45,898 nucleotides of DNA from a virus: IMG/VR virus record IMGVR_UViG_3300021599_003346, positions 1-45,898 of that record; one strand, given 5' to 3'. This document shows positions 1-45,898 of this stretch, piece after piece. The notes below the pieces were generated by a model. It worked only from the letters and a program-made list of their open reading frames with translations, had not been told where the DNA came from and did no database searches. How positions within the stretch are numbered: position 1 is the stretch's first letter; each line of letters starts with the position of its first letter. A program made the position numbers and the translations under genes.

Positions 1-485
1 CACCATTCCTGAATGAAATCAACTTTTTGATTTCCCATCTGGTACGATCCCATCTGCAATCCTACCATGCCAGATTGATTTGCTTCCGCAACATTTACAA
101 ACACATCAATCCAAGATGGATTCAGAATTACTACATCTGAATGCATGAATATTAAATACTTTGATCGAGGGTCTGAAGCTTGTACCCCCAGATTGGCTGC
201 TTCGGACCAATAAAGATTCTTGGGATTTCTAACAACCTTTACTTGTTCTTGTATTTCATCAAGAAATAATTGAGTTTCTGGACCAGAAGCGTTATCAACT
301 ACAATTACTTCATAAGAATTATTCCTTGAATTTACAGCTATCGACTGCAAGCATAAGTTCAAGTAAGACGGTCTGTCTTTGTGGATTATGATGATGCTTA
401 CTGCTTCACCAACACAATCATCAAGATTAAAAACGAGATCAGGTTTATTACCTTCTAATGGATTGTGAACATGTGGTGTTTTCAT
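1..485 (-). CDS. Family 2 (GT-A) glycosyltransferase, C-terminus cut by window edge
   Basis: The minus frame is open from an ATG at 485 to the window edge, so only the first ~161 residues are visible. After a ~30-residue leader it shows the GT2 nucleotide-sugar fold: VSIIIIHKDRPSYLNLCLQSI, EVIVVDNASG, VKVVRNPKNLYWSEAANLG and the metal-binding region YLIFMHSDVVILNPSW. In this family the enzyme transfers a sugar from an NDP-sugar donor; the acceptor cannot be told. The start overlaps the stop of the upstream 70-residue gene (ATGA), so the two are translationally coupled. Other glycosyltransferases (9.5-11.8 kb) and HldE lie in the same window. The family call is strong and the role unknown. Confidence 0.85.
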   Translation of the reverse strand, partial: MKTPHVHNPLEGNKPDLVFNLDDCVGEAVSIIIIHKDRPSYLNLCLQSIAVNSRNNSYEVIVVDNASGPETQLFLDEIQEQVKVVRNPKNLYWSEAANLGVQASDPRSKYLIFMHSDVVILNPSWIDVFVNVAEANQSGMVGLQMGSYQMGNQKVDFIQEW

Positions 486-694
486 GCGTCTTCAACCTCT
501 AGTTCGTGAGGATGTCTCTCACAAGCAAAACTTAGTTCTCCTTCTGGAGTTGTAATTTTTTCAACCCAAGAAGCTTTTTCCTTAGACATAAAACTCTCTA
601 CGACATCCTTTGATTTAGATGCCTTGTCCACTCTGACAAATAAATTACGGCCATCAATTTCCTGTGCGACAGTTAAACAAATAAATACTTTCAT
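482..694 (-). CDS. Small conserved-looking hypothetical protein (70 aa)
   Basis: I do not recognise this protein. The start is taken as the ATG at 694, which overlaps the dUTPase stop as ATGA and has AGGAG seven bases upstream. The frame extends further upstream, but only inside dut. The protein starts MKVFICLTVAQEIDGRN and is rich in charged residues with no membrane segment. It sits between dut and a glycosyltransferase in a run with ATGA overlaps at both ends, so it is probably a real, co-translated gene. Confidence 0.6.
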   Translation of the reverse strand: MKVFICLTVAQEIDGRNLFVRVDKASKSKDVVESFMSKEKASWVEKITTPEGELSFACERHPHELEVEDA

Positions 695-1170
695 AAAGCT
701 CCTGTTGAACCAAAACCACCTAAATTTCTTTTTGTGACACTCAAAATATTGACAACAGACCAATCAACTTCGTTGTTTTTTTCGAGTAAAAACTGAGCTA
801 TTCTCTCTTTTGGCTGTATTGTTATTTCGTTCGATGAAATATTCATCAAAATCACCTTAATTTCATCTCTGTAATCTGAATCAATTATTCCGGGAGCATT
901 TGGGATAATCAGTCCTTTTTTACCCATAGAACTTCTGATGCAAATCTTCCCGTGATACCCATGTGGAATTTCAACCTTGATTCCAGTACCTACCAGCATA
1001 GGAATAAAAGATTTCAGAACTAAAGGTTCTGTTATTGATGCCCTCAAATCGTACCCAGCTGCCCCATCAGTTTGTCTCTGAGGAAAATAGTCACAATTAT
1101 CAACAACAATGTTGACAACAACTTTTTTTTCTTTCTTCTGTTTCAGCTTCTCAAGAATTCGCTTGATCAT
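691..1170 (-). CDS. dut: dUTPase (dUTP pyrophosphatase, trimeric type)
   Basis: Hydrolyses dUTP to dUMP and pyrophosphate, which keeps uracil out of phage DNA and supplies dUMP for thymidylate synthesis (ThyX is encoded at 34.7 kb). All five motifs of the trimeric family are present: I AAGYDLRA (37-44), II RSSMGKKG (79-86), III with the catalytic Asp in GIIDSDYRDEI (94-104), IV ERIAQFLLE (122-130) and V RNLGGFGSTG (148-157). Motif V contains the Phe that stacks on uracil. A ~16-residue basic N-terminal extension (MIKRILEKLKQKKEKK) precedes the core; the total of 159 residues is normal for the family. GGAG lies eight bases before the ATG. The 5' end overlaps the preceding gene by 20 bases. Confidence 0.96.
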   Translation of the reverse strand: MIKRILEKLKQKKEKKVVVNIVVDNCDYFPQRQTDGAAGYDLRASITEPLVLKSFIPMLVGTGIKVEIPHGYHGKICIRSSMGKKGLIIPNAPGIIDSDYRDEIKVILMNISSNEITIQPKERIAQFLLEKNNEVDWSVVNILSVTKRNLGGFGSTGAL

Positions 1171-1561
1171 CTTGTTTCTCCGAAAGAACGCCTTGTTCCA
1201 TCTGCTCTTGTAATTCTAAGATATCCTGTTTTGCAATGACAGGGGTAGGATCAGTTTTATTTTCTTTGAGTAGAAACTCCTTGTTTTTTCTCTCGCTATT
1301 GATTTTGATACAATCATTCAAAATGCTTTCAAAACGAGAAAAAAAATTCTTCAGGGCTGAATGAGGATATTTTTTAGCTCTTTGCAACATCATATTTTTG
1401 ATTGTTACATCTTCAATTTTTGCTTCAATATAATTGATTATTTGACTCAAATAAATTGGTGTCAAATCCGTTGTCTCTCTAAGCCTTTTTTCTCTGTCAG
1501 ACAGTCTATTTTTGACTGAATCAGAGTTTGATATCTTGAAATTCGTATTTTCTGCCGTCAT
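1151..1561 (-). CDS. Hypothetical protein, helical and charged (136 aa)
   Basis: No family recognised. The sequence is lysine- and glutamate-rich and probably helical, with coiled-coil-like stretches (KNRLSDREKRLRETTDL and DILELQEQMEQGVL). No membrane segment or cysteine cluster is visible. It overlaps the next upstream gene by 41 bases and the downstream dut by 20 bases, which suggests one polycistronic message. It could be a structural or regulatory accessory protein. Confidence 0.6.
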   Translation of the reverse strand: MTAENTNFKISNSDSVKNRLSDREKRLRETTDLTPIYLSQIINYIEAKIEDVTIKNMMLQRAKKYPHSALKNFFSRFESILNDCIKINSERKNKEFLLKENKTDPTPVIAKQDILELQEQMEQGVLSEKQDDQANS

Positions 1562-1802
1562 AGTCTTCCTTCATTTTATCGAACTGTTGTTGTATATCTT
1601 GTGTCTCCGCATATTCAACTGGGCCGACAACTTGAATTGGTGCGTAGATATCCTTGTTTATTTGTTCCAATACTTGTTTTTTTTCATCATCAGTCATTTC
1701 TGAAGCAGTTATTATGTCATTTGATTCTTGATCATAAAAACATATTATCTTTTTTCCATCTATATCAACAAGAAAAGACAATAAACTTTTTACTGTTATC
1801 AT
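1521..1802 (-). CDS. Hypothetical protein (93 aa)
   Basis: No family recognised. A beta-rich start (MITVKSLLSFLVDIDGKKIICFYDQ) is followed by an acidic helical half (MTDDEKKQVLEQINKDIYAP). It is the first gene of the minus-strand dut run and is divergent from the plus-strand gene at 1818. The 15-base intergenic space holds a T4-late-like box on the plus strand. Confidence 0.55.
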   Translation of the reverse strand: MITVKSLLSFLVDIDGKKIICFYDQESNDIITASEMTDDEKKQVLEQINKDIYAPIQVVGPVEYAETQDIQQQFDKMKEDYDGRKYEFQDIKL

Positions 1803-1809
1803 ATAAATA
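1802..1809 (+). promoter_or_regulatory. T4-late-type promoter box TATAAATA
   Basis: The sequence TATAAATA is an exact match to the T4 late -10 consensus, 8 bases before the ATG at 1818. Late T4 transcripts start about 6-7 bases past this box, so the message would begin almost at the start codon, and no Shine-Dalgarno sequence is visible. Related TAAATA boxes precede several other starts here. The match is direct; promoter function is inferred. Confidence 0.5.
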
Positions 1810-1817
1810 AGATAGTA

Positions 1818-2273
1818 ATGAGATTTTCAGGGTTCAAAAAATTCATCGAATCTATCGGTGGAGGCAGTTTTCTTCCAACGACTTGGACTGGCACAGAAGC
1901 CGATCCAAGTTCTTCCCTTGCTGGGCATCCTACATTTCTACCGGGGACAGATGTTGCAATCAGTTATTCTCCCATGGAAATTCCCAACACTCAAGTAGAC
2001 GGCGTAGTCAAACATTTCAGCTACCGCACTAATCCAATTACTATTGAATTGGAAAACGGAACTAAACTAGCGATGGATGTAAAACAATATAATAATATTG
2101 TAGGGGATTTGCCAATTGTTCCAAAGCTTACATCACTTGTAATTCATTTTCAAAGAAGACCAGATGACAACAAGTCTGAAGTATCACAGATTGTCAAATG
2201 TATAGCTAAGTTTATTGGACCAGAGTACCTTAAAGCAAGTTACGGAATTAAGAATAAAAATCAGATGCCATGA
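1818..2273 (+). CDS. Hypothetical protein with capsid-targeting-like N-terminus (151 aa)
   Basis: It begins MRFSGFKKFIESIGGG, the recurring M..F..F(I/L)..  peptide of this window, which resembles the capsid-targeting and cleavage region of T4 internal head proteins. The Gly-rich segment just after it fits a protease cleavage site. The remainder (VDGVVKHFSYRTNPITIELENG, then LVIHFQRRPDD) looks beta-rich, but I recognise no family. It is a lone plus-strand gene in a minus-strand region, has its own late-type promoter and converges on dnaJ with a 13-base 3' overlap. A packaged virion protein is a reasonable inference. Confidence 0.65.
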   Translation: MRFSGFKKFIESIGGGSFLPTTWTGTEADPSSSLAGHPTFLPGTDVAISYSPMEIPNTQVDGVVKHFSYRTNPITIELENGTKLAMDVKQYNNIVGDLPIVPKLTSLVIHFQRRPDDNKSEVSQIVKCIAKFIGPEYLKASYGIKNKNQMP

Positions 2274-3214
2274 GCAACTAAGAATTTTCTCACTTCATCT
2301 GGATTACTAAATCCTTGTGGCATGTCTACTATGACATTCGCAATAATGTCGCCTCGTTTGAGGTTGTTTCTGATGTCATACATGCCTTTATTCTTCACTC
2401 GTAGTTTAGTCAAACATTCTGTTTTAGCAGGCATTTCAATTTCAACGACATCATTTTCTGCTGTTGGTATTTCTATCTTTCCACCAAATAACATGGTACT
2501 AAATTTGGCCCTTACATTACAAAGAAGATTTAATCCATCAATTTTAAAAGTTTCGTCAGGTTCGAAAACACATTGCACATAAAGATTGCCAATTCTACCG
2601 TTATTTCCTATATTTCCTTGCCCATTTAGGCACAGAGTCATATTATTCTGTATTCCTTTAGGAACCATAAAACCAATTGTTTGTTCGTCCGAATTGGTTT
2701 TTTTGGAACCAAAACATTTTTCACATTTATTTAAAGCAATCTTCCCGTGACCCAAGCACCGACCACAAAGGGTTTGAAACTGGAAGATAGAGTTCAAAGC
2801 ATTAACGACATGTCCTGAGCCATGACAAGCATCACAAGGCCTAAAGGATGTTGCTCCGAACCCCCTGCAAGTACCGCATGGTAATTTCTTGCTAATGCGT
2901 AAACTTTTTTCACCGCCATGGATACTGTCTTGTATTGTTATCTTGTAAATAATTTTTATATCTAAATTTTCTTGATCAAATATATCAAAAACTAAATTGT
3001 TATTTCCACCTTGTAAACTGAAATCGTATTGTTGTCTTTTTTCTTTGTTTTTCAAAGTATCATAAGCATTTTGTATTTCAACAAACTTAGAATGCACTTC
3101 AGTATTACCCGGATTTCTATCAGGGTGATACTGAAGTGCTTTTTTGCGATAAGCTTTTTCTATTTCATCTTGAGAAGCAGCATGGCTAACTTCCAAGATT
3201 TCATAAAAGTTCAC
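2261..3214 (-). CDS. dnaJ: DnaJ-type co-chaperone (Hsp40)
   Basis: A J-domain protein that would stimulate the host DnaK ATPase and deliver substrates. The J domain (1-68) carries HPD at 30-32 (YHPDRNPG). The zinc domain (113-170) has four CxxCxGxG-like repeats: CGTCRGFG, CDACHGSG, CGRCLGHG and CEKCFGSK. The C-terminal substrate-binding domain follows (FMVPKGIQNNMTLCLNGQGN, FGGKIEIPTAEND, RGDIIANVIVDMP). The usual Gly/Phe-rich linker is almost absent; only LQGGNNN separates the J domain from substrate domain I. At 317 residues it is shorter than cellular DnaJ (~375). It starts two bases after the GroES-like stop, so the two are probably co-expressed. Confidence 0.93.
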   Translation of the reverse strand: MNFYEILEVSHAASQDEIEKAYRKKALQYHPDRNPGNTEVHSKFVEIQNAYDTLKNKEKRQQYDFSLQGGNNNLVFDIFDQENLDIKIIYKITIQDSIHGGEKSLRISKKLPCGTCRGFGATSFRPCDACHGSGHVVNALNSIFQFQTLCGRCLGHGKIALNKCEKCFGSKKTNSDEQTIGFMVPKGIQNNMTLCLNGQGNIGNNGRIGNLYVQCVFEPDETFKIDGLNLLCNVRAKFSTMLFGGKIEIPTAENDVVEIEMPAKTECLTKLRVKNKGMYDIRNNLKRGDIIANVIVDMPQGFSNPDEVRKFLVAHGI

Positions 3215-3216
3215 GA

Positions 3217-3555
3217 TTAGACTAAAACACCTTTAATGCAATGTGGCTCCATCAAAACACGATCTCTCTCTGAATCATCAAAATTTGGCACAGGCACACC
3301 ACTACCAGAAAGAATAACACGATCACCAATCTTGAATCCCCAGTTTTCTGGATTCAAGTTTGGCCCCAAATCCTTTACAAACGCTTGGTATTCATTTGTA
3401 GGCTTGTTGTTGTTCAAATGCAGCTTGGTGTTCATAATCTCTTGTGCTGTAAGCAGTTCAAGAAGTACTTGAGAGCCAACAGGCTTGCAGCCCTTAACTT
3501 CCTTAACTTCGAAATTAGCACAAGCCTTAGTCTCACAATTTTTCTTACACGCCAT
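3217..3555 (-). CDS. GroES-like co-chaperonin
   Basis: A predicted co-chaperonin that caps GroEL, analogous to T4 gp31, usually used by phages to fold capsid protein. The GroES fold is visible as GSQVLLELLTAQEIMNTKLHL (start of the barrel and mobile loop), NEYQAFVKDLGP, then GFKIGDRVILSGSGVPVP and the C-terminal strand RDRVLMEPHCIKGVLV. It has 112 residues with a Cys-rich, non-conserved N-terminus (MACKKNCETKACANF). A good SD (GGAG) precedes the ATG. It is followed immediately by dnaJ. GroES folding is likely, but sequence divergence leaves some doubt. Confidence 0.82.
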   Translation of the reverse strand: MACKKNCETKACANFEVKEVKGCKPVGSQVLLELLTAQEIMNTKLHLNNNKPTNEYQAFVKDLGPNLNPENWGFKIGDRVILSGSGVPVPNFDDSERDRVLMEPHCIKGVLV

Positions 3556-3564
3556 TCTAAACTC

Positions 3565-3942
3565 CTAATTTGTTGAATCTGTTGTAGTAACTACGGAAAT
3601 TGTGTTCGTAGTTGCCAAACTATAATTATTATAGTTACCAAAGTGCGGTAGTGAATCGCTGAAAGGCAAAGGAACATAATTTGAAACAAAATCCTCTTGG
3701 AAACTAACTGTATTCCAAGTAGTATTGTTATATGTTGTCGGACACAAAGTTGTATCTGTTTTAACCTTATCATCATTAATGATCAAGCTTGCTGTAAAAG
3801 GTTTCTTTTTTTGATTTATGAATTCTGCTATTGCTTGTTCTGCAATTATTTCTGATAAATCATGGTAAGAATTTACAGCCTTCTTATAAACAGAAACTAA
3901 AAGCTCTTTTAAGTCTGCAAGATTAAATTCAACCTTATCCAT
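3565..3942 (-). CDS. Hypothetical protein (125 aa), Thr/Asn-rich C-terminus
   Basis: No family recognised. The N-terminal ~45 residues are helical (LADLKELLVSVYKKAVNSYHDLSEIIAEQAIAEFI). The C-terminal half is rich in Thr, Asn and Tyr and ends in a Thr/Ser tract, which suggests a disordered or structural tail. It lies directly upstream of the GroES-like gene and two bases downstream of the 318-residue gene, in the same operon. Confidence 0.6.
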   Translation of the reverse strand: MDKVEFNLADLKELLVSVYKKAVNSYHDLSEIIAEQAIAEFINQKKKPFTASLIINDDKVKTDTTLCPTTYNNTTWNTVSFQEDFVSNYVPLPFSDSLPHFGNYNNYSLATTNTISVVTTTDSTN

Positions 3943-3944
3943 TT

Positions 3945-4901
3945 TTATTCCTCGATGATGTAGCTGATGAAATACGATCTGGTGTCTATTTCACCAATTA
4001 AAATGGTAAACTCCGCATTTTTCCATGTAAGTTCGGCATAATGGTCGAATATCGGTCCTTGCCAGTCTTTCCCATGTGGAAATGCTTCACATAAGCGTAT
4101 GAATTTATAAGCATCCGTACCAGATAATGATTCCATATATGTGATAGGTTTAACATTTATTGCATCACAATGAACATAATCAGAAAGACATCTTAAAAGT
4201 TTCGATATTGTTACCCTTTGAAAACCATGTCTTTTTAAAGAAATTGATTCTTCTATGCTTTTTATTGTTGAACAAATTTCTTTAGAAATATTTGTACATC
4301 CCATTTTATACATGACATCTTTTTTATTTTGCAAATCATCTTTCAAATTATCAATCAAATTTGAGTTGTGATAATAATTTTCTATATTGAATATATTCGA
4401 AGAACTTGATATTGTTGTATTGTTTTTAATATGTATCGACTGATTTTTCTTATTTGTTCTTGAAAGCCATCTGGTCTTTTCTGGAAGAAAGCGAGTATAC
4501 ACTTTAGTAACTTCTGGATTACCTACAAAATTCAAAAAATCTGGTTGTATTTCATCTATGATAACTTTCGATAGCGATGTTAAATCCTTTTTGAGCGAAA
4601 AAGCTTTTTCTTCACAAAATTGTATGATTGAATTAATTTCATGACACTTTTGAAAAAAAGCAGGTGTAAAAACAGTTTCCAAAAAACCAGATAATCCTTT
4701 ATGGTTTAAATCAATTGCATTAAAAAATTCATGAATCCTAGCAAAAGGATTATTGTAATTTTTAGACACAGGGCTACTTAATAGTGCTAATAAATTTTTC
4801 AAGCAAGATACAGAGCTAAATGTATCTATTTCTTGTTTTGTTTCACACAAGATTGAAGAATACAAAAAATTATTAGCTTGTTTAATTTGTTCTAGATTCA
4901 T
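3945..4901 (-). CDS. Hypothetical protein (318 aa)
   Basis: No family recognised. The protein is largely helical, starts MNLEQIKQANNFLYSSILCET and has a Ser/Asn-rich centre (NNTTISSSSNIFNIENYYHN). It contains no clear nucleotide-binding motif, signal peptide or membrane segment. It overlaps the 3' end of the IF3 gene by 20 bases, so it is co-transcribed with infC. I cannot assign a role. Confidence 0.6.
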   Translation of the reverse strand: MNLEQIKQANNFLYSSILCETKQEIDTFSSVSCLKNLLALLSSPVSKNYNNPFARIHEFFNAIDLNHKGLSGFLETVFTPAFFQKCHEINSIIQFCEEKAFSLKKDLTSLSKVIIDEIQPDFLNFVGNPEVTKVYTRFLPEKTRWLSRTNKKNQSIHIKNNTTISSSSNIFNIENYYHNSNLIDNLKDDLQNKKDVMYKMGCTNISKEICSTIKSIEESISLKRHGFQRVTISKLLRCLSDYVHCDAINVKPITYMESLSGTDAYKFIRLCEAFPHGKDWQGPIFDHYAELTWKNAEFTILIGEIDTRSYFISYIIEE

Positions 4902-5427
4902 TTTTTTGTCCCACAGGACTTATCGTGCAGCACAGTTTTTGCCCCGCAAACTTCAAAACACCGTCAACTTGTCCATAATCTTTAGTTACTAAGAACAATT
5001 TTTCAAATGTTTGAAAACCAATATCCTTGTGGTTCATTTCTCTATGAGTAAATTTCATACTCACTAGAACCTTTTTTTCTTCTTGCAGAAACCTTACAGC
5101 CATCTTGGCTTTGGTTTCCAAATCATGATCTGTAATTGATGGTGTCAGACGAATTTCTTTCAGAACGACCATCGTCTTTTTCTGTTTTTTACGAGCTTCT
5201 TTCTCTCGCAACTTATTTTCATATTTAAACTTACTAAAATTTTCAATTATACAAACGGGAGGATTTGCTCCCGGTACCGTTTCTATAAGGTCTAAACCTT
5301 GTGTTTGTGCATATTGCCTAGCTTTATCAACAGTCATGATACCTAGCTGATTATTATCATGACTAACTCTTACTGTATTTGCCCGAATTTGAAAATTTAT
5401 TCTGTATCTTTTATGATCAAAACTCAT
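4882..5427 (-). CDS. infC: Translation initiation factor IF-3
   Basis: IF3 binds the 30S subunit, blocks premature 50S joining and proofreads the start codon. Both domains are visible: the N-domain (YRINFQIRANTVRVSHDNNQ, then GLDLIETVPGANPPVCIIENFSKFKYE), a basic helical linker (KLREKEARKKQKKTMVV), and the C-domain (KEIRLTPSITDHDLETKAK, then VSMKFTHREMNHKDIGFQ). It has 181 residues, as in bacteria. The ATG is preceded by GAGGAG and, between the SD and the start, a TAAATA box. With bS21 and peptide deformylase in this window it suggests phage steering of host translation. IF3 has been reported in huge phages. The family call is firm. Confidence 0.95.
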   Translation of the reverse strand: MSFDHKRYRINFQIRANTVRVSHDNNQLGIMTVDKARQYAQTQGLDLIETVPGANPPVCIIENFSKFKYENKLREKEARKKQKKTMVVLKEIRLTPSITDHDLETKAKMAVRFLQEEKKVLVSMKFTHREMNHKDIGFQTFEKLFLVTKDYGQVDGVLKFAGQKLCCTISPVGQKNESRTN

Positions 5428-5444
5428 CAGATTTATTTAGCTCC

Positions 5445-6164
5445 TCATTCTGCTGTGGGTGAATCTAAAACCTCAATCAAAAAACCTTCTCTGTCATTTG
5501 GAAATCTTCTTGCCCAACAAACATTGTCACCCAAATAGCAATGATAGTTCGGAACATTTGATGCTATAGGTGCTGGTGCAGTTGCACATATTTCCAACAA
5601 CTTAAATTCTAGGAAGTATTTTCCTGAAAGACAAGTGTCATCAGGCATCCATTCATATATAAGAGTACTTCTTATTAATTGATTTTCTAATGTTGTTCCA
5701 TCTAGTTGCTCAATATCTTGAAATTCCATTTCTCCGATAGCAGAATTATTCAAAAATCTTAAAAGTCGTATGCCTGTTCCTTTCTTCCAACTGTATATTT
5801 CTGTATTCATTTGACCACGAAATACATTTACAGTTTTATTTTCTTCGTCTATTGATTCTACAAGCATTCTTTCAAATGCACGACCATTACCAACTTGGAT
5901 AATAGTATCCATATTAATTTGCTCAAATCCAATATTATCTGCAAATTGAATAGTCGATGTTAGTGTCGTTATATTAGACTTCAATTTAGCGTTAACCCAC
6001 ATACTTGCTTCAACAACGAGGTTGGTCAAGTTTATTGGCTGCTCACAGTCTGTCACATCTACTTTGAAAACTGGTCTGGTATCATGCCTTTTTATCGTAA
6101 AATCAGCACAATCTACCGGAACACCATGACAGTCGTACTGAATTTGATTGCTATAGTTTATCAT
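5445..6164 (-). CDS. Putative virion/baseplate protein (BppU-like N-terminus), 239 aa
   Basis: The region ADFTIKRHDTRPVFKVDVTD followed by INLTNLVVEASMWVNAK resembles the beta-rich N-terminal domain of phage BppU-type baseplate proteins ('...GDT.p.l...L.d..g.pvdLtga.V...'). The rest is beta-rich with no catalytic motif. Cys residues are scattered and pairing is unknown. A CATAAATA box ends only five bases before the ATG, which implies late expression, in keeping with a structural protein. The assignment is by pattern memory only and is tentative. Confidence 0.45.
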   Translation of the reverse strand: MINYSNQIQYDCHGVPVDCADFTIKRHDTRPVFKVDVTDCEQPINLTNLVVEASMWVNAKLKSNITTLTSTIQFADNIGFEQINMDTIIQVGNGRAFERMLVESIDEENKTVNVFRGQMNTEIYSWKKGTGIRLLRFLNNSAIGEMEFQDIEQLDGTTLENQLIRSTLIYEWMPDDTCLSGKYFLEFKLLEICATAPAPIASNVPNYHCYLGDNVCWARRFPNDREGFLIEVLDSPTAE

Positions 6165-6170
6165 ACTATT

Positions 6171-6178
6171 ATTTATGC
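6171..6178 (-). promoter_or_regulatory. Late-type promoter box CATAAATA
   Basis: On the minus strand, CATAAATA followed by ATAGT leads straight into the ATG at 6164. It matches seven of the eight bases of the T4 late box. There is no room for a Shine-Dalgarno sequence, so a leaderless transcript is implied. Promoter function is inferred. Confidence 0.45.
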
Positions 6179-6223
6179 TGTCTAAGGAATTTTGTACTTT
6201 GAACTGTATTTGTATGTTTTACA

Positions 6224-6607
6224 TCAATTACTAGATTTCATATAAACTTGAAAAACTTCTAATTGACAATCATAATTGATCTTTTTCAATTCATCAATTC
6301 TAGCTCTTTCGTTTTTAGTCAAAGATTTGGTTATGTGTTCAAATGGTACTGGAAGAAGCCGTTCCAGTTGATTGGACTCATTCATTTCCAAGCTGACTAT
6401 AAAATTATAAGTTTTTATTTTTTCAATTTGATTGGCATGAAAAACGAACGAGTTATTTGTGTGGTCTATGAGTGCAGGGTTCAAAGGAATAAAGTTATTA
6501 GTAGGAATATTTAAGCGACGATTGCTAAAAAACTCTGCGTATTTAAACACAAAGTATACTTCAGTAACGCCTTTTATTTTTTTTAAATTGAAATACTTTT
6601 TGTACAT
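6224..6607 (-). CDS. Hypothetical protein (127 aa)
   Basis: No family recognised. It starts MYKKYFNLKKIKGVTEVYFVFKYAEFFSNRRLN and appears mixed alpha/beta and basic at the N-terminus. It lies between the possible baseplate protein and a capsid-targeting-like protein on the same strand. No membrane segment or cofactor motif is visible. Confidence 0.5.
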   Translation of the reverse strand: MYKKYFNLKKIKGVTEVYFVFKYAEFFSNRRLNIPTNNFIPLNPALIDHTNNSFVFHANQIEKIKTYNFIVSLEMNESNQLERLLPVPFEHITKSLTKNERARIDELKKINYDCQLEVFQVYMKSSN

Positions 6608-6642
6608 TACAAAAACTCATCCGGTAACAAATTATACCAGAA

Positions 6643-6855
6643 TTATTTTTTCTTTTTGTTTTTTTTCTTCTTTTTCTTGGGAACAAGAATCTTGGGAAAT
6701 TCCTTATTCATCTTTTCCCATGCAAAAGGAGGTGAAGAGGAATGTGATGTAAAGCCAGCACTAGGTGGATATGCCCCATATCGAGCCCACGCTTCTCTAG
6801 CCCTTGTAGTAGCTGATGATTCTCTTGTTTTTAACCACTCTGCAAATTTCTTCAT
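6643..6855 (-). CDS. Small protein with capsid-targeting-like N-terminus and poly-Lys tail (70 aa)
   Basis: It starts MKKFAEWLKTRESSATTRA, a clear member of the recurring M..F..WL...E peptide family. The middle is Ser/Pro/aromatic-rich and the last ~15 residues are nearly all lysine (VPKKKKKKNKKKK). A basic tail after a capsid-targeting peptide would suit a DNA-associated internal head protein. The lysine tract is encoded by A-rich codons, so its length may be sensitive to slippage or sequencing error. Confidence 0.6.
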   Translation of the reverse strand: MKKFAEWLKTRESSATTRAREAWARYGAYPPSAGFTSHSSSPPFAWEKMNKEFPKILVPKKKKKKNKKKK

Positions 6856-6868
6856 GCAATATATATGT

Positions 6869-7189
6869 TCAATAAAATCTTTTTGGCATTCTAACTTTTT
6901 TAGTGGTTATTTTTGTCAACAAATCAAGGTCCATATTTTTTTTTGCTTCTGCGAACATGTCCATCAAAAAATAAAACTTATTCGATAATTTACTTAAATT
7001 TGGTATAGTTGTATAATACCCTGTATGTTCTACAAAATGTTTGGCCGTTCTAGTAGTATAAAAATACTTTAAAAAAACTGATTGAAGCTTAGTTTTAAAA
7101 TATCTCTTGATCCAAACATGTTCTTTAGGTAAATCAAATTTATGATAACCTTGATTTATAAAATACAAATTTCTTTCGAAATAATTCAT
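6869..7189 (-). CDS. Hypothetical basic protein (106 aa)
   Basis: No family recognised. It is aromatic- and lysine-rich (MNYFERNLYFINQGYHKFDL, IKRYFKTKLQSVFLKYFYTT) and is predicted helical and soluble. Its ATG overlaps the stop of the upstream 67-residue gene as ATGA, so the pair is co-translated. Confidence 0.55.
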   Translation of the reverse strand: MNYFERNLYFINQGYHKFDLPKEHVWIKRYFKTKLQSVFLKYFYTTRTAKHFVEHTGYYTTIPNLSKLSNKFYFLMDMFAEAKKNMDLDLLTKITTKKVRMPKRFY

Positions 7190-7389
7190 CTTTCTATATT
7201 GATTTTATAGCCTGCTTTAGCTAAAGTCCTCATTACTTTTTGCTCTTCTCCAGCAGCAAGTAATTGACGGCCATATTTATCCTCATACTTAATTTTATAA
7301 ATCTCCGCTTCTGGCAAGGTGATAGAATTGTCTTTTTGGGACAATCCCATATTATCAACAGCAAGCAAACTCTTTTCAAAAACTTTCAT
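7186..7389 (-). CDS. Hypothetical small protein (67 aa)
   Basis: No family recognised. A strong AGGAG lies eight bases before the ATG. The sequence MKVFEKSLLAVDNMGLSQKD, ending EQKVMRTLAKAGYKINIER, looks like a compact alpha/beta fold. It is coupled to the downstream 106-residue gene by an ATGA overlap. Confidence 0.55.
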   Translation of the reverse strand: MKVFEKSLLAVDNMGLSQKDNSITLPEAEIYKIKYEDKYGRQLLAAGEEQKVMRTLAKAGYKINIER

Positions 7390-7399
7390 CTAGAAACTC

Positions 7400-7729
7400 C
7401 TATCTGAGGTCATCCATTAAAGAATTTCTCAATTCTTCAATTTGTATCCTTAGCAATTCAATGTCTTCTGACTGTTTATTTTGAACTTCCAAAAGCTTCA
7501 TGTTAGCTTGCTTGTAAAAATTCAAATCATCCAAAAGATTCTTCAAATCGGCTTTCGAGTTAGCAAAAAACTCATGGACCGCAAAGTCATATTCTGGTTC
7601 CCAGTCTCCTCCAGCCCACATCAAGTAGTTTTTAGCACCTATACTGGTGACTGAAAAATCTCCTTGAGGAAGACTGTTGAGTCTTTTTTTTATTGCTTCC
7701 AGATCGGCCTTACACCTTATATTTAACAT
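7400..7729 (-). CDS. Hypothetical coiled-coil protein (109 aa)
   Basis: An N-terminal globular part (MLNIRCKADLEAIKKRLN, SIGAKNYLMWAGGDWEPEYD) is followed by a heptad-like helix from about residue 55 to the end (ADLKNLLDDLNFYKQANMKL, IELLRIQIEELRNSLMDDL). No family recognised. It lies in a run of small minus-strand genes, and an SD (GGAGG) precedes the start. Confidence 0.55.
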   Translation of the reverse strand: MLNIRCKADLEAIKKRLNSLPQGDFSVTSIGAKNYLMWAGGDWEPEYDFAVHEFFANSKADLKNLLDDLNFYKQANMKLLEVQNKQSEDIELLRIQIEELRNSLMDDLR

Positions 7730-7747
7730 GAGGCCTCCTGTAACATT

Positions 7748-8170
7748 CTAGTTGTAATAACAGTAGCGAACCAGCAAAATTAAAAATCCCGGCTTGTAAT
7801 GATGTGGTACTTTACAATCAATTAATTGATTCATGCAAGTAACGATAATTTGAGAGTCTCTGGTCACAGAGCCATCAAACTCATCATCATCATCAACAAT
7901 CTTTTCGTACTCTTGGTGCGAAAATTTTTCAAGCAATCGCAAACAAACATCAACCGACTTTTCAAAAGATTTTTCATTGGTAAAAGAATTTACAATATTA
8001 AAATCTTTTTGTGTGATGTTTTCTGTAGGTTTGAAATGGGGATAAAACTCAAATATTTTATGAAAACATTCATTGATTTTATCGTATGCAGTAGTTTCAG
8101 TCACAAAACTGCTATCTTTAGATAACTCGGCATCAAAAACATCAGTAGCACGGATTTTCATAAAGCTCAT
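7748..8170 (-). CDS. Hypothetical protein (140 aa)
   Basis: The start is chosen at the ATG at 8170 (MSFMKIRATDVFDAELSKD), because AGGAGG lies five bases upstream of it; an in-frame ATG 33 bases earlier has no such site. It has an acidic patch DDDDEFDG near residues 90-98 and a hydrophobic C-terminus (PGFLILLVRYCYYN) that is too short to be a confident membrane anchor. No family recognised. Confidence 0.55.
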   Translation of the reverse strand: MSFMKIRATDVFDAELSKDSSFVTETTAYDKINECFHKIFEFYPHFKPTENITQKDFNIVNSFTNEKSFEKSVDVCLRLLEKFSHQEYEKIVDDDDEFDGSVTRDSQIIVTCMNQLIDCKVPHHYKPGFLILLVRYCYYN

Positions 8171-8241
8171 AAATCCTCCTTGAAAAAAGTGACATCCTGT
8201 CAACCCAAGAGCAAGATACCAAAAAAAAGAACTCTGTCAAC

Positions 8242-8508
8242 TCAATCTTTTTTTTGATCGTAACCTACTACTGCATGATGTAAAACTGGGTAGCCGGGGC
8301 AATTGTCACCCAAAGGCACACGGTCATCTGAAAAATCAGTTCGCAAATGGTCAGCAACAGCCTCATCAATTTGCTTCTTCTGTCCTGTCAGTTTGAGGCA
8401 ATGATACACACCGGATTTCAAAGAATCCTCTGATAAATATCTGCACCCATCATTGGCCTTAGCCATCAAGTTACAAACATGAACTACATGCAAATTAGAT
8501 AACGGCAT
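8242..8508 (-). CDS. Hypothetical protein (88 aa)
   Basis: No family recognised. It starts MPLSNLHVVHVCNLMAKAND and is His- and Cys-containing but without an obvious metal-site pattern. It is located just downstream of the peptide deformylase gene in the same direction, with an eight-base gap, so it is likely in one operon. Confidence 0.5.
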   Translation of the reverse strand: MPLSNLHVVHVCNLMAKANDGCRYLSEDSLKSGVYHCLKLTGQKKQIDEAVADHLRTDFSDDRVPLGDNCPGYPVLHHAVVGYDQKKD

Positions 8509-8516
8509 ACAAACCC

Positions 8517-9059
8517 CTAATTAACTACCTCAACTTCTTTACCGTGGTCAGAAATCAAAATTCCATTGTGATGATCAATCTCATGTTGACATACTACGCT
8601 AAACAATCCTGAAAAAGTCTCGCTGATATCGTTAACAGTAGCATTACTCTCATTAATGGATAATTCCTTGCCTTTAAACAAAGCGTTGTTGTATCGCTTA
8701 ACCAAAAATCTACGCATACCGCCATTTTTGTCCTTGATACTCAAACAGCCCTCTAATGAATCTTGTTTAGCCTCTTCACTTGTGTATTCCATATCAACAA
8801 AACACCTGTAATTCATGCCATCCTTACTGGCTATAAAAAACTTGAGTGGAATACCACATTGAACAGCAGAAAGTCCAACTCCATGATTTTTCATGCATAG
8901 TGAAATCATGTGTTTTGCTAGCAACGACAGAAATGCCACATCCTCGCTTGATGCTTCAGCAATCTTGCTGGGATGTGGCATTTCTGCAATCTCAACAATT
9001 TTTAATGGGAACCATTTTTGAAATGTTGCATGAGTGCTTGCACTTTCGTGTTGAGCCAT
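8517..9059 (-). CDS. def: Peptide deformylase
   Basis: Removes the N-formyl group from nascent proteins at the ribosome exit. All three family motifs are present: GVGLSAVQCG (60-69, usually GxGxAAxQ), EGCLS with the metal-binding Cys (103-107) and QHEIDHHNG with the HExxH metal site and catalytic Glu (158-166). It has 180 residues, close to bacterial enzymes and longer than most phage forms. The annotated ATG lies 58 bases inside the preceding ribbon-helix-helix gene, so the true start could be slightly downstream. It clusters with bS21 upstream, forming part of the translation-related set. Confidence 0.95.
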   Translation of the reverse strand: MAQHESASTHATFQKWFPLKIVEIAEMPHPSKIAEASSEDVAFLSLLAKHMISLCMKNHGVGLSAVQCGIPLKFFIASKDGMNYRCFVDMEYTSEEAKQDSLEGCLSIKDKNGGMRRFLVKRYNNALFKGKELSINESNATVNDISETFSGLFSVVCQHEIDHHNGILISDHGKEVEVVN

Positions 9060-9268
9060 TTTTCAAGACTTTCTGCATTAGAAACGATAGAATTTGGGAT
9101 GTTTAAAACAACTTTAACAGAATCTGGCTCCGCTGACAATTGCTTGTCAACATAGTCTCTAATAACTTGACTAATTGATACTCCACGCTTGTCCGCATGT
9201 TTCTTCAAAATTTCTTTATAACGAGTATCAACAACCAAATTCAGTATTCTATCTTTTCTTGTTGCCAT
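9002..9268 (-). CDS. Ribbon-helix-helix DNA-binding protein (88 aa)
   Basis: The start is the ATG at 9268 (MATRKDRILNLVVDTRYKEI); the longer frame upstream lies inside the bS21 gene. The RHH pattern is a short strand (RILNLVVD), helix A (TRYKEILKKHADKRG) and helix B with the typical (S/T)xSxVIR turn (VSISQVIRDYVDKQL). Such proteins are usually dimeric transcriptional regulators or antitoxins. No toxin gene is adjacent, so a phage regulator is more likely. The C-terminal ~40 residues are of unknown function and overlap def. Confidence 0.7.
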   Translation of the reverse strand: MATRKDRILNLVVDTRYKEILKKHADKRGVSISQVIRDYVDKQLSAEPDSVKVVLNIPNSIVSNAESLEKWLNTKVQALMQHFKNGSH

Positions 9269-9272
9269 GATA

Positions 9273-9557
9273 TTATCTTCTTTCTTCCTTTTTCTTTTTC
9301 TTCTTAGGAGCCTTTTCAATAAAAGATTCCTTAAGTTTCAACTTAAGGAGAGTTGCATCCTTTTCTCTCTGCTTTCTTCGGGCAATTTGACTTTTTGATT
9401 CATAGTACTCAAGCCTTTTGATTTCCTTCATAATGCCTGCTTTGTTACAAGCTTGCCTGAAGGATGACAATAAATTCCTGAAATTCCTTTCCCGTTCCTC
9501 GAAAGAGGCATTCATGGGCAAGTCTCTAGCTTCAACTTTTACATTACACTTCCGCAT
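9273..9557 (-). CDS. rpsU: Ribosomal protein bS21 homologue
   Basis: The sequence FRQACNKAGIMKEIKRLEYYESKSQ matches the bS21 core (compare cellular '...FKRsCEKAGvlaEvRRREfYEKPt...'), preceded by an acidic/basic stretch and followed by RRKQREKDA and a basic tail (APKKKKKKEERR). It is 94 residues, longer than the usual ~70. bS21 sits at the mRNA exit of the 30S subunit near the anti-SD and helps initiation. Phage-encoded S21 is known and is thought to replace the host copy on ribosomes. It lies upstream of the RHH and def genes and overlaps the glycosyltransferase gene by 14 bases. Confidence 0.88.
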   Translation of the reverse strand: MRKCNVKVEARDLPMNASFEERERNFRNLLSSFRQACNKAGIMKEIKRLEYYESKSQIARRKQREKDATLLKLKLKESFIEKAPKKKKKKEERR

Positions 9558-10683
9558 TTTTTAACCCTTTTATCTTAAGTAATTTGCCAAAAAACTTGGG
9601 AGTTGTTAATTTAATAATTTCCGAAAAATTAACATTCTTATGTTTAATAGCAAATTTATCCGAATTTTGCCTTTCATCAAAAAATTGATTAAGACATGAA
9701 ATTATATTATTGAAATAGTAAGCATTCAATGTACTATCATCCATGTTATTGAAATTTAAGAATGAAAAATAGTTTTTCATCCTATTTCCAGAATTGTATA
9801 CCTCGAACTCTTGAATCTTTTTACCCTCGAACCATGTCAATCTTTCAAGTACCGACAGACACTTGGATTGACTTAGGGCACCAACGAAAAATGAATTACC
9901 AAAATAATCAATATAGCTTCCAATTAAATGGCATATCGTTAGTATTTTCTGAAAATCGCTTTCCTTAATAAACAATAAATTTTTATGTTCTAATCTCATG
10001 CTCAAATCAAAAGTAAAATCATTTTGAATACAGATTACGCCTATGCCATTATCCAAAAAACTTTTGATTATACTTTGATATAAAAATTCATAATGCTCGA
10101 TTGCATGATTTTTACCGTATTGAAAACTAATGGATTTCTTAAATGGCATTATTACAACTTTATTTTGTGGTAAATCTGGCAATTTTTCATTTAAGAATGT
10201 AGGCAAATGTGCTCTTGAAAAGAAGGGTGGAAAAGTTACAAGAATCTCTGGGTGTTTTTGAATAAATTCATCAGTCAAATAACTTTTAAAAAATTTATTA
10301 TACTCATGAGCGTGTTTTACATTGAAAAATACTTCGTTCAGACTACGAGATAAGACTCTTAATAATGTAGATTCATTATTTATACCATCCGTATGTCTAT
10401 ACAATTCATCGGTATTATGACCATTTCCTAAATACCAAAACTCATCAGCTTTACCAAAAAAGCATCGTAATCCATTCCAAGAAATTACGATGTTGTACGA
10501 ATTGTCATCTGCAACTTCATAGTCATAAACAGTCTTGGCAAAGAAAACTGTTTGTGCAAGCTCTCCAACTATTACGAAAATTTTTACGGACCTTATATCA
10601 GCAAGGCTCTTTTGTGTGATTTTTTCTCGTTGTAAACCTGTTTTGTTTACATATCTGATGAGATATTCTTCAGGACCATTCAT
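9544..10683 (-). CDS. GT-B-like glycosyltransferase, divergent (379 aa)
   Basis: It is similar in layout to the adjacent gene at 10670-11827. The C-terminal half holds a Rossmann-like donor domain: KVVIMPFKKSISFQYGKNHAIEHYEFL, then FLDNGIGVICIQND, and the HLIGSYIDYFGNSFFVGALSQSKCL segment typical of family-9/heptosyltransferase-like enzymes. No membrane segment is seen. The ATG overlaps the stop of the upstream GT gene by 14 bases. The substrate is unknown; ADP-heptose is a candidate because HldE is encoded at 30.3 kb. The call is moderate because the sequence is divergent. Confidence 0.5.
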   Translation of the reverse strand: MNGPEEYLIRYVNKTGLQREKITQKSLADIRSVKIFVIVGELAQTVFFAKTVYDYEVADDNSYNIVISWNGLRCFFGKADEFWYLGNGHNTDELYRHTDGINNESTLLRVLSRSLNEVFFNVKHAHEYNKFFKSYLTDEFIQKHPEILVTFPPFFSRAHLPTFLNEKLPDLPQNKVVIMPFKKSISFQYGKNHAIEHYEFLYQSIIKSFLDNGIGVICIQNDFTFDLSMRLEHKNLLFIKESDFQKILTICHLIGSYIDYFGNSFFVGALSQSKCLSVLERLTWFEGKKIQEFEVYNSGNRMKNYFSFLNFNNMDDSTLNAYYFNNIISCLNQFFDERQNSDKFAIKHKNVNFSEIIKLTTPKFFGKLLKIKGLKNAEV

Positions 10684-11827
10684 TATTTTGTCTATCTATT
10701 ATATTTTGAACATAATCGGCATCATCAACAAGACCAATCTTGATACTTGTGTCAGACCTTAACAACTCATTTGTTGCTTCATGAATAATTGAATTAAATT
10801 CTGCAATATTTTCACAAACTTTTTTATAATTACACAAAACAATTTTCTGCTTAGTGTTCGCAACATTCAATAATCGCAATCGCAGCCCTTCCTGTCCAGC
10901 CCCATAAAGTTGATCAGGGCTTTCAACAAGCAAATATGGACAATTTGCAGCCATGCTCAAACGAGTGGAGGCCGTCCAAAATTGAATCGTAAATTCAAAA
11001 TGTTTTAAAAAAGCAATAACATTTTCTAAATTTCTCGATTCGGGCATCAAAGTCAAATCAAGTATATCATCTACTGGACACTTATGTACGCTTTGTTTTT
11101 CTCCCATCCAAACTGGATTGAAACCTTTTTCCTTAAGATCATGTATTAATTGAACATAAAAATCTTGACTCAAATTTCTTCCATAAGACTTTCTTGATCT
11201 CGCAAATATTCCAACCATTCTTGGCAGTTTGTTTTTTTCGGCCCACTCCAAAGATGCTATCGACGGTTTTGGCAAAGGCAGAAAATGCCTTTTGTTTTTT
11301 TCAGGAGCAGAAAAAAAAGATCGTCTTATATTATCTTTCAAACAAACTGGACAAACTTGTCTTGAGTCTCTACTGCCAAATGCTTTGCCACATTCAAGGC
11401 ATCTTGATTCCATAAGCATGTTACCTAAAAAATGGCTTGGCAGAACCTCTCCAAAATTTTTCAAGTATAATTCTAGTTTTTTTATTGTCTTAGAATGATG
11501 ATGCAGAGCCCTCACGGTTTCTCTAAGACCCATACAGTTTTCACTCAGTTCCCAAAATTCATCTACTAAATGTTTATATAAAAATTCCCTTCCATACCAA
11601 CCAACTACAACTATGTTTTTGTCTTTGTTCCTTTTAGCTATTTTCGGTAACAGATAATGAGGAATCAGCCATTCACAACCGAACTCAACTAAAGCAATTA
11701 TAAAAATAGTTTTATTTTTTTTATACTGATTATAAACATTTCTATAAAACTCTATATTTTTGAGCTTCTGCTCTTGAACAAATTCTTTTCCATCCAAATT
11801 GTCGTATCCGACATTTAGAAAGATCAA
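10670..11827 (-). CDS. GT-B (heptosyltransferase-like) glycosyltransferase with inserted zinc ribbon
   Basis: The C-terminal domain is GT9-like: RMVGIFARSRKSYGRNLSQD, LIHDLKEKGFNPVWMGE, LENVIAFLKHFEFTIQFWTASTRL, and the donor-site region CPYLLVESPDQLYGAGQEG. Between the domains is a four-Cys zinc ribbon (CLECGKAFGSRDSRQVCPVC), an unusual addition. The start is TTG at 11827: it overlaps the previous stop (TTGA), AAGGG lies eight bases upstream, and no early in-frame ATG exists. It probably transfers a sugar to a phage or host surface component; the exact donor is unknown. Confidence 0.6.
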   Translation of the reverse strand: MIFLNVGYDNLDGKEFVQEQKLKNIEFYRNVYNQYKKNKTIFIIALVEFGCEWLIPHYLLPKIAKRNKDKNIVVVGWYGREFLYKHLVDEFWELSENCMGLRETVRALHHHSKTIKKLELYLKNFGEVLPSHFLGNMLMESRCLECGKAFGSRDSRQVCPVCLKDNIRRSFFSAPEKNKRHFLPLPKPSIASLEWAEKNKLPRMVGIFARSRKSYGRNLSQDFYVQLIHDLKEKGFNPVWMGEKQSVHKCPVDDILDLTLMPESRNLENVIAFLKHFEFTIQFWTASTRLSMAANCPYLLVESPDQLYGAGQEGLRLRLLNVANTKQKIVLCNYKKVCENIAEFNSIIHEATNELLRSDTSIKIGLVDDADYVQNIIDRQNNEWS

Positions 11828-12006
11828 GTTGCTACCCTTGTCATCGTAGCTGGCTTACCACACTTCGGGCAACGAAATTGTCTTTTTTTTCCACAAGTAG
11901 AGCAATGATTTTTAAGCTCATACAAATCTTTTAAATCCTCTGAGGTTCCTGTGGATGTTCTCCCCCAACGGCATTTCAAACACCTAATCATGTATTGCTT
12001 TTCCAT
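11824..12006 (-). CDS. Small zinc-ribbon protein (60 aa)
   Basis: The start is the ATG at 12006 (MEKQYMIRCLKCRWGRTSTG); a longer frame would begin inside the terminator hairpin. Three CxxC pairs are present (CLKC, CSTC, CPKC), enough for one or two zinc sites. These occur in nucleic-acid-binding or scaffold proteins. It is the first gene after the terminator and overlaps the glycosyltransferase start by four bases (TTGA). TATAAT ends about six bases before the ATG, so the transcript may have a very short leader. Confidence 0.6.
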   Translation of the reverse strand: MEKQYMIRCLKCRWGRTSTGTSEDLKDLYELKNHCSTCGKKRQFRCPKCGKPATMTRVAT

Positions 12007-12028
12007 AGAGATATTATAGTTAAAAACA

Positions 12029-12063
12029 AAAAAGCCCATGCAAAAAATTGCATGGGCTTTTAA
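12029..12063. terminator. Bidirectional intrinsic terminator
   Basis: A 13-base-pair stem (AAAGCCCATGCAA with TTGCATGGGCTTT) and an AAAA loop are flanked by T-rich tails on both strands. It follows the minus-strand gene ending at 12078 and separates it from the zinc-ribbon/glycosyltransferase run. Confidence 0.85.
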
Positions 12064-12077
12064 TTATTATTTTATTA

Positions 12078-12785
12078 TTAAGCGTGGTATTGACCGTCTT
12101 TAAAACTTCCACCTAAAGAATTACTAATCTTTTCAATTTGGTTTCTCAAATTCTCAAATTTCTTTTTGAAAGAACTAGCCTTTTTCTCGTTGAGGCCAGT
12201 TTTAGTATTCATTTCAACTTCAAGATTGTATAGGTCACGCTTGAGTTTTTCCAGTTTTGGATACGCTGGATGAGCAGCTAAACCCGCTGTCACCTTCACT
12301 TTATTTTCTTTATCAACAGCATCTGGACCAACTGTATCAGGGTAAATAGGATTGGGATTATTGGCTAATCCTACGGCTTTTTCGCCGTTGTCTAGTTTGC
12401 CAGCTTTTTCAAGTGATGTCTTAACTAAATCATTGAGAGGCTTGCCTCCATCAACTTGATATTGTCCAGCTTTTTTTTCTACTTTACCAGTTCCATCTTT
12501 TGCCTTCTTAGCTTTTTTCTTTGCTTTGGCTTCATTCAAAGCAGCTTCCATAAGCACAGTTGTCTCGTCGGGGAACATCTTGCCACTTCTGGTAATAACA
12601 TCAGTCCAATAACTGGCATCGTCAGAGCTTAGTGATTTTTCTTGGACAGCATAATTACCAAAGAAGTCACTCTTAGGAGTTTGATCAACCTCTGTAGCCT
12701 TAAATATGCCTTTATTCTGGGCACTATCCCATAAATCACAAAGCCTGTTGAACTCATCTTTTTGTTGTTGCCATGAATCAGTCAT
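12078..12785 (-). CDS. Hypothetical protein, Lys/Ala-rich (235 aa)
   Basis: No family recognised. The N-terminus is acidic and aromatic (MTDSWQQQKDEFNRLCDLWD), followed by a lysine/alanine-rich helix (LNEAKAKKKAKKAKDGTGK) and a C-terminal coiled coil (KLKRDLYNLEVEMNTK, KKFENLRNQIEKISNSLGG). It forms a single-gene unit ended by the terminator at 12029, and a TATATAATAAGG stretch lies upstream. The composition would suit a virion or scaffold-like protein, but this is inference. Confidence 0.6.
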   Translation of the reverse strand: MTDSWQQQKDEFNRLCDLWDSAQNKGIFKATEVDQTPKSDFFGNYAVQEKSLSSDDASYWTDVITRSGKMFPDETTVLMEAALNEAKAKKKAKKAKDGTGKVEKKAGQYQVDGGKPLNDLVKTSLEKAGKLDNGEKAVGLANNPNPIYPDTVGPDAVDKENKVKVTAGLAAHPAYPKLEKLKRDLYNLEVEMNTKTGLNEKKASSFKKKFENLRNQIEKISNSLGGSFKDGQYHA

Positions 12786-12815
12786 GAATTATCTCCATTT
12801 AGACCTTATTATATA

Positions 12816-13382
12816 TCATGGTTTCAGCAATTTTTTGCATTCTTCAATTGTCAAACCCTTAAATTGCTTGTACCAACCGTCATGTTTGCCAACATATTTG
12901 TTGCGCCCTGCAATTATGAGTCGCAAAGCATTCCTCGTATCATGCAAATACTTGCATTTATTGATAATAGTAATATCGAAAGTATCCAAACTATTGTAGG
13001 CTGCTGCCCTTACTAATAAAGTAAACAAACCGAACAAGCATTTGTCTCTCCAATAAGGAGACAAAACTACGAGCATGGCAGTTTTTTTAGCAGTTTTGTA
13101 TATCTTGCTTTTTCTCTTAATGAAAAGTTTGGATTCAAGAGATTGAATAAAAACTTTTAACTTTTGAAACTTATATTTCTTATGGTTTATAAAAATATGA
13201 TTAGGCTTGGGGTAATCTGCATGAAATATTTCTCTACAGTCATACCAACACGGTACACAAACTTTATTTCTGAACTCTTCTGCTACCGAAAACGCTATAT
13301 TGCAGCAATTGTATAAGATGGGTATTTCACAAATATCATCCCTCACAAATTGCATCAACACATTTTTCGTTATCTTCAGCAT
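12816..13382 (-). CDS. Hypothetical basic protein (188 aa)
   Basis: No family recognised. It is rich in Lys, Cys and aromatic residues (PCWYDCREIFHADYPKPNHI; CKYLHDTRNALRLIIAGRNK). The start is uncertain: the ATG at 13382 lies 47 bases inside the upstream gene, and a second in-frame ATG exists at 13355. No membrane segment is clear; the VVLSPYWRDKCLFGLFTLLV stretch is only moderately hydrophobic. It is downstream of the DnaE C-terminal half in the same run. Confidence 0.5.
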   Translation of the reverse strand: MLKITKNVLMQFVRDDICEIPILYNCCNIAFSVAEEFRNKVCVPCWYDCREIFHADYPKPNHIFINHKKYKFQKLKVFIQSLESKLFIKRKSKIYKTAKKTAMLVVLSPYWRDKCLFGLFTLLVRAAAYNSLDTFDITIINKCKYLHDTRNALRLIIAGRNKYVGKHDGWYKQFKGLTIEECKKLLKP

Positions 13383-13833
13383 CTTTTATATATTCTATAT
13401 TTTTTTTACTATTTATATCTGTTTTTTCAAAATACTGATCTAAGTTATTTATTTTCACTATTTCCCAATGCATATCATCCTTCGGCACATATTCTTCTTT
13501 TGTATAATAAAAAATTTCAAACAAATATTCATATGTCTTTGCTATAACCATAGGTTTCGTCATACCATTGTATAAGTCCATAAATATTTTTCTAACTAAT
13601 CTTATTGCTTCTTTTCGAGGAGCTTTCCCCAACTTTGTCATCAAGGTTACAGCTTTTTTTGGCCCTATGTTTTCTAAGAACAGAGCCTCAACTATTTGTT
13701 CCTTCAAATCTCCATCTCTAAGTTCCGCTATGGCTTTATAACATGCCATAACATCGCCTTTTTGAGGCCTATGAGTCAATACATCCTTAAAGTATTCATG
13801 AAAATTTGAATCATCAATAACAAGTTCACTCAT
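13336..13833 (-). CDS. Hypothetical protein (165 aa), next to DnaE C-terminal half
   Basis: No family recognised. The helical N-terminal two thirds (DVMACYKAIAELRDGDLKEQ; RKEAIRLVRKIFMDLYNG) is followed by an acidic tail (KDAEDNEKCVDAICEG). Its ATG lies within the last codons of the DnaE C-half (8-base overlap), so the two are co-translated. It might be a polymerase accessory protein, but nothing in the sequence proves this. Confidence 0.55.
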   Translation of the reverse strand: MSELVIDDSNFHEYFKDVLTHRPQKGDVMACYKAIAELRDGDLKEQIVEALFLENIGPKKAVTLMTKLGKAPRKEAIRLVRKIFMDLYNGMTKPMVIAKTYEYLFEIFYYTKEEYVPKDDMHWEIVKINNLDQYFEKTDINSKKNIEYIKDAEDNEKCVDAICEG

Positions 13834-16357
13834 CTTTTTTACTTTCTTCTATCAATACGAGTCGATAATCCATACTTTTTTCTTTTGGGAGTTCATACCT
13901 TTTATGCCTTGGAGGAGACTTAAAGGTATAAGTCGAAAACCCATTAGATGGTGGACAAACCTGTATACTAATTAAGTTGCCTTTTTTTAATTCTGATTTA
14001 AATCTTTGGTAATCATCATCCCAAATCGTTATCCTTCCCATCTCAAAATTATCATCCATAACAGACAAGCTAGCAAAAGAGCCTTTGCCACTTTTGAACT
14101 TTTTAATATTTACTTCGAGTATCTCACAAATTACTGTTGACCATAAAACGCCTGCTTCATCTTGTAGTTTGAGATTGTTAAAGTTTTTGTTCGGCTGATA
14201 ACCTGCTGCATTTCTAATACGGTTATCCCATGGATAACCATAATATGTCTCCTGAGCCAGCCTACTATTATTTAGTAAAGGCAAAACCTTCGCATCGTCA
14301 ATTTTTACTTCCTCGCTGACGAATGTTTCCAAAGTTGGCTTAACAGGAGCCTTATCAGCAAATCGTTTAAGTGCTGCTTCAGCTTTTTTCTTAGCACCTG
14401 CTAACAATGAAATATATTGATCTTTATTTTCAAAATCCTTTCTTTCGATATAATCAGATAATATCTGTATATTTTTGGGTGTCGCAAGCTTTATGACATG
14501 CAGTTGCTCTGGCAATGCTTCCTTGATGACTTCGGCAAGTTTAGTCAAAGAGGCTTCAAATCTTTTTTGTCTATCCTTCACTATCTTTTGATAATCTGCA
14601 AATAATAACCAAAATTTATAGAGTTCAACCGGATTGTTTTCCTTGAAAACTCCTAAAGGGATCAAAGCCCTTAGAACAGTTGCCTCGGTTCCAAAACGGG
14701 AAAGAAAGTCTTCAAAGCCATCGTATGGCTGGAGTTCAACAATTCGCTTGGCTTTATCCTCACCTATACCTTTGATGTTAGAAAAACCTATGTAAATCTT
14801 ACCATCAAATATGCTAAATGTTTCCTTAGACAAATTAATATCTAATGGACAAACTTCAACCCCATGATTAATTGCCTCGGAGATATAGTCCCTTAGCTTT
14901 TCGTCATCACTTTCACATTGTAGAGTTGCTGTGTAGAATTCTAAAGGATAATGTGCTTTTAAATACAACTGCCTAGCAGAAATATATGAATAAGCTACGG
15001 AATGGCTTAGATTAAAACCGTATTCAGCGAAAGATTGTATCTGATCAAAAAGTTTTGTTACCTCTTCTTTAGTAGTTTCCAAAACAAGCTGGCCATTCTC
15101 AATAAACTTGTCTTTATATTTCCCAAACGCTTCTATTTTCTTTTTAGAAATAGCTTTTATAACGACATAACAATCACGAAGAGGAATCTTGCCTACAGCA
15201 GCAAGAATTTTCATAACATCCTCTTGGAAAATCATAATGCCATAAGTTTTACCTAAAATTGGTTCTATAACAGGATGCAATTTATATTCCTGTTTGCCAC
15301 GCTTTCTGAGTGTGTATGTCTCATCCATTCCTTGATTCAAAGGGCCGGGACGATACAGAGCTACAAGGTTAACTAAATCATCAAAGCAATCCATTCCACA
15401 TTTTCTAGCTAATTTTCTGATACCTTCAGAGTCATACTGGAAAACACATTTAAGATCACCAGCATTAGCCATTTCCATGCATTTTGCATCATTCAAGTAA
15501 GACAGATCACTCCAATCCCATTGACCTTCTAATGCAGAAATGTTTTTCAAACTGTGCCGTTGTTTTACCATCTTTACTGTTAATGCAATTTGCCAAAGAC
15601 TACTTACAACCAACAAGTCAAATTTGATCAAGCCAACTGGGCCAAGGTCTTGACCACTCAAGCCTTCAACCCACGCAGAAACAGCTTCTCCTTCGGAGCC
15701 TTTGACCAACGGCACAAATTTATCAATGGGTTGATTGCAGAGTATCAATCCACCAGCATGTTTTCCCATGCTTCTATTGCGATGTAATAATTTTTGAACT
15801 GCTGCTGCCACATCAGGATGCTTTTGACAATATGCATTCAATTCAGGATACAACTCCAAAGCTTTCTGATAAGTTAAAGCCTCCCCCTCATCATCTTTAA
15901 GTCGCAAATTTGTTGTGATTTGAAGAATTTCTGATCTGTCAAGCCCATGAACACGGGCCATATCAATAAAAGTGCTTTTGAGTCCAAAAGTACCATAGTT
16001 TCCAATATTGCATACTTTGTCTTCGCCAAAAGTTTGAGGAGCCCAAGTATTCTTCAGATAATCACGAACTATTGGCAAATAATCTACATCAACATCTGGA
16101 TATTCCCCATTTTTTGTCGATGGTTCCTCATCAAGATTTACATAATCAACAATATCAAGAAGCTTACATATTAAAAGATTGTTTTCGTTATTTGGATATT
16201 TTTTACCTTCATAAAACATTTTGATAAAATATTCTTCTAGGTCTTGAACCTCAACCTCGATTAACTCCCATTTGAGTCTTTTTTCAAAATTCTTATGAAG
16301 ACACAATTCAGGATAAAGATGCTTCCTTTCAAGAAGTAGGGATTTCAATTTTTCCAT
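13826..16357 (-). CDS. dnaE: DNA polymerase III alpha, C-terminal half (palm/fingers, HhH, OB-fold)
   Basis: The C-terminal portion of a C-family replicative polymerase on its own gene. It begins with an ~80-residue extension without DnaE similarity that I can see, then the palm with PDVDVDY (87-93, two catalytic Asp) and IKFDLL (third Asp). Fingers motifs follow (GNYGTFGLKSTFIDMARVHG; HRNRSMGKHAGGLIL; NLVALYRPGPLNQGM; FQEDVMKILAAVG; NLSHSVAYSYISARQLYLKA), then an HhH (IKGIGEDKAKRIVEL) and an OB-fold (GKGSFASLSVMDD). It has its own SD (GAGG) before ATG 16357, so it is made as a separate chain. The PHP half is at 19.3-20.6 kb. The two chains must associate for a complete active site. Confidence 0.93.
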   Translation of the reverse strand: MEKLKSLLLERKHLYPELCLHKNFEKRLKWELIEVEVQDLEEYFIKMFYEGKKYPNNENNLLICKLLDIVDYVNLDEEPSTKNGEYPDVDVDYLPIVRDYLKNTWAPQTFGEDKVCNIGNYGTFGLKSTFIDMARVHGLDRSEILQITTNLRLKDDEGEALTYQKALELYPELNAYCQKHPDVAAAVQKLLHRNRSMGKHAGGLILCNQPIDKFVPLVKGSEGEAVSAWVEGLSGQDLGPVGLIKFDLLVVSSLWQIALTVKMVKQRHSLKNISALEGQWDWSDLSYLNDAKCMEMANAGDLKCVFQYDSEGIRKLARKCGMDCFDDLVNLVALYRPGPLNQGMDETYTLRKRGKQEYKLHPVIEPILGKTYGIMIFQEDVMKILAAVGKIPLRDCYVVIKAISKKKIEAFGKYKDKFIENGQLVLETTKEEVTKLFDQIQSFAEYGFNLSHSVAYSYISARQLYLKAHYPLEFYTATLQCESDDEKLRDYISEAINHGVEVCPLDINLSKETFSIFDGKIYIGFSNIKGIGEDKAKRIVELQPYDGFEDFLSRFGTEATVLRALIPLGVFKENNPVELYKFWLLFADYQKIVKDRQKRFEASLTKLAEVIKEALPEQLHVIKLATPKNIQILSDYIERKDFENKDQYISLLAGAKKKAEAALKRFADKAPVKPTLETFVSEEVKIDDAKVLPLLNNSRLAQETYYGYPWDNRIRNAAGYQPNKNFNNLKLQDEAGVLWSTVICEILEVNIKKFKSGKGSFASLSVMDDNFEMGRITIWDDDYQRFKSELKKGNLISIQVCPPSNGFSTYTFKSPPRHKRYELPKEKSMDYRLVLIEESKKDE

Positions 16358-16408
16358 TGTGTCCTCAAAAACAAATTCACAATAATAAATAGAATACGAG
16401 GTTTAATC

Positions 16409-16987
16409 ATGGCACTTACCAATTTTAGAGAATATCTGAACTCCAAAGGCAAAACAATAGAAAAAGCCGAAGATATTATGGATTTGCAAATGGATAAGTC
16501 ACCAGATGCACCAGAAAAATATGCTACCCATGGGAAAAACTATGCGTTTTCGGCAGCATTAGATAGCAAGCCATTGCCGTACTCAGCCAAAACAATTGAT
16601 GTAGCTCAAGGTAAGGAAGATCAAGCTGGTTTAGGTTTCTTTGGAACTCCCGGCATCGAGTACACAGACACCAGAACAAATGTTGTTAATTTTTCTGAAT
16701 TGAAGGAACATTGTGGATGCGAAAGCAAAAAGGCACCATTTGTTGTTGCTTACTCATCAGGAGCATTCCATCCTGATCCAATTCAAGCAATCAAATATAT
16801 TGTGTATCTGACCAATGAGAATGAAAATATTCTAAAAGCTTTGATGCACGAAGCAAGGAAAATGGGATGCCTTGAAAAGTATACCGATTATCTAACAAGA
16901 TTCCCAGAAGTATATCGAAGTCTTGGAAAGCGTTATGGCGGTGATGATGGGATTCATCACTTAGCTCATAAAATAAGTTCTATTTAA
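16409..16987 (+). CDS. Hypothetical protein with capsid-targeting-like N-terminus (192 aa)
   Basis: It starts MALTNFREYLNSKGKTIEKA, matching the recurring F..(F/W/Y)L peptide. An upstream TAATAAATA box resembles a late promoter, and AGG lies before the start (ACGAGGTTTAATC-ATG). The body contains a Cys pair (HCGCES) and a charged C-terminus with no known domain. It is inserted between the two DnaE halves in the opposite direction, so it is probably a separate late transcription unit encoding a virion-internal protein (inference). Confidence 0.65.
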   Translation: MALTNFREYLNSKGKTIEKAEDIMDLQMDKSPDAPEKYATHGKNYAFSAALDSKPLPYSAKTIDVAQGKEDQAGLGFFGTPGIEYTDTRTNVVNFSELKEHCGCESKKAPFVVAYSSGAFHPDPIQAIKYIVYLTNENENILKALMHEARKMGCLEKYTDYLTRFPEVYRSLGKRYGGDDGIHHLAHKISSI

Positions 16988-17249
16988 AATCATCTAAATC
17001 TATATCATCTTCGAATATTATCGGAGTATTTTCTCCAACATATGCGCCAGCTATGTTGAAATTAAAATACTCTATTGCATCCTCATAATCCATATCATTA
17101 CACAATTTTTGAAGTATCTTCTTCTTGCTGTAAACAACTGATAATTGATGAAACTTGGTCCCCGTCCCCATGATTGCATCATCGAAACCATCCATAAAAA
17201 GAACATTGCACCCGAATTCTTCACACATATTCGCAATTTTTTCTCGCAT
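16980..17249 (-). CDS. Small conserved phage-type protein (89 aa)
   Basis: The start is the ATG at 17249, with AGGAG seven bases upstream; the longer frame lacks an SD. The sequence contains LFMDGFDDAIMGTGTKFHQL, then DYEDAIEYFNFNIAGAYVGENTPIIF. From memory, the 'DGFDDAI.G.G ... A.E.F.FNI.GA.VG..TPIF' pattern recurs in many unrelated phages as an uncharacterised protein. The function is unknown. Its 3' end overlaps the convergent gene at 16409 by eight bases. Confidence 0.75.
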   Translation of the reverse strand: MREKIANMCEEFGCNVLFMDGFDDAIMGTGTKFHQLSVVYSKKKILQKLCNDMDYEDAIEYFNFNIAGAYVGENTPIIFEDDIDLDDFK

Positions 17250-17318
17250 GTTTTGTCTCCTAAACTTAAATATAATAGATGAAGATGAATGCAAGTCAAC
17301 AGGGTGTTAAAATTTAAT

Positions 17319-17921
17319 ATGTATGAAATAGTAGTAGCCAGATTTGAAGAAGACTTGTCATGGCTTAATGGCATTAAACATAAAATCAAAATTTATAATA
17401 AAGGTCAAAACAACATCAATCGAGATTTTATTCCTCTTGCAAATATTGGAAGAGAAGCGACCACAATTCTTTATCACATAATAACTCAATATGACAACTT
17501 AAGTGAATACACTATTTTCTTACAGGGAAATCCATTTCAACACTATACAAAAACAAAAGAACTTTTACACGGCATACCAGAAAGCATAGAACCACTTTAC
17601 AAATTCAGCGATGGCTGCTGGGCAATCGCAGATAAAATACTAAATGAAACTCAAGAGAAAATTAGTCCGATGCGAGTCTATCCAGCAGATTTTCACGACA
17701 CATTTTTTAGAGTTCCAAAGAAAAATTTTCTATACGCTTCTGGAGCACAGTATATTGTTCATAAAAATAATATTCGAAACAAGCCAATCACATTCTATAA
17801 AAAAATCATGAGTTCATTTTCTTGGAAAGGACACGAACCATGGAGTATAGAAAGAGTTTGGCCTTCTATATTTGATAAAGAAAACAAATATAAAATAAGA
17901 ACAAAAGATATGTTTCTTTAA
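17319..17921 (+). CDS. DUF3431-family protein (glycosyltransferase-like), 200 aa
   Basis: The start is the ATG at 17319 (MYEIVVARFEEDLSWLNGIK). The family signature is visible: YNKGQNNINRDFIPLANIGREATT, then YHIITQYDNLSEYTIFLQGNPFQH. DUF3431 proteins are related by fold to glycosyltransferases, but their reaction is not established. A Trp/His-rich C-terminus (SSFSWKGHEPWSIERVWPS) may form the active pocket. It lies on the plus strand, converging on the oxygenase gene with a four-base overlap, within the block that separates the two DnaE halves. Confidence 0.75.
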   Translation: MYEIVVARFEEDLSWLNGIKHKIKIYNKGQNNINRDFIPLANIGREATTILYHIITQYDNLSEYTIFLQGNPFQHYTKTKELLHGIPESIEPLYKFSDGCWAIADKILNETQEKISPMRVYPADFHDTFFRVPKKNFLYASGAQYIVHKNNIRNKPITFYKKIMSSFSWKGHEPWSIERVWPSIFDKENKYKIRTKDMFL

Positions 17922-18760
17922 GACTGTTTTGTTCCATCATGCTCTCTGAACCATTTCGTAATAATTACCTTTTCACCACGCTCGACAGGCATGCCCCAAT
18001 GTTCTGTCCAAGGATTACCATCCCCATTTGGTAAAATGTTATTCCAGAATAAAGCGGTCCTTTTCTTGGGGGCAAAATCTATCCCGATCTTAGTAAACTT
18101 GGTATGTCCACCCGCCGTGACATCATTCAAATAAACCATAAATGTCCAAGTCCTTTGTCCCTTATCTAAATGAACTTGATTATATGCAGAGTTTTTATCA
18201 AACCAATCATTATGTGGCTTGAACTCTTGTCCCACTTCATATAACTGTCCTTGCGGTTCTTCAGAATTCCCATAGGGAATTCTTAAAAAATCATGAACAT
18301 ATTTGTTCATTTCCATATTTTCTGGTGTTTCGTGCAATCTAAGATAAGAAGTTCTACTTGTTCTTACGGTGGCTTCTGCCTCTGGGTTAGTCACCAAAGA
18401 CTTGGTCAAATTACCTTTGATAATTTGCACAAACCTATCACATTGCTCATCAGTAAAAAAGTCTTCGACTTCATAAAGCTCTACATAGTTATTATCTATT
18501 CTATGTGCTCTTGGGTTATCAGCTAAAGGCTTGTAAAGAGGGAAAATAATAGGCTTTTCATCATTATCCAAAATTTTTTGTGTTTGTCTTCTGATCAAAG
18601 TTTTAACATTGGAAGGCATGAAATTTAATTCTTTGGCTATTGCATCCCAACAGAAGCCATGATTCAGGAGAATCACGAATAGATTCTCTTTATTCTTTTC
18701 TGCTTTCACATGATTCCAAATCCACCACTTCCAATCATCGCTAAATGTTTTAAGAAGCAT
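17918..18760 (-). CDS. 2-oxoglutarate/Fe(II) dioxygenase, prolyl-4-hydroxylase type
   Basis: The C-terminal ~190 residues form a P4H-type double-stranded beta helix: iron ligands HND in FKPHNDWFD and the distal His in EHWGMPVERGEKVIITKWF, whose Lys is placed to bind 2-oxoglutarate. GGHTKFTKIGIDFAPKKRTALFWNN lies between them. The N-terminal ~80 residues hold a helix-turn-helix-like segment (HGFCWDAIAKELNFMPSNVK). P4H-like enzymes hydroxylate protein Pro residues and are common in large marine phages. It overlaps the next oxygenase gene by 11 bases. The substrate is unknown. Confidence 0.88.
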   Translation of the reverse strand: MLLKTFSDDWKWWIWNHVKAEKNKENLFVILLNHGFCWDAIAKELNFMPSNVKTLIRRQTQKILDNDEKPIIFPLYKPLADNPRAHRIDNNYVELYEVEDFFTDEQCDRFVQIIKGNLTKSLVTNPEAEATVRTSRTSYLRLHETPENMEMNKYVHDFLRIPYGNSEEPQGQLYEVGQEFKPHNDWFDKNSAYNQVHLDKGQRTWTFMVYLNDVTAGGHTKFTKIGIDFAPKKRTALFWNNILPNGDGNPWTEHWGMPVERGEKVIITKWFREHDGTKQS

Positions 18761-19256
18761 TTGTAAATCTCCAATGATAAAATGATTGTATTACCATTTG
18801 ATGTTTTTCGCATTGCAGATCATCTCTCCAATGGTTCATCGTTGTTCCCAATATTAAAGCACCATCGCCAACTCTTGTCTCAAATCCTTTGATGCCGTCT
18901 ACAGTTTCAACATATAAAGGCCATGGCTTGTTGATATTACTGAATGTGCAAACAGTTAAAGTTATATCAAGACCTTCTCTATCTTTATGCTTTTTTAGCT
19001 TCGATCCATCATAATAAATTCTTGTATAACTGTTTTCTTCTTTGATGTTATTAAATCCAGTTGCCTGTTTAATTTGGGGAGTCAAATCATGCAAAAGCTT
19101 TTCATATAACGGAATCCTTGCTGTCCCATAACTGTTGCCATAATGTGAGTTATCGACCTCATGACTCAATCTATTCTCCATCATCATACGGAGAGCAGCT
19201 TGATTCAATTCATCGCATTGTTTTTGATTTAAAAGCTTTTCAAAGAAAATATACAT
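18750..19256 (-). CDS. 2-oxoglutarate/Fe(II) dioxygenase-like protein (168 aa)
   Basis: A second, shorter oxygenase-like protein. YTRIYYDGSKLKKHKDREGLDITLTVCTF contains the HxD iron motif (HKD), followed by GDGALILGTTMNHWRDDL with the candidate distal His. It lacks the N-terminal domain of its neighbour. The transcript may start at TATAATAG about 20 bases upstream of the ATG. It lies between the DnaE N-terminal half and the P4H gene on the same strand. The fold is likely; activity is not certain. Confidence 0.72.
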   Translation of the reverse strand: MYIFFEKLLNQKQCDELNQAALRMMMENRLSHEVDNSHYGNSYGTARIPLYEKLLHDLTPQIKQATGFNNIKEENSYTRIYYDGSKLKKHKDREGLDITLTVCTFSNINKPWPLYVETVDGIKGFETRVGDGALILGTTMNHWRDDLQCEKHQMVIQSFYHWRFTNAS

Positions 19257-19294
19257 AATAGCCTACTTTTAAACTATTATAGTATATTTTTATC

Positions 19295-20635
19295 CTAATT
19301 TGAAAATTTTAACTTAATTTGTTTTCCACCTCTAGCCTCGCTCAAAAATCTTGAGAAAAGCAAACCATGTCGTATCGGATCAACATCGGTGACACCCAAT
19401 AAATAAAGAATCAAAGACCCACCACCAGAACCTCTTCCGGGGCCAACAGCCTCCCTTCCATCTCCCCAACCCAAAAGCTCAGGACAAACTCTTCTGGCCT
19501 CATCGGTCATCATCTTCTGGACTAGAAAGTAACTAGCAAACCCCTTTCGTGTGATTATATCAAATTCTTCCGCAACTCGTTTGCCGTATTCCCCTTGTGG
19601 CTTGATGTTTCTAAACCGCAATCCATCTGCGACAGCCTGCGCTAGAGCTTTCTTTTCTTCCTCTTGTAGTGGAAATTTTATGCTTCTGTCTAGTTCAACG
19701 CCCTTGGCTTTTTGACAAATAGCAACTGTAGTGGCCTTGGCTTCTTCAAATATTTCGAGTGGTATGACATCACTATATTTTTTTTGCCACATCTCATTAA
19801 GCTCTTCTTCTGTTTTCATCCACAAATTACTGTCTTGGAGTTCAAAAAAATCTTGATTTTCATTTTCTTCAATCATCTTTTGTATTTCTGGCAAAGTTCT
19901 TTTTGTCTGAATCATCAGCATCAATCTTTGATAATGACTATCTTCCTGTTTGCAATAATGGCAGTCGTTAGTAAGAATAATTGGAAGATTATACTTATCT
20001 TTCATTTTCAAAATGAAAACATCATATGGTTTTTGCTTTTTGAAATCCAACATCATAATTTCTAAGTAAAACTGACCTTTGAACATGTTGATATATCTTA
20101 CTAAAACTTCTTCAGCTGCTTCCTCCCCTTTTTTATCGAATGTTCTGCCTATTTCACTTGCATAACAGCAAGATGTAAAAATCAATCCTTCTTTATGTTT
20201 TTGAAGCATCTCATAGTTTACACGGGGTTTCGCATAGAAACCCTTCAGAAAACCATAAGATGATAATTGAACAAGATTGGAATAACCTTGTTTAGATGTG
20301 GCAATCGCAAGTAAGTGACTGCCTTTTACTTTGAATTCTTCAAGCTCTTCAGGACCAAGTTGGTCCATGAATTTCTTTCTACTCTCTTCATCAGGAGTAG
20401 GCTCGGAGTGCATGCGGTTGACATATAACTCACAGGCAAAAATTGCACTAAGCTTATTTTTTCCGTGTTGTTCACAAATTTGTTCACAAGCTTTTACTTG
20501 TCTGGGAACAGCACCGAGCATGCCATGATCACTTATGCAGAGAAACTGACCATGGTGGTGCCAATGCTCTGCGTATTCTTCAACTTGGCCAAATCCATCT
20601 AAAAGACTATAGTTTTTTGCGCCCCCGGCATTAAA
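19295..20635 (-). CDS. dnaE: DNA polymerase III alpha, N-terminal half (PHP + first palm), 5' end missing
   Basis: It carries the PHP domain (YSLLDGFGQVEEYAEHWHHH, LCISDHGMLGA, IILTNDCHY) and the first palm motif GPGRGSGGGSLILYLLGVTDVDPI, then LLFSRFLSEARGGKQIKLK before a TAG. It stops just before the PDxDxD motif, which is in the other gene (16357). The 5' side is abnormal. Coding similarity begins at YSLLDG (~20611), but the frame closes at 20636, and the usual LHxH strand and any start codon in front of YSLLDG are absent. The first ATG is at 20521 (M of HGMLGA), inside the PHP domain. An HNH gene and two large hairpins lie directly upstream, suggesting an intron or a mobile-element insertion. 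Confidence 0.85.
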   Translation of the reverse strand, partial: FNAGGAKNYSLLDGFGQVEEYAEHWHHHGQFLCISDHGMLGAVPRQVKACEQICEQHGKNKLSAIFACELYVNRMHSEPTPDEESRKKFMDQLGPEELEEFKVKGSHLLAIATSKQGYSNLVQLSSYGFLKGFYAKPRVNYEMLQKHKEGLIFTSCCYASEIGRTFDKKGEEAAEEVLVRYINMFKGQFYLEIMMLDFKKQKPYDVFILKMKDKYNLPIILTNDCHYCKQEDSHYQRLMLMIQTKRTLPEIQKMIEENENQDFFELQDSNLWMKTEEELNEMWQKKYSDVIPLEIFEEAKATTVAICQKAKGVELDRSIKFPLQEEEKKALAQAVADGLRFRNIKPQGEYGKRVAEEFDIITRKGFASYFLVQKMMTDEARRVCPELLGWGDGREAVGPGRGSGGGSLILYLLGVTDVDPIRHGLLFSRFLSEARGGKQIKLKFSN

Positions 20636-20697
20636 TTATGCCGGGGGCAGTATGTCTGTGTGAAGATGTAGGTGTTCAAAACCTACTATCTTCACAC
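20621..20697. other. Two strong stem-loops at the broken 5' edge of dnaE
   Basis: Hairpin A is 20621-20648: an 11-bp GC-rich stem (GCCCCCGGCAT with ATGCCGGGGGC) and a six-base loop. Hairpin B is 20658-20697: 10 bp plus 6 bp around a one-base bulge (GTGTGAAGAT and GTAGGT arms) with a seven-base loop; it covers the HNH stop codon. Neither is followed by a T-run on the minus strand, so they are not ordinary terminators. Their place between an HNH gene and an exon-like dnaE fragment suggests 3' parts of a self-splicing intron, but I could not identify a catalytic core. Confidence 0.6.
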
Positions 20698-21687
20698 TTG
20701 ACCCTTGGTTGGACATGATTTTACCTTAAAACCTTTTGATTGAAGCCAGTTTTCAAAAGCACAGGCATCATAGTTGTCATTTTTAACACAGTTCTCAACA
20801 ACTGTCAATGGCTGTAAATTTTCCAAACAATTAATTAATTTAATGTCTCTAATGCCATAGTCTAAAAATGCTTTAATAGGAAAAATATGATCAAGGTGCC
20901 ATTTTTTTCCTATTAATTTATGCCAGTTTTTGTGATTAAATATGTGTTCCCGTAGTTGCACAGCGGTATAGCCCAACAATTCTTTTGTTTTTTTGTTTTT
21001 ATTTATTTTTAAATATCTTATGCAAATGTTAATCATCGATCTGCATTTCTGTCTAAACAAATCATTAGTCCTTTTCTTTTCACGATCAGATATCCATTCA
21101 TAATGATGAGAACCACTTCTTCCTAACAAAGAACAAGCAGGACACCTAGGAACTTTTTGGAAATTATTTAAAGTTTTTTTATGATTCTGTCCGCATTTAC
21201 AAATAAATTCTACTGGCAGTCTTGCTTTTTTATATAAGCCAATTAATTTGCATCCTTGATCTTTGAAAAATTTTGCAACTTGATCTTGTGATAAAGTTTG
21301 CTTCTTTGAATTTTTTATGTTACCACATTTTTTGCATCTATTACCTTTTCTAAAACTATCAAATACTATTTTAGATTTATTGCCACACTCACAAATATAA
21401 TCTAATTTAGCTCTGGCATTTATGTAATTTTCACTTAGAAGATAACAGTTCCTATCTTCAAAAAATTTTTTGACATAGTCATATTTAAGTTTGAATTTAT
21501 TTTTTAAACAATTTTTACATCTGCCTCCTTGCATAAAATTACTTAGTTTTATATAAGAAATATTTCTGCAAACACAAATATATTTTAATTTATTTTTTGC
21601 ATTACAATACCTGTCCAATAATTTGCACCCAGCATCTTCAAAAACTTTGACAACAAAATCTTGATCATATTTTTTACCTTGCGCCAC
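20692..21687 (-). CDS. HNH homing endonuclease with repeated Cys-rich DNA-binding modules
   Basis: The C-terminal HNH nuclease is KKWHLDHIFPIKAFLDYG followed by INCLENLQPLTVVEN. Upstream are three repeats of ~60 residues, each with CxC or CxCG and a later CxxC (YICVCRN...CKNC; YICECGN...CKKC; FICKCGQ...CPAC), which look like zinc-binding DNA-recognition modules. The start is taken as GTG at 21687 with GAGG six bases upstream. This type of nuclease moves itself, often with an intron, into conserved genes; here it abuts the truncated 5' end of dnaE. The base composition is AT-rich like its surroundings. Confidence 0.88.
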   Translation of the reverse strand: MAQGKKYDQDFVVKVFEDAGCKLLDRYCNAKNKLKYICVCRNISYIKLSNFMQGGRCKNCLKNKFKLKYDYVKKFFEDRNCYLLSENYINARAKLDYICECGNKSKIVFDSFRKGNRCKKCGNIKNSKKQTLSQDQVAKFFKDQGCKLIGLYKKARLPVEFICKCGQNHKKTLNNFQKVPRCPACSLLGRSGSHHYEWISDREKKRTNDLFRQKCRSMINICIRYLKINKNKKTKELLGYTAVQLREHIFNHKNWHKLIGKKWHLDHIFPIKAFLDYGIRDIKLINCLENLQPLTVVENCVKNDNYDACAFENWLQSKGFKVKSCPTKGQV

Positions 21688-21699
21688 AACCCACCTCAA

Positions 21700-21723
21700 A
21701 TAGATTAGCTTTTCATAATCTAT
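21700..21723. other. Hairpin upstream of the HNH gene
   Basis: An eight-base-pair stem (ATAGATTA with TAATCTAT) and an eight-base loop lie between the SpoVR stop and the HNH ribosome binding site, which starts just after the stem. T4-type homing endonuclease genes often have hairpins that limit their early translation, so a regulatory role is possible. Confidence 0.45.
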
Positions 21724-21752
21724 CTAGTGAGCAGTAGTAAAATTTTAATTTA

Positions 21753-23363
21753 TCAACTTCTTGTCAAACCGAATTCCCTTTTATACTGTTCTCTTGTCAA
21801 TTGAATTACATTTGACCCGTCATTCTCATCGCAATAAAACATGAGTTCTTCTTGGTTTTCATCTTTGGTGACCAGAAGAACTGATTTGCCAGAAACAGCA
21901 TTTAATGATTTCAAAGTTTCATCAAGGTACGGCATATACAAAGTTCTGCCTTCCCATTGATGCTCTAAAAGCATTATGTTCCTACCAAGATGATTGTGGT
22001 CGGTCATCCTAATATCTGGTAAACCTCTGTTGGAATATCTTTGAATGAGCTTTTTCTTAATTTTCTTGGCATCCTTTGATTCAATTACTACTTCACCATT
22101 AGGATACTTTTTCCATTCAAAGAACTGATACTTTTCGCAAAAATCCTGAGTAAAGAATTCATTGATCAAATTGACATCATCATATATCTTTACAACTTCA
22201 AAAACTTTATTTTTACCCTCGCCAAGCTTCAAATCCCAGTTTTCTTTTTCTTTGAAACTAGCACAATTGTCGTAATCAGAACCAAACCTTCCTTTATCCC
22301 ATCTTTCCTCAATATCTATCAACAAATTAAACCCAAGCTTATATGGGTTCATACTGTACTTACCACCAAGAACACCAGCCTTATGAATCGAATACTCTAC
22401 AATTCCTTCATCATGACTCTTTTGACCCAAAGCACAAAGCCCTTGTTTGGCTATCAAATGGTAGTCAACATAGCTGGCAAATCCTTCATTCGCCATTTTT
22501 GTCATGCCTTGTGGAGCAAAATAGTGTGCTTCGTCATAAAGCATACTCATGATGTCTGATTGCCAAGGCTTGAGATTGCAGTTATCTTTTATCCATCCAT
22601 AAATATCTCTTTCTGGAGACCGGGGTATTCCCAAATCTTCAATTTTTTCTTCTCTTTCAATACGATACTTCTCTGACTTAATATATTCTTTTGTATTGAT
22701 CCAATCTTCCATATAATTTCTATCTTTGTCTATTTTAATCCTTTTTGGATAACGATATTTTCTTTCATCTCTAACAATAGGATTTTTTACTTGTCTAGTT
22801 TCCCAAGCTTTGGATGGATCAATCAAAGTTTCGATTCTTAATAAATTATCAATAAATTCAGTTACTTTTTCTTTCCCCCACCTTGCCATATACTTTCTGA
22901 TTCTGCTGCCATGGTTAGCTAGCTCATTAATCATATTCTGGGATGTGTGTTTGAAATAGTGGTTATTCTTGAAAAAGTGGTTGTGCCCAGTAGCATGAGC
23001 AATAACAGTAACATTATCAAGAAGGGTATTGCTATTAAGGCAATAAATGTAGCAAGGATTTGTATTGAGAACCATTTCATAAATGCGATGCATTCCATAC
23101 ATGTAACCTCGTTGCAGTTCTTCGTACTCCATACCCCAACGCCAATGGGGATATCTTACTGGAAACCCTCCATAAGCTGCAACTTCGGAAATTTCGTCAT
23201 AGGTAAGCATTTGAACCACGGTGGGATAGAAATCCAATCCGAAGTCTGTGCATGCCTTTAAAATATCTGGAATTAAAACCTTCAATTCATGTGGTATAGA
23301 AACACCGGGAGTGGTAGCACTCCCTTGCAGAATTGAAGAGCCATACATGAATTTGTCAGTCAT
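21753..23363 (-). CDS. spoVR: SpoVR family protein
   Basis: Matches the SpoVR/YcgB family over its full 536 residues: GLDFYPTVVQMLTYDEISEVAAYGGFPVRYPHWRWGMEYE, RIYEMVLNTNPCYIYCLNSN, IAHATGHNHFFKNNHYF, KPWQSDIMSMLYDEAHYFAPQ, KMANEGFASYVDYHL, and a C-terminal VTKDENQEELMFYCDENDG. The His/Glu-rich motifs suggest a metal-bound enzyme, but its activity is unproven. The start is ATG 23363, with GAGG six bases upstream. In bacteria it is linked to YeaH and PrkA in stationary phase, nitrogen starvation and spore cortex formation. Here it follows DUF444 by seven bases, the same order as in cells. Confidence 0.93.
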   Translation of the reverse strand: MTDKFMYGSSILQGSATTPGVSIPHELKVLIPDILKACTDFGLDFYPTVVQMLTYDEISEVAAYGGFPVRYPHWRWGMEYEELQRGYMYGMHRIYEMVLNTNPCYIYCLNSNTLLDNVTVIAHATGHNHFFKNNHYFKHTSQNMINELANHGSRIRKYMARWGKEKVTEFIDNLLRIETLIDPSKAWETRQVKNPIVRDERKYRYPKRIKIDKDRNYMEDWINTKEYIKSEKYRIEREEKIEDLGIPRSPERDIYGWIKDNCNLKPWQSDIMSMLYDEAHYFAPQGMTKMANEGFASYVDYHLIAKQGLCALGQKSHDEGIVEYSIHKAGVLGGKYSMNPYKLGFNLLIDIEERWDKGRFGSDYDNCASFKEKENWDLKLGEGKNKVFEVVKIYDDVNLINEFFTQDFCEKYQFFEWKKYPNGEVVIESKDAKKIKKKLIQRYSNRGLPDIRMTDHNHLGRNIMLLEHQWEGRTLYMPYLDETLKSLNAVSGKSVLLVTKDENQEELMFYCDENDGSNVIQLTREQYKREFGLTRS

Positions 23364-23370
23364 CGCAACC

Positions 23371-24552
23371 TCAAGATATCTTTGTTTTACCAAGCAAGTC
23401 TTTAATAGCTTTTAAAACGGCCTCGTTTCTTGCCTCACCACTTAGGTTGGAGGAAGAATTTTCTATTTCAGCCGTCTTTATATTTTCACCAAGTGTATCA
23501 TCCTCTTTAGCATCTCTGACTGCCTCCAAAACTGATCCACGATAGTCGTATGCAAAAATCTGCGTAATTCCAACAAAATTGACGACTTTTTCAGGGAATT
23601 CTTTTTTCAAAGTCTGAATAAAAACTTCGTTGTCATTTATTTGATTTTCACCATCGGTAAAGTAAAACACATAAATATTCCATTTATTTGGCGGGAACCT
23701 ATTTTCAAATTGTTTGGCAATTAATTTTAGTGAGGAACTGCAAACTGTTCCACCACCAAATCTATATTTGTAAAATTTTTGTTCGTCAACTTCTTGTGCT
23801 TGTGTATCGTGCCATACAAACATTCTTTCAACACGCTTATAAAATCTCTTTATCCATACATCAATCCACCAAGCCATATCTGAAACTATTTCGCATTTTG
23901 CAGTATCCATGCTGGCGCTTCCATCTCTTGCATAAATTATCAATGCATTAGTAGATGGGTTTTTGATCTCTTTGTATTGTCTATACCTCTTGTCACTATT
24001 AATTGGCAGAATCAAACGAACTGGGTCTTTATACCCCGGCACTTGATGCAACTGATTGATTTCCCCCGTGCTACACATTCTTTTCAACGCAGTAAGCATG
24101 GTTCTTCTAGTATGCCTAAGCGACTCTGGGCCAACTAAAGAAATATTATTGTATTTAATTTTTATATCTTCAAAAGTATTATCTTCTTTCGGATTTAAAT
24201 CAGGAAGTTCCAATTCATCTTGTAAGAATTTAAGAATTTCTTCCAAATCTAAACTGATTGTGATGCCTTCTGCCTCTTCCGAGCCAGCTTTATTACCTTT
24301 GCCTTTTCCCTTTGGATCATCTCTTCCGATAACATCTCCCGGCTTTCCATCTCCTCGTCCAACACCTGTGCCGTTGTTACCGAAAACAATATGTGGAATG
24401 TCAATTTTTGGAATGGAAATTGAAATTTTCCCATTCTTCCCTCTGCTTCTAAAAATATTTCCCGATTTTATAAATTTTTTAAGCTCCTTACGAATTTTAC
24501 CAGAAACAACATCTCGAAATTCTTTATGGTCTTCATTTATTCTACGAGGAAT
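23371..24552 (-). CDS. yeaH: DUF444 / YeaH family protein, no canonical start codon
   Basis: The C-terminal vWA-like domain has a MIDAS-type motif ARDGSASM, then TDGENQINDNEVFIQ. The N-terminal part, before the first TTG at 24246, is clearly coding and YeaH-like: RRINEDHKEF, FIKSGNIFRSRGKNGKISISIP, a Gly/Lys-rich linker and the ELELPDLNP region. The frame is closed by TGA at 24558-24556 and contains no ATG/GTG/TTG before 24246. An AUU at 24552 is well placed behind AGGTGA (six bases from AGG), giving 393 residues. E. coli YeaH starts M-T-W-F-I-D-R-R-L-N, so a frameshift near a GTG-ACT-TAT start is the alternative. The protein partners PrkA and SpoVR in cells. Confidence 0.88.
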   Translation of the reverse strand: MPRRINEDHKEFRDVVSGKIRKELKKFIKSGNIFRSRGKNGKISISIPKIDIPHIVFGNNGTGVGRGDGKPGDVIGRDDPKGKGKGNKAGSEEAEGITISLDLEEILKFLQDELELPDLNPKEDNTFEDIKIKYNNISLVGPESLRHTRRTMLTALKRMCSTGEINQLHQVPGYKDPVRLILPINSDKRYRQYKEIKNPSTNALIIYARDGSASMDTAKCEIVSDMAWWIDVWIKRFYKRVERMFVWHDTQAQEVDEQKFYKYRFGGGTVCSSSLKLIAKQFENRFPPNKWNIYVFYFTDGENQINDNEVFIQTLKKEFPEKVVNFVGITQIFAYDYRGSVLEAVRDAKEDDTLGENIKTAEIENSSSNLSGEARNEAVLKAIKDLLGKTKIS

Positions 24553-24579
24553 AAGTCACCTCTCTTTCAGTTTCCTTTA

Positions 24580-24609
24580 AGTATACTTCTATGCAACCAT
24601 GTTTTGCAA
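24580..24609 (-). promoter_or_regulatory. Sigma-70-like promoter before the yeaH-spoVR unit
   Basis: On the minus strand TTGCAA and TATACT are separated by 18 bases, close to the TTGACA-17-TATAAT consensus. The site lies after the terminator at 24635-24672 and about 30 bases before the proposed yeaH start. This suggests the pair is transcribed by host-type RNA polymerase, separately from the upstream prkA unit. Confidence 0.5.
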
Positions 24610-24634
24610 ATTAATTTTCATCAAAATATATACG

Positions 24635-24672
24635 AAAAAACCAGAACCATTAGACAAATCTAACGGTTCTGG
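24635..24672 (-). terminator. Intrinsic terminator
   Basis: A 14-bp stem with one mismatch (arms CCAGAACCGTTAGA and TCTAATGGTTCTGG on the minus strand) and a TTTG loop is followed by TTTTTTCG. It ends the prkA-to-oxygenase run, whose last gene stops at 24692. Confidence 0.85.
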
Positions 24673-24691
24673 CTCTGTCCTAAAAATGCAC

Positions 24692-25504
24692 TCATTGAAC
24701 AATATTAAAAAAGAAAAGCTGAACCAATCTGGCCTTACTTGCATCTTCGACAGATAAGCCCTCATAAGTGCTGGCAGAATGTATCAGCTTTGCATCCCAA
24801 ATTGCTAACCTATTATAAACAGCGCCGACCTTATCACATAGCTCCCAATTATCTGGATGTACAAAATTATATTGATTGTATATTTCTGAATCTGCTTTTT
24901 GAATCGCTTCTTGGTTGGCAAACTTGTGCGACTCTAGTGGATTAGCTGGAGGTCTACGGCATCCATGTTTCTTGCTTTTCCAGAAACTTGTGCCAGCAGT
25001 TATAGGGGCATCAGGTGTTAAGTATATTGCAGCTGCATAGTTTTGAGCATCACTATGGTATACCAAGGGGTCTTGAAAACCTGTGATTTGGAAACAGCCA
25101 TTAGCAATCTGGAACAGCCAGCCCTCAATTTGTGTACCCAGAAGTCTTTCAAACTCTTCCTTTAAATAAGGCCACAAAAACCTTTCTGTGGTCCTTTTAC
25201 CCTTATACCAACGAAGGTCTTCGTGAAACTCTTGTTCAAGAGCCATCCCTCTAATATCATCAGGATTTTTGTAAAAATTGTCAACTACAAGCAAATGTGG
25301 ATTTCTTTTGTTGAAAATATTATGATTTACCGAAAATGAACTAGAAAAATTTAAATCTTTTTCCAAGACCCACATAGGAAGATCGACATCTACTGGCCTG
25401 ACATAATACTTAGGCAAACCATCTAGGCCTTGGCCAATCTTTTCAACTGTACAATCTTGTTTAGAAAACCGTACTTTTTGGCCTACAGAAAATTTAGGAT
25501 TCAT
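24692..25504 (-). CDS. 2OG-Fe(II) oxygenase-like (DUF6445-type) protein with KOW/SH3-like N-terminus
   Basis: The N-terminal ~50 residues look like a small beta barrel (FSVGQKVRFSKQDCTVEKIG, then LPKYYVRPVD). The main domain contains LLVVDNFYKNPDDIRGMAL, YHSDAQNYAAAIYLTPDAPI with an HxD-type motif, GTSFWKSKKHG, and YNRLAIWDAKLIHSAS with the distal His. This set is typical of a 2OG-oxygenase-related family found in cyanophages and other aquatic phages. The reaction is unknown. It is the last gene of the prkA unit before the terminator. Confidence 0.72.
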   Translation of the reverse strand: MNPKFSVGQKVRFSKQDCTVEKIGQGLDGLPKYYVRPVDVDLPMWVLEKDLNFSSSFSVNHNIFNKRNPHLLVVDNFYKNPDDIRGMALEQEFHEDLRWYKGKRTTERFLWPYLKEEFERLLGTQIEGWLFQIANGCFQITGFQDPLVYHSDAQNYAAAIYLTPDAPITAGTSFWKSKKHGCRRPPANPLESHKFANQEAIQKADSEIYNQYNFVHPDNWELCDKVGAVYNRLAIWDAKLIHSASTYEGLSVEDASKARLVQLFFFNIVQ

Positions 25505-25523
25505 TATTTTTACCCTTTCGCTT

Positions 25524-25877
25524 CTAATTTGAATTAAATTCTAAAATTATGACAGAATCAACAACTATGACTTGCTTTCCAAGAATATTAGTTATTTGAC
25601 CAACTACTTTTACTGCTTTTTCTTGTTTTTCTGCTCGATCTAGCAAAACTTTTTGTTGTGGATTTGTAACAATTAACTGATGTTTATACATGACGGCATT
25701 CGGAAATTTTCCGACTGGCATATGACTAAGTGTTAAAATGTTCTTGTCATATTCAACATAGCCAGAAAAAGTTTTAGTTGGATAATTTTCTGAATCGAAT
25801 TGACTAAAAATATCAAGTGGGCGTTTTTGTAAATCTGCTGTATTAATAAAACAGGTCAGCAACAAAAACGCCCACAT
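25524..25877 (-). CDS. Exported small protein (117 aa) with signal peptide
   Basis: A short hydrophobic N-terminus (MWAFLLLTCFINTADLQK) resembles a signal peptide. The mature part is beta-rich and ends VVGQITNILGKQVIVVDSVI, reminiscent of a small OB-type barrel. No family is firmly recognised. It lies five bases downstream of the 75-residue gene and is in the prkA run, so export or a lipid-facing role during the same stress response is possible. Confidence 0.55.
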   Translation of the reverse strand: MWAFLLLTCFINTADLQKRPLDIFSQFDSENYPTKTFSGYVEYDKNILTLSHMPVGKFPNAVMYKHQLIVTNPQQKVLLDRAEKQEKAVKVVGQITNILGKQVIVVDSVIILEFNSN

Positions 25878-25882
25878 TTTGA

Positions 25883-26110
25883 TTACTCTCCAGAGTTAAA
25901 AGACAGATCAAAGCCTTTATCTGTCTCAAGCGGGGATGAGAACTTCATGTTCAAGAAAAAGTCTCGTAGCTCGTTGGGCAGGCTATTGATTAGCTCACCC
26001 AAGGTTGCATCAGAGGCCCATCCGTTCATGATATGCTCATCGAGGTCTTCAAGCAACTGCCTAGATTTGGCAGAATTCAACCAAGGATTCTTCAAATTAG
26101 CTGCACTCAT
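25883..26110 (-). CDS. Small acidic protein next to prkA (75 aa)
   Basis: No family recognised. It is helical (SRQLLEDLDEHIMNGWASDA, LINSLPNELRDFFLNMKF), acidic and soluble. It starts 10 bases after prkA stops, in the same operon, and could be a small partner of the kinase. An SD (GGAG) precedes the ATG. Confidence 0.55.
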   Translation of the reverse strand: MSAANLKNPWLNSAKSRQLLEDLDEHIMNGWASDATLGELINSLPNELRDFFLNMKFSSPLETDKGFDLSFNSGE

Positions 26111-26119
26111 GTTTGCTCC

Positions 26120-28189
26120 TTATTCTTCTGCTAAGTCACCACGGGCAAATATGGACCCAACATAATCTAGAACATCCCTTGCGGATTGTTCGTTGTATCC
26201 ATATTCTTTCATCCTCTCAATTATAGCATCAATCTTTTCCTGAATCTTCGGATCAACAACAGAACTTCCAGAAACATGCAAAGCAGATAACTTAATATGA
26301 TCTTTAGTATCTTCAAACAACTTCATCTCGAAAGCTTTTTTCAGTAAAGGAGAAGAGTCCCAAGCAAAAGTTTTCTTCTTGTGGCTCAATTCACCGATGA
26401 AAGCAGCAATCATTCTTCTGAAATCATCGACTGCGTTTTCAGCAACATCAATTTTTGTTTCAATGTTACGCATCAGTCGCTCATCAGGCTGCTCCTCACG
26501 GCCAGTATATGGATTCTTTACTTTAGACTTGTTGATATAAGCCATCAAGTTGTCTATATAGTTTGAACAAAGTCTAACAACTGCTTCCTCATCACCCACA
26601 AGTGCTTTTTGAACCTCCGCTTTCAGAATCTCATCAAGCTTATTCTTGGCCAAAGTAATACAGTTAGTATACTGTTTAATCTGGTCTTTGTTTGTAATCA
26701 AACTATGGTTTTCAAGACCATCCATCAAACTGTTAAGAACCATGAATGGGTTAATGTAATCATGCCTATCAGAAAGGCAATTAGCAATTTTATCTTGCAC
26801 ATACCTTGCGCTAACGCCACCAGCCATACCTTCATCTGGATACTTATCTCTTAGCTCTTTGACAGAGTCTTCGGTCCAGCCGGGGAGCATCTTATCATTG
26901 TATAGCTCGGCTTTTTCTACAAGACTTAGCTTACCGTCCTTATCGTCTTGAAGTCGAGTAAGAATTGCCCACAGCGCAGCAACCTCCAAAGTATGAGGTG
27001 CTACATGCTGACGAACTTTGCCGTTTGAGTAGTCTTGTTCTAAAACTTTAATTTCGTCATCCCACTTCAATAAATATGGGACATCAATCTTAACAGTTCT
27101 GTCTCGCAAAGCTTCCATAAATGGATTGTTTTTGAGTTTTTCAAATTCAGGTTGATTAGTATGGCCAAGAATTGCCATATCAACTCTAATCTGCGAAAAC
27201 TTTTTGGGTTTGATTTGTCTTTCTTGCGATGCACCCAAAAGGTCATATAGGAAAGCTTGCTCTAATTTGAGCATTTCAATAAATTCAACAACGCCACGGT
27301 TACCAACGCATAACTCTCCATCAAAGCTGAAAGCTCTGGGATCGGAGTCGCTTCCAAAATGTGGGATTTTTGCGAAGTTAATGTCACCAGTCAGTTCAGT
27401 TGAATCTTGATTCTTTTCATCTTTCGGCTGGAAAGTAGCAATTCCCACTCTATCACTTTCGGAATGTGTCAAGCGAATCACACGAATGTGATTAGTAACG
27501 ACTTTAAGCCAATCACCATCATACTTCTTTAAAAGCCTTTGCATGAATAGCTTGCACCTTGGGTCAAGCTCTCCATCGACATTCAAAGAATACAAAGTAG
27601 CCAAATCTTTTTGGTCTGCTTGATCTCTGTGTATTTTGTTGAGATCAGCTAGCACCTCTTGTCGCATATCCTCTGGCATCAAGCGCAAAGGCTCTTCATG
27701 CATAGGGCAGCAGTCAGTATCGGAAGTGTAAATACCATCTTGTCCAGTTGGTAAATTGACCCACTTGAAAGAATACCAAGCTCCCTCATTTGTACGACTA
27801 TATTTTTCTAACCCTTTTTTAAGCAATCTGCAAATGGTACTCTTGGATGAACCAACAGGACCATGTAGCAAGAGAATTCTTTTTTCTGTACCGTAAAACC
27901 CAGCAGCACCTTTAATATGTTTCATAAAACGGTCTAGAGTTTCCTCCAAACCAAAAATAGGAATATCCAGATCGTCAAAAAAGTTGTAATGTGTAAGTAT
28001 GTTGCGATATCTTTCGACTTCTCTGGTGCCTTTTGCGACAACCATATCATAAAGTCTTTGATATGCAGTTCTTATCAGCTTGGGATTTTCATAACACTTT
28101 TCGAGATACTCTTGAAAAGACATCTCTTCATTGATTGCTGCATATTCTGTTTTGTTAAATTTTTGTGCTACTTGTTCGAGTTTGCTCAT
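26120..28189 (-). CDS. prkA: PrkA family serine/threonine protein kinase (YeaG)
   Basis: A full-length PrkA (689 residues; cellular proteins ~630-690). The AAA+-like domain includes the Walker A GPVGSSKST (110-118), the LPEDMRQEVLADL-type segment seen here as MPEDMRQEVLADLN, RGVVEFIEMLKLEQAFLYDLL and GHTNQPEFEKLKNNPFMEALRDR. The C-terminal region (FMVLNSLMDGLENH, DVLDYVGSIFA) corresponds to the kinase part. In bacteria PrkA phosphorylates or degrades targets during sporulation, starvation or acid stress and acts with YeaH and SpoVR. The gene is preceded by a zinc-ribbon gene (25-base gap) and followed by small genes. All visible motifs are intact. Confidence 0.95.
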   Translation of the reverse strand: MSKLEQVAQKFNKTEYAAINEEMSFQEYLEKCYENPKLIRTAYQRLYDMVVAKGTREVERYRNILTHYNFFDDLDIPIFGLEETLDRFMKHIKGAAGFYGTEKRILLLHGPVGSSKSTICRLLKKGLEKYSRTNEGAWYSFKWVNLPTGQDGIYTSDTDCCPMHEEPLRLMPEDMRQEVLADLNKIHRDQADQKDLATLYSLNVDGELDPRCKLFMQRLLKKYDGDWLKVVTNHIRVIRLTHSESDRVGIATFQPKDEKNQDSTELTGDINFAKIPHFGSDSDPRAFSFDGELCVGNRGVVEFIEMLKLEQAFLYDLLGASQERQIKPKKFSQIRVDMAILGHTNQPEFEKLKNNPFMEALRDRTVKIDVPYLLKWDDEIKVLEQDYSNGKVRQHVAPHTLEVAALWAILTRLQDDKDGKLSLVEKAELYNDKMLPGWTEDSVKELRDKYPDEGMAGGVSARYVQDKIANCLSDRHDYINPFMVLNSLMDGLENHSLITNKDQIKQYTNCITLAKNKLDEILKAEVQKALVGDEEAVVRLCSNYIDNLMAYINKSKVKNPYTGREEQPDERLMRNIETKIDVAENAVDDFRRMIAAFIGELSHKKKTFAWDSSPLLKKAFEMKLFEDTKDHIKLSALHVSGSSVVDPKIQEKIDAIIERMKEYGYNEQSARDVLDYVGSIFARGDLAEE

Positions 28190-28213
28190 GTCTTAATCCT
28201 CAAATGTGCAAAA

Positions 28214-28543
28214 TTACTCAACTTCTCCAAAGAACTGACCACTTTGAATGTCATCAATCTCACGATATGGTTGGCCACCCACATGTGACGCTTCCTCCGC
28301 TTTACGGCGAAGGTCTTGCGCTTGTTCTAAATTATATCCAGCACGATAACCAAAGTTATCAAATTTACTTGTATCTTTCGGATTAGTAAATTTTATGTTG
28401 GAAATGAAAGTCACTTGTTGCTTCTTCCTCTTTGACCCACAGGATGGGCAAACAACATCTTTATATTTTCCAGAAGAATCAAAGTTTGTCAATGAGTCGT
28501 ATTCTTTTTTACATTTCAAACAGGCAAAACTATATGTTGGCAT
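28214..28543 (-). CDS. FmdB-like zinc-ribbon protein (109 aa)
   Basis: It starts MPTYSFACLKCKKEYDSL and has CPSCGSKRKKQQV, a two-CxxC zinc ribbon of the FmdB/CxxC regulatory type. The remaining ~60 residues are hydrophilic (NLEQAQDLRRKAEEASHVGG). FmdB-like proteins are thought to be regulators, but the role is weakly known. It is first in the prkA operon, right after the terminator at 28553-28586. Confidence 0.72.
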   Translation of the reverse strand: MPTYSFACLKCKKEYDSLTNFDSSGKYKDVVCPSCGSKRKKQQVTFISNIKFTNPKDTSKFDNFGYRAGYNLEQAQDLRRKAEEASHVGGQPYREIDDIQSGQFFGEVE

Positions 28544-28552
28544 AATTACTCC

Positions 28553-28586
28553 AAAAAATTAACCGAAGGCATCGGCCTTCGGTTAA
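28553..28586 (-). terminator. Intrinsic terminator
   Basis: A perfect 12-bp stem (TTAACCGAAGGC with GCCTTCGGTTAA) and a CGAT loop are followed on the minus strand by TTTTTT. It ends the 28617-28892 gene and precedes the prkA operon. Confidence 0.88.
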
Positions 28587-28616
28587 TAAAGTAAACACAA
28601 AAATAATTGTTACTAA

Positions 28617-28892
28617 TTAAAACAATTCGTTTACCATTTTTTTCAGATTCGAATAAATTTTCTTAATGATTGTCAGTTTGTTTTTCGTAGTACGAAACGA
28701 CCATAGCCAATCTTTACTAGCAACAGATATTGCATCATGTAAAATTTTCTCATCAACATCGCTTCTGAGAATATCTGTCTGCTCTTGCTGTGCCATGATT
28801 ATTTGATCCTCTATAGGCATGTCCTTTTTCTTTTTCTTGCCAGAATCATCATCAAAACTATCATCAAAAGGAAAATCAAATCTATTTCCCAT
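28617..28892 (-). CDS. Hypothetical protein (91 aa)
   Basis: No family recognised. The N-terminus is Asp/Phe-rich (MGNRFDFPFDDSFDDD) with a short Lys run, followed by a helical basic half (TTKNKLTIIKKIYSNLKKMV). A strong SD (GGGAGG) precedes the ATG, and a late-type TAATAAATA sequence lies about 90 bases upstream on the same strand. The region 28893-29041 holds no convincing gene. Confidence 0.6.
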   Translation of the reverse strand: MGNRFDFPFDDSFDDDSGKKKKKDMPIEDQIIMAQQEQTDILRSDVDEKILHDAISVASKDWLWSFRTTKNKLTIIKKIYSNLKKMVNELF

Positions 28893-28997
28893 AATCGGCC
28901 TCCCTCATGAGCTAAAAACAATCAATTCATTTTTTCTATCTTTTCATTCGCCCAATCTTGCTGAGTGCCAAAAGTATTTATTAAAACAACGAACACA

Positions 28998-29020
28998 GAT
29001 TGTAACAAGATGTTACAATC
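28998..29020. repeat. Perfect inverted repeat, 10-bp arms
   Basis: The arms GATTGTAACA and TGTTACAATC are separated by three bases. There is no T-run, so it is unlikely to be a terminator. It sits in a gene-free 150-base gap, just upstream of the late-type box for the 28617-28892 gene and downstream of the 53-residue gene, and could be a protein-binding operator. Confidence 0.6.
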
Positions 29021-29041
29021 GGTATTAATTGATATCGTATT

Positions 29042-29203
29042 TTATATTTTAAACAGGCTTTTTCTTTTTTTATACAGAGGACCGAAGTGTGGACTCACAT
29101 GTTTAGTCTTTGATCTAGTAATCAAAGCACGATGCGTACTTCTATCCCCACCATGATTATTGAAATTCTTTTCACTTAAAACTAAAAATTCTTTAAATGT
29201 CAT
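29042..29203 (-). CDS. 53-residue protein with capsid-targeting-like N-terminus
   Basis: A short gene that begins MTFKEFLVLSEKNFNNHGGD, the closest match in the window to the T4 capsid-targeting form (MKT.QEFI.EA). The rest is basic and ends PLYKKRKSLFKI. Its ATG overlaps the stop of the upstream gene as ATGA, and GGGAG lies six bases before it. The coupling, SD and shared N-terminus support a real gene despite its size. It may be an internal head protein. Confidence 0.68.
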   Translation of the reverse strand: MTFKEFLVLSEKNFNNHGGDRSTHRALITRSKTKHVSPHFGPLYKKRKSLFKI

Positions 29204-29433
29204 TGTGCTCCCATGACAAGATTTTGAAGAACCTTTTTTTGCCTTGGGTCTCTAACATATTTGTCAATAGCAAGCTGATTTTTAGGATCAAGCTTCGCTG
29301 GTGGCTTTGGAGCATTTGCCTTGGCTGCTTGATTTTTTGCGATATCTCCCAAAGCTTTTGCCATGCCCTGTAAATCAAAAAATGATGCATCTTCATGGTA
29401 TTGTTCTTGAACCCAATCTTTAAAGTTTTTCAT
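29200..29433 (-). CDS. Capsid-targeting-like small protein (77 aa)
   Basis: It starts MKNFKDWVQEQYHEDASFFD, with the shared F..W(V/L)..E peptide, then an Ala/Lys/Pro-rich, probably flexible middle (AAKANAPKPPAKLDPKNQL) and a basic helical end. No enzyme motif is visible. It starts directly at the stop of the phospholipase-like gene and is coupled to the 53-residue gene, so this forms a three-gene late cassette. Confidence 0.68.
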   Translation of the reverse strand: MKNFKDWVQEQYHEDASFFDLQGMAKALGDIAKNQAAKANAPKPPAKLDPKNQLAIDKYVRDPRQKKVLQNLVMGAQ

Positions 29434-29832
29434 TTAAGAATTCCCTTCACTTTTTGCATCTGTTTCTTTATTTACTAACCAATTAGCAAAATCTAATTTT
29501 TTGGATGGCAACGCTATCTTGGTTTTTAATCCAAAGTATCCACGAATTATTTTTGCGACTTGTTTTTGTCCCATAGGTGTCTTAGGGTCTTCGATAACAT
29601 CATCTAAATCCTTGATTAGCGTGACATCATAAGGCATTGCACATGGGTTTTTGCTTCCGGGTAAGGCTGCTTTGACAGCATCGAGTCCTATCAAACCGCA
29701 GTCTCTATAGCCTATATCGTGAGTTTTACATGCTGCATCCACAGGGTTGATTGGGGACTTGGCAAATCCCTTCTCATCATATGGTCCGGGACCACAGAAG
29801 TTGCCGTAACGCATAGTTGAAAAATTAAACAT
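29434..29832 (-). CDS. Phospholipase A2-like protein (132 aa)
   Basis: Residues ~9-44 show the secretory-PLA2 pattern: a Ca-binding loop YGNFCGPGP and the catalytic region DAACKTHDIGYRDCG with the His-Asp pair. This is close to the viral PLA2 layout (GPG... D..C..HD..Y). There is no signal peptide. The C-terminus carries KKLDFANWLVNKET, similar to the N-terminal peptide of its neighbours but at the other end. A PLA2 in a virion could open host membranes during entry or lysis; this is inference. It starts 27 bases from the divergent gene at 29860 with TATA-like boxes between. Confidence 0.68.
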   Translation of the reverse strand: MFNFSTMRYGNFCGPGPYDEKGFAKSPINPVDAACKTHDIGYRDCGLIGLDAVKAALPGSKNPCAMPYDVTLIKDLDDVIEDPKTPMGQKQVAKIIRGYFGLKTKIALPSKKLDFANWLVNKETDAKSEGNS

Positions 29833-29859
29833 ACTATATCTATATATTTTGAGGTAAAA

Positions 29860-30426
29860 ATGTTAAACTTTAGAGAATGGGTTTCCTACCATAAAATACT
29901 AAATGAAAATTATATTATTGAAGACACAGAAGTAGTATCATTGCCTCCCAAGGTTTTATGGATCACAGGCATGGCAAGCACAGGTGATGGACCAAAATTT
30001 CTCAACAACATGGGCTACGACTGTAAAGCGATAAGCACCCTCACAAGTAGAAAAGCTGCGTACATAGGAAGATTTGAGCGCTATGCTTGGGCAAAAATGT
30101 TCTTGCAAAAAAAGGCCGAAAAACTTGGCAAGGCTCATATGGCTGCAAATGTTGAAAAACACAATAAAGAAATTGACGAATTTGAACCGGATGTAATTGT
30201 TGGAACTAGCCAAGGCGGTGCTGTGGTTATGGAAATTATTGATCAGCATCCAACATCACACCTCCATCAAAACCTATACCTGCTGAGATTTTATCTTGGT
30301 GATGATGTTTGTTGTAGACATGTTGCCATAAGTTGGCGCAAAACGAACTTCTTTGCAAAACTCTCTGCCTATGACAACTTTATTCTCATATTCTGCACCT
30401 TTTACTATTACATCCGGTTCTATTGA
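29860..30426 (+). CDS. Alpha/beta-hydrolase-like protein, probably 3'-truncated, with capsid-targeting-like N-terminus
   Basis: It begins MLNFREWVSYHKILNENYII, again the shared peptide, followed by a hydrolase core: LPPKVLWITGMASTGDGPKF and the nucleophile elbow DVIVGTSQGGAVVMEII (GxSxGG). From about residue 138 the frame runs antisense through the 3' end of the hldE gene (153-base overlap), and that segment (LYLLRFYLGDDVCCRH...FCTFYYYIRFY) looks non-native. The acid/His part of a catalytic triad is not visible. A deletion or recombination joined it to hldE, or it is a shortened binding protein. Confidence 0.6.
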   Translation: MLNFREWVSYHKILNENYIIEDTEVVSLPPKVLWITGMASTGDGPKFLNNMGYDCKAISTLTSRKAAYIGRFERYAWAKMFLQKKAEKLGKAHMAANVEKHNKEIDEFEPDVIVGTSQGGAVVMEIIDQHPTSHLHQNLYLLRFYLGDDVCCRHVAISWRKTNFFAKLSAYDNFILIFCTFYYYIRFY

Positions 30427-31647
30427 TTTTATTATTTCAATTGGTGTTTCGTCATCAAACACAATAATATAATCAACAAATTCCAAATTTTCTAGCAAAG
30501 CCAACCTGTCTGCCAACTGCATAATCGGTCTGTTTTCCCCTTTTATCTTTCTAACACTTTCATCAGAATTTATAGCAACACAAAGTTTATCTCCCTGCTG
30601 AGAGGCATATTTCAAACTCGATAGATGGCCCCCGTGCAACAAATCAAAACATCCATTCGTGAAAGCTAATTTGAAATTGCGATTGAACAAAACATCAGGA
30701 CATGTGACAATTTTACTACCTGTAGCTTGCCACAACTCCGCTGGGCTCAACGGTCTATTCAATTCTCTTTTAACATAAATAGCACCAGCTTCGAAGGCTA
30801 TCTCGCAAGCATCTTTCATGCTAAAGCCTCTAGCTAATGCCATAGATAGAAAACAACAAAAACAATCTCCAGCGCCTATAACACTTTTTGGATCAGAAAA
30901 AGAATTTTTCGATCTATATTCAAAATAATCAGCCTCTTTGCCAACTACACCTTGTCCACCTTGTGTAATTACAACTGAATCACATCGGAGAGAATTCATA
31001 AAATAATCAATTTGATCATGCCAATTCTTTCTATCGCTTAACTGTTTTGCTTCAATAGAATTCGGTTTGAAAACTGTACAATCTTGCCATAAGTCAATGT
31101 TGCTGTTTTTTGGATCAACAACAGATTTTGATTTTTTAAAAAATTTTCTAAACCAAGGATAAGAAAACATTCCTTTGTTGTAATCAGAAAAAACATTCAA
31201 GTCGCTATCTGGAATGTTCAAATCAAGCAAGTGCTTTTTAATATCATCTAATCCAAAATTTTCTTTTTCAAAATCCCACCGGCAAATTGGAATGTTTTGC
31301 GAATACAATCTCTTTTTGCTTGGTATAGAAATGCTTCCGACAACTTTGCTATAATTTGTTTTTATGCCCCTAGAATCATAAATTATTTGTGCCAAATTAG
31401 AAAGCAAACAAATCAATTCAAAATTCACATTGAAATACTTAAACTGAAACGCAACATTTGCTGCCCCTCCCGGTATCATTCCAGATATGGGACTTTCATC
31501 AACGCTTTTATAGACAGGAATTGGAAACTCTGGACTAATTCTGTTTACAGCGACATCGTAGTACTCATCAATTAACGGATCACCGATAACATTAATAGTT
31601 ATCTTACTTTTAGCATCGTGTTCTAGAAATTTTTTGATGATGTTCAT
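30274..31647 (-). CDS. hldE: HldE-type bifunctional heptose-7-phosphate kinase / heptose-1-phosphate adenylyltransferase
   Basis: The N-terminal PfkB-type kinase domain (to ~315) has INVIGDPLIDEYY, IPGGAANVAF and the catalytic GAGDCF (258-263). The C-terminal nucleotidyltransferase has FTNGCFDLLHGGHL (HxGH, 329-342) and KIKGENRPIMQLADRLALLE. HldE makes ADP-D-glycero-beta-manno-heptose precursor for LPS core or surface sugars. The start is ATG 31647, since longer frames run into a terminator. It has no visible SD. Two heptosyltransferase-like genes at 9.5-11.8 kb could use the product. The kinase half is diverged, so activity is not assured. Confidence 0.9.
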   Translation of the reverse strand: MNIIKKFLEHDAKSKITINVIGDPLIDEYYDVAVNRISPEFPIPVYKSVDESPISGMIPGGAANVAFQFKYFNVNFELICLLSNLAQIIYDSRGIKTNYSKVVGSISIPSKKRLYSQNIPICRWDFEKENFGLDDIKKHLLDLNIPDSDLNVFSDYNKGMFSYPWFRKFFKKSKSVVDPKNSNIDLWQDCTVFKPNSIEAKQLSDRKNWHDQIDYFMNSLRCDSVVITQGGQGVVGKEADYFEYRSKNSFSDPKSVIGAGDCFCCFLSMALARGFSMKDACEIAFEAGAIYVKRELNRPLSPAELWQATGSKIVTCPDVLFNRNFKLAFTNGCFDLLHGGHLSSLKYASQQGDKLCVAINSDESVRKIKGENRPIMQLADRLALLENLEFVDYIIVFDDETPIEIIKSIEPDVIVKGAEYENKVVIGREFCKEVRFAPTYGNMSTTNIITKIKSQQV

Positions 31648-31653
31648 ATAATT

Positions 31654-31691
31654 AAAAAAAGTGTGGCCTACAAAAATTATAGGCCACACTT
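31654..31691 (-). terminator. Intrinsic terminator upstream of hldE
   Basis: A 12-bp stem (AAGTGTGGCCTA with TAGGCCACACTT) and a nine-base loop have the T-run on the minus strand. No minus-strand gene is evident between it and 31843, so it either ends a short untranslated RNA or insulates hldE. Confidence 0.75.
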
Positions 31692-31843
31692 CAACCAGAA
31701 ATAAGGAGACAAATTACTTAATGAACAGATGCTGGCTCACCCAGCGCATTAATATAGTGCAAACTTCGAAATAATAATTTTTATTTTATTTTTTACAACT
31801 GTTTCGAAACAATACCATATATAAACATGAGACAGGAGCGAAC

Positions 31844-32467
31844 ATGAGAATATTTTTTTTATTAATGACATTCCTGCTTTGGGTAAATCTAGTTGCAGCA
31901 CAAAATAAGGTAAAAGATTTAGAATTACCTCCAAGTGTAGAACTTGACGCAAGCAAAAAAACACACACAATCGAAGGAAAATGCCAAGGTGTTATAAAAT
32001 GGCTTGTTGCTAGCGATATCAAAACAAAATATACAATAGAAGAAAATAAAAACACAATTACAATTCAACTACCATCATCCGGGTCAGTTGATGTGATTGC
32101 TATCGGCATAATTGAAGGCAAGCCAACAGAGTTTGCAACAACTAAAATTAGAGTCAAAGGCGAAGACAAAAAACTCCCATTAGTTGAAAAAAAGCCACCC
32201 ACAATTTACGCATTTGTTGATTTTAAAACACTATCAGATAAAAAATTAAATCTTTTTGATACAATATACCAAAATAAAAAAATTAATTTTGTTTGCAACG
32301 ATTTATCTTCACCATTATTAACTCAACCAAAATTTAGAGAATTATATCAAGAAGTATCTGGAAATTCATTGCTTGTGGTTGAAGACGATTCTGGAAAAAT
32401 TATTTTGTCACAAACAGTTCCTAGCAACGACCAAGAACTTTTAGAAATAGTAAAGAGATACTATTAA
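31844..32467 (+). CDS. Exported protein with signal peptide (207 aa)
   Basis: A clear signal peptide, MRIFFLLMTFLLWVNLVAA with AQN after the AxA site, is followed by LPPSVELDASKKTHTIEGKC and VIAIGIIEGKPTEFATTKI. This layout parallels the protein at 32957 (LPPS...; short Ig-like strands). The C-terminal third is helical (LYQEVSGNSLLVVEDDSGKI). No enzyme motif is visible. An SD (AGGAG) and TATATAAAC lie upstream. It would act outside the cytoplasm, possibly at the envelope during lysis or exclusion; this is not proven. Confidence 0.65.
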   Translation: MRIFFLLMTFLLWVNLVAAQNKVKDLELPPSVELDASKKTHTIEGKCQGVIKWLVASDIKTKYTIEENKNTITIQLPSSGSVDVIAIGIIEGKPTEFATTKIRVKGEDKKLPLVEKKPPTIYAFVDFKTLSDKKLNLFDTIYQNKKINFVCNDLSSPLLTQPKFRELYQEVSGNSLLVVEDDSGKIILSQTVPSNDQELLEIVKRYY

Positions 32468-32496
32468 TAAGCTAACACACTTACCTTGGAGAATCT

Positions 32497-32931
32497 ATGG
32501 AAACAAAAACACAAATGTCGATGGCTGAACAAACCCAAGTCCAAAGCGATGCAGTTGCTATGGGCATGGCACCAACTGATGTAGCCGACATCATTTCAAA
32601 ATATGGCCCAGATGTTATGTCCACCATGGTAGAAGGTCTAAAGAGCGGATTCAGCGTCCCTTTCATTCTTGAGTTATTCCGTCTTTTTGGACCACTATTT
32701 TTGGACTTTGCTATTTCTTTATTTACTGAAAAGAAAAAGATGGGCATGACTGAATCTGATGAAGAAGTGGAATTAGAAAAACTTCTTAAGGGAAGCCCCG
32801 TACAAGGGTTACCCGAAGAGCTAGTAAAAGTTCTTTTCACCAAACTGCTGCCATATGTAATCAAGAAGTATGGCCCAGATATGCTTGCTGCCGTCATAAC
32901 TGCTATTGATAAGTATACAAAAGAAGACTAG
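32497..32931 (+). CDS. Probable membrane-associated protein (144 aa)
   Basis: It contains one hydrophobic segment, FSVPFILELFRLFGPLFLDFAISLF (~residues 53-76), flanked by Lys residues, and two related amphipathic repeats (YGPDVMSTMVEGL and YGPDMLAAVITAID). It has no signal peptide. It sits between two exported proteins in one plus-strand operon with good SDs (TTGGAG, GGAG). A holin-like role is conceivable but not supported by any specific motif. Confidence 0.55.
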   Translation: METKTQMSMAEQTQVQSDAVAMGMAPTDVADIISKYGPDVMSTMVEGLKSGFSVPFILELFRLFGPLFLDFAISLFTEKKKMGMTESDEEVELEKLLKGSPVQGLPEELVKVLFTKLLPYVIKKYGPDMLAAVITAIDKYTKED

Positions 32932-32956
32932 TAGAATAATAGAATAGGAGATTTTT

Positions 32957-33730
32957 ATGTTTGCATCATTAGTATTATCGTGTTTTTTATGTTTGGGGCA
33001 AGCAGATATTACTTTGCCACCAAGCACTAAAGCCGAAGTTGGTGTTTTTGTTCCAATCACAGCAACCACAAAAGGAGAAATTGTTCAATTTGTAGCAATT
33101 GATCCCGGACTATCGATATTTCCAGCTAATTTATTGGTTGATAAGAAAACCACAGTCGTTGTCAGCGCTAAACCCGGAAAATATCGTGTGTTAGCATACA
33201 CAAGCATAGAAAACAAACCATCATTACCAGCTTATACATTAGTAATAGTTGGAAATCCAGACGAAAGTAATAACAACAACAATAACAATAACAACAACAA
33301 TAACAATAATAATAACAATAACAACAATAACAACAATAACAACAATAATAACAATAATAACAATAACGACAATTTAGTTGATGAGGGATTTTCGAGTTCA
33401 ATCAAAAGTATTTTTGGAGGCCTGCAAGAATCTGATAAGGTTTCGAATGTTAAAAAACTAGCTACAGTTTATTCTCTTTCGGCAACTGAAGCCGACAATA
33501 AAAACCATAAGACTGTTGGCGATCTACTTGGAGCTTATAAATCTATACTTTTCAAAACTATGCCTCCGGGAAGAATTCAGCCAATCAGAGATTCGATTAG
33601 TGACTATTTGGATTCCAAGCTAGGCACAGACCCAAATCTAATCAATACAAATCTTGACGATCAAACTCGCAAGAAAATGAAACAATACTTTTTATTGATA
33701 TCTAATACTCTTGGAGGATTAAATGGCTGA
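32957..33730 (+). CDS. Exported protein with 33-Asn tract (257 aa)
   Basis: A signal peptide (MFASLVLSCFLCLGQA, then DITLPPSTKAEVGVF) is followed by an Ig-like domain (VPITATTKGEIVQFVAIDPG, VVVSAKPGKYRVLAYTSIEN). Then come 33 consecutive Asn codons mixed between AAT and AAC, and a helical C-terminal domain. From memory, this Ig-like pattern is frequent in Planctomycetota. Its stop overlaps the protease start by eight bases (ATG at 33723 inside the last codons). It may be a surface or periplasmic adhesin-like protein; the function is unknown. Confidence 0.68.
   Translation: MFASLVLSCFLCLGQADITLPPSTKAEVGVFVPITATTKGEIVQFVAIDPGLSIFPANLLVDKKTTVVVSAKPGKYRVLAYTSIENKPSLPAYTLVIVGNPDESNNNNNNNNNNNNNNNNNNNNNNNNNNNNNNNNNDNLVDEGFSSSIKSIFGGLQESDKVSNVKKLATVYSLSATEADNKNHKTVGDLLGAYKSILFKTMPPGRIQPIRDSISDYLDSKLGTDPNLINTNLDDQTRKKMKQYFLLISNTLGGLNG
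33269..33367 (+). repeat. In-frame (AAY)33 poly-asparagine tract
   Basis: Thirty-three Asn codons in a row, 17 AAC and 16 AAT in irregular order, then GAC-AAT. The codon mixing shows it is not one fresh slippage expansion and suggests selection for Asn, or older expansion with drift. Phage proteins rarely carry such tracts. Confidence 0.9.
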
Positions 33731-34641
33731 TGATATAGATAACGACCTCCCACCAGAAGGTGTTGCATTTGGCTGGGTAAATGATCCAGTTGCAGTTTCC
33801 GAAGTAGTCCAAACACTTCCATACAAATCATTTGATGAAACTCCAGCATATAAATTATTTGCAGATGAGCTTCCTGATCGTTGCTATCTTTGGGACTTTG
33901 CTAGACAAATAACTGGAAAGTTACTGCCTCCAGCAAACCAAGGGCAAGTTGGCAGTTGTGTAGCTTTTGGAACAGCAAGAGCTATAGAATATAGCATATG
34001 TGCCGAAATAGTTAATGGCCAAAATGAAGAATTTGCTAAACTTGTTGAAGAAGTTATATATGGAGGATCAAGAGTTGAAATAGGTGGAGGAAGATTAGGA
34101 TATGGCGATGGAAGCATAGGTGCTTGGGCAGCTTCTTTTGTGAAAAAATATGGCATTATAGATCAAAGTTCATGGAAAATATGATTTCACCAAGTATAGT
34201 GAAACACGATGCAGAGAATATGGTAAGTATGGTGTGCCTAATGATATCGAACCTGAAGTAAAAAAACATCCTGTAAAGGAGACGGTTCTTGTCACAAACA
34301 CAGATCAAGCGATGAAAGCTCTATATCAGGGGTGGGGCATTGCAATTTGTAGTGGCCAAGGATTCACTATGCGCCGTGATAGTAACGGTATATGCCGTGC
34401 TAGCGGATCATGGGCACATTGTATGTGTCTGTGCGGATGGACAACTATAGATGGTAAAATTTACTTTAGAATAGATAATAGCTGGGGGGCTAATGCCCAC
34501 ACCGGACCTACTGGCCCCGGCGATCCCGGTCCAGAAGGATTTTATGCAGCTGCTAGCGTTGTAGATAATATGCTGGCAGAAAAAGATAGCTTCGCTTTCT
34601 CTGCTGTCGAAGGGTTTCCGCTTCGTAAAATTCGTTGGTGA
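33723..34641 (+). CDS. Papain-like (C1) cysteine protease, +1 frameshift in the middle
   Basis: The first frame (33723-34184) holds the catalytic Cys in NQGQVGSCVAFGTARAIEY (Cys79). The second frame (from ~34180) holds the His in GSWAHCMCLCGW and the Asn in RIDNSWGAN. Both parts are needed. At 34176 the first frame reads TGG-AAA-ATA-TGA. Slipping +1 on AAAA gives AAA-TAT-GAT-TTC and then the expected KYDFTKYSETRCREYG. This could be a sequencing error, a mutation or programmed +1 frameshifting. No signal peptide is visible. An SD (GGAGG) precedes the ATG. The gene follows the poly-Asn protein and ends at a bidirectional terminator. Confidence 0.85.
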
Positions 34642-34654
34642 TACAAGTACAAAT

Positions 34655-34691
34655 AAAAAAGCCCCCATAGAATTTCTATGGGGGCTTTTTT
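34655..34691. terminator. Bidirectional intrinsic terminator
   Basis: Arms GCCCCCATAG and CTATGGGGGC with A-run and T-run tails on both sides, shared between the convergent protease (+) and thyX (-) genes. Confidence 0.9.
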
Positions 34692-34700
34692 ATTTAACAA

Positions 34701-35585
34701 TTAGACTTCGTAGCCAAGCTGCTTTGCTTTATCTTGCCATTCATTTTGCTCTCTTTTGTTTTCAGTACTTATTGAACCAACCAAAGAAACGATTCCTTTT
34801 TCATTATTAGATCGATTGTAGTTCTTCAGAGCATCAACCTCCAACTTAGTTAATTTCATGGCTCCACGCATTATGTGGTAGTCTTCCCATGCTTCAATAG
34901 TGTGAGGTACAAGAGGACGAATCAAATCAAGTATTGCATTGGCATAAACCTGAATTTCATATTGAGCATGACTGTCAGCCCTTAAAGCAAGAAAATGCAA
35001 TAAGTTATGCAAGTCCTGTTTCCAATACCATTCTGTATAAAGATTCAAGGGAAGAATCATTCTTGCCTGTTCCCTTGAAATACCACAATCAAGCATGTCC
35101 ATATACCACTTATATGATTCTGAACATTGATCAGCTATAGCCTGAACATACTTTTGAGCTTCAGTAATATCAACAAAACCATCCGATCCCTGTTTATTTG
35201 TTTTGGATTGCATTCTAAGTTCCTCTGCCTTGGGAAAATAGAATTCATCCTTCATGACAGAGTAACGACCACTTATTTCATTCAAAGATACTGTTCTATG
35301 CCTAATTGCTTGTCTAGCAATGAATATAGGCATCTTCATGTGTAGTTTAAATTCTATGCCTTCAAACGGGCTTGTATGAGCATGTCTCAATAAGAATCGT
35401 ATTAATCCCCTGTCCTCGTTAATACTCTTTGTACCATCACCATAAGAAACTCTTGCCATCTGCGCTATTGCATAATCACATGTTTGCCCGTCTGGAATAA
35501 TCCTCGGCATAACATCAACAATCTCAACAAAACCCTTATCTAAACAATCAATTCTTCTAGTTTTCAGAAGATCGAGCGCATCCAT
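34701..35585 (-). CDS. thyX: Flavin-dependent thymidylate synthase ThyX
   Basis: Methylates dUMP to dTMP with methylene-tetrahydrofolate and FAD/NADPH. The ThyX motif RHRTVSLNEISGRYS is present (95-109), with flanking ARQAIRHRTVSLNEIS, FEGIEFKLHMKMPIF and REQARMILPLNLYTEWYW. It has 294 residues, within the family range. It works with dUTPase, which supplies dUMP. The gene lies between two terminators, and its start is 20 bases past the one at 35605-35632. Confidence 0.96.
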   Translation of the reverse strand: MDALDLLKTRRIDCLDKGFVEIVDVMPRIIPDGQTCDYAIAQMARVSYGDGTKSINEDRGLIRFLLRHAHTSPFEGIEFKLHMKMPIFIARQAIRHRTVSLNEISGRYSVMKDEFYFPKAEELRMQSKTNKQGSDGFVDITEAQKYVQAIADQCSESYKWYMDMLDCGISREQARMILPLNLYTEWYWKQDLHNLLHFLALRADSHAQYEIQVYANAILDLIRPLVPHTIEAWEDYHIMRGAMKLTKLEVDALKNYNRSNNEKGIVSLVGSISTENKREQNEWQDKAKQLGYEV

Positions 35586-35604
35586 TTGTTTTTCCCTATG
35601 AAAT

Positions 35605-35632
35605 AAAAAAACGGGATTTTAAGGAAATCCCG
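35605..35632 (-). terminator. Intrinsic terminator (or attenuator) just before thyX
   Basis: An eight-bp stem (CGGGATTT with AAATCCCG) and a short loop are followed by TTTTTTT on the minus strand. It ends the 35756-36372 unit, only 20 bases before thyX, so it could also act as a leader attenuator. Confidence 0.7.
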
Positions 35633-35641
35633 CAAACCTTT

Positions 35642-35655
35642 AACACATATGTGTT
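35642..35655. promoter_or_regulatory. Perfect 14-bp palindrome, possible operator
   Basis: The sequence AACACATATGTGTT is self-complementary. It lies just upstream of the thyX-leader terminator in a 120-base gene-free gap (35633-35755). A dimeric regulator could bind it, but no binding protein is known. Confidence 0.4.
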
Positions 35656-35755
35656 GACCCCTTGATTTTCCTATATTAAAAATTATCAAACCGAACAGTT
35701 AAAGTCAATAATAATAATTACAAAAAACTATTAAAAGGGGCCGAAGATAACATAG

Positions 35756-35941
35756 TTACCCTCTTTGTTTTTTTTCACTAAACCGCATGGTATGTATTGG
35801 TCCAGCCAATCCAAATTTTTTGATATTTGCAAATATTCTTCTAAAAATTTGACCGCCACCAAAAAGTTTCATAGGAACATGAGCGACATTAGCTGTACTC
35901 GTACCAACTTCTTTCAATTTAAGCCATTCCGAAAATTTCAT
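35756..35941 (-). CDS. Capsid-targeting-like small protein (61 aa)
   Basis: It starts MKFSEWLKLKEVGTSTANVA, a model member of the recurring peptide family with an L-K-E followed by a small residue, as in T4 prohead protease sites. The remainder is basic and Gly-containing (LFGGGQIFRRIFANIKKFGL). Its ATG overlaps the TGA at 35938 of the preceding frame (ATGA), so it is coupled to it. Probably packaged in the head (inference). Confidence 0.65.
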   Translation of the reverse strand: MKFSEWLKLKEVGTSTANVAHVPMKLFGGGQIFRRIFANIKKFGLAGPIHTMRFSEKKQRG

Positions 35942-36372
35942 GCTGGTGCCCCTCCAATTCCCGGCATTGCACCTGCTCCACCTGCACCCGTGGATGGAAA
36001 TCCTAGAGTCATTAAGTCTGCTGCTGTATCGGTGTCAATCCATCCAGTCTTCTTTTTTAAAGCATTTGGGTTTTGTTAATTTTTATAATACGCTGCTGTA
36101 TTTTTATTTTGCAGTATGTTTGGATCAACCTCAAAAGAAGCCCCAACTACACGCTTTCCTTTAAGCTTAGGGTTCATTTTAGCGACAGCAGCGGAATACT
36201 GATTTTTACCAATCACTTTCCCTAGCAAATAACTGCCAGTATTAACAGCATCAGGTATATCTTTTTGATCGATACCAACAACTGTTGTCAATGCTTGAAA
36301 AGGAGGCCCTTTGTCTTTGTTGGGGTCGTTTTCATCAGCTTCCAGAAAAGACTTAAAATTTAAGACTGTCAT
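35938..36372 (-). CDS. Capsid-targeting-like protein with an in-frame TAA (98 aa, or 144 with read-through)
   Basis: The first part, ATG 36372 to TAA 36076, starts MTVLNFKSFLEADENDPNKD and continues FQALTTVVGIDQKDIPDAVN. After the TAA the same frame stays open for 45 codons with protein-like sequence (LKKKTGWIDTDTAADLMTLG, then a Gly/Ala/Pro-rich end) and finishes at a TGA that overlaps the ATG of the next gene. That coupling suggests the whole frame was one gene. It is a recent nonsense mutation, a read-through site (TAA-C) or a separate short gene at an internal ATG. Confidence 0.6.
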
Positions 36373-36388
36373 GTTAATATATATGCTT

Positions 36389-36829
36389 ATGAATACAGTA
36401 AATAGCAACACTATAGGATTCAAAGCTTTTTTCGATGCAATATCACAAAAAGAAGCAACTGAAAACGATATTCTTGGATTTTTGGCAGGCAAAGGCCTAT
36501 CCATGTTCTTCAAATTCAAAGATAAAAATACAGGCAAGCAGCATTTATATGGCTCTAACGAAGATGACAGAATTGCGTATTCAATCATGAAAAACCCACG
36601 CAAAGAAGACCCTGTTGATAAATACGAATACTTTGGTGGAGTTGATTTAGAAGCTGCTGTCAAAGACCCTTCTAATATGCAACAAAGACCTTTTACAAAA
36701 GGTGATATTCCAAGCATCACAATAATAGAGGATAAAAAAGATGTGGCAAAAGAGCTTGCCAAGATAAAAGATGCTAAAACTTATATTCCTTATGAGGACA
36801 GCGGATCATCACTTACTGACAGATTATGA
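36389..36829 (+). CDS. Capsid-targeting-like protein (146 aa)
   Basis: It begins MNTVNSNTIGFKAFFDAISQ, a slightly longer leader before the F..FF..I motif, then KEATENDILGFLAGKGL. It has an acidic, lysine-rich body without a known domain. An ATG two codons earlier (36383) is also possible. It is divergent from the 36372 gene with only 16 bases between, and the shared AT-rich sequence TTAATATATATGC is the only candidate promoter. It overlaps the nuclease gene start by four bases. Confidence 0.6.
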   Translation: MNTVNSNTIGFKAFFDAISQKEATENDILGFLAGKGLSMFFKFKDKNTGKQHLYGSNEDDRIAYSIMKNPRKEDPVDKYEYFGGVDLEAAVKDPSNMQQRPFTKGDIPSITIIEDKKDVAKELAKIKDAKTYIPYEDSGSSLTDRL

Positions 36830-37452
36830 GCATCAAAAACACAAGAGACTATGTTTGCTTTGTCTGCTTCGAAGGATTTGAGGATATCGATTCATTCAGA
36901 GATCATATAATCACAAACCATGAAGAAGGCACAGATTTTATATTCTGCCCACATTGCAAATTTCCACTAAGAGAGCTTAAAACTCATCTGGCTTTGAAAC
37001 ACCCAGAACTTCAAATACCAAAAGACTATCCAACTAAGCCAATTATACTTCGTGATATTAAAAAGCAAAAAAAGAAAAAACCAGCTTACAAACAAGGCAA
37101 TTATTTTAGTAAAAAAAACAACAAGGATTTATTTTTCAGATCAGGCATGGAACTAGAATTTTATAAAATACTAGAAGATAAAACCGATGTATCAAAATAT
37201 AATGTAGAGCCAATTGAAATCGACTACATATTTGAAGGATCATCCCATCGATATATCCCAGACATACTAGTTGAATACAGCGATGGGAAAAAACAATTGT
37301 GGGAAATTAAACCATTCCATCAAAGAAAGCTGCCAAAAAACCAAGCTAAATGGAAAGCAGCAAACGAATACTGCAAACGCAGAAACTGGGAATTTATCGT
37401 CCTCACCGAACGAGGACTGAGACTGTTCAAAAAAGGAAGAAATCCGGTCTAA
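36826..37452 (+). CDS. Zinc-finger plus TnsA-like PD-(D/E)XK nuclease
   Basis: The N-terminus holds two Cys/His fingers (CFVCFEGFEDIDSFRDHIITNH and CPHCKFPLRELKTHLALKH), then a basic linker. The C-terminal ~110 residues match the TnsA/phage head-completion nuclease fold: FRSGMELEFYKILEDK, EPIEIDYIF, RYIPDILVEY with the Asp, QLWEIKPFHQ with E-x-K, and WEFIVLTERG. Such nucleases trim or complete packaged DNA ends in T4-like phages. The start overlaps the upstream gene (ATGA). The family is likely; the exact role is inferred. Confidence 0.75.
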   Translation: MSIKNTRDYVCFVCFEGFEDIDSFRDHIITNHEEGTDFIFCPHCKFPLRELKTHLALKHPELQIPKDYPTKPIILRDIKKQKKKKPAYKQGNYFSKKNNKDLFFRSGMELEFYKILEDKTDVSKYNVEPIEIDYIFEGSSHRYIPDILVEYSDGKKQLWEIKPFHQRKLPKNQAKWKAANEYCKRRNWEFIVLTERGLRLFKKGRNPV

Positions 37453-38072
37453 GCAAGATTGTTTGCAATAGGAACCAAAATACTTCTAGACTTCTTGAGA
37501 AATGTCAGTTTATCTGATTCATTTCGTATAAAAACATCGAAATACTCAAGTCCAGCAGGGGCATCCATGAGATTATTCTTGTTGATAACACCGTCAATTA
37601 AATGATCCTTTGCATAAATGATCAATGGTTTTAACTGTGCCTCTGAAGGGTTAGGATCGTTATTCAAAAATCCATCTCTGTAAATTAAAACATTTATTCC
37701 TTTATTTTCTCTTACACTTTTTGCCTCATTAATATATCTTCCGTCAGAAATAATAGTATTCTTATTTCTCGCTTCTCTAAGAGCAATTTTTATCCAAATG
37801 TCTGGGACAATTTGCCTGAAGCCATCTCCTATATTTTGAAGACCTTTCCGAATTGGTAATAAAAACCCCGGAGGTGGCTCATCGATTCTTTTCCATTTTT
37901 CAATAAATTCACGATCTACATCAAAGGAACGGCAAAAAGTATCTTTTACGGCGTTAGCAAATGCTCCACGCTCCCATTTATTTTCGGATTTTTCATTCAA
38001 GGCTAATGCCAAATCATCACATAAAGCATCTTTTCCGTTTGCCAGTTGACCGTAGACAGCAATTAATTTCAT
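37449..38072 (-). CDS. Deoxynucleoside monophosphate kinase-like protein
   Basis: A P-loop GQLANGKDAL (8-17) at the N-terminus, then a lid-like region (FCRSFDVDREFIEKWKRIDE; IRKGLQNIGDGFRQIVPDIW) and NTIISDGRYINEAKSVRENK matching the phage dNMP-kinase layout. It would phosphorylate dNMPs for phage DNA synthesis. It has 207 residues. Walker A is GxxxxGKD rather than GK(S/T), as in T4 dNMP kinase-like proteins. It converges with the nuclease gene (four-base overlap). Confidence 0.7.
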   Translation of the reverse strand: MKLIAVYGQLANGKDALCDDLALALNEKSENKWERGAFANAVKDTFCRSFDVDREFIEKWKRIDEPPPGFLLPIRKGLQNIGDGFRQIVPDIWIKIALREARNKNTIISDGRYINEAKSVRENKGINVLIYRDGFLNNDPNPSEAQLKPLIIYAKDHLIDGVINKNNLMDAPAGLEYFDVFIRNESDKLTFLKKSRSILVPIANNLA

Positions 38073-38129
38073 TTTTTTCTCTCTTAATTAAAATAACTAT
38101 ATTGAAATTTTAACATAGAGAGGAATGTC

Positions 38130-38420
38130 GTGTCAATAAAAATAAGCAATCAAACATTTGGTCTCCCATCAATCACATTCAAAGTATCAAACATAGATTT
38201 TCCTAAAATACTTTCTCAATCTTCTCCAGACGGCAACATGGAAAACATTTTATTACAGCTTAAAGCTCAAACTGTATGGATACCTTATGTTCCTAGACCT
38301 TTAAAATATGGGGATACATTTACCCTCCATGAATTTGAAGCTTTGGAAACCTATAATAACTTTATAGGCAAAGAGCCAAAAATTCTTGAGGTTGTACATA
38401 ATGGATTCGATTTCAAATAA
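38130..38420 (+). CDS. Hypothetical protein (96 aa), GTG start
   Basis: No family recognised. The GTG at 38130 has AGAGAGGA eight bases upstream. It contains LKAQTVWIPYVPRPLKYGDT and is probably a beta-rich small fold. It overlaps the next gene by 20 bases, so the pair is an operon. Confidence 0.55.
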   Translation: MSIKISNQTFGLPSITFKVSNIDFPKILSQSSPDGNMENILLQLKAQTVWIPYVPRPLKYGDTFTLHEFEALETYNNFIGKEPKILEVVHNGFDFK

Positions 38421-38682
38421 AGTAAAAAAAATATGCAATAACTGTTTGCTTTACAATAGAGCAAATTCAACATGTAAAGTTGCAGTATTGATCGAAGGTG
38501 ATGAATACCACCTTCCAGTTGATCCGGGAGATAGTTGCCATATGGACGAACTTGGAATCGAAATCAAACAAGTAAGGTGGTGGGTAGAAGATGAAAACGG
38601 AAATCCAACTGATGGTGATGGAAAAGTGAAAATTGAATATCCAAATGATTTTTTTGGACCTGAAGATATGGTCACAAAGTAA
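38401..38682 (+). CDS. Conserved phage-type Cys-containing protein (93 aa)
   Basis: The start is ATG 38401 (MDSISNKVKKICNNCLLYNR) with GAGG about nine bases upstream. It has CNNC, then a further Cys, a PGDSCHMDELGIEI segment, and the strikingly conserved-looking QVRWWVEDENGNPTDGDGKV-KIEYPNDFFG end. From memory, a 'C..C...C...D.C' plus 'QVRWWVED..G.PTD..G.VKIEYP' protein occurs in many large phages without known function. A metal-binding role is plausible. Confidence 0.7.
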   Translation: MDSISNKVKKICNNCLLYNRANSTCKVAVLIEGDEYHLPVDPGDSCHMDELGIEIKQVRWWVEDENGNPTDGDGKVKIEYPNDFFGPEDMVTK

Positions 38683-38684
38683 TT

Positions 38685-40691
38685 TTAAATACTTCCTTCT
38701 AAATACTTTTTTAGTGTATCTGGCTTCAATCCACATACTTTAGATGCTTCTTCTAATTTTTGTAATACATCTTTTTTATTCTTGAAACCCTTTTCATATA
38801 GTTTTTCTGCTTTGATTTTACCAATTCCCTTAACTTCTATCAGATCAACTAACTTAGCTGGAACGCCATGTTGCATGCGTTTTTGCAGAACATCAAAAAA
38901 CTGTTTTTGATTCCATCCTTTTGCTATTGAATCTATCCCCTTAAGAATTTCAGATACTCTTGGGAAATCGTTTTGTAAGTTTTTGTATACTGAAATATGT
39001 CTGGCCTCATATCTACCGTTCATAATTTTGTAATACAGAAAGGCAATTTTCAAAACATTCTCTGGATATTGTTTTGTTGACCTCTTGCTTATCGCACTAA
39101 GAAATTTTTCCATTTCGTTTTTATCTTCTTTAGATAAATTTCCAACTAGATTTGATGATGTATTTGCCAAAGCTAAAGACAGATCAATATCATAAATTTG
39201 TTGATTTTGAAATAGTTTGTTGAAGTTTGAAGACCAGTTTGCAACATCATATGGGTTAGCATAAAACAAAGCGGAGACCTTACCGAGTCCTTTAATGAAA
39301 AAACTTTGTGTTGCATCATCTATGCCTATTATTCCAAGCATAACCAAACGAGATACTGTTTTCTCTAAAATGCTGTCACTTAGTTTTTTATTCTGAAATG
39401 ATGCTAAAGTCTTGGAAAACCATGTTTTTATATCGTCAATATTTTTAACATTTTCCACATGAATTTCATAGACTATATGAAATGCTAATGTGTCATAGGT
39501 CGTTAAAGCACTTATCGCAAGCATACGAGATTCTATATTTTGTGGTGTCAAAACAACCTTTTCTAGCTCTGTTCTTCTATTAGCAGGGAATAAAATATAT
39601 GCGTCCCCTTGGGGATCAAATGCTGGGCGGCCTGCTCTTCCAATCATTTGCAAAACATCATATGACGGAACTACTTCATTTCCTCTAGTAACTCCTGCAA
39701 TAATCACTCTTCTTGCTGGTAAATTAACGCCCCACGCTAATGTACTAGTTGCTACCAAAACTCTAAATTCTTTGTCTGATTTGAATTTTGTTTCCAGCTT
39801 TTCTCTCTGATCTTTATCTAAATTTGCGTTATGAAATTCAGCCTTGATATTTTTTCTTTTGAGTTCTTCAACGAATGTCTCTCCAATTTTCTTGGCATGA
39901 ACAAAAATAAGAAACTTGTCGCTGAAATGCCTAAGTACTAATTCACAGGCTTCATCAATCATTTCGTAAATTGATGATCTGACACCTGATTGATCGTCGT
40001 ATGTTTTTGTGTGAATATTCAAAACGCAAGGCCTATACTTGCTTTTGATAATGTATGTTGGTTTTTGATTCAAGGATACTGACATCCATTCAGCTATTTC
40101 ATGCACATTAGGCAAAGTTGCTGACAGGAATACCATTCGACATTGTGGGTTTATTGTAGAAAAATTCATTAGCGCTGCTTCTAGATGATCTCCACGACCC
40201 TCTACTGTTAGCAGGTGAGATTCATCTACAACGCATACCCCTATGTTTTTAACCCAATCTTGATTTTTCTTACTAGTCCTTAACTTGTGGTTTAACATTT
40301 CCGAAGTCATTATTATGACATCAAAGCTATCAAAATCGTTTAATTTGTTATCTTTCTTATAATCACCTGTAAATATGCCGATTTTCAAGTCTGAAAAATG
40401 ATGTGAAGCATGCGTCCAGTCATAATATTTTTCATTAGCCAAGGCTCTAAGAGGACACAAAAATAAAAACTTTTTTCTATTTTTTCTTATTTCATAAGAC
40501 CCATACATTTCTGATATTACTGTCTTACCAGCACTTGTAGACGCTGCAATCAAACAATTACAGTCTTTTTCAATAGTTTCAAATATTGAAGATTGAACTA
40601 TATTGAAATTTTCAAAAGGCCATTTCGCAAACTTATGATTTGAGGTTGCAACTAGATTGTTTACTTCTATTAGTTCAATTGTTTGGCTCAT
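38685..40691 (-). CDS. Ski2/Hel308-like superfamily 2 DNA/RNA helicase
   Basis: An ATP-dependent helicase, 668 residues. Motifs: I AASTSAGKTVIS (49-60), Ia LCPLRALANEK, II DESH, III SATLPNVHEIAEW, IV/V VLVATSTLAWGVNLPARRV and VI QMIGRAGRPAFD. A winged-helix-like and ratchet region follows, then a C-terminal helix-hairpin-helix (LIEVKGIGKIKAEKLYEKGF). This arrangement is that of the Hel308/Ski2 group, used in replication-fork or recombination repair. It is rather long for a phage helicase. It may support recombination with the RecA/SSB pair at the end of the window. Confidence 0.9.
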   Translation of the reverse strand: MSQTIELIEVNNLVATSNHKFAKWPFENFNIVQSSIFETIEKDCNCLIAASTSAGKTVISEMYGSYEIRKNRKKFLFLCPLRALANEKYYDWTHASHHFSDLKIGIFTGDYKKDNKLNDFDSFDVIIMTSEMLNHKLRTSKKNQDWVKNIGVCVVDESHLLTVEGRGDHLEAALMNFSTINPQCRMVFLSATLPNVHEIAEWMSVSLNQKPTYIIKSKYRPCVLNIHTKTYDDQSGVRSSIYEMIDEACELVLRHFSDKFLIFVHAKKIGETFVEELKRKNIKAEFHNANLDKDQREKLETKFKSDKEFRVLVATSTLAWGVNLPARRVIIAGVTRGNEVVPSYDVLQMIGRAGRPAFDPQGDAYILFPANRRTELEKVVLTPQNIESRMLAISALTTYDTLAFHIVYEIHVENVKNIDDIKTWFSKTLASFQNKKLSDSILEKTVSRLVMLGIIGIDDATQSFFIKGLGKVSALFYANPYDVANWSSNFNKLFQNQQIYDIDLSLALANTSSNLVGNLSKEDKNEMEKFLSAISKRSTKQYPENVLKIAFLYYKIMNGRYEARHISVYKNLQNDFPRVSEILKGIDSIAKGWNQKQFFDVLQKRMQHGVPAKLVDLIEVKGIGKIKAEKLYEKGFKNKKDVLQKLEEASKVCGLKPDTLKKYLEGSI

Positions 40692-40728
40692 GAATTAATT
40701 ATCGAACAAATCAGCAAAATGTCAATAG

Positions 40729-40807
40729 AAAAGCCGGATTCCCGAAGGAATCCGGCAAATTGAGTCAGGGTTGGAAATCACCACCTTTCAAGGGAAACGA
40801 CTCAATT
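40729..40807 (-). other. Structured RNA region plus terminator 3' of the 40806 gene
   Basis: The terminator is a 10-bp stem (40733-40756) with a UUCG tetraloop on the minus strand, followed by TTTTC. Just before it, a nine-bp helix (40758-40766 with 40799-40807) encloses two smaller hairpins (CCTTGAAAGG; GGTGG...CCAACC), giving a three-way-junction-like fold that even includes the stop codon. Either an elaborate terminator or a small structured RNA; I recognise no known class. Confidence 0.5.
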
Positions 40808-41096
40808 ATACGAGTTGTTCGGACCTGAATCCTCTTTTATCATACTCTTTCAGCAAGAAGTATGTAAGCATATCTGTCAACTTATCAAATTCCTCATTGT
40901 TTTTTGCATTTGATAAGCAGTAGGATGCAGGGTTAAGTTCATTTTCATCAAGCTTCAAAGTATCTAGATAATTCAAAGCTTCTGCAAAATCATCTTGATA
41001 CCTATAGTGTAGTCTGCTACACAGGAAATTAAGATCACCATCACCCAGAGTATGTGCAAAAGTTTTGAATACAGACTCTGGTTTCTTACTTGCCAT
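40806..41096 (-). CDS. Hypothetical protein (96 aa)
   Basis: The start is ATG 41096 (MASKKPESVFKTFAHTLGDG), which has GGAG seven bases upstream; the frame upstream is hydrophobic but lacks an SD. It is helical, with FLCSRLHYRYQDDFAEALNY and an acidic middle. No family recognised. It is divergent from the gene at 41108 with 11 bases between. Confidence 0.55.
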   Translation of the reverse strand: MASKKPESVFKTFAHTLGDGDLNFLCSRLHYRYQDDFAEALNYLDTLKLDENELNPASYCLSNAKNNEEFDKLTDMLTYFLLKEYDKRGFRSEQLV

Positions 41097-41107
41097 GAGA
41101 TTTCTCC

Positions 41108-41437
41108 ATGTCAATTTTAAAAAAAGAAAAATTAGCAGATTTGCTAACAGCCAATTGGACAAAGTTTATTGATTACAGAACCCTTATGAGCCTTGCAATA
41201 AACTCTGTAAAATTATATGCAAATAATTGGTCGATGTTAGAATATGACAAAAAAATTCAAGGAAATAAAATAATGATCAGCAAAACCATAATAGAAAAAC
41301 ATGGTTTAGTTTTCTGGGTAGACTTTGAAGTGCCAATAGAAAACAAAGTAGCTATTGGCACTATTCAATTCTGCCAAGAATTATCTGGTAATTACCGTAT
41401 AGAACAAATAGTTGGTAATTTATTTTATAGTCCTTAG
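41108..41437 (+). CDS. Hypothetical protein (109 aa)
   Basis: No family recognised. It is an alpha/beta protein (MSILKKEKLADLLTANWTKF; HGLVFWVDFEVPIENKVAIG) without motifs. No clear SD or TATA box precedes the ATG, and an internal start at 41186 is possible. It converges on the 41434 gene with a four-base overlap. Confidence 0.45.
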   Translation: MSILKKEKLADLLTANWTKFIDYRTLMSLAINSVKLYANNWSMLEYDKKIQGNKIMISKTIIEKHGLVFWVDFEVPIENKVAIGTIQFCQELSGNYRIEQIVGNLFYSP

Positions 41438-41736
41438 ACTACATTCACTTGTCTTATGGATATACCATCAGAATCAACAAATGTTTCATCTAGAACTATC
41501 GCTTTGTCTTCGTCTTCAAATCGAATACCAAGATTGTAGCTATCGATAACAGCTGCTCTGTTCTCTTTTTTAGCAATAACCCAACAGTAATCATCTGACT
41601 TCAGAATTTTTCCGTTTTCACTTTCTTCCGTGATCCCTATCTCTAGAAGAACTCCATCTGGTAGCCTTAACTGAATGTGCCCATGTTTTAAAAGATGGTT
41701 GATGAGCAAGGCCTGAATCTTGTCTGTTTTTTTCAT
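41434..41736 (-). CDS. Hypothetical protein (100 aa)
   Basis: The start is ATG 41736 (MKKTDKIQALLINHLLKHGH), with AGGAC upstream; the longer frame adds an unlikely hydrophobic leader. It is beta-rich in the middle (IQLRLPDGVLLEIGITEESE). A CATAAATA late-type box lies about 35 bases upstream on the minus strand. No family recognised. Confidence 0.55.
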   Translation of the reverse strand: MKKTDKIQALLINHLLKHGHIQLRLPDGVLLEIGITEESENGKILKSDDYCWVIAKKENRAAVIDSYNLGIRFEDEDKAIVLDETFVDSDGISIRQVNVV

Positions 41737-41794
41737 TGAAGTGTCCTTTATAAAAAAGACTACTATATTTATGCTATACAGACATAAAACTAAA

Positions 41795-42241
41795 TTAATG
41801 CTGATCACTTATATAAGCAAATTTTCTTCCCATATAATATTTATACTCAACTTCCTCCTCAACTAGTGGCAACGGCTCACCATTTTCATCCTCTACCTTG
41901 GTCCAACAAAAAACTGTAGTGCCTTCTCTTACAAATGAAAAAAAGATATTTGAATCTTGATTCCCTAAAATAGATATTCCAACCTTGAACACAATATGAA
42001 ATGGCAAGGTAAAAAGATTCTTACTAAAAATCTGAATGCTTCTGACTATACTTTTCTCAATTTCTGTCTCTGTGTAAAACACACATATGTTATATCCGTC
42101 TAAATCAACATTCCATAATCTGTAAGCATTGAACCTTTTTTCTACTTCATAGCTCATTTTAAAAGATGAAAAAGGTCGCATGACCTTAGCCCAGAGTTTG
42201 CAAAGATCGACCATCTCTATAAAATTTTTTGATTTCAACAT
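41795..42241 (-). CDS. Hypothetical protein (148 aa), next to amidoligase gene
   Basis: No family recognised. It is beta-rich and aromatic (NVDLDGYNICVFYTETEIEK; IFFSFVREGTTVFCWTKVED) with an acidic patch LVEEEVEYKYY. It starts at the stop of the amidoligase-like gene (one-base overlap), so the two are co-translated; it could be the partner or substrate. Confidence 0.55.
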   Translation of the reverse strand: MLKSKNFIEMVDLCKLWAKVMRPFSSFKMSYEVEKRFNAYRLWNVDLDGYNICVFYTETEIEKSIVRSIQIFSKNLFTLPFHIVFKVGISILGNQDSNIFFSFVREGTTVFCWTKVEDENGEPLPLVEEEVEYKYYMGRKFAYISDQH

Positions 42242-43170
42242 TATATTTTTCCTTGCAACTCTTCTATGAGGTTTCTGATACTTGGTTTACAATATTGAAT
42301 TATTTGCTTCCAAATATTCCCATCATGTAAATGCTCATTCAATGTTTCATTCAGTCTAGATATTACCCATAGAATAACATCATCTTCATCAAAAAAATCA
42401 TGAATGTTGAGGAATTTGTTTACTTGATCAATATTTGCATAACTAATATCACCTATAAATGTTGATTCGTAATTCAATTTTTTACATCTTTCAACAAAAC
42501 ATAGAATTAACTTACACCAATTTATGGCATCATCTACATCCATGCAAGCATCATTTCCCATAATCCTAAATTCAACTGTCTTCCTCTTTTCCTTTTTATA
42601 ATGGAAAAAATTTATAGCAAAATATTTATTTTCACTTAATATCTCCATGCATTTTTTTATTGTGACTCTACATGAGCCATCAAACTCATAGTAAAATCCT
42701 AGCGGTTTGCAGTATCTGTTCAACCACCTGTTTTTCTTAGTCAAGAAAAAGAAAAAATGCTCAAATTGAATCCATCTGGCAACTAAAGCGCACAAATCTT
42801 TTTCATCAAAGTCCTCAACCTCTACATGTAAGTGCAAGCTACATCTATCGTCGGCAGCAATAGACTTGTGGCTTAACAAGCCCTCAATTACTTTACGAAT
42901 TTCTAACAAGGCATGGTAAGGCTGATCCGGCGGGCTGCATACTTCAAGACCACAACTAGAGTCTGGTTTGACAATCCAATGATCATTATTATTTGTTTGA
43001 TGCCATTTATTAATATCAACACTTTTTCCAAGTGTATTTTTGATTATGTCTCCAAAAACATAAATACCATTAGGCAGATTATTTTCCGAGCTTGAACGAC
43101 TGAGCCGATCAAATGAGTTGTATTCTAATTCAACTCCCATCCTTCTAGAACAAAAACTAAACATTTGCAA
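42241..43170 (-). CDS. Amidoligase-family-like protein (309 aa)
   Basis: The pattern fits the putative amidoligase family (COOH-NH2 ligase fold related to glutamine synthetase): MGVELEYNSFDRLSRSS at the N-terminus, WIVKPDSSCGLEVCSPP, CSLHLHVEVEDFDEKDLCAL, and RKTVEFRIMGNDACMDVDDA. The conserved Glu, HxH and Arg are in the expected order. These enzymes join an amine to a carboxyl group and occur in phages and in peptide-tagging systems. The substrate is unknown. The only close partner is the downstream 148-residue protein. Confidence 0.7.
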   Translation of the reverse strand: MQMFSFCSRRMGVELEYNSFDRLSRSSSENNLPNGIYVFGDIIKNTLGKSVDINKWHQTNNNDHWIVKPDSSCGLEVCSPPDQPYHALLEIRKVIEGLLSHKSIAADDRCSLHLHVEVEDFDEKDLCALVARWIQFEHFFFFLTKKNRWLNRYCKPLGFYYEFDGSCRVTIKKCMEILSENKYFAINFFHYKKEKRKTVEFRIMGNDACMDVDDAINWCKLILCFVERCKKLNYESTFIGDISYANIDQVNKFLNIHDFFDEDDVILWVISRLNETLNEHLHDGNIWKQIIQYCKPSIRNLIEELQGKI

Positions 43171-43187
43171 ACCTTATAGATTTGTAC

Positions 43188-43201
43188 TTATAATATTATA
43201 A
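43188..43201. promoter_or_regulatory. Palindromic TTATAATATTATAA, possible divergent -10 region
   Basis: A perfect 14-bp palindrome gives TATAAT on both strands between the divergent genes starting at 43170 (-) and 43222 (+). Distances of ~20 bases to each start would suit short leaders. The + side also has an SD (AAAGG). Function is inferred. Confidence 0.45.
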
Positions 43202-43221
43202 CCATAAAGAAAGGCAATATA

Positions 43222-43689
43222 ATGTCACAGAAAATTTGTTTGATGCTCACAACGAAAGAAAATAGAAAATTTTTCATATCAAGAAAATACCTCAAACAAC
43301 TAATTGATTTTTCGGAAAATTTTGGATGCAATATTTCTATTGTCAAAACTGATACAAAAAACATCAAGACAATTCAAGATTTCATAAAATTACTTTGCAA
43401 TCAAAACTATACGGATAATAACTCAAGTTATGTAATTATGAAAAAAAATCTACAATTAAAAAAAAGACAAAATACTAAAGCAAAAAAGATAAGAGATACA
43501 ATCGAAAAAACATTCATGCAAAATCAAAAAACTAGCCTTGAAGAAATCAAGAAACTTTTTTTTGCAGAAAATATTTCTACAAGTAGCCTATCAACACACT
43601 TTTCTGAAGTGCGAAAAAAATTGAGCATTCGTGGAATTCAAATTGAAATGGTCAAAAAAGGCACTTATATGATCAAATCCTCTCCTTGA
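43222..43689 (+). CDS. Hypothetical basic protein (155 aa), possible DNA-binding
   Basis: It starts MSQKICLMLTTKENRKFFIS. The C-terminal half is strongly basic and helical (LKKRQNTKAKKIRDTIEKTF) and could contain a winged-helix-like unit (SLEEIKKLFFAENISTSSLS, then VRKKLSIRGI...MVKKGTYMI). No family is confidently recognised; a transcriptional regulator is possible. It overlaps the 3' end of the ACP gene by 17 bases (convergent). Confidence 0.55.
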   Translation: MSQKICLMLTTKENRKFFISRKYLKQLIDFSENFGCNISIVKTDTKNIKTIQDFIKLLCNQNYTDNNSSYVIMKKNLQLKKRQNTKAKKIRDTIEKTFMQNQKTSLEEIKKLFFAENISTSSLSTHFSEVRKKLSIRGIQIEMVKKGTYMIKSSP

Positions 43690-43915
43690 TCATGTCTGCA
43701 ACATTTGATAATGTTAAATTAGCAGAATCTTTTTTATTCATATCAAGTTTAATATTGAACTTATCTTCAAGATTATATATCAAATCAACAATATCCAAAC
43801 TATCAACTCCTTTGCTGGATAAGCAGATGTCGAAATCTTCAGGGCACAATTTTTCGTTGAATATTTCGAAATAAACTTCTTTGATGCCGTCTTGAACAGT
43901 AGTCTGGGCTTGCAT
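43673..43915 (-). CDS. acpP: Acyl carrier protein
   Basis: Eighty residues, the size of bacterial ACP. The 4'-phosphopantetheine site DSL is in SSKGVDSLDIVDLIYNLEDK (Ser39), with the usual hydrophobic helix II after it and FNIKLDMNKKD following. The start is ATG 43915 with an AAAGG just upstream; a longer frame begins inside the terminator. ACP shuttles acyl chains for fatty acid or other acyl transfers. A phage copy is unusual and might interfere with, or supply, host lipid metabolism or modify a virion component. It follows recA after a terminator. Confidence 0.88.
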   Translation of the reverse strand: MQAQTTVQDGIKEVYFEIFNEKLCPEDFDICLSSKGVDSLDIVDLIYNLEDKFNIKLDMNKKDSANLTLSNVADMIKERI

Positions 43916-43926
43916 ACCTTTCCCCC

Positions 43927-43972
43927 AAAAAAACAAGGACTCCCGGCATTGTACCGGAAGTCCTTGTTTTTT
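43927..43972. terminator. Bidirectional intrinsic terminator after recA
   Basis: A 14-bp stem with one mismatch (ACAAGGACTCCCGG with CCGGAAGTCCTTGT), a seven-base loop and A/T runs on both sides, 15 bases beyond the recA stop. Confidence 0.88.
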
Positions 43973-43986
43973 GCAACAATCAAGGT

Positions 43987-45210
43987 TCAGCCTAGAATGT
44001 TATCAATCTCTTCGTCATCCCCATCGCCAGCATCAAATGCTTCAACATCAGGATTGTCAGTAGCATTGATTGCCTCTTTGAATGGCTCAAGATATTCCAA
44101 AACCTCCTCAGATGAGCTAGCATCGATCAAGGACGGACATTCTGTTAGCACTTCAATAGGAACATCATTTCTTTCCATACTTGATTTAAATTTAAAACCT
44201 TCTTTTCCGTTTGCATATTCCGGCCTGACTGTAAAGTTGCCAGCACCTCCAGCTACTATTCTATCCGCATCTAGCAGGGCTCCCAGAAGCCCGCCAATAG
44301 GATTAATTCCTTTTTCGAAGAATAGAGGAATGTTCTCAACCTCAATAAAAGGTCTAACACTCCTGTTTTTCTTGTTGCTAATTTTGATGTTGATGCCGAT
44401 ACTTTTTTTCTTCGCAAGTCCCGGCACTTTTTCTTCAATCTTTTTCTGCGTTTGAGTGCGAAATCTCAAAGATGCATAAAAAGGCAAAGAGTTGCCCCCG
44501 CCTGCGGTTGTTTCAGGATTTCCGTATAGAACTCCAATTTTATCTCTAATCTGATTCATAATCACAACACTAACATTGTTTTCTTCCATGATAGTATTGA
44601 GTTTTCTAAGCTCCTTGCTACAAATCTTTGCCCGTTCTCCCGGCTGCTCATTACCGCCAACTATGCGTTTAAAATCAGCCTGTGTATATCCTTCAGGCAG
44701 ATCAGTCTCCCTGAATTCTCTGGCACAAGGGCTAACAGAAATAGAGTCATAAACTATTACAATAGGCTTATCAGCATATTTCTTGTTGCTACGAATATGC
44801 TCAATTGCAAGATACATGACATGGAAACACTTTTCTAGCGTTTCTGGTGTGTATCTAACAATTCTATTAAGGTCAGCGTGAGAGGCCTTCTTAATGAAAT
44901 CCTTGTTTATGGCGTTTTCACTATCAATCAATATCGGTATGCCACCAAGCTTCTGACAACCGAAGAGTAAATTAGTCCCCAATAACGACTTTGATGAAGC
45001 GCTGGGGCCGAATATCTCTGTTAAACGACCACCGGGAACGCCACCTTTGATAAACCTTCCTGAACAACAATAATTAATTGCTAAATTGCCAGTATCGATA
45101 TAATAGTTGGAGGCTTTTTCAGATTCCCCTACTACCTCACCGCCAGTATTGCTTGCGAGGCTTGCAAAAATATCGTCATCGCCAGCATCAGCTTTTTTTG
45201 CTCTTGCCAT
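43987..45210 (-). CDS. RecA/UvsX-like recombinase
   Basis: A strand-exchange ATPase, 407 residues. Core: IKGGVPGGRLTEIFGPSASSKSLLGTN with Walker A GPSASSKS (68-75; the usual GK is SK), GGIPILIDSENAI, PIVIVYDSISVSP (Walker B), VVIMNQIRDKIGVLYGNPET and GGGNSLPFYASLRFRT. A long acidic C-terminal tail (DNPDVEAFDAGDGDDEEIDN) is typical of phage recombinases that work with an SSB. The SSB gene lies just upstream, with a stem-loop between. It is nearer to RecA/UvsX of large phages than to bacterial RecA. Confidence 0.93.
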   Translation of the reverse strand: MARAKKADAGDDDIFASLASNTGGEVVGESEKASNYYIDTGNLAINYCCSGRFIKGGVPGGRLTEIFGPSASSKSLLGTNLLFGCQKLGGIPILIDSENAINKDFIKKASHADLNRIVRYTPETLEKCFHVMYLAIEHIRSNKKYADKPIVIVYDSISVSPCAREFRETDLPEGYTQADFKRIVGGNEQPGERAKICSKELRKLNTIMEENNVSVVIMNQIRDKIGVLYGNPETTAGGGNSLPFYASLRFRTQTQKKIEEKVPGLAKKKSIGINIKISNKKNRSVRPFIEVENIPLFFEKGINPIGGLLGALLDADRIVAGGAGNFTVRPEYANGKEGFKFKSSMERNDVPIEVLTECPSLIDASSSEEVLEYLEPFKEAINATDNPDVEAFDAGDGDDEEIDNILG

Positions 45211-45251
45211 CTCAAATCTCCTAAATTTTTAAAAAAAAGAATACGAAAGGA

Positions 45252-45283
45252 CGCACCAAGGAGCCAAACAACTCCTTGGTGCG
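45252..45283. terminator. Strong stem-loop between SSB and recA
   Basis: A 12-bp stem (CGCACCAAGGAG with CTCCTTGGTGCG) and an eight-base loop. The T-run on the minus strand is displaced by ~13 bases (TCCTTTCGTATTC then TTTTTTTT), so it may be a leaky terminator or mRNA stabiliser that sets the SSB:RecA ratio. Confidence 0.6.
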
Positions 45284-45295
45284 GGTAAATTAATA

Positions 45296-45898
45296 TCAGC
45301 CTAGCTTATCGAGGGCAGCTTGCAGTTCGTCATCCATTCCAAGATTGATTAAATCCTCGATCTCGGACTTGGGAGCAGCTTTGGCAACAGGTTTAGCTGC
45401 TGGCGTTGCTGCTTTTACAGCTGCGGGTTGTGGTTTAGCTGACTTGGGGGAATCATCTTCCCAGTCAGCCTTTTCATTGCCACCGTTGAAGAATTCAGCC
45501 ATTGCAGCAATGATTTCTTCCCTAGGCAACAACACCCTGAAACTGTCAAGATCATGGAGATTTGCAAGCCATGATTTGATTTCGGAATCTGTGCCAAGAG
45601 GAGAAATGTCCTCAAAGCTACTTTGAGCATAGTCAGGGTATTCAAACCCACCGTTGCCTTTCTTGATTTTCTTCACCAATCGGAAGTCTCTGCCTTCAGA
45701 TGGATGGAGAACATTGCCAAGCTTCTTCAAGCCGGTTATTTGATTTCCATTGATGGAATCAATTATGATGGTCTGCAAGGTCTTCCCGCAAGAAAACACC
45801 TTGGGGCCAACATTGGTGTCCATGGAATTGGTTTTTGGATTCAGCTGTTGGCGCACAATCGTGTTCCAGTAAAATCGCTCGATTGGCTTGATGCCACG
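45296..45898 (-). CDS. gp32-like ssDNA-binding protein, N-terminus beyond the window
   Basis: The frame is open through the window end (reading GIKPIERFYWNTIVRQQ...), so the GTG at 45856 is not the start. Residues such as LHPSEGRDFRLVKKIKKGNG, FEYPDYAQSSFEDI and WLANLHDLDSF match the C-terminal part of the gp32-type OB core; then an Ala/Pro/Lys linker and an acidic tail (SEIEDLINLGMDDELQAALD), the usual partner-binding tail of an SSB. Position next to recA supports the call. Confidence 0.8.
   Translation of the reverse strand, partial: RGIKPIERFYWNTIVRQQLNPKTNSMDTNVGPKVFSCGKTLQTIIIDSINGNQITGLKKLGNVLHPSEGRDFRLVKKIKKGNGGFEYPDYAQSSFEDISPLGTDSEIKSWLANLHDLDSFRVLLPREEIIAAMAEFFNGGNEKADWEDDSPKSAKPQPAAVKAATPAAKPVAKAAPKSEIEDLINLGMDDELQAALDKLG

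Follow-up and report, generated by a model that had tools for sequence, protein, structure and literature searches.

A prkA-yeaH-spoVR gene set conserved in a group of huge phages and its possible function as one machine

Gene repertory of the locus

The window, the whole stretch of DNA analyzed here (45,898 nucleotides), covers the 45.9 kb virus record IMGVR_UViG_3300021599_003346 entirely and encodes UvsX, IF3, ThyX, a head-closure-like protein and a phage Pol III alpha; it represents part of the genome of a giant phage. When half of the window was subjected to megablast against phages, no match was found, and an Rfam scan at gathering thresholds matched no RNA element. A single-sequence scan with the N part of Pol III yielded 7 loci only. 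The genes for PrkA, YeaH and SpoVR lie on the minus strand in the order of the bacterial operon, all at full length, and neither a frameshift nor an internal stop was detected in them. The features of the locus are listed below.

29434..29832, minus strand: small phospholipase-A2-like protein, upstream (Pfam Phospholip_A2_4, 5.6e-6, above its cut-off); doubtful member of the trio's set
28617..28892, minus strand: 91-aa ORF, conserved upstream neighbor (77 of 91 loci; 42 of the 52 cluster representatives have a family member)
28214..28543, minus strand: 109-aa zinc-ribbon protein, conserved upstream neighbor (Pfam Zn_ribbon_8, 1.1e-8; 78 of 91 loci)
26120..28189, minus strand: PrkA, AAA+ ATPase with the PrkA C-terminal domain, 689 aa (Pfam, PDB match, Walker A)
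25883..26110, minus strand: 75-aa ORF, optional companion (26 of 91 loci)
25524..25877, minus strand: 117-aa ORF, lineage-specific insert (5 of 91 loci, four being the window's own near-identical contigs)
24692..25504, minus strand: 270-aa DUF6445/phrog_1644-like protein, lineage-specific insert (Pfam 2e-12, PHROG 2.2e-28; 4 of 91 loci)
24641..24672, minus strand: intrinsic terminator, predicted in the gap that separates yeaH from the 270-aa gene (14-pair stem and U-run, -20.9 kcal/mol, z -8.04)
23371..24552, minus strand: YeaH/DUF444, vWA-domain protein of 393 aa when read from the probable ATT start, MIDAS complete (Pfam, AF2 model, MIDAS)
21753..23363, minus strand: SpoVR, 536 aa, intein-free in the window, zincin-like predicted fold (Pfam, AF2, VIA-align, conserved residues)

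An earlier, sequence-only reading of this DNA had claimed a complete trio, and Pfam profiles for AAA_PrkA, the PrkA C-terminal domain, DUF444 and SpoVR indeed matched. PrkA was hit by PF08298 (AAA_PrkA, 1.3e-81) and PF06798 (C-terminal domain, 1.8e-71), both over the cut-off and over nearly the full profile length, YeaH by PF04285 (DUF444, 1.7e-61; 209 bits against a cut-off of 27), and SpoVR by PF04293 (4.1e-101; 339 bits, profile positions 6-405 of 407). The ORF caller had placed the YeaH start at a TTG (24246), which gives only 291 aa, while the same frame stays open further upstream. As a 37-row alignment shows conservation of the additional N-terminal part, the truncated form was ruled out; by homology, the start is an ATT (24552-24550) preceded by a good ribosome site, probably the genuine start of YeaH.

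The same reading counted small and exported companions into the set. The 117-aa and 270-aa ORFs, found mainly in near-identical contigs of the window, are lineage-specific and were ruled out as components, and the 75-aa ORF is no fixed part either. Those neighbors to which a function can be assigned serve replication and metabolism, and the zinc-ribbon protein gave a single weak PADLOC match (PDC-M14A, E of 0.0011). As for the proposed two transcription units, the predicted terminator separates yeaH-spoVR from the prkA side and makes the division plausible in the window's lineage, but the sigma-70-like promoter before yeaH was rejected, as the number of sites found (29) equaled the expectation (29.0). 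The consensus scan did not list this terminator.

Conservation and phylogeny of the trio in huge phages

Among 80 IMG/VR loci in 52 clusters (the best 80 of 131 PrkA relatives), prkA is followed by yeaH and then spoVR in all 65 loci whose flank downstream of prkA reaches 5 kb. We also surveyed contigs picked by terminase: among the 12 longest (from the best 80 of at least 445 terminase relatives), 4 contigs, including G005, which was also a source of a terminase query, possessed the whole trio, 8 possessed none of the genes, and no contig possessed only one or two of them. The 8 trio-free contigs were classed as linear and may be fragments. In the best 80 of at least 547 bacterial PrkA relatives, the gene order was the same as in the phages in 44 of the 63 loci whose downstream flank spans 4 kb or more, and one or both partners were missing nearby in 17 of the 63.

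The sequence-only reading had raised the question of whether the three genes form a viral clade. The huge-phage PrkA (28 rows), YeaH (26 rows) and SpoVR (20 rows) sequences each formed a single group apart from bacteria with SH-aLRT supports of 98, 99 and 99, respectively, in trees of 76, 63 and 49 rows inferred from every second cluster representative and bacterial locus by a quick method with midpoint rooting and no bootstrap. The SpoVR tree was free of huge-phage ORFs of at least 570 aa and of LR756504, and retained bacterial ORFs of at least 700 aa. The support on the bacterial side was only 61 for PrkA and 88 for SpoVR. In the YeaH tree, the distribution of bacteria requires two changes. 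The trio is under purifying selection, with a dN/dS of 0.003-0.079 in the pairs in which dS was computable; this range comes from pairs other than that with the window's nearest relative (L015), which is synonymously saturated like several others, and some dS values exceeded 1.

With the viral group, the gene order and the selection shown, the trio is best read as a core module that the huge-phage group passes on vertically. Bacteria possessing this type of PrkA today include Myxococcota, Chloroflexota, Planctomycetota and others, and we infer that the trio was acquired long ago from bacteria of this kind, both the direction and the age of the transfer being deduced. The intactness of the trio in 65 of 65 relatives with sufficient flanks and the strong purifying selection contradict the idea that these are passenger or decaying genes, or inactive fragments in related phages. 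A bacterial chromosome or contamination is likewise ruled out by the phage hallmark genes flanking the trio and by the terminase match that shares one contig with it in G003, G004, G005 and LR756511. Altogether, such readings are hardly tenable.

PrkA and YeaH as a putative AAA+/MIDAS pair

PrkA matched PDB entry 9xip, 'Serine protein kinase', with 709 bits. Its Walker A motif, GPVGSxKST, is invariant in the viral alignment (17 rows), and the Walker A lysine, K116, is invariant in 76 of 76 rows. In YeaH, the MIDAS set D210-S212-S214-T269-D300 (DxSxS...T...D) is invariant in 37 of 37 rows, and the AF2 model (pLDDT of 73) matched vWA domains (Foldseek 6.8e-8; Z of 15.5). No YeaH homologue was found in PDB by sequence at E <= 1. 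Together with the His and Glu residues of SpoVR, which are also invariant in the viral alignment (36 rows), these observations bear out the earlier claim that the key motifs are intact.

The kinase-site lysine (K426 of E. coli YeaG) was not found in the window PrkA, which has Asp instead. The equivalent position, mapped via YeaG of Enterobacter phage LAU1 through an alignment that bridges proteins of approximately 25% identity there, is occupied by Asp in all 40 bacterial relatives of the subfamily and in 27 of the 28 from huge phages. The window PrkA also fell below the cut-off of the NCBIfam equivalog NF011999 (YeaG serine kinase), with 211.9 of 576 bits. The position equivalent to R232 of YeaG is Ala in the window PrkA, and just 9 of the 28 huge phages have Arg there, which suggests that the ATPase cycle may differ from that of E. 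coli YeaG.

These residues bear on the mimicry or block of a host stress state raised by the sequence-only reading, whereby the phage proteins would join or replace the host PrkA, YeaH and SpoVR and keep the infected cell in starvation or prevent it from entering that state, via kinase signaling or by titrating partners. The bacterial relatives work in nitrogen starvation, osmotic stress and sporulation (PMC4664914, PMC13001217), and the phages retain the bacterial gene order. In E. coli, moreover, neither the AAA+ mutant K116A nor R232A nor the kinase-site mutant K426A of YeaG restored the function in complementation (PMC4664914), and the failure of K426A implies that the PrkA C-terminal domain matters there. 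On the other hand, the replacement of the proposed kinase lysine by Asp in this PrkA subfamily weakens the case for signaling by phosphorylation, and PMC13001217 describes one purified bacterial PrkA with no kinase and negligible protease activity, contrasting with an earlier protease report on B. subtilis PrkA. The retention of the set across the phage group also exceeds what casual capture of host genes would leave. We regard this interference with the host state as possible but rather unlikely.

SpoVR as a candidate metal enzyme

No SpoVR homologue was found in PDB by sequence at E <= 1. The AF2 model (pLDDT of 80.7), which contains much helix, had no significant match in Foldseek (best E of 0.39). 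In VIA-align, the first rank was the lipoprotein 3o0y (Z of 11.2) and ranks 2-12 were metallopeptidases (LTA4H, 9.5; M32 carboxypeptidase, 9.0; ACE, 7.6; M61, 7.3), although the program warns that mostly helical models with Z below approximately 13 may share only a common arrangement. These metallopeptidases are of families M1, M32, M2 and M61, for which the term 'gluzincin' is in use.

Four residues of SpoVR, H122, H126, E292 and E95 (counting starts at the codon that follows the ATG at 23363), do not vary in any of the 82 sequences of an alignment free of huge-phage ORFs of at least 570 aa (mostly intein-bearing), bacterial ORFs of at least 700 aa, and LR756504. The HxxxH...E residues, and possibly the predicted fold, resemble those of gluzincin metallopeptidases. 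SpoVR differs from the latter in two respects: the catalytic Glu of HExxH was not found, position 123 being Ala or Val in all of the 82 sequences, and approximately 165 residues separate its two motifs.

Inteins were detected in SpoVR in 14 of 49 clusters, at two sites (at site A, three clusters were scored as uncertain since the search pattern missed the empty site, and their ORF lengths are normal). The insertion points are 4 residues from E95 and 3 from E292, and inteins favor the functional cores of proteins. In the literature collection searched, no paper mentions SpoVR and intein together. InBase lists an intein of Chloroflexus SpoVR.

The observations would be consistent with SpoVR being an unrecognized metal enzyme of the zincin fold in which the peptidase base has been replaced, with PrkA-YeaH being the ATP-driven MIDAS motor that activates it, with the three-part machine being kept by huge phages as a core function of infection, and with mobile inteins of phages and bacteria having homed into the SpoVR active site. 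In this full form, the proposal is possible but doubtful. B. subtilis SpoVR crosslinks to RNA (PMC12456014), which a zincin fold does not predict and which counts against it.

Possible function of the trio as one machine

We propose, tentatively and with a probability of about 0.4, that the trio constitutes one ATP-driven machine, in which an AAA+/MIDAS motor of PrkA and YeaH acts on SpoVR, in the vertically kept module of huge phages. PrkA would be the AAA+ ring ATPase, and the vWA protein YeaH would be the partner that attaches it to a client by a metal-bridged MIDAS contact. SpoVR would be that client, bearing a zincin-like metal site (His, His, Glu) without the peptidase base. ATP hydrolysis may load, fold or switch SpoVR, by analogy with MoxR/vWA pairs. 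As the weakest step of the proposal, active SpoVR might then act on a component of the cell, peptidoglycan/envelope or RNA being the candidates, and a long infection might thereby proceed in a starved or slow host.

The joint inheritance of the three genes (65 of 65 loci; none of 12 contigs with a partial trio) was counted for a single machine. PrkA and/or YeaH occurring without SpoVR in phages LAU1 and CM1 and in 17 of 63 bacterial loci was counted against it, as were the insignificant Foldseek result for SpoVR, the divergent R232 position, the failure of K426A in E. coli, and the 8 trio-free contigs. In favor of it, deletion of yeaG, of yeaH, or of the two together has similar effects in E. 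coli (PMC4664914).

PrkA, YeaH and SpoVR are widespread stress genes of disputed biochemistry, and the phage group offers separate versions of them for testing. The retention of the three genes without the remainder of the bacterial stress program suggests that they alone make up a working unit. In SpoVR, exact residues are singled out by the inteins and the predicted metal site beside them. If the proposal is true, a family known mainly by phenotype would gain a molecular function, and a machine of cell maintenance would belong to the core of giant phages.

Comparison with known systems and phages

In MoxR-type pairs (RavA-ViaA, CbbQ-CbbO, NorQ-NorD), an AAA+ ATPase is genetically linked to a vWA protein with a MIDAS, and a metalloenzyme client is often found next to the two. 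PrkA belongs to a different AAA+ family, and the likeness of PrkA-YeaH to these pairs is putative. Pairs of AAA+ and vWA proteins are also found in defense systems, by which the trio might be a module of defense or superinfection exclusion; PADLOC models matched none of the three proteins at E <= 0.01, and we consider such a role very unlikely.

The bacterial prkA-yeaH(yhbH)-spoVR operon (yeaG-yeaH and ycgB in E. coli; prkA, yhbH and spoVR in B. subtilis) comprises the same three families. The phage trio differs from it in forming a separate viral group, in the PrkA without the kinase lysine, and in scoring far below the NCBIfam equivalog cut-offs (PrkA, 212 of 576 bits; YhbH, 209 of 468; SpoVR, 148 of 679).

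The sequence-only reading knew of no described phage with all three genes, and this does not stand, as the Thermus phages phiYS40, MN1, phiLo and Lalka8 carry the trio, all three genes being detected by profile in the four stretches examined. In the record of phiYS40, SpoVR and a 'serine kinase' are annotated. Only PrkA and YeaH matches were seen in TMA, YS40_Isch and Lalka 27a/27b. The Thermus phages share 30-33% PrkA identity with the window, have the order yeaH-spoVR-prkA, and form a long branch of their own, the place of which is unsure. The novelty is further undercut by jumbo phage RsoM2USA, for which a table in PMC8504454 lists SpoVR and PrkA, and by viral spoVR in PMC8940887, the most abundant sporulation gene of viruses in one marine oxygen minimum zone. 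RsoM2USA was not among the matches of our PrkA searches of phage genomes.

In two of the four Thermus phages, the trio adjoins packaging genes: that of Lalka8 sits between portal/minor head genes and TerL, and prkA of phiYS40 is 1.2 kb from TerL, as if the motor assisted head building or packing. No packaging gene is annotated in the stretches of MN1 and phiLo examined, the terminase match of LR756511 is approximately 190 kb from the trio, and the functions known around the window trio are of another kind. A role in the virion is thus quite unlikely.

Enterobacter phage LAU1 possesses PrkA and YeaH with no SpoVR match in its record, and YeaH alone was matched in Bacillus phage CM1. The huge phages LR745206, LR756502 and LR756504 encode a trio with a YeaG-type PrkA. 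In LR745206, this protein shares 64% identity with YeaG of LAU1, and 84% and 65% with its counterparts in the other two huge phages. Judged from these sequences, their trio is an acquisition separate from that of the window group. In LR756502, spoVR is approximately 244 kb from prkA.

The uncultured huge phage LR756511.1 (595 kb) resembles the window, with 69, 57 and 59% identity, the same gene order, and the same 91-aa and zinc-ribbon neighbors, whereas the 117-aa, 270-aa and HNH genes inserted in the window are unmatched in its 32 kb stretch and its Pol III alpha is undivided. Altogether, the trio in phages as such was already known, and what is new is the scale, namely its retention across a whole group of giant phages.

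The PrkA, YeaH and SpoVR genes and their neighbors

The sequence-only reading claimed a complete PrkA-YeaH-SpoVR set in a phage, and the set was confirmed as full length by Pfam for all three genes, with no internal stops. The phage origin of the window was also upheld, as the whole 45,898-base virus record carries phage genes around the trio.

Features of the window
26120-28189, minus strand: PrkA, full length by Pfam
23371-24552, minus strand: YeaH/DUF444, full length by Pfam
21753-23363, minus strand: SpoVR, full length by Pfam
Profile matches: UvsX-like recombinase and branch-migration helicase
Profile matches: DNA polymerase III alpha of a phage family and phage single-strand binding protein
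Profile matches: ThyX, dNMP kinase and translation factor IF3
Profile match: head closure

The record is probably a fragment, and IMG/VR contigs of which PrkA is 100% identical to that of the window extend up to 145 kb. Among named records, LR756511.1 (uncultured phage; 595 kb) is the nearest; it retains the same order of the trio with identities of 69, 57, and 59% over the three proteins. A terminase match was found on the same record as the trio in LR756511.1 and in the IMG/VR contigs G003, G004, and G005.

In the window, DNA polymerase III alpha is encoded by two genes 2.9 kb apart (19295-20521 and 13826-16357), which match adjacent columns of phrog_405 (96-439 and 441-1054), whereas that of LR756511 is in one piece. 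The split point is identical in five IMG/VR loci (L013, L015, L023, L052, and L055). Visual inspection of the end of the N part revealed no intein signature, and Rfam detected no intron in the window. An HNH-endonuclease-like gene (20692-21699), with relatives in 16 of 91 loci, lies between spoVR and the polymerase. Upstream of the trio is a small phospholipase-A2-like protein (29434-29832; Phospholip_A2_4, 5.6e-6), and an amidoligase-like protein is encoded at 42241-43170 (PHROG, 4.4e-10). The HldE-like heptose kinase/adenylyltransferase (30274-31689) scored 240 bits, under the equivalog cut-off; 44 of 52 clusters have a member of its family upstream of prkA, which may point to a Gram-negative, LPS-bearing host. 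Downstream of spoVR, 21 of 52 clusters possess a family including a ClpP-like member (14993-15913 of the IMG/VR locus L069, the sole member tested), and a Clp protease match was found somewhere in 8 of 13 records examined.

Layout and start of yeaH

The gap between yeaH and spoVR is 7 bases, while between prkA and yeaH lie three genes as well as a predicted intrinsic terminator (24641-24672; z -8.0). Among the genes found at this position, a 270-aa one occurs in 4 and a 117-aa one in 5 of 91 loci. In many relatives yeaH directly follows prkA, e.g., the open frames are 7 bases apart in the cluster of L040-L044 and L048. The sigma-70-like promoter proposed from the sequence was not above chance (29 sites found versus 29.0 expected).

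The ORF list gives YeaH as 291 aa with a TTG start, but the frame stays open for 102 codons upstream, ending at the position of the ATG start in 30 of 49 cluster representatives. The window codon at this position is ATT (24550-24552), preceded by the ribosome site gagaggtga. An apparent ATT start was found in 4 of the 49 representatives and ATC in one; besides the window, the loci concerned are L046, L062, L067, and L077. IF3 discriminates against ATT and ATC start codons, and a phage IF3 is encoded by the window and by 12 of 18 relatives' records examined. IF3-sensitive translation control of yeaH may exist.

Distribution and phylogeny

The IMG/VR scan with PrkA yielded 131 relatives, of which the best 80 loci were retained and fell into 52 clusters at 95% PrkA identity. 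In all 65 loci whose sequence extends 5 kb or more past the downstream end of prkA, YeaH and then SpoVR come next, with strand and order unchanged; the five of the best 80 loci without both YeaH and SpoVR all end within 2 kb of prkA. The second sampling used an alignment of four terminases from trio-bearing genomes, and the best 80 of at least 445 relatives were kept. The 12 longest contigs (131-459 kb) comprised four with all three genes (including G005, which also supplied a terminase query), eight with none, and none with one or two. As these contigs are classed as linear and may be fragments, the missing trio in the eight is no proof of absence. For one trio-less contig of 390 kb (3300036766_002289), the same-sample neighbor in number, 3300036766_002288, carries the trio.

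When bacterial relatives were included in the trees, the rows from huge phages fell on one side of a branch for PrkA (28 rows; SH-aLRT of 98), YeaH (26; 99), and SpoVR (20; 99). The Thermus phages were a separate long-branched group of unsure place. A PrkA of the YeaG type was found in the huge phages LR745206, LR756502, and LR756504, and the LR745206 protein is 64% identical to that of Enterobacter phage LAU1. Considering the separate Thermus group and the YeaG-type PrkA in other huge phages, we regard the set as acquired by phages more than once.

The closest bacterial PrkAs (51-56% identical; best 80 of at least 547) belong to Myxococcota, Chloroflexota, Planctomycetota, Calditrichota, Bdellovibrionota, and others, and the order prkA-yeaH-spoVR was found in 44 of the 63 loci in this best 80 with at least 4 kb downstream. 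The window trio missed the equivalog cut-offs that NCBIfam sets for the E. coli and Bacillus proteins, and we therefore treat the three as family members rather than plain orthologues. The dN/dS values were 0.003-0.079 among the pairs of relatives where dS was computable; the window's own nearest pair was saturated.

Properties of the three proteins

All 76 rows share the Walker A lysine of PrkA. K426 of E. coli YeaG, the proposed kinase-site lysine, aligns with Asp in 27 of 28 rows from huge phages and in all 40 bacterial rows; Arg is found at the AAA+ position R232 of YeaG in just 9 of the 28 huge-phage rows. Published data on PrkA activity disagree: E. coli mutants of both domains do not complement (PMC4664914), and for one purified bacterial PrkA no kinase activity was seen and protease activity was negligible, although protease activity had earlier been reported in B. 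subtilis (PMC13001217). Three PDB entries named 'Serine protein kinase' (9xip, 9xiq, and 9xir), with 30 chains in total, are close relatives of the window PrkA (709 bits). For YeaH, the model (pLDDT 73) has the fold of a vWA domain (Foldseek 6.8e-8; Z 15.5), and all five MIDAS residues are invariant in 37 rows.

No significant Foldseek match was found for the SpoVR model (pLDDT 80.7). VIA-align placed a lipoprotein of unstated function on top (Z 11.2) and metallopeptidases at ranks 2-12 (Z 9.5 to 7.3), with the warning that in helical models Z at this level can reflect a common arrangement. Across 82 sequences (huge phages, bacteria, Thermus phages, and one phage of the YeaG type), H122, H126, E292, and E95 (numbered from the codon after the ATG at 23363) are invariant, and position 123, the slot of the catalytic Glu in HExxH, is Ala in 37 and Val in 45. 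On these residues, we read SpoVR as carrying a candidate metal site without the peptidase base.

Inteins in SpoVR

One or two inteins interrupt SpoVR in 14 of the 49 clusters with a readable SpoVR, at two sites. Site A, which lies between N99 and T100, is filled in 9 clusters, as is site B, which lies between A295 and S296 of the motif NEGxA-S; the window SpoVR is intein-free. The two sites flank residues of the proposed active site. Empty and filled alleles are mixed in three clusters, and that of L040-L044 and L048 includes zero, one, and two inteins. Pfam LAGLIDADG_3 and Intein_splicing were found in all three huge-phage intein-bearing genes tested, albeit the latter below the cut-off in one (L086). 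The YeaG-type LR756504 bears a short intein-like insert two residues off site B, at NEG/C, with no intein match by Pfam. Site B was also filled in 5 of 53 SpoVR-bearing bacterial loci, of which four belong to Chloroflexota and the fifth to Planctomycetota. These loci (L101, L106, L111, L113, and L127) share the NEGWA/S site with the phages, and the L111 intein is 42-44% identical to most phage SpoVR inteins.

Proposed mechanism and known systems

MoxR/vWA activation systems combine an AAA+ ATPase with a MIDAS-bearing vWA protein, next to a metalloprotein. Based on this likeness, PrkA-YeaH would be the motor and SpoVR its client; complex formation, the metal, and a target during infection are inferred. 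Two observations stand against this reading: some genomes, such as that of phage LAU1, have PrkA and YeaH but no SpoVR, and the SpoVR of B. subtilis crosslinks to RNA (PMC12456014). In the literature searched, huge-phage core status, phage SpoVR inteins, and a zincin-like reading of SpoVR were not found in print. The sequence-only reading knew of no described phage-encoded version of all three, but phiYS40, MN1, Lalka8, and phiLo have them. A DUF444 gene, SpoVR, and a serine kinase are present in phiYS40, the genome paper of which dates from 2006; SpoVR and PrkA are listed for the jumbo phage RsoM2USA (PMC8504454) and spoVR is reported in marine viruses (PMC8940887). The trio in a phage is thus already known, and we propose the motor-client mechanism as the novel part.
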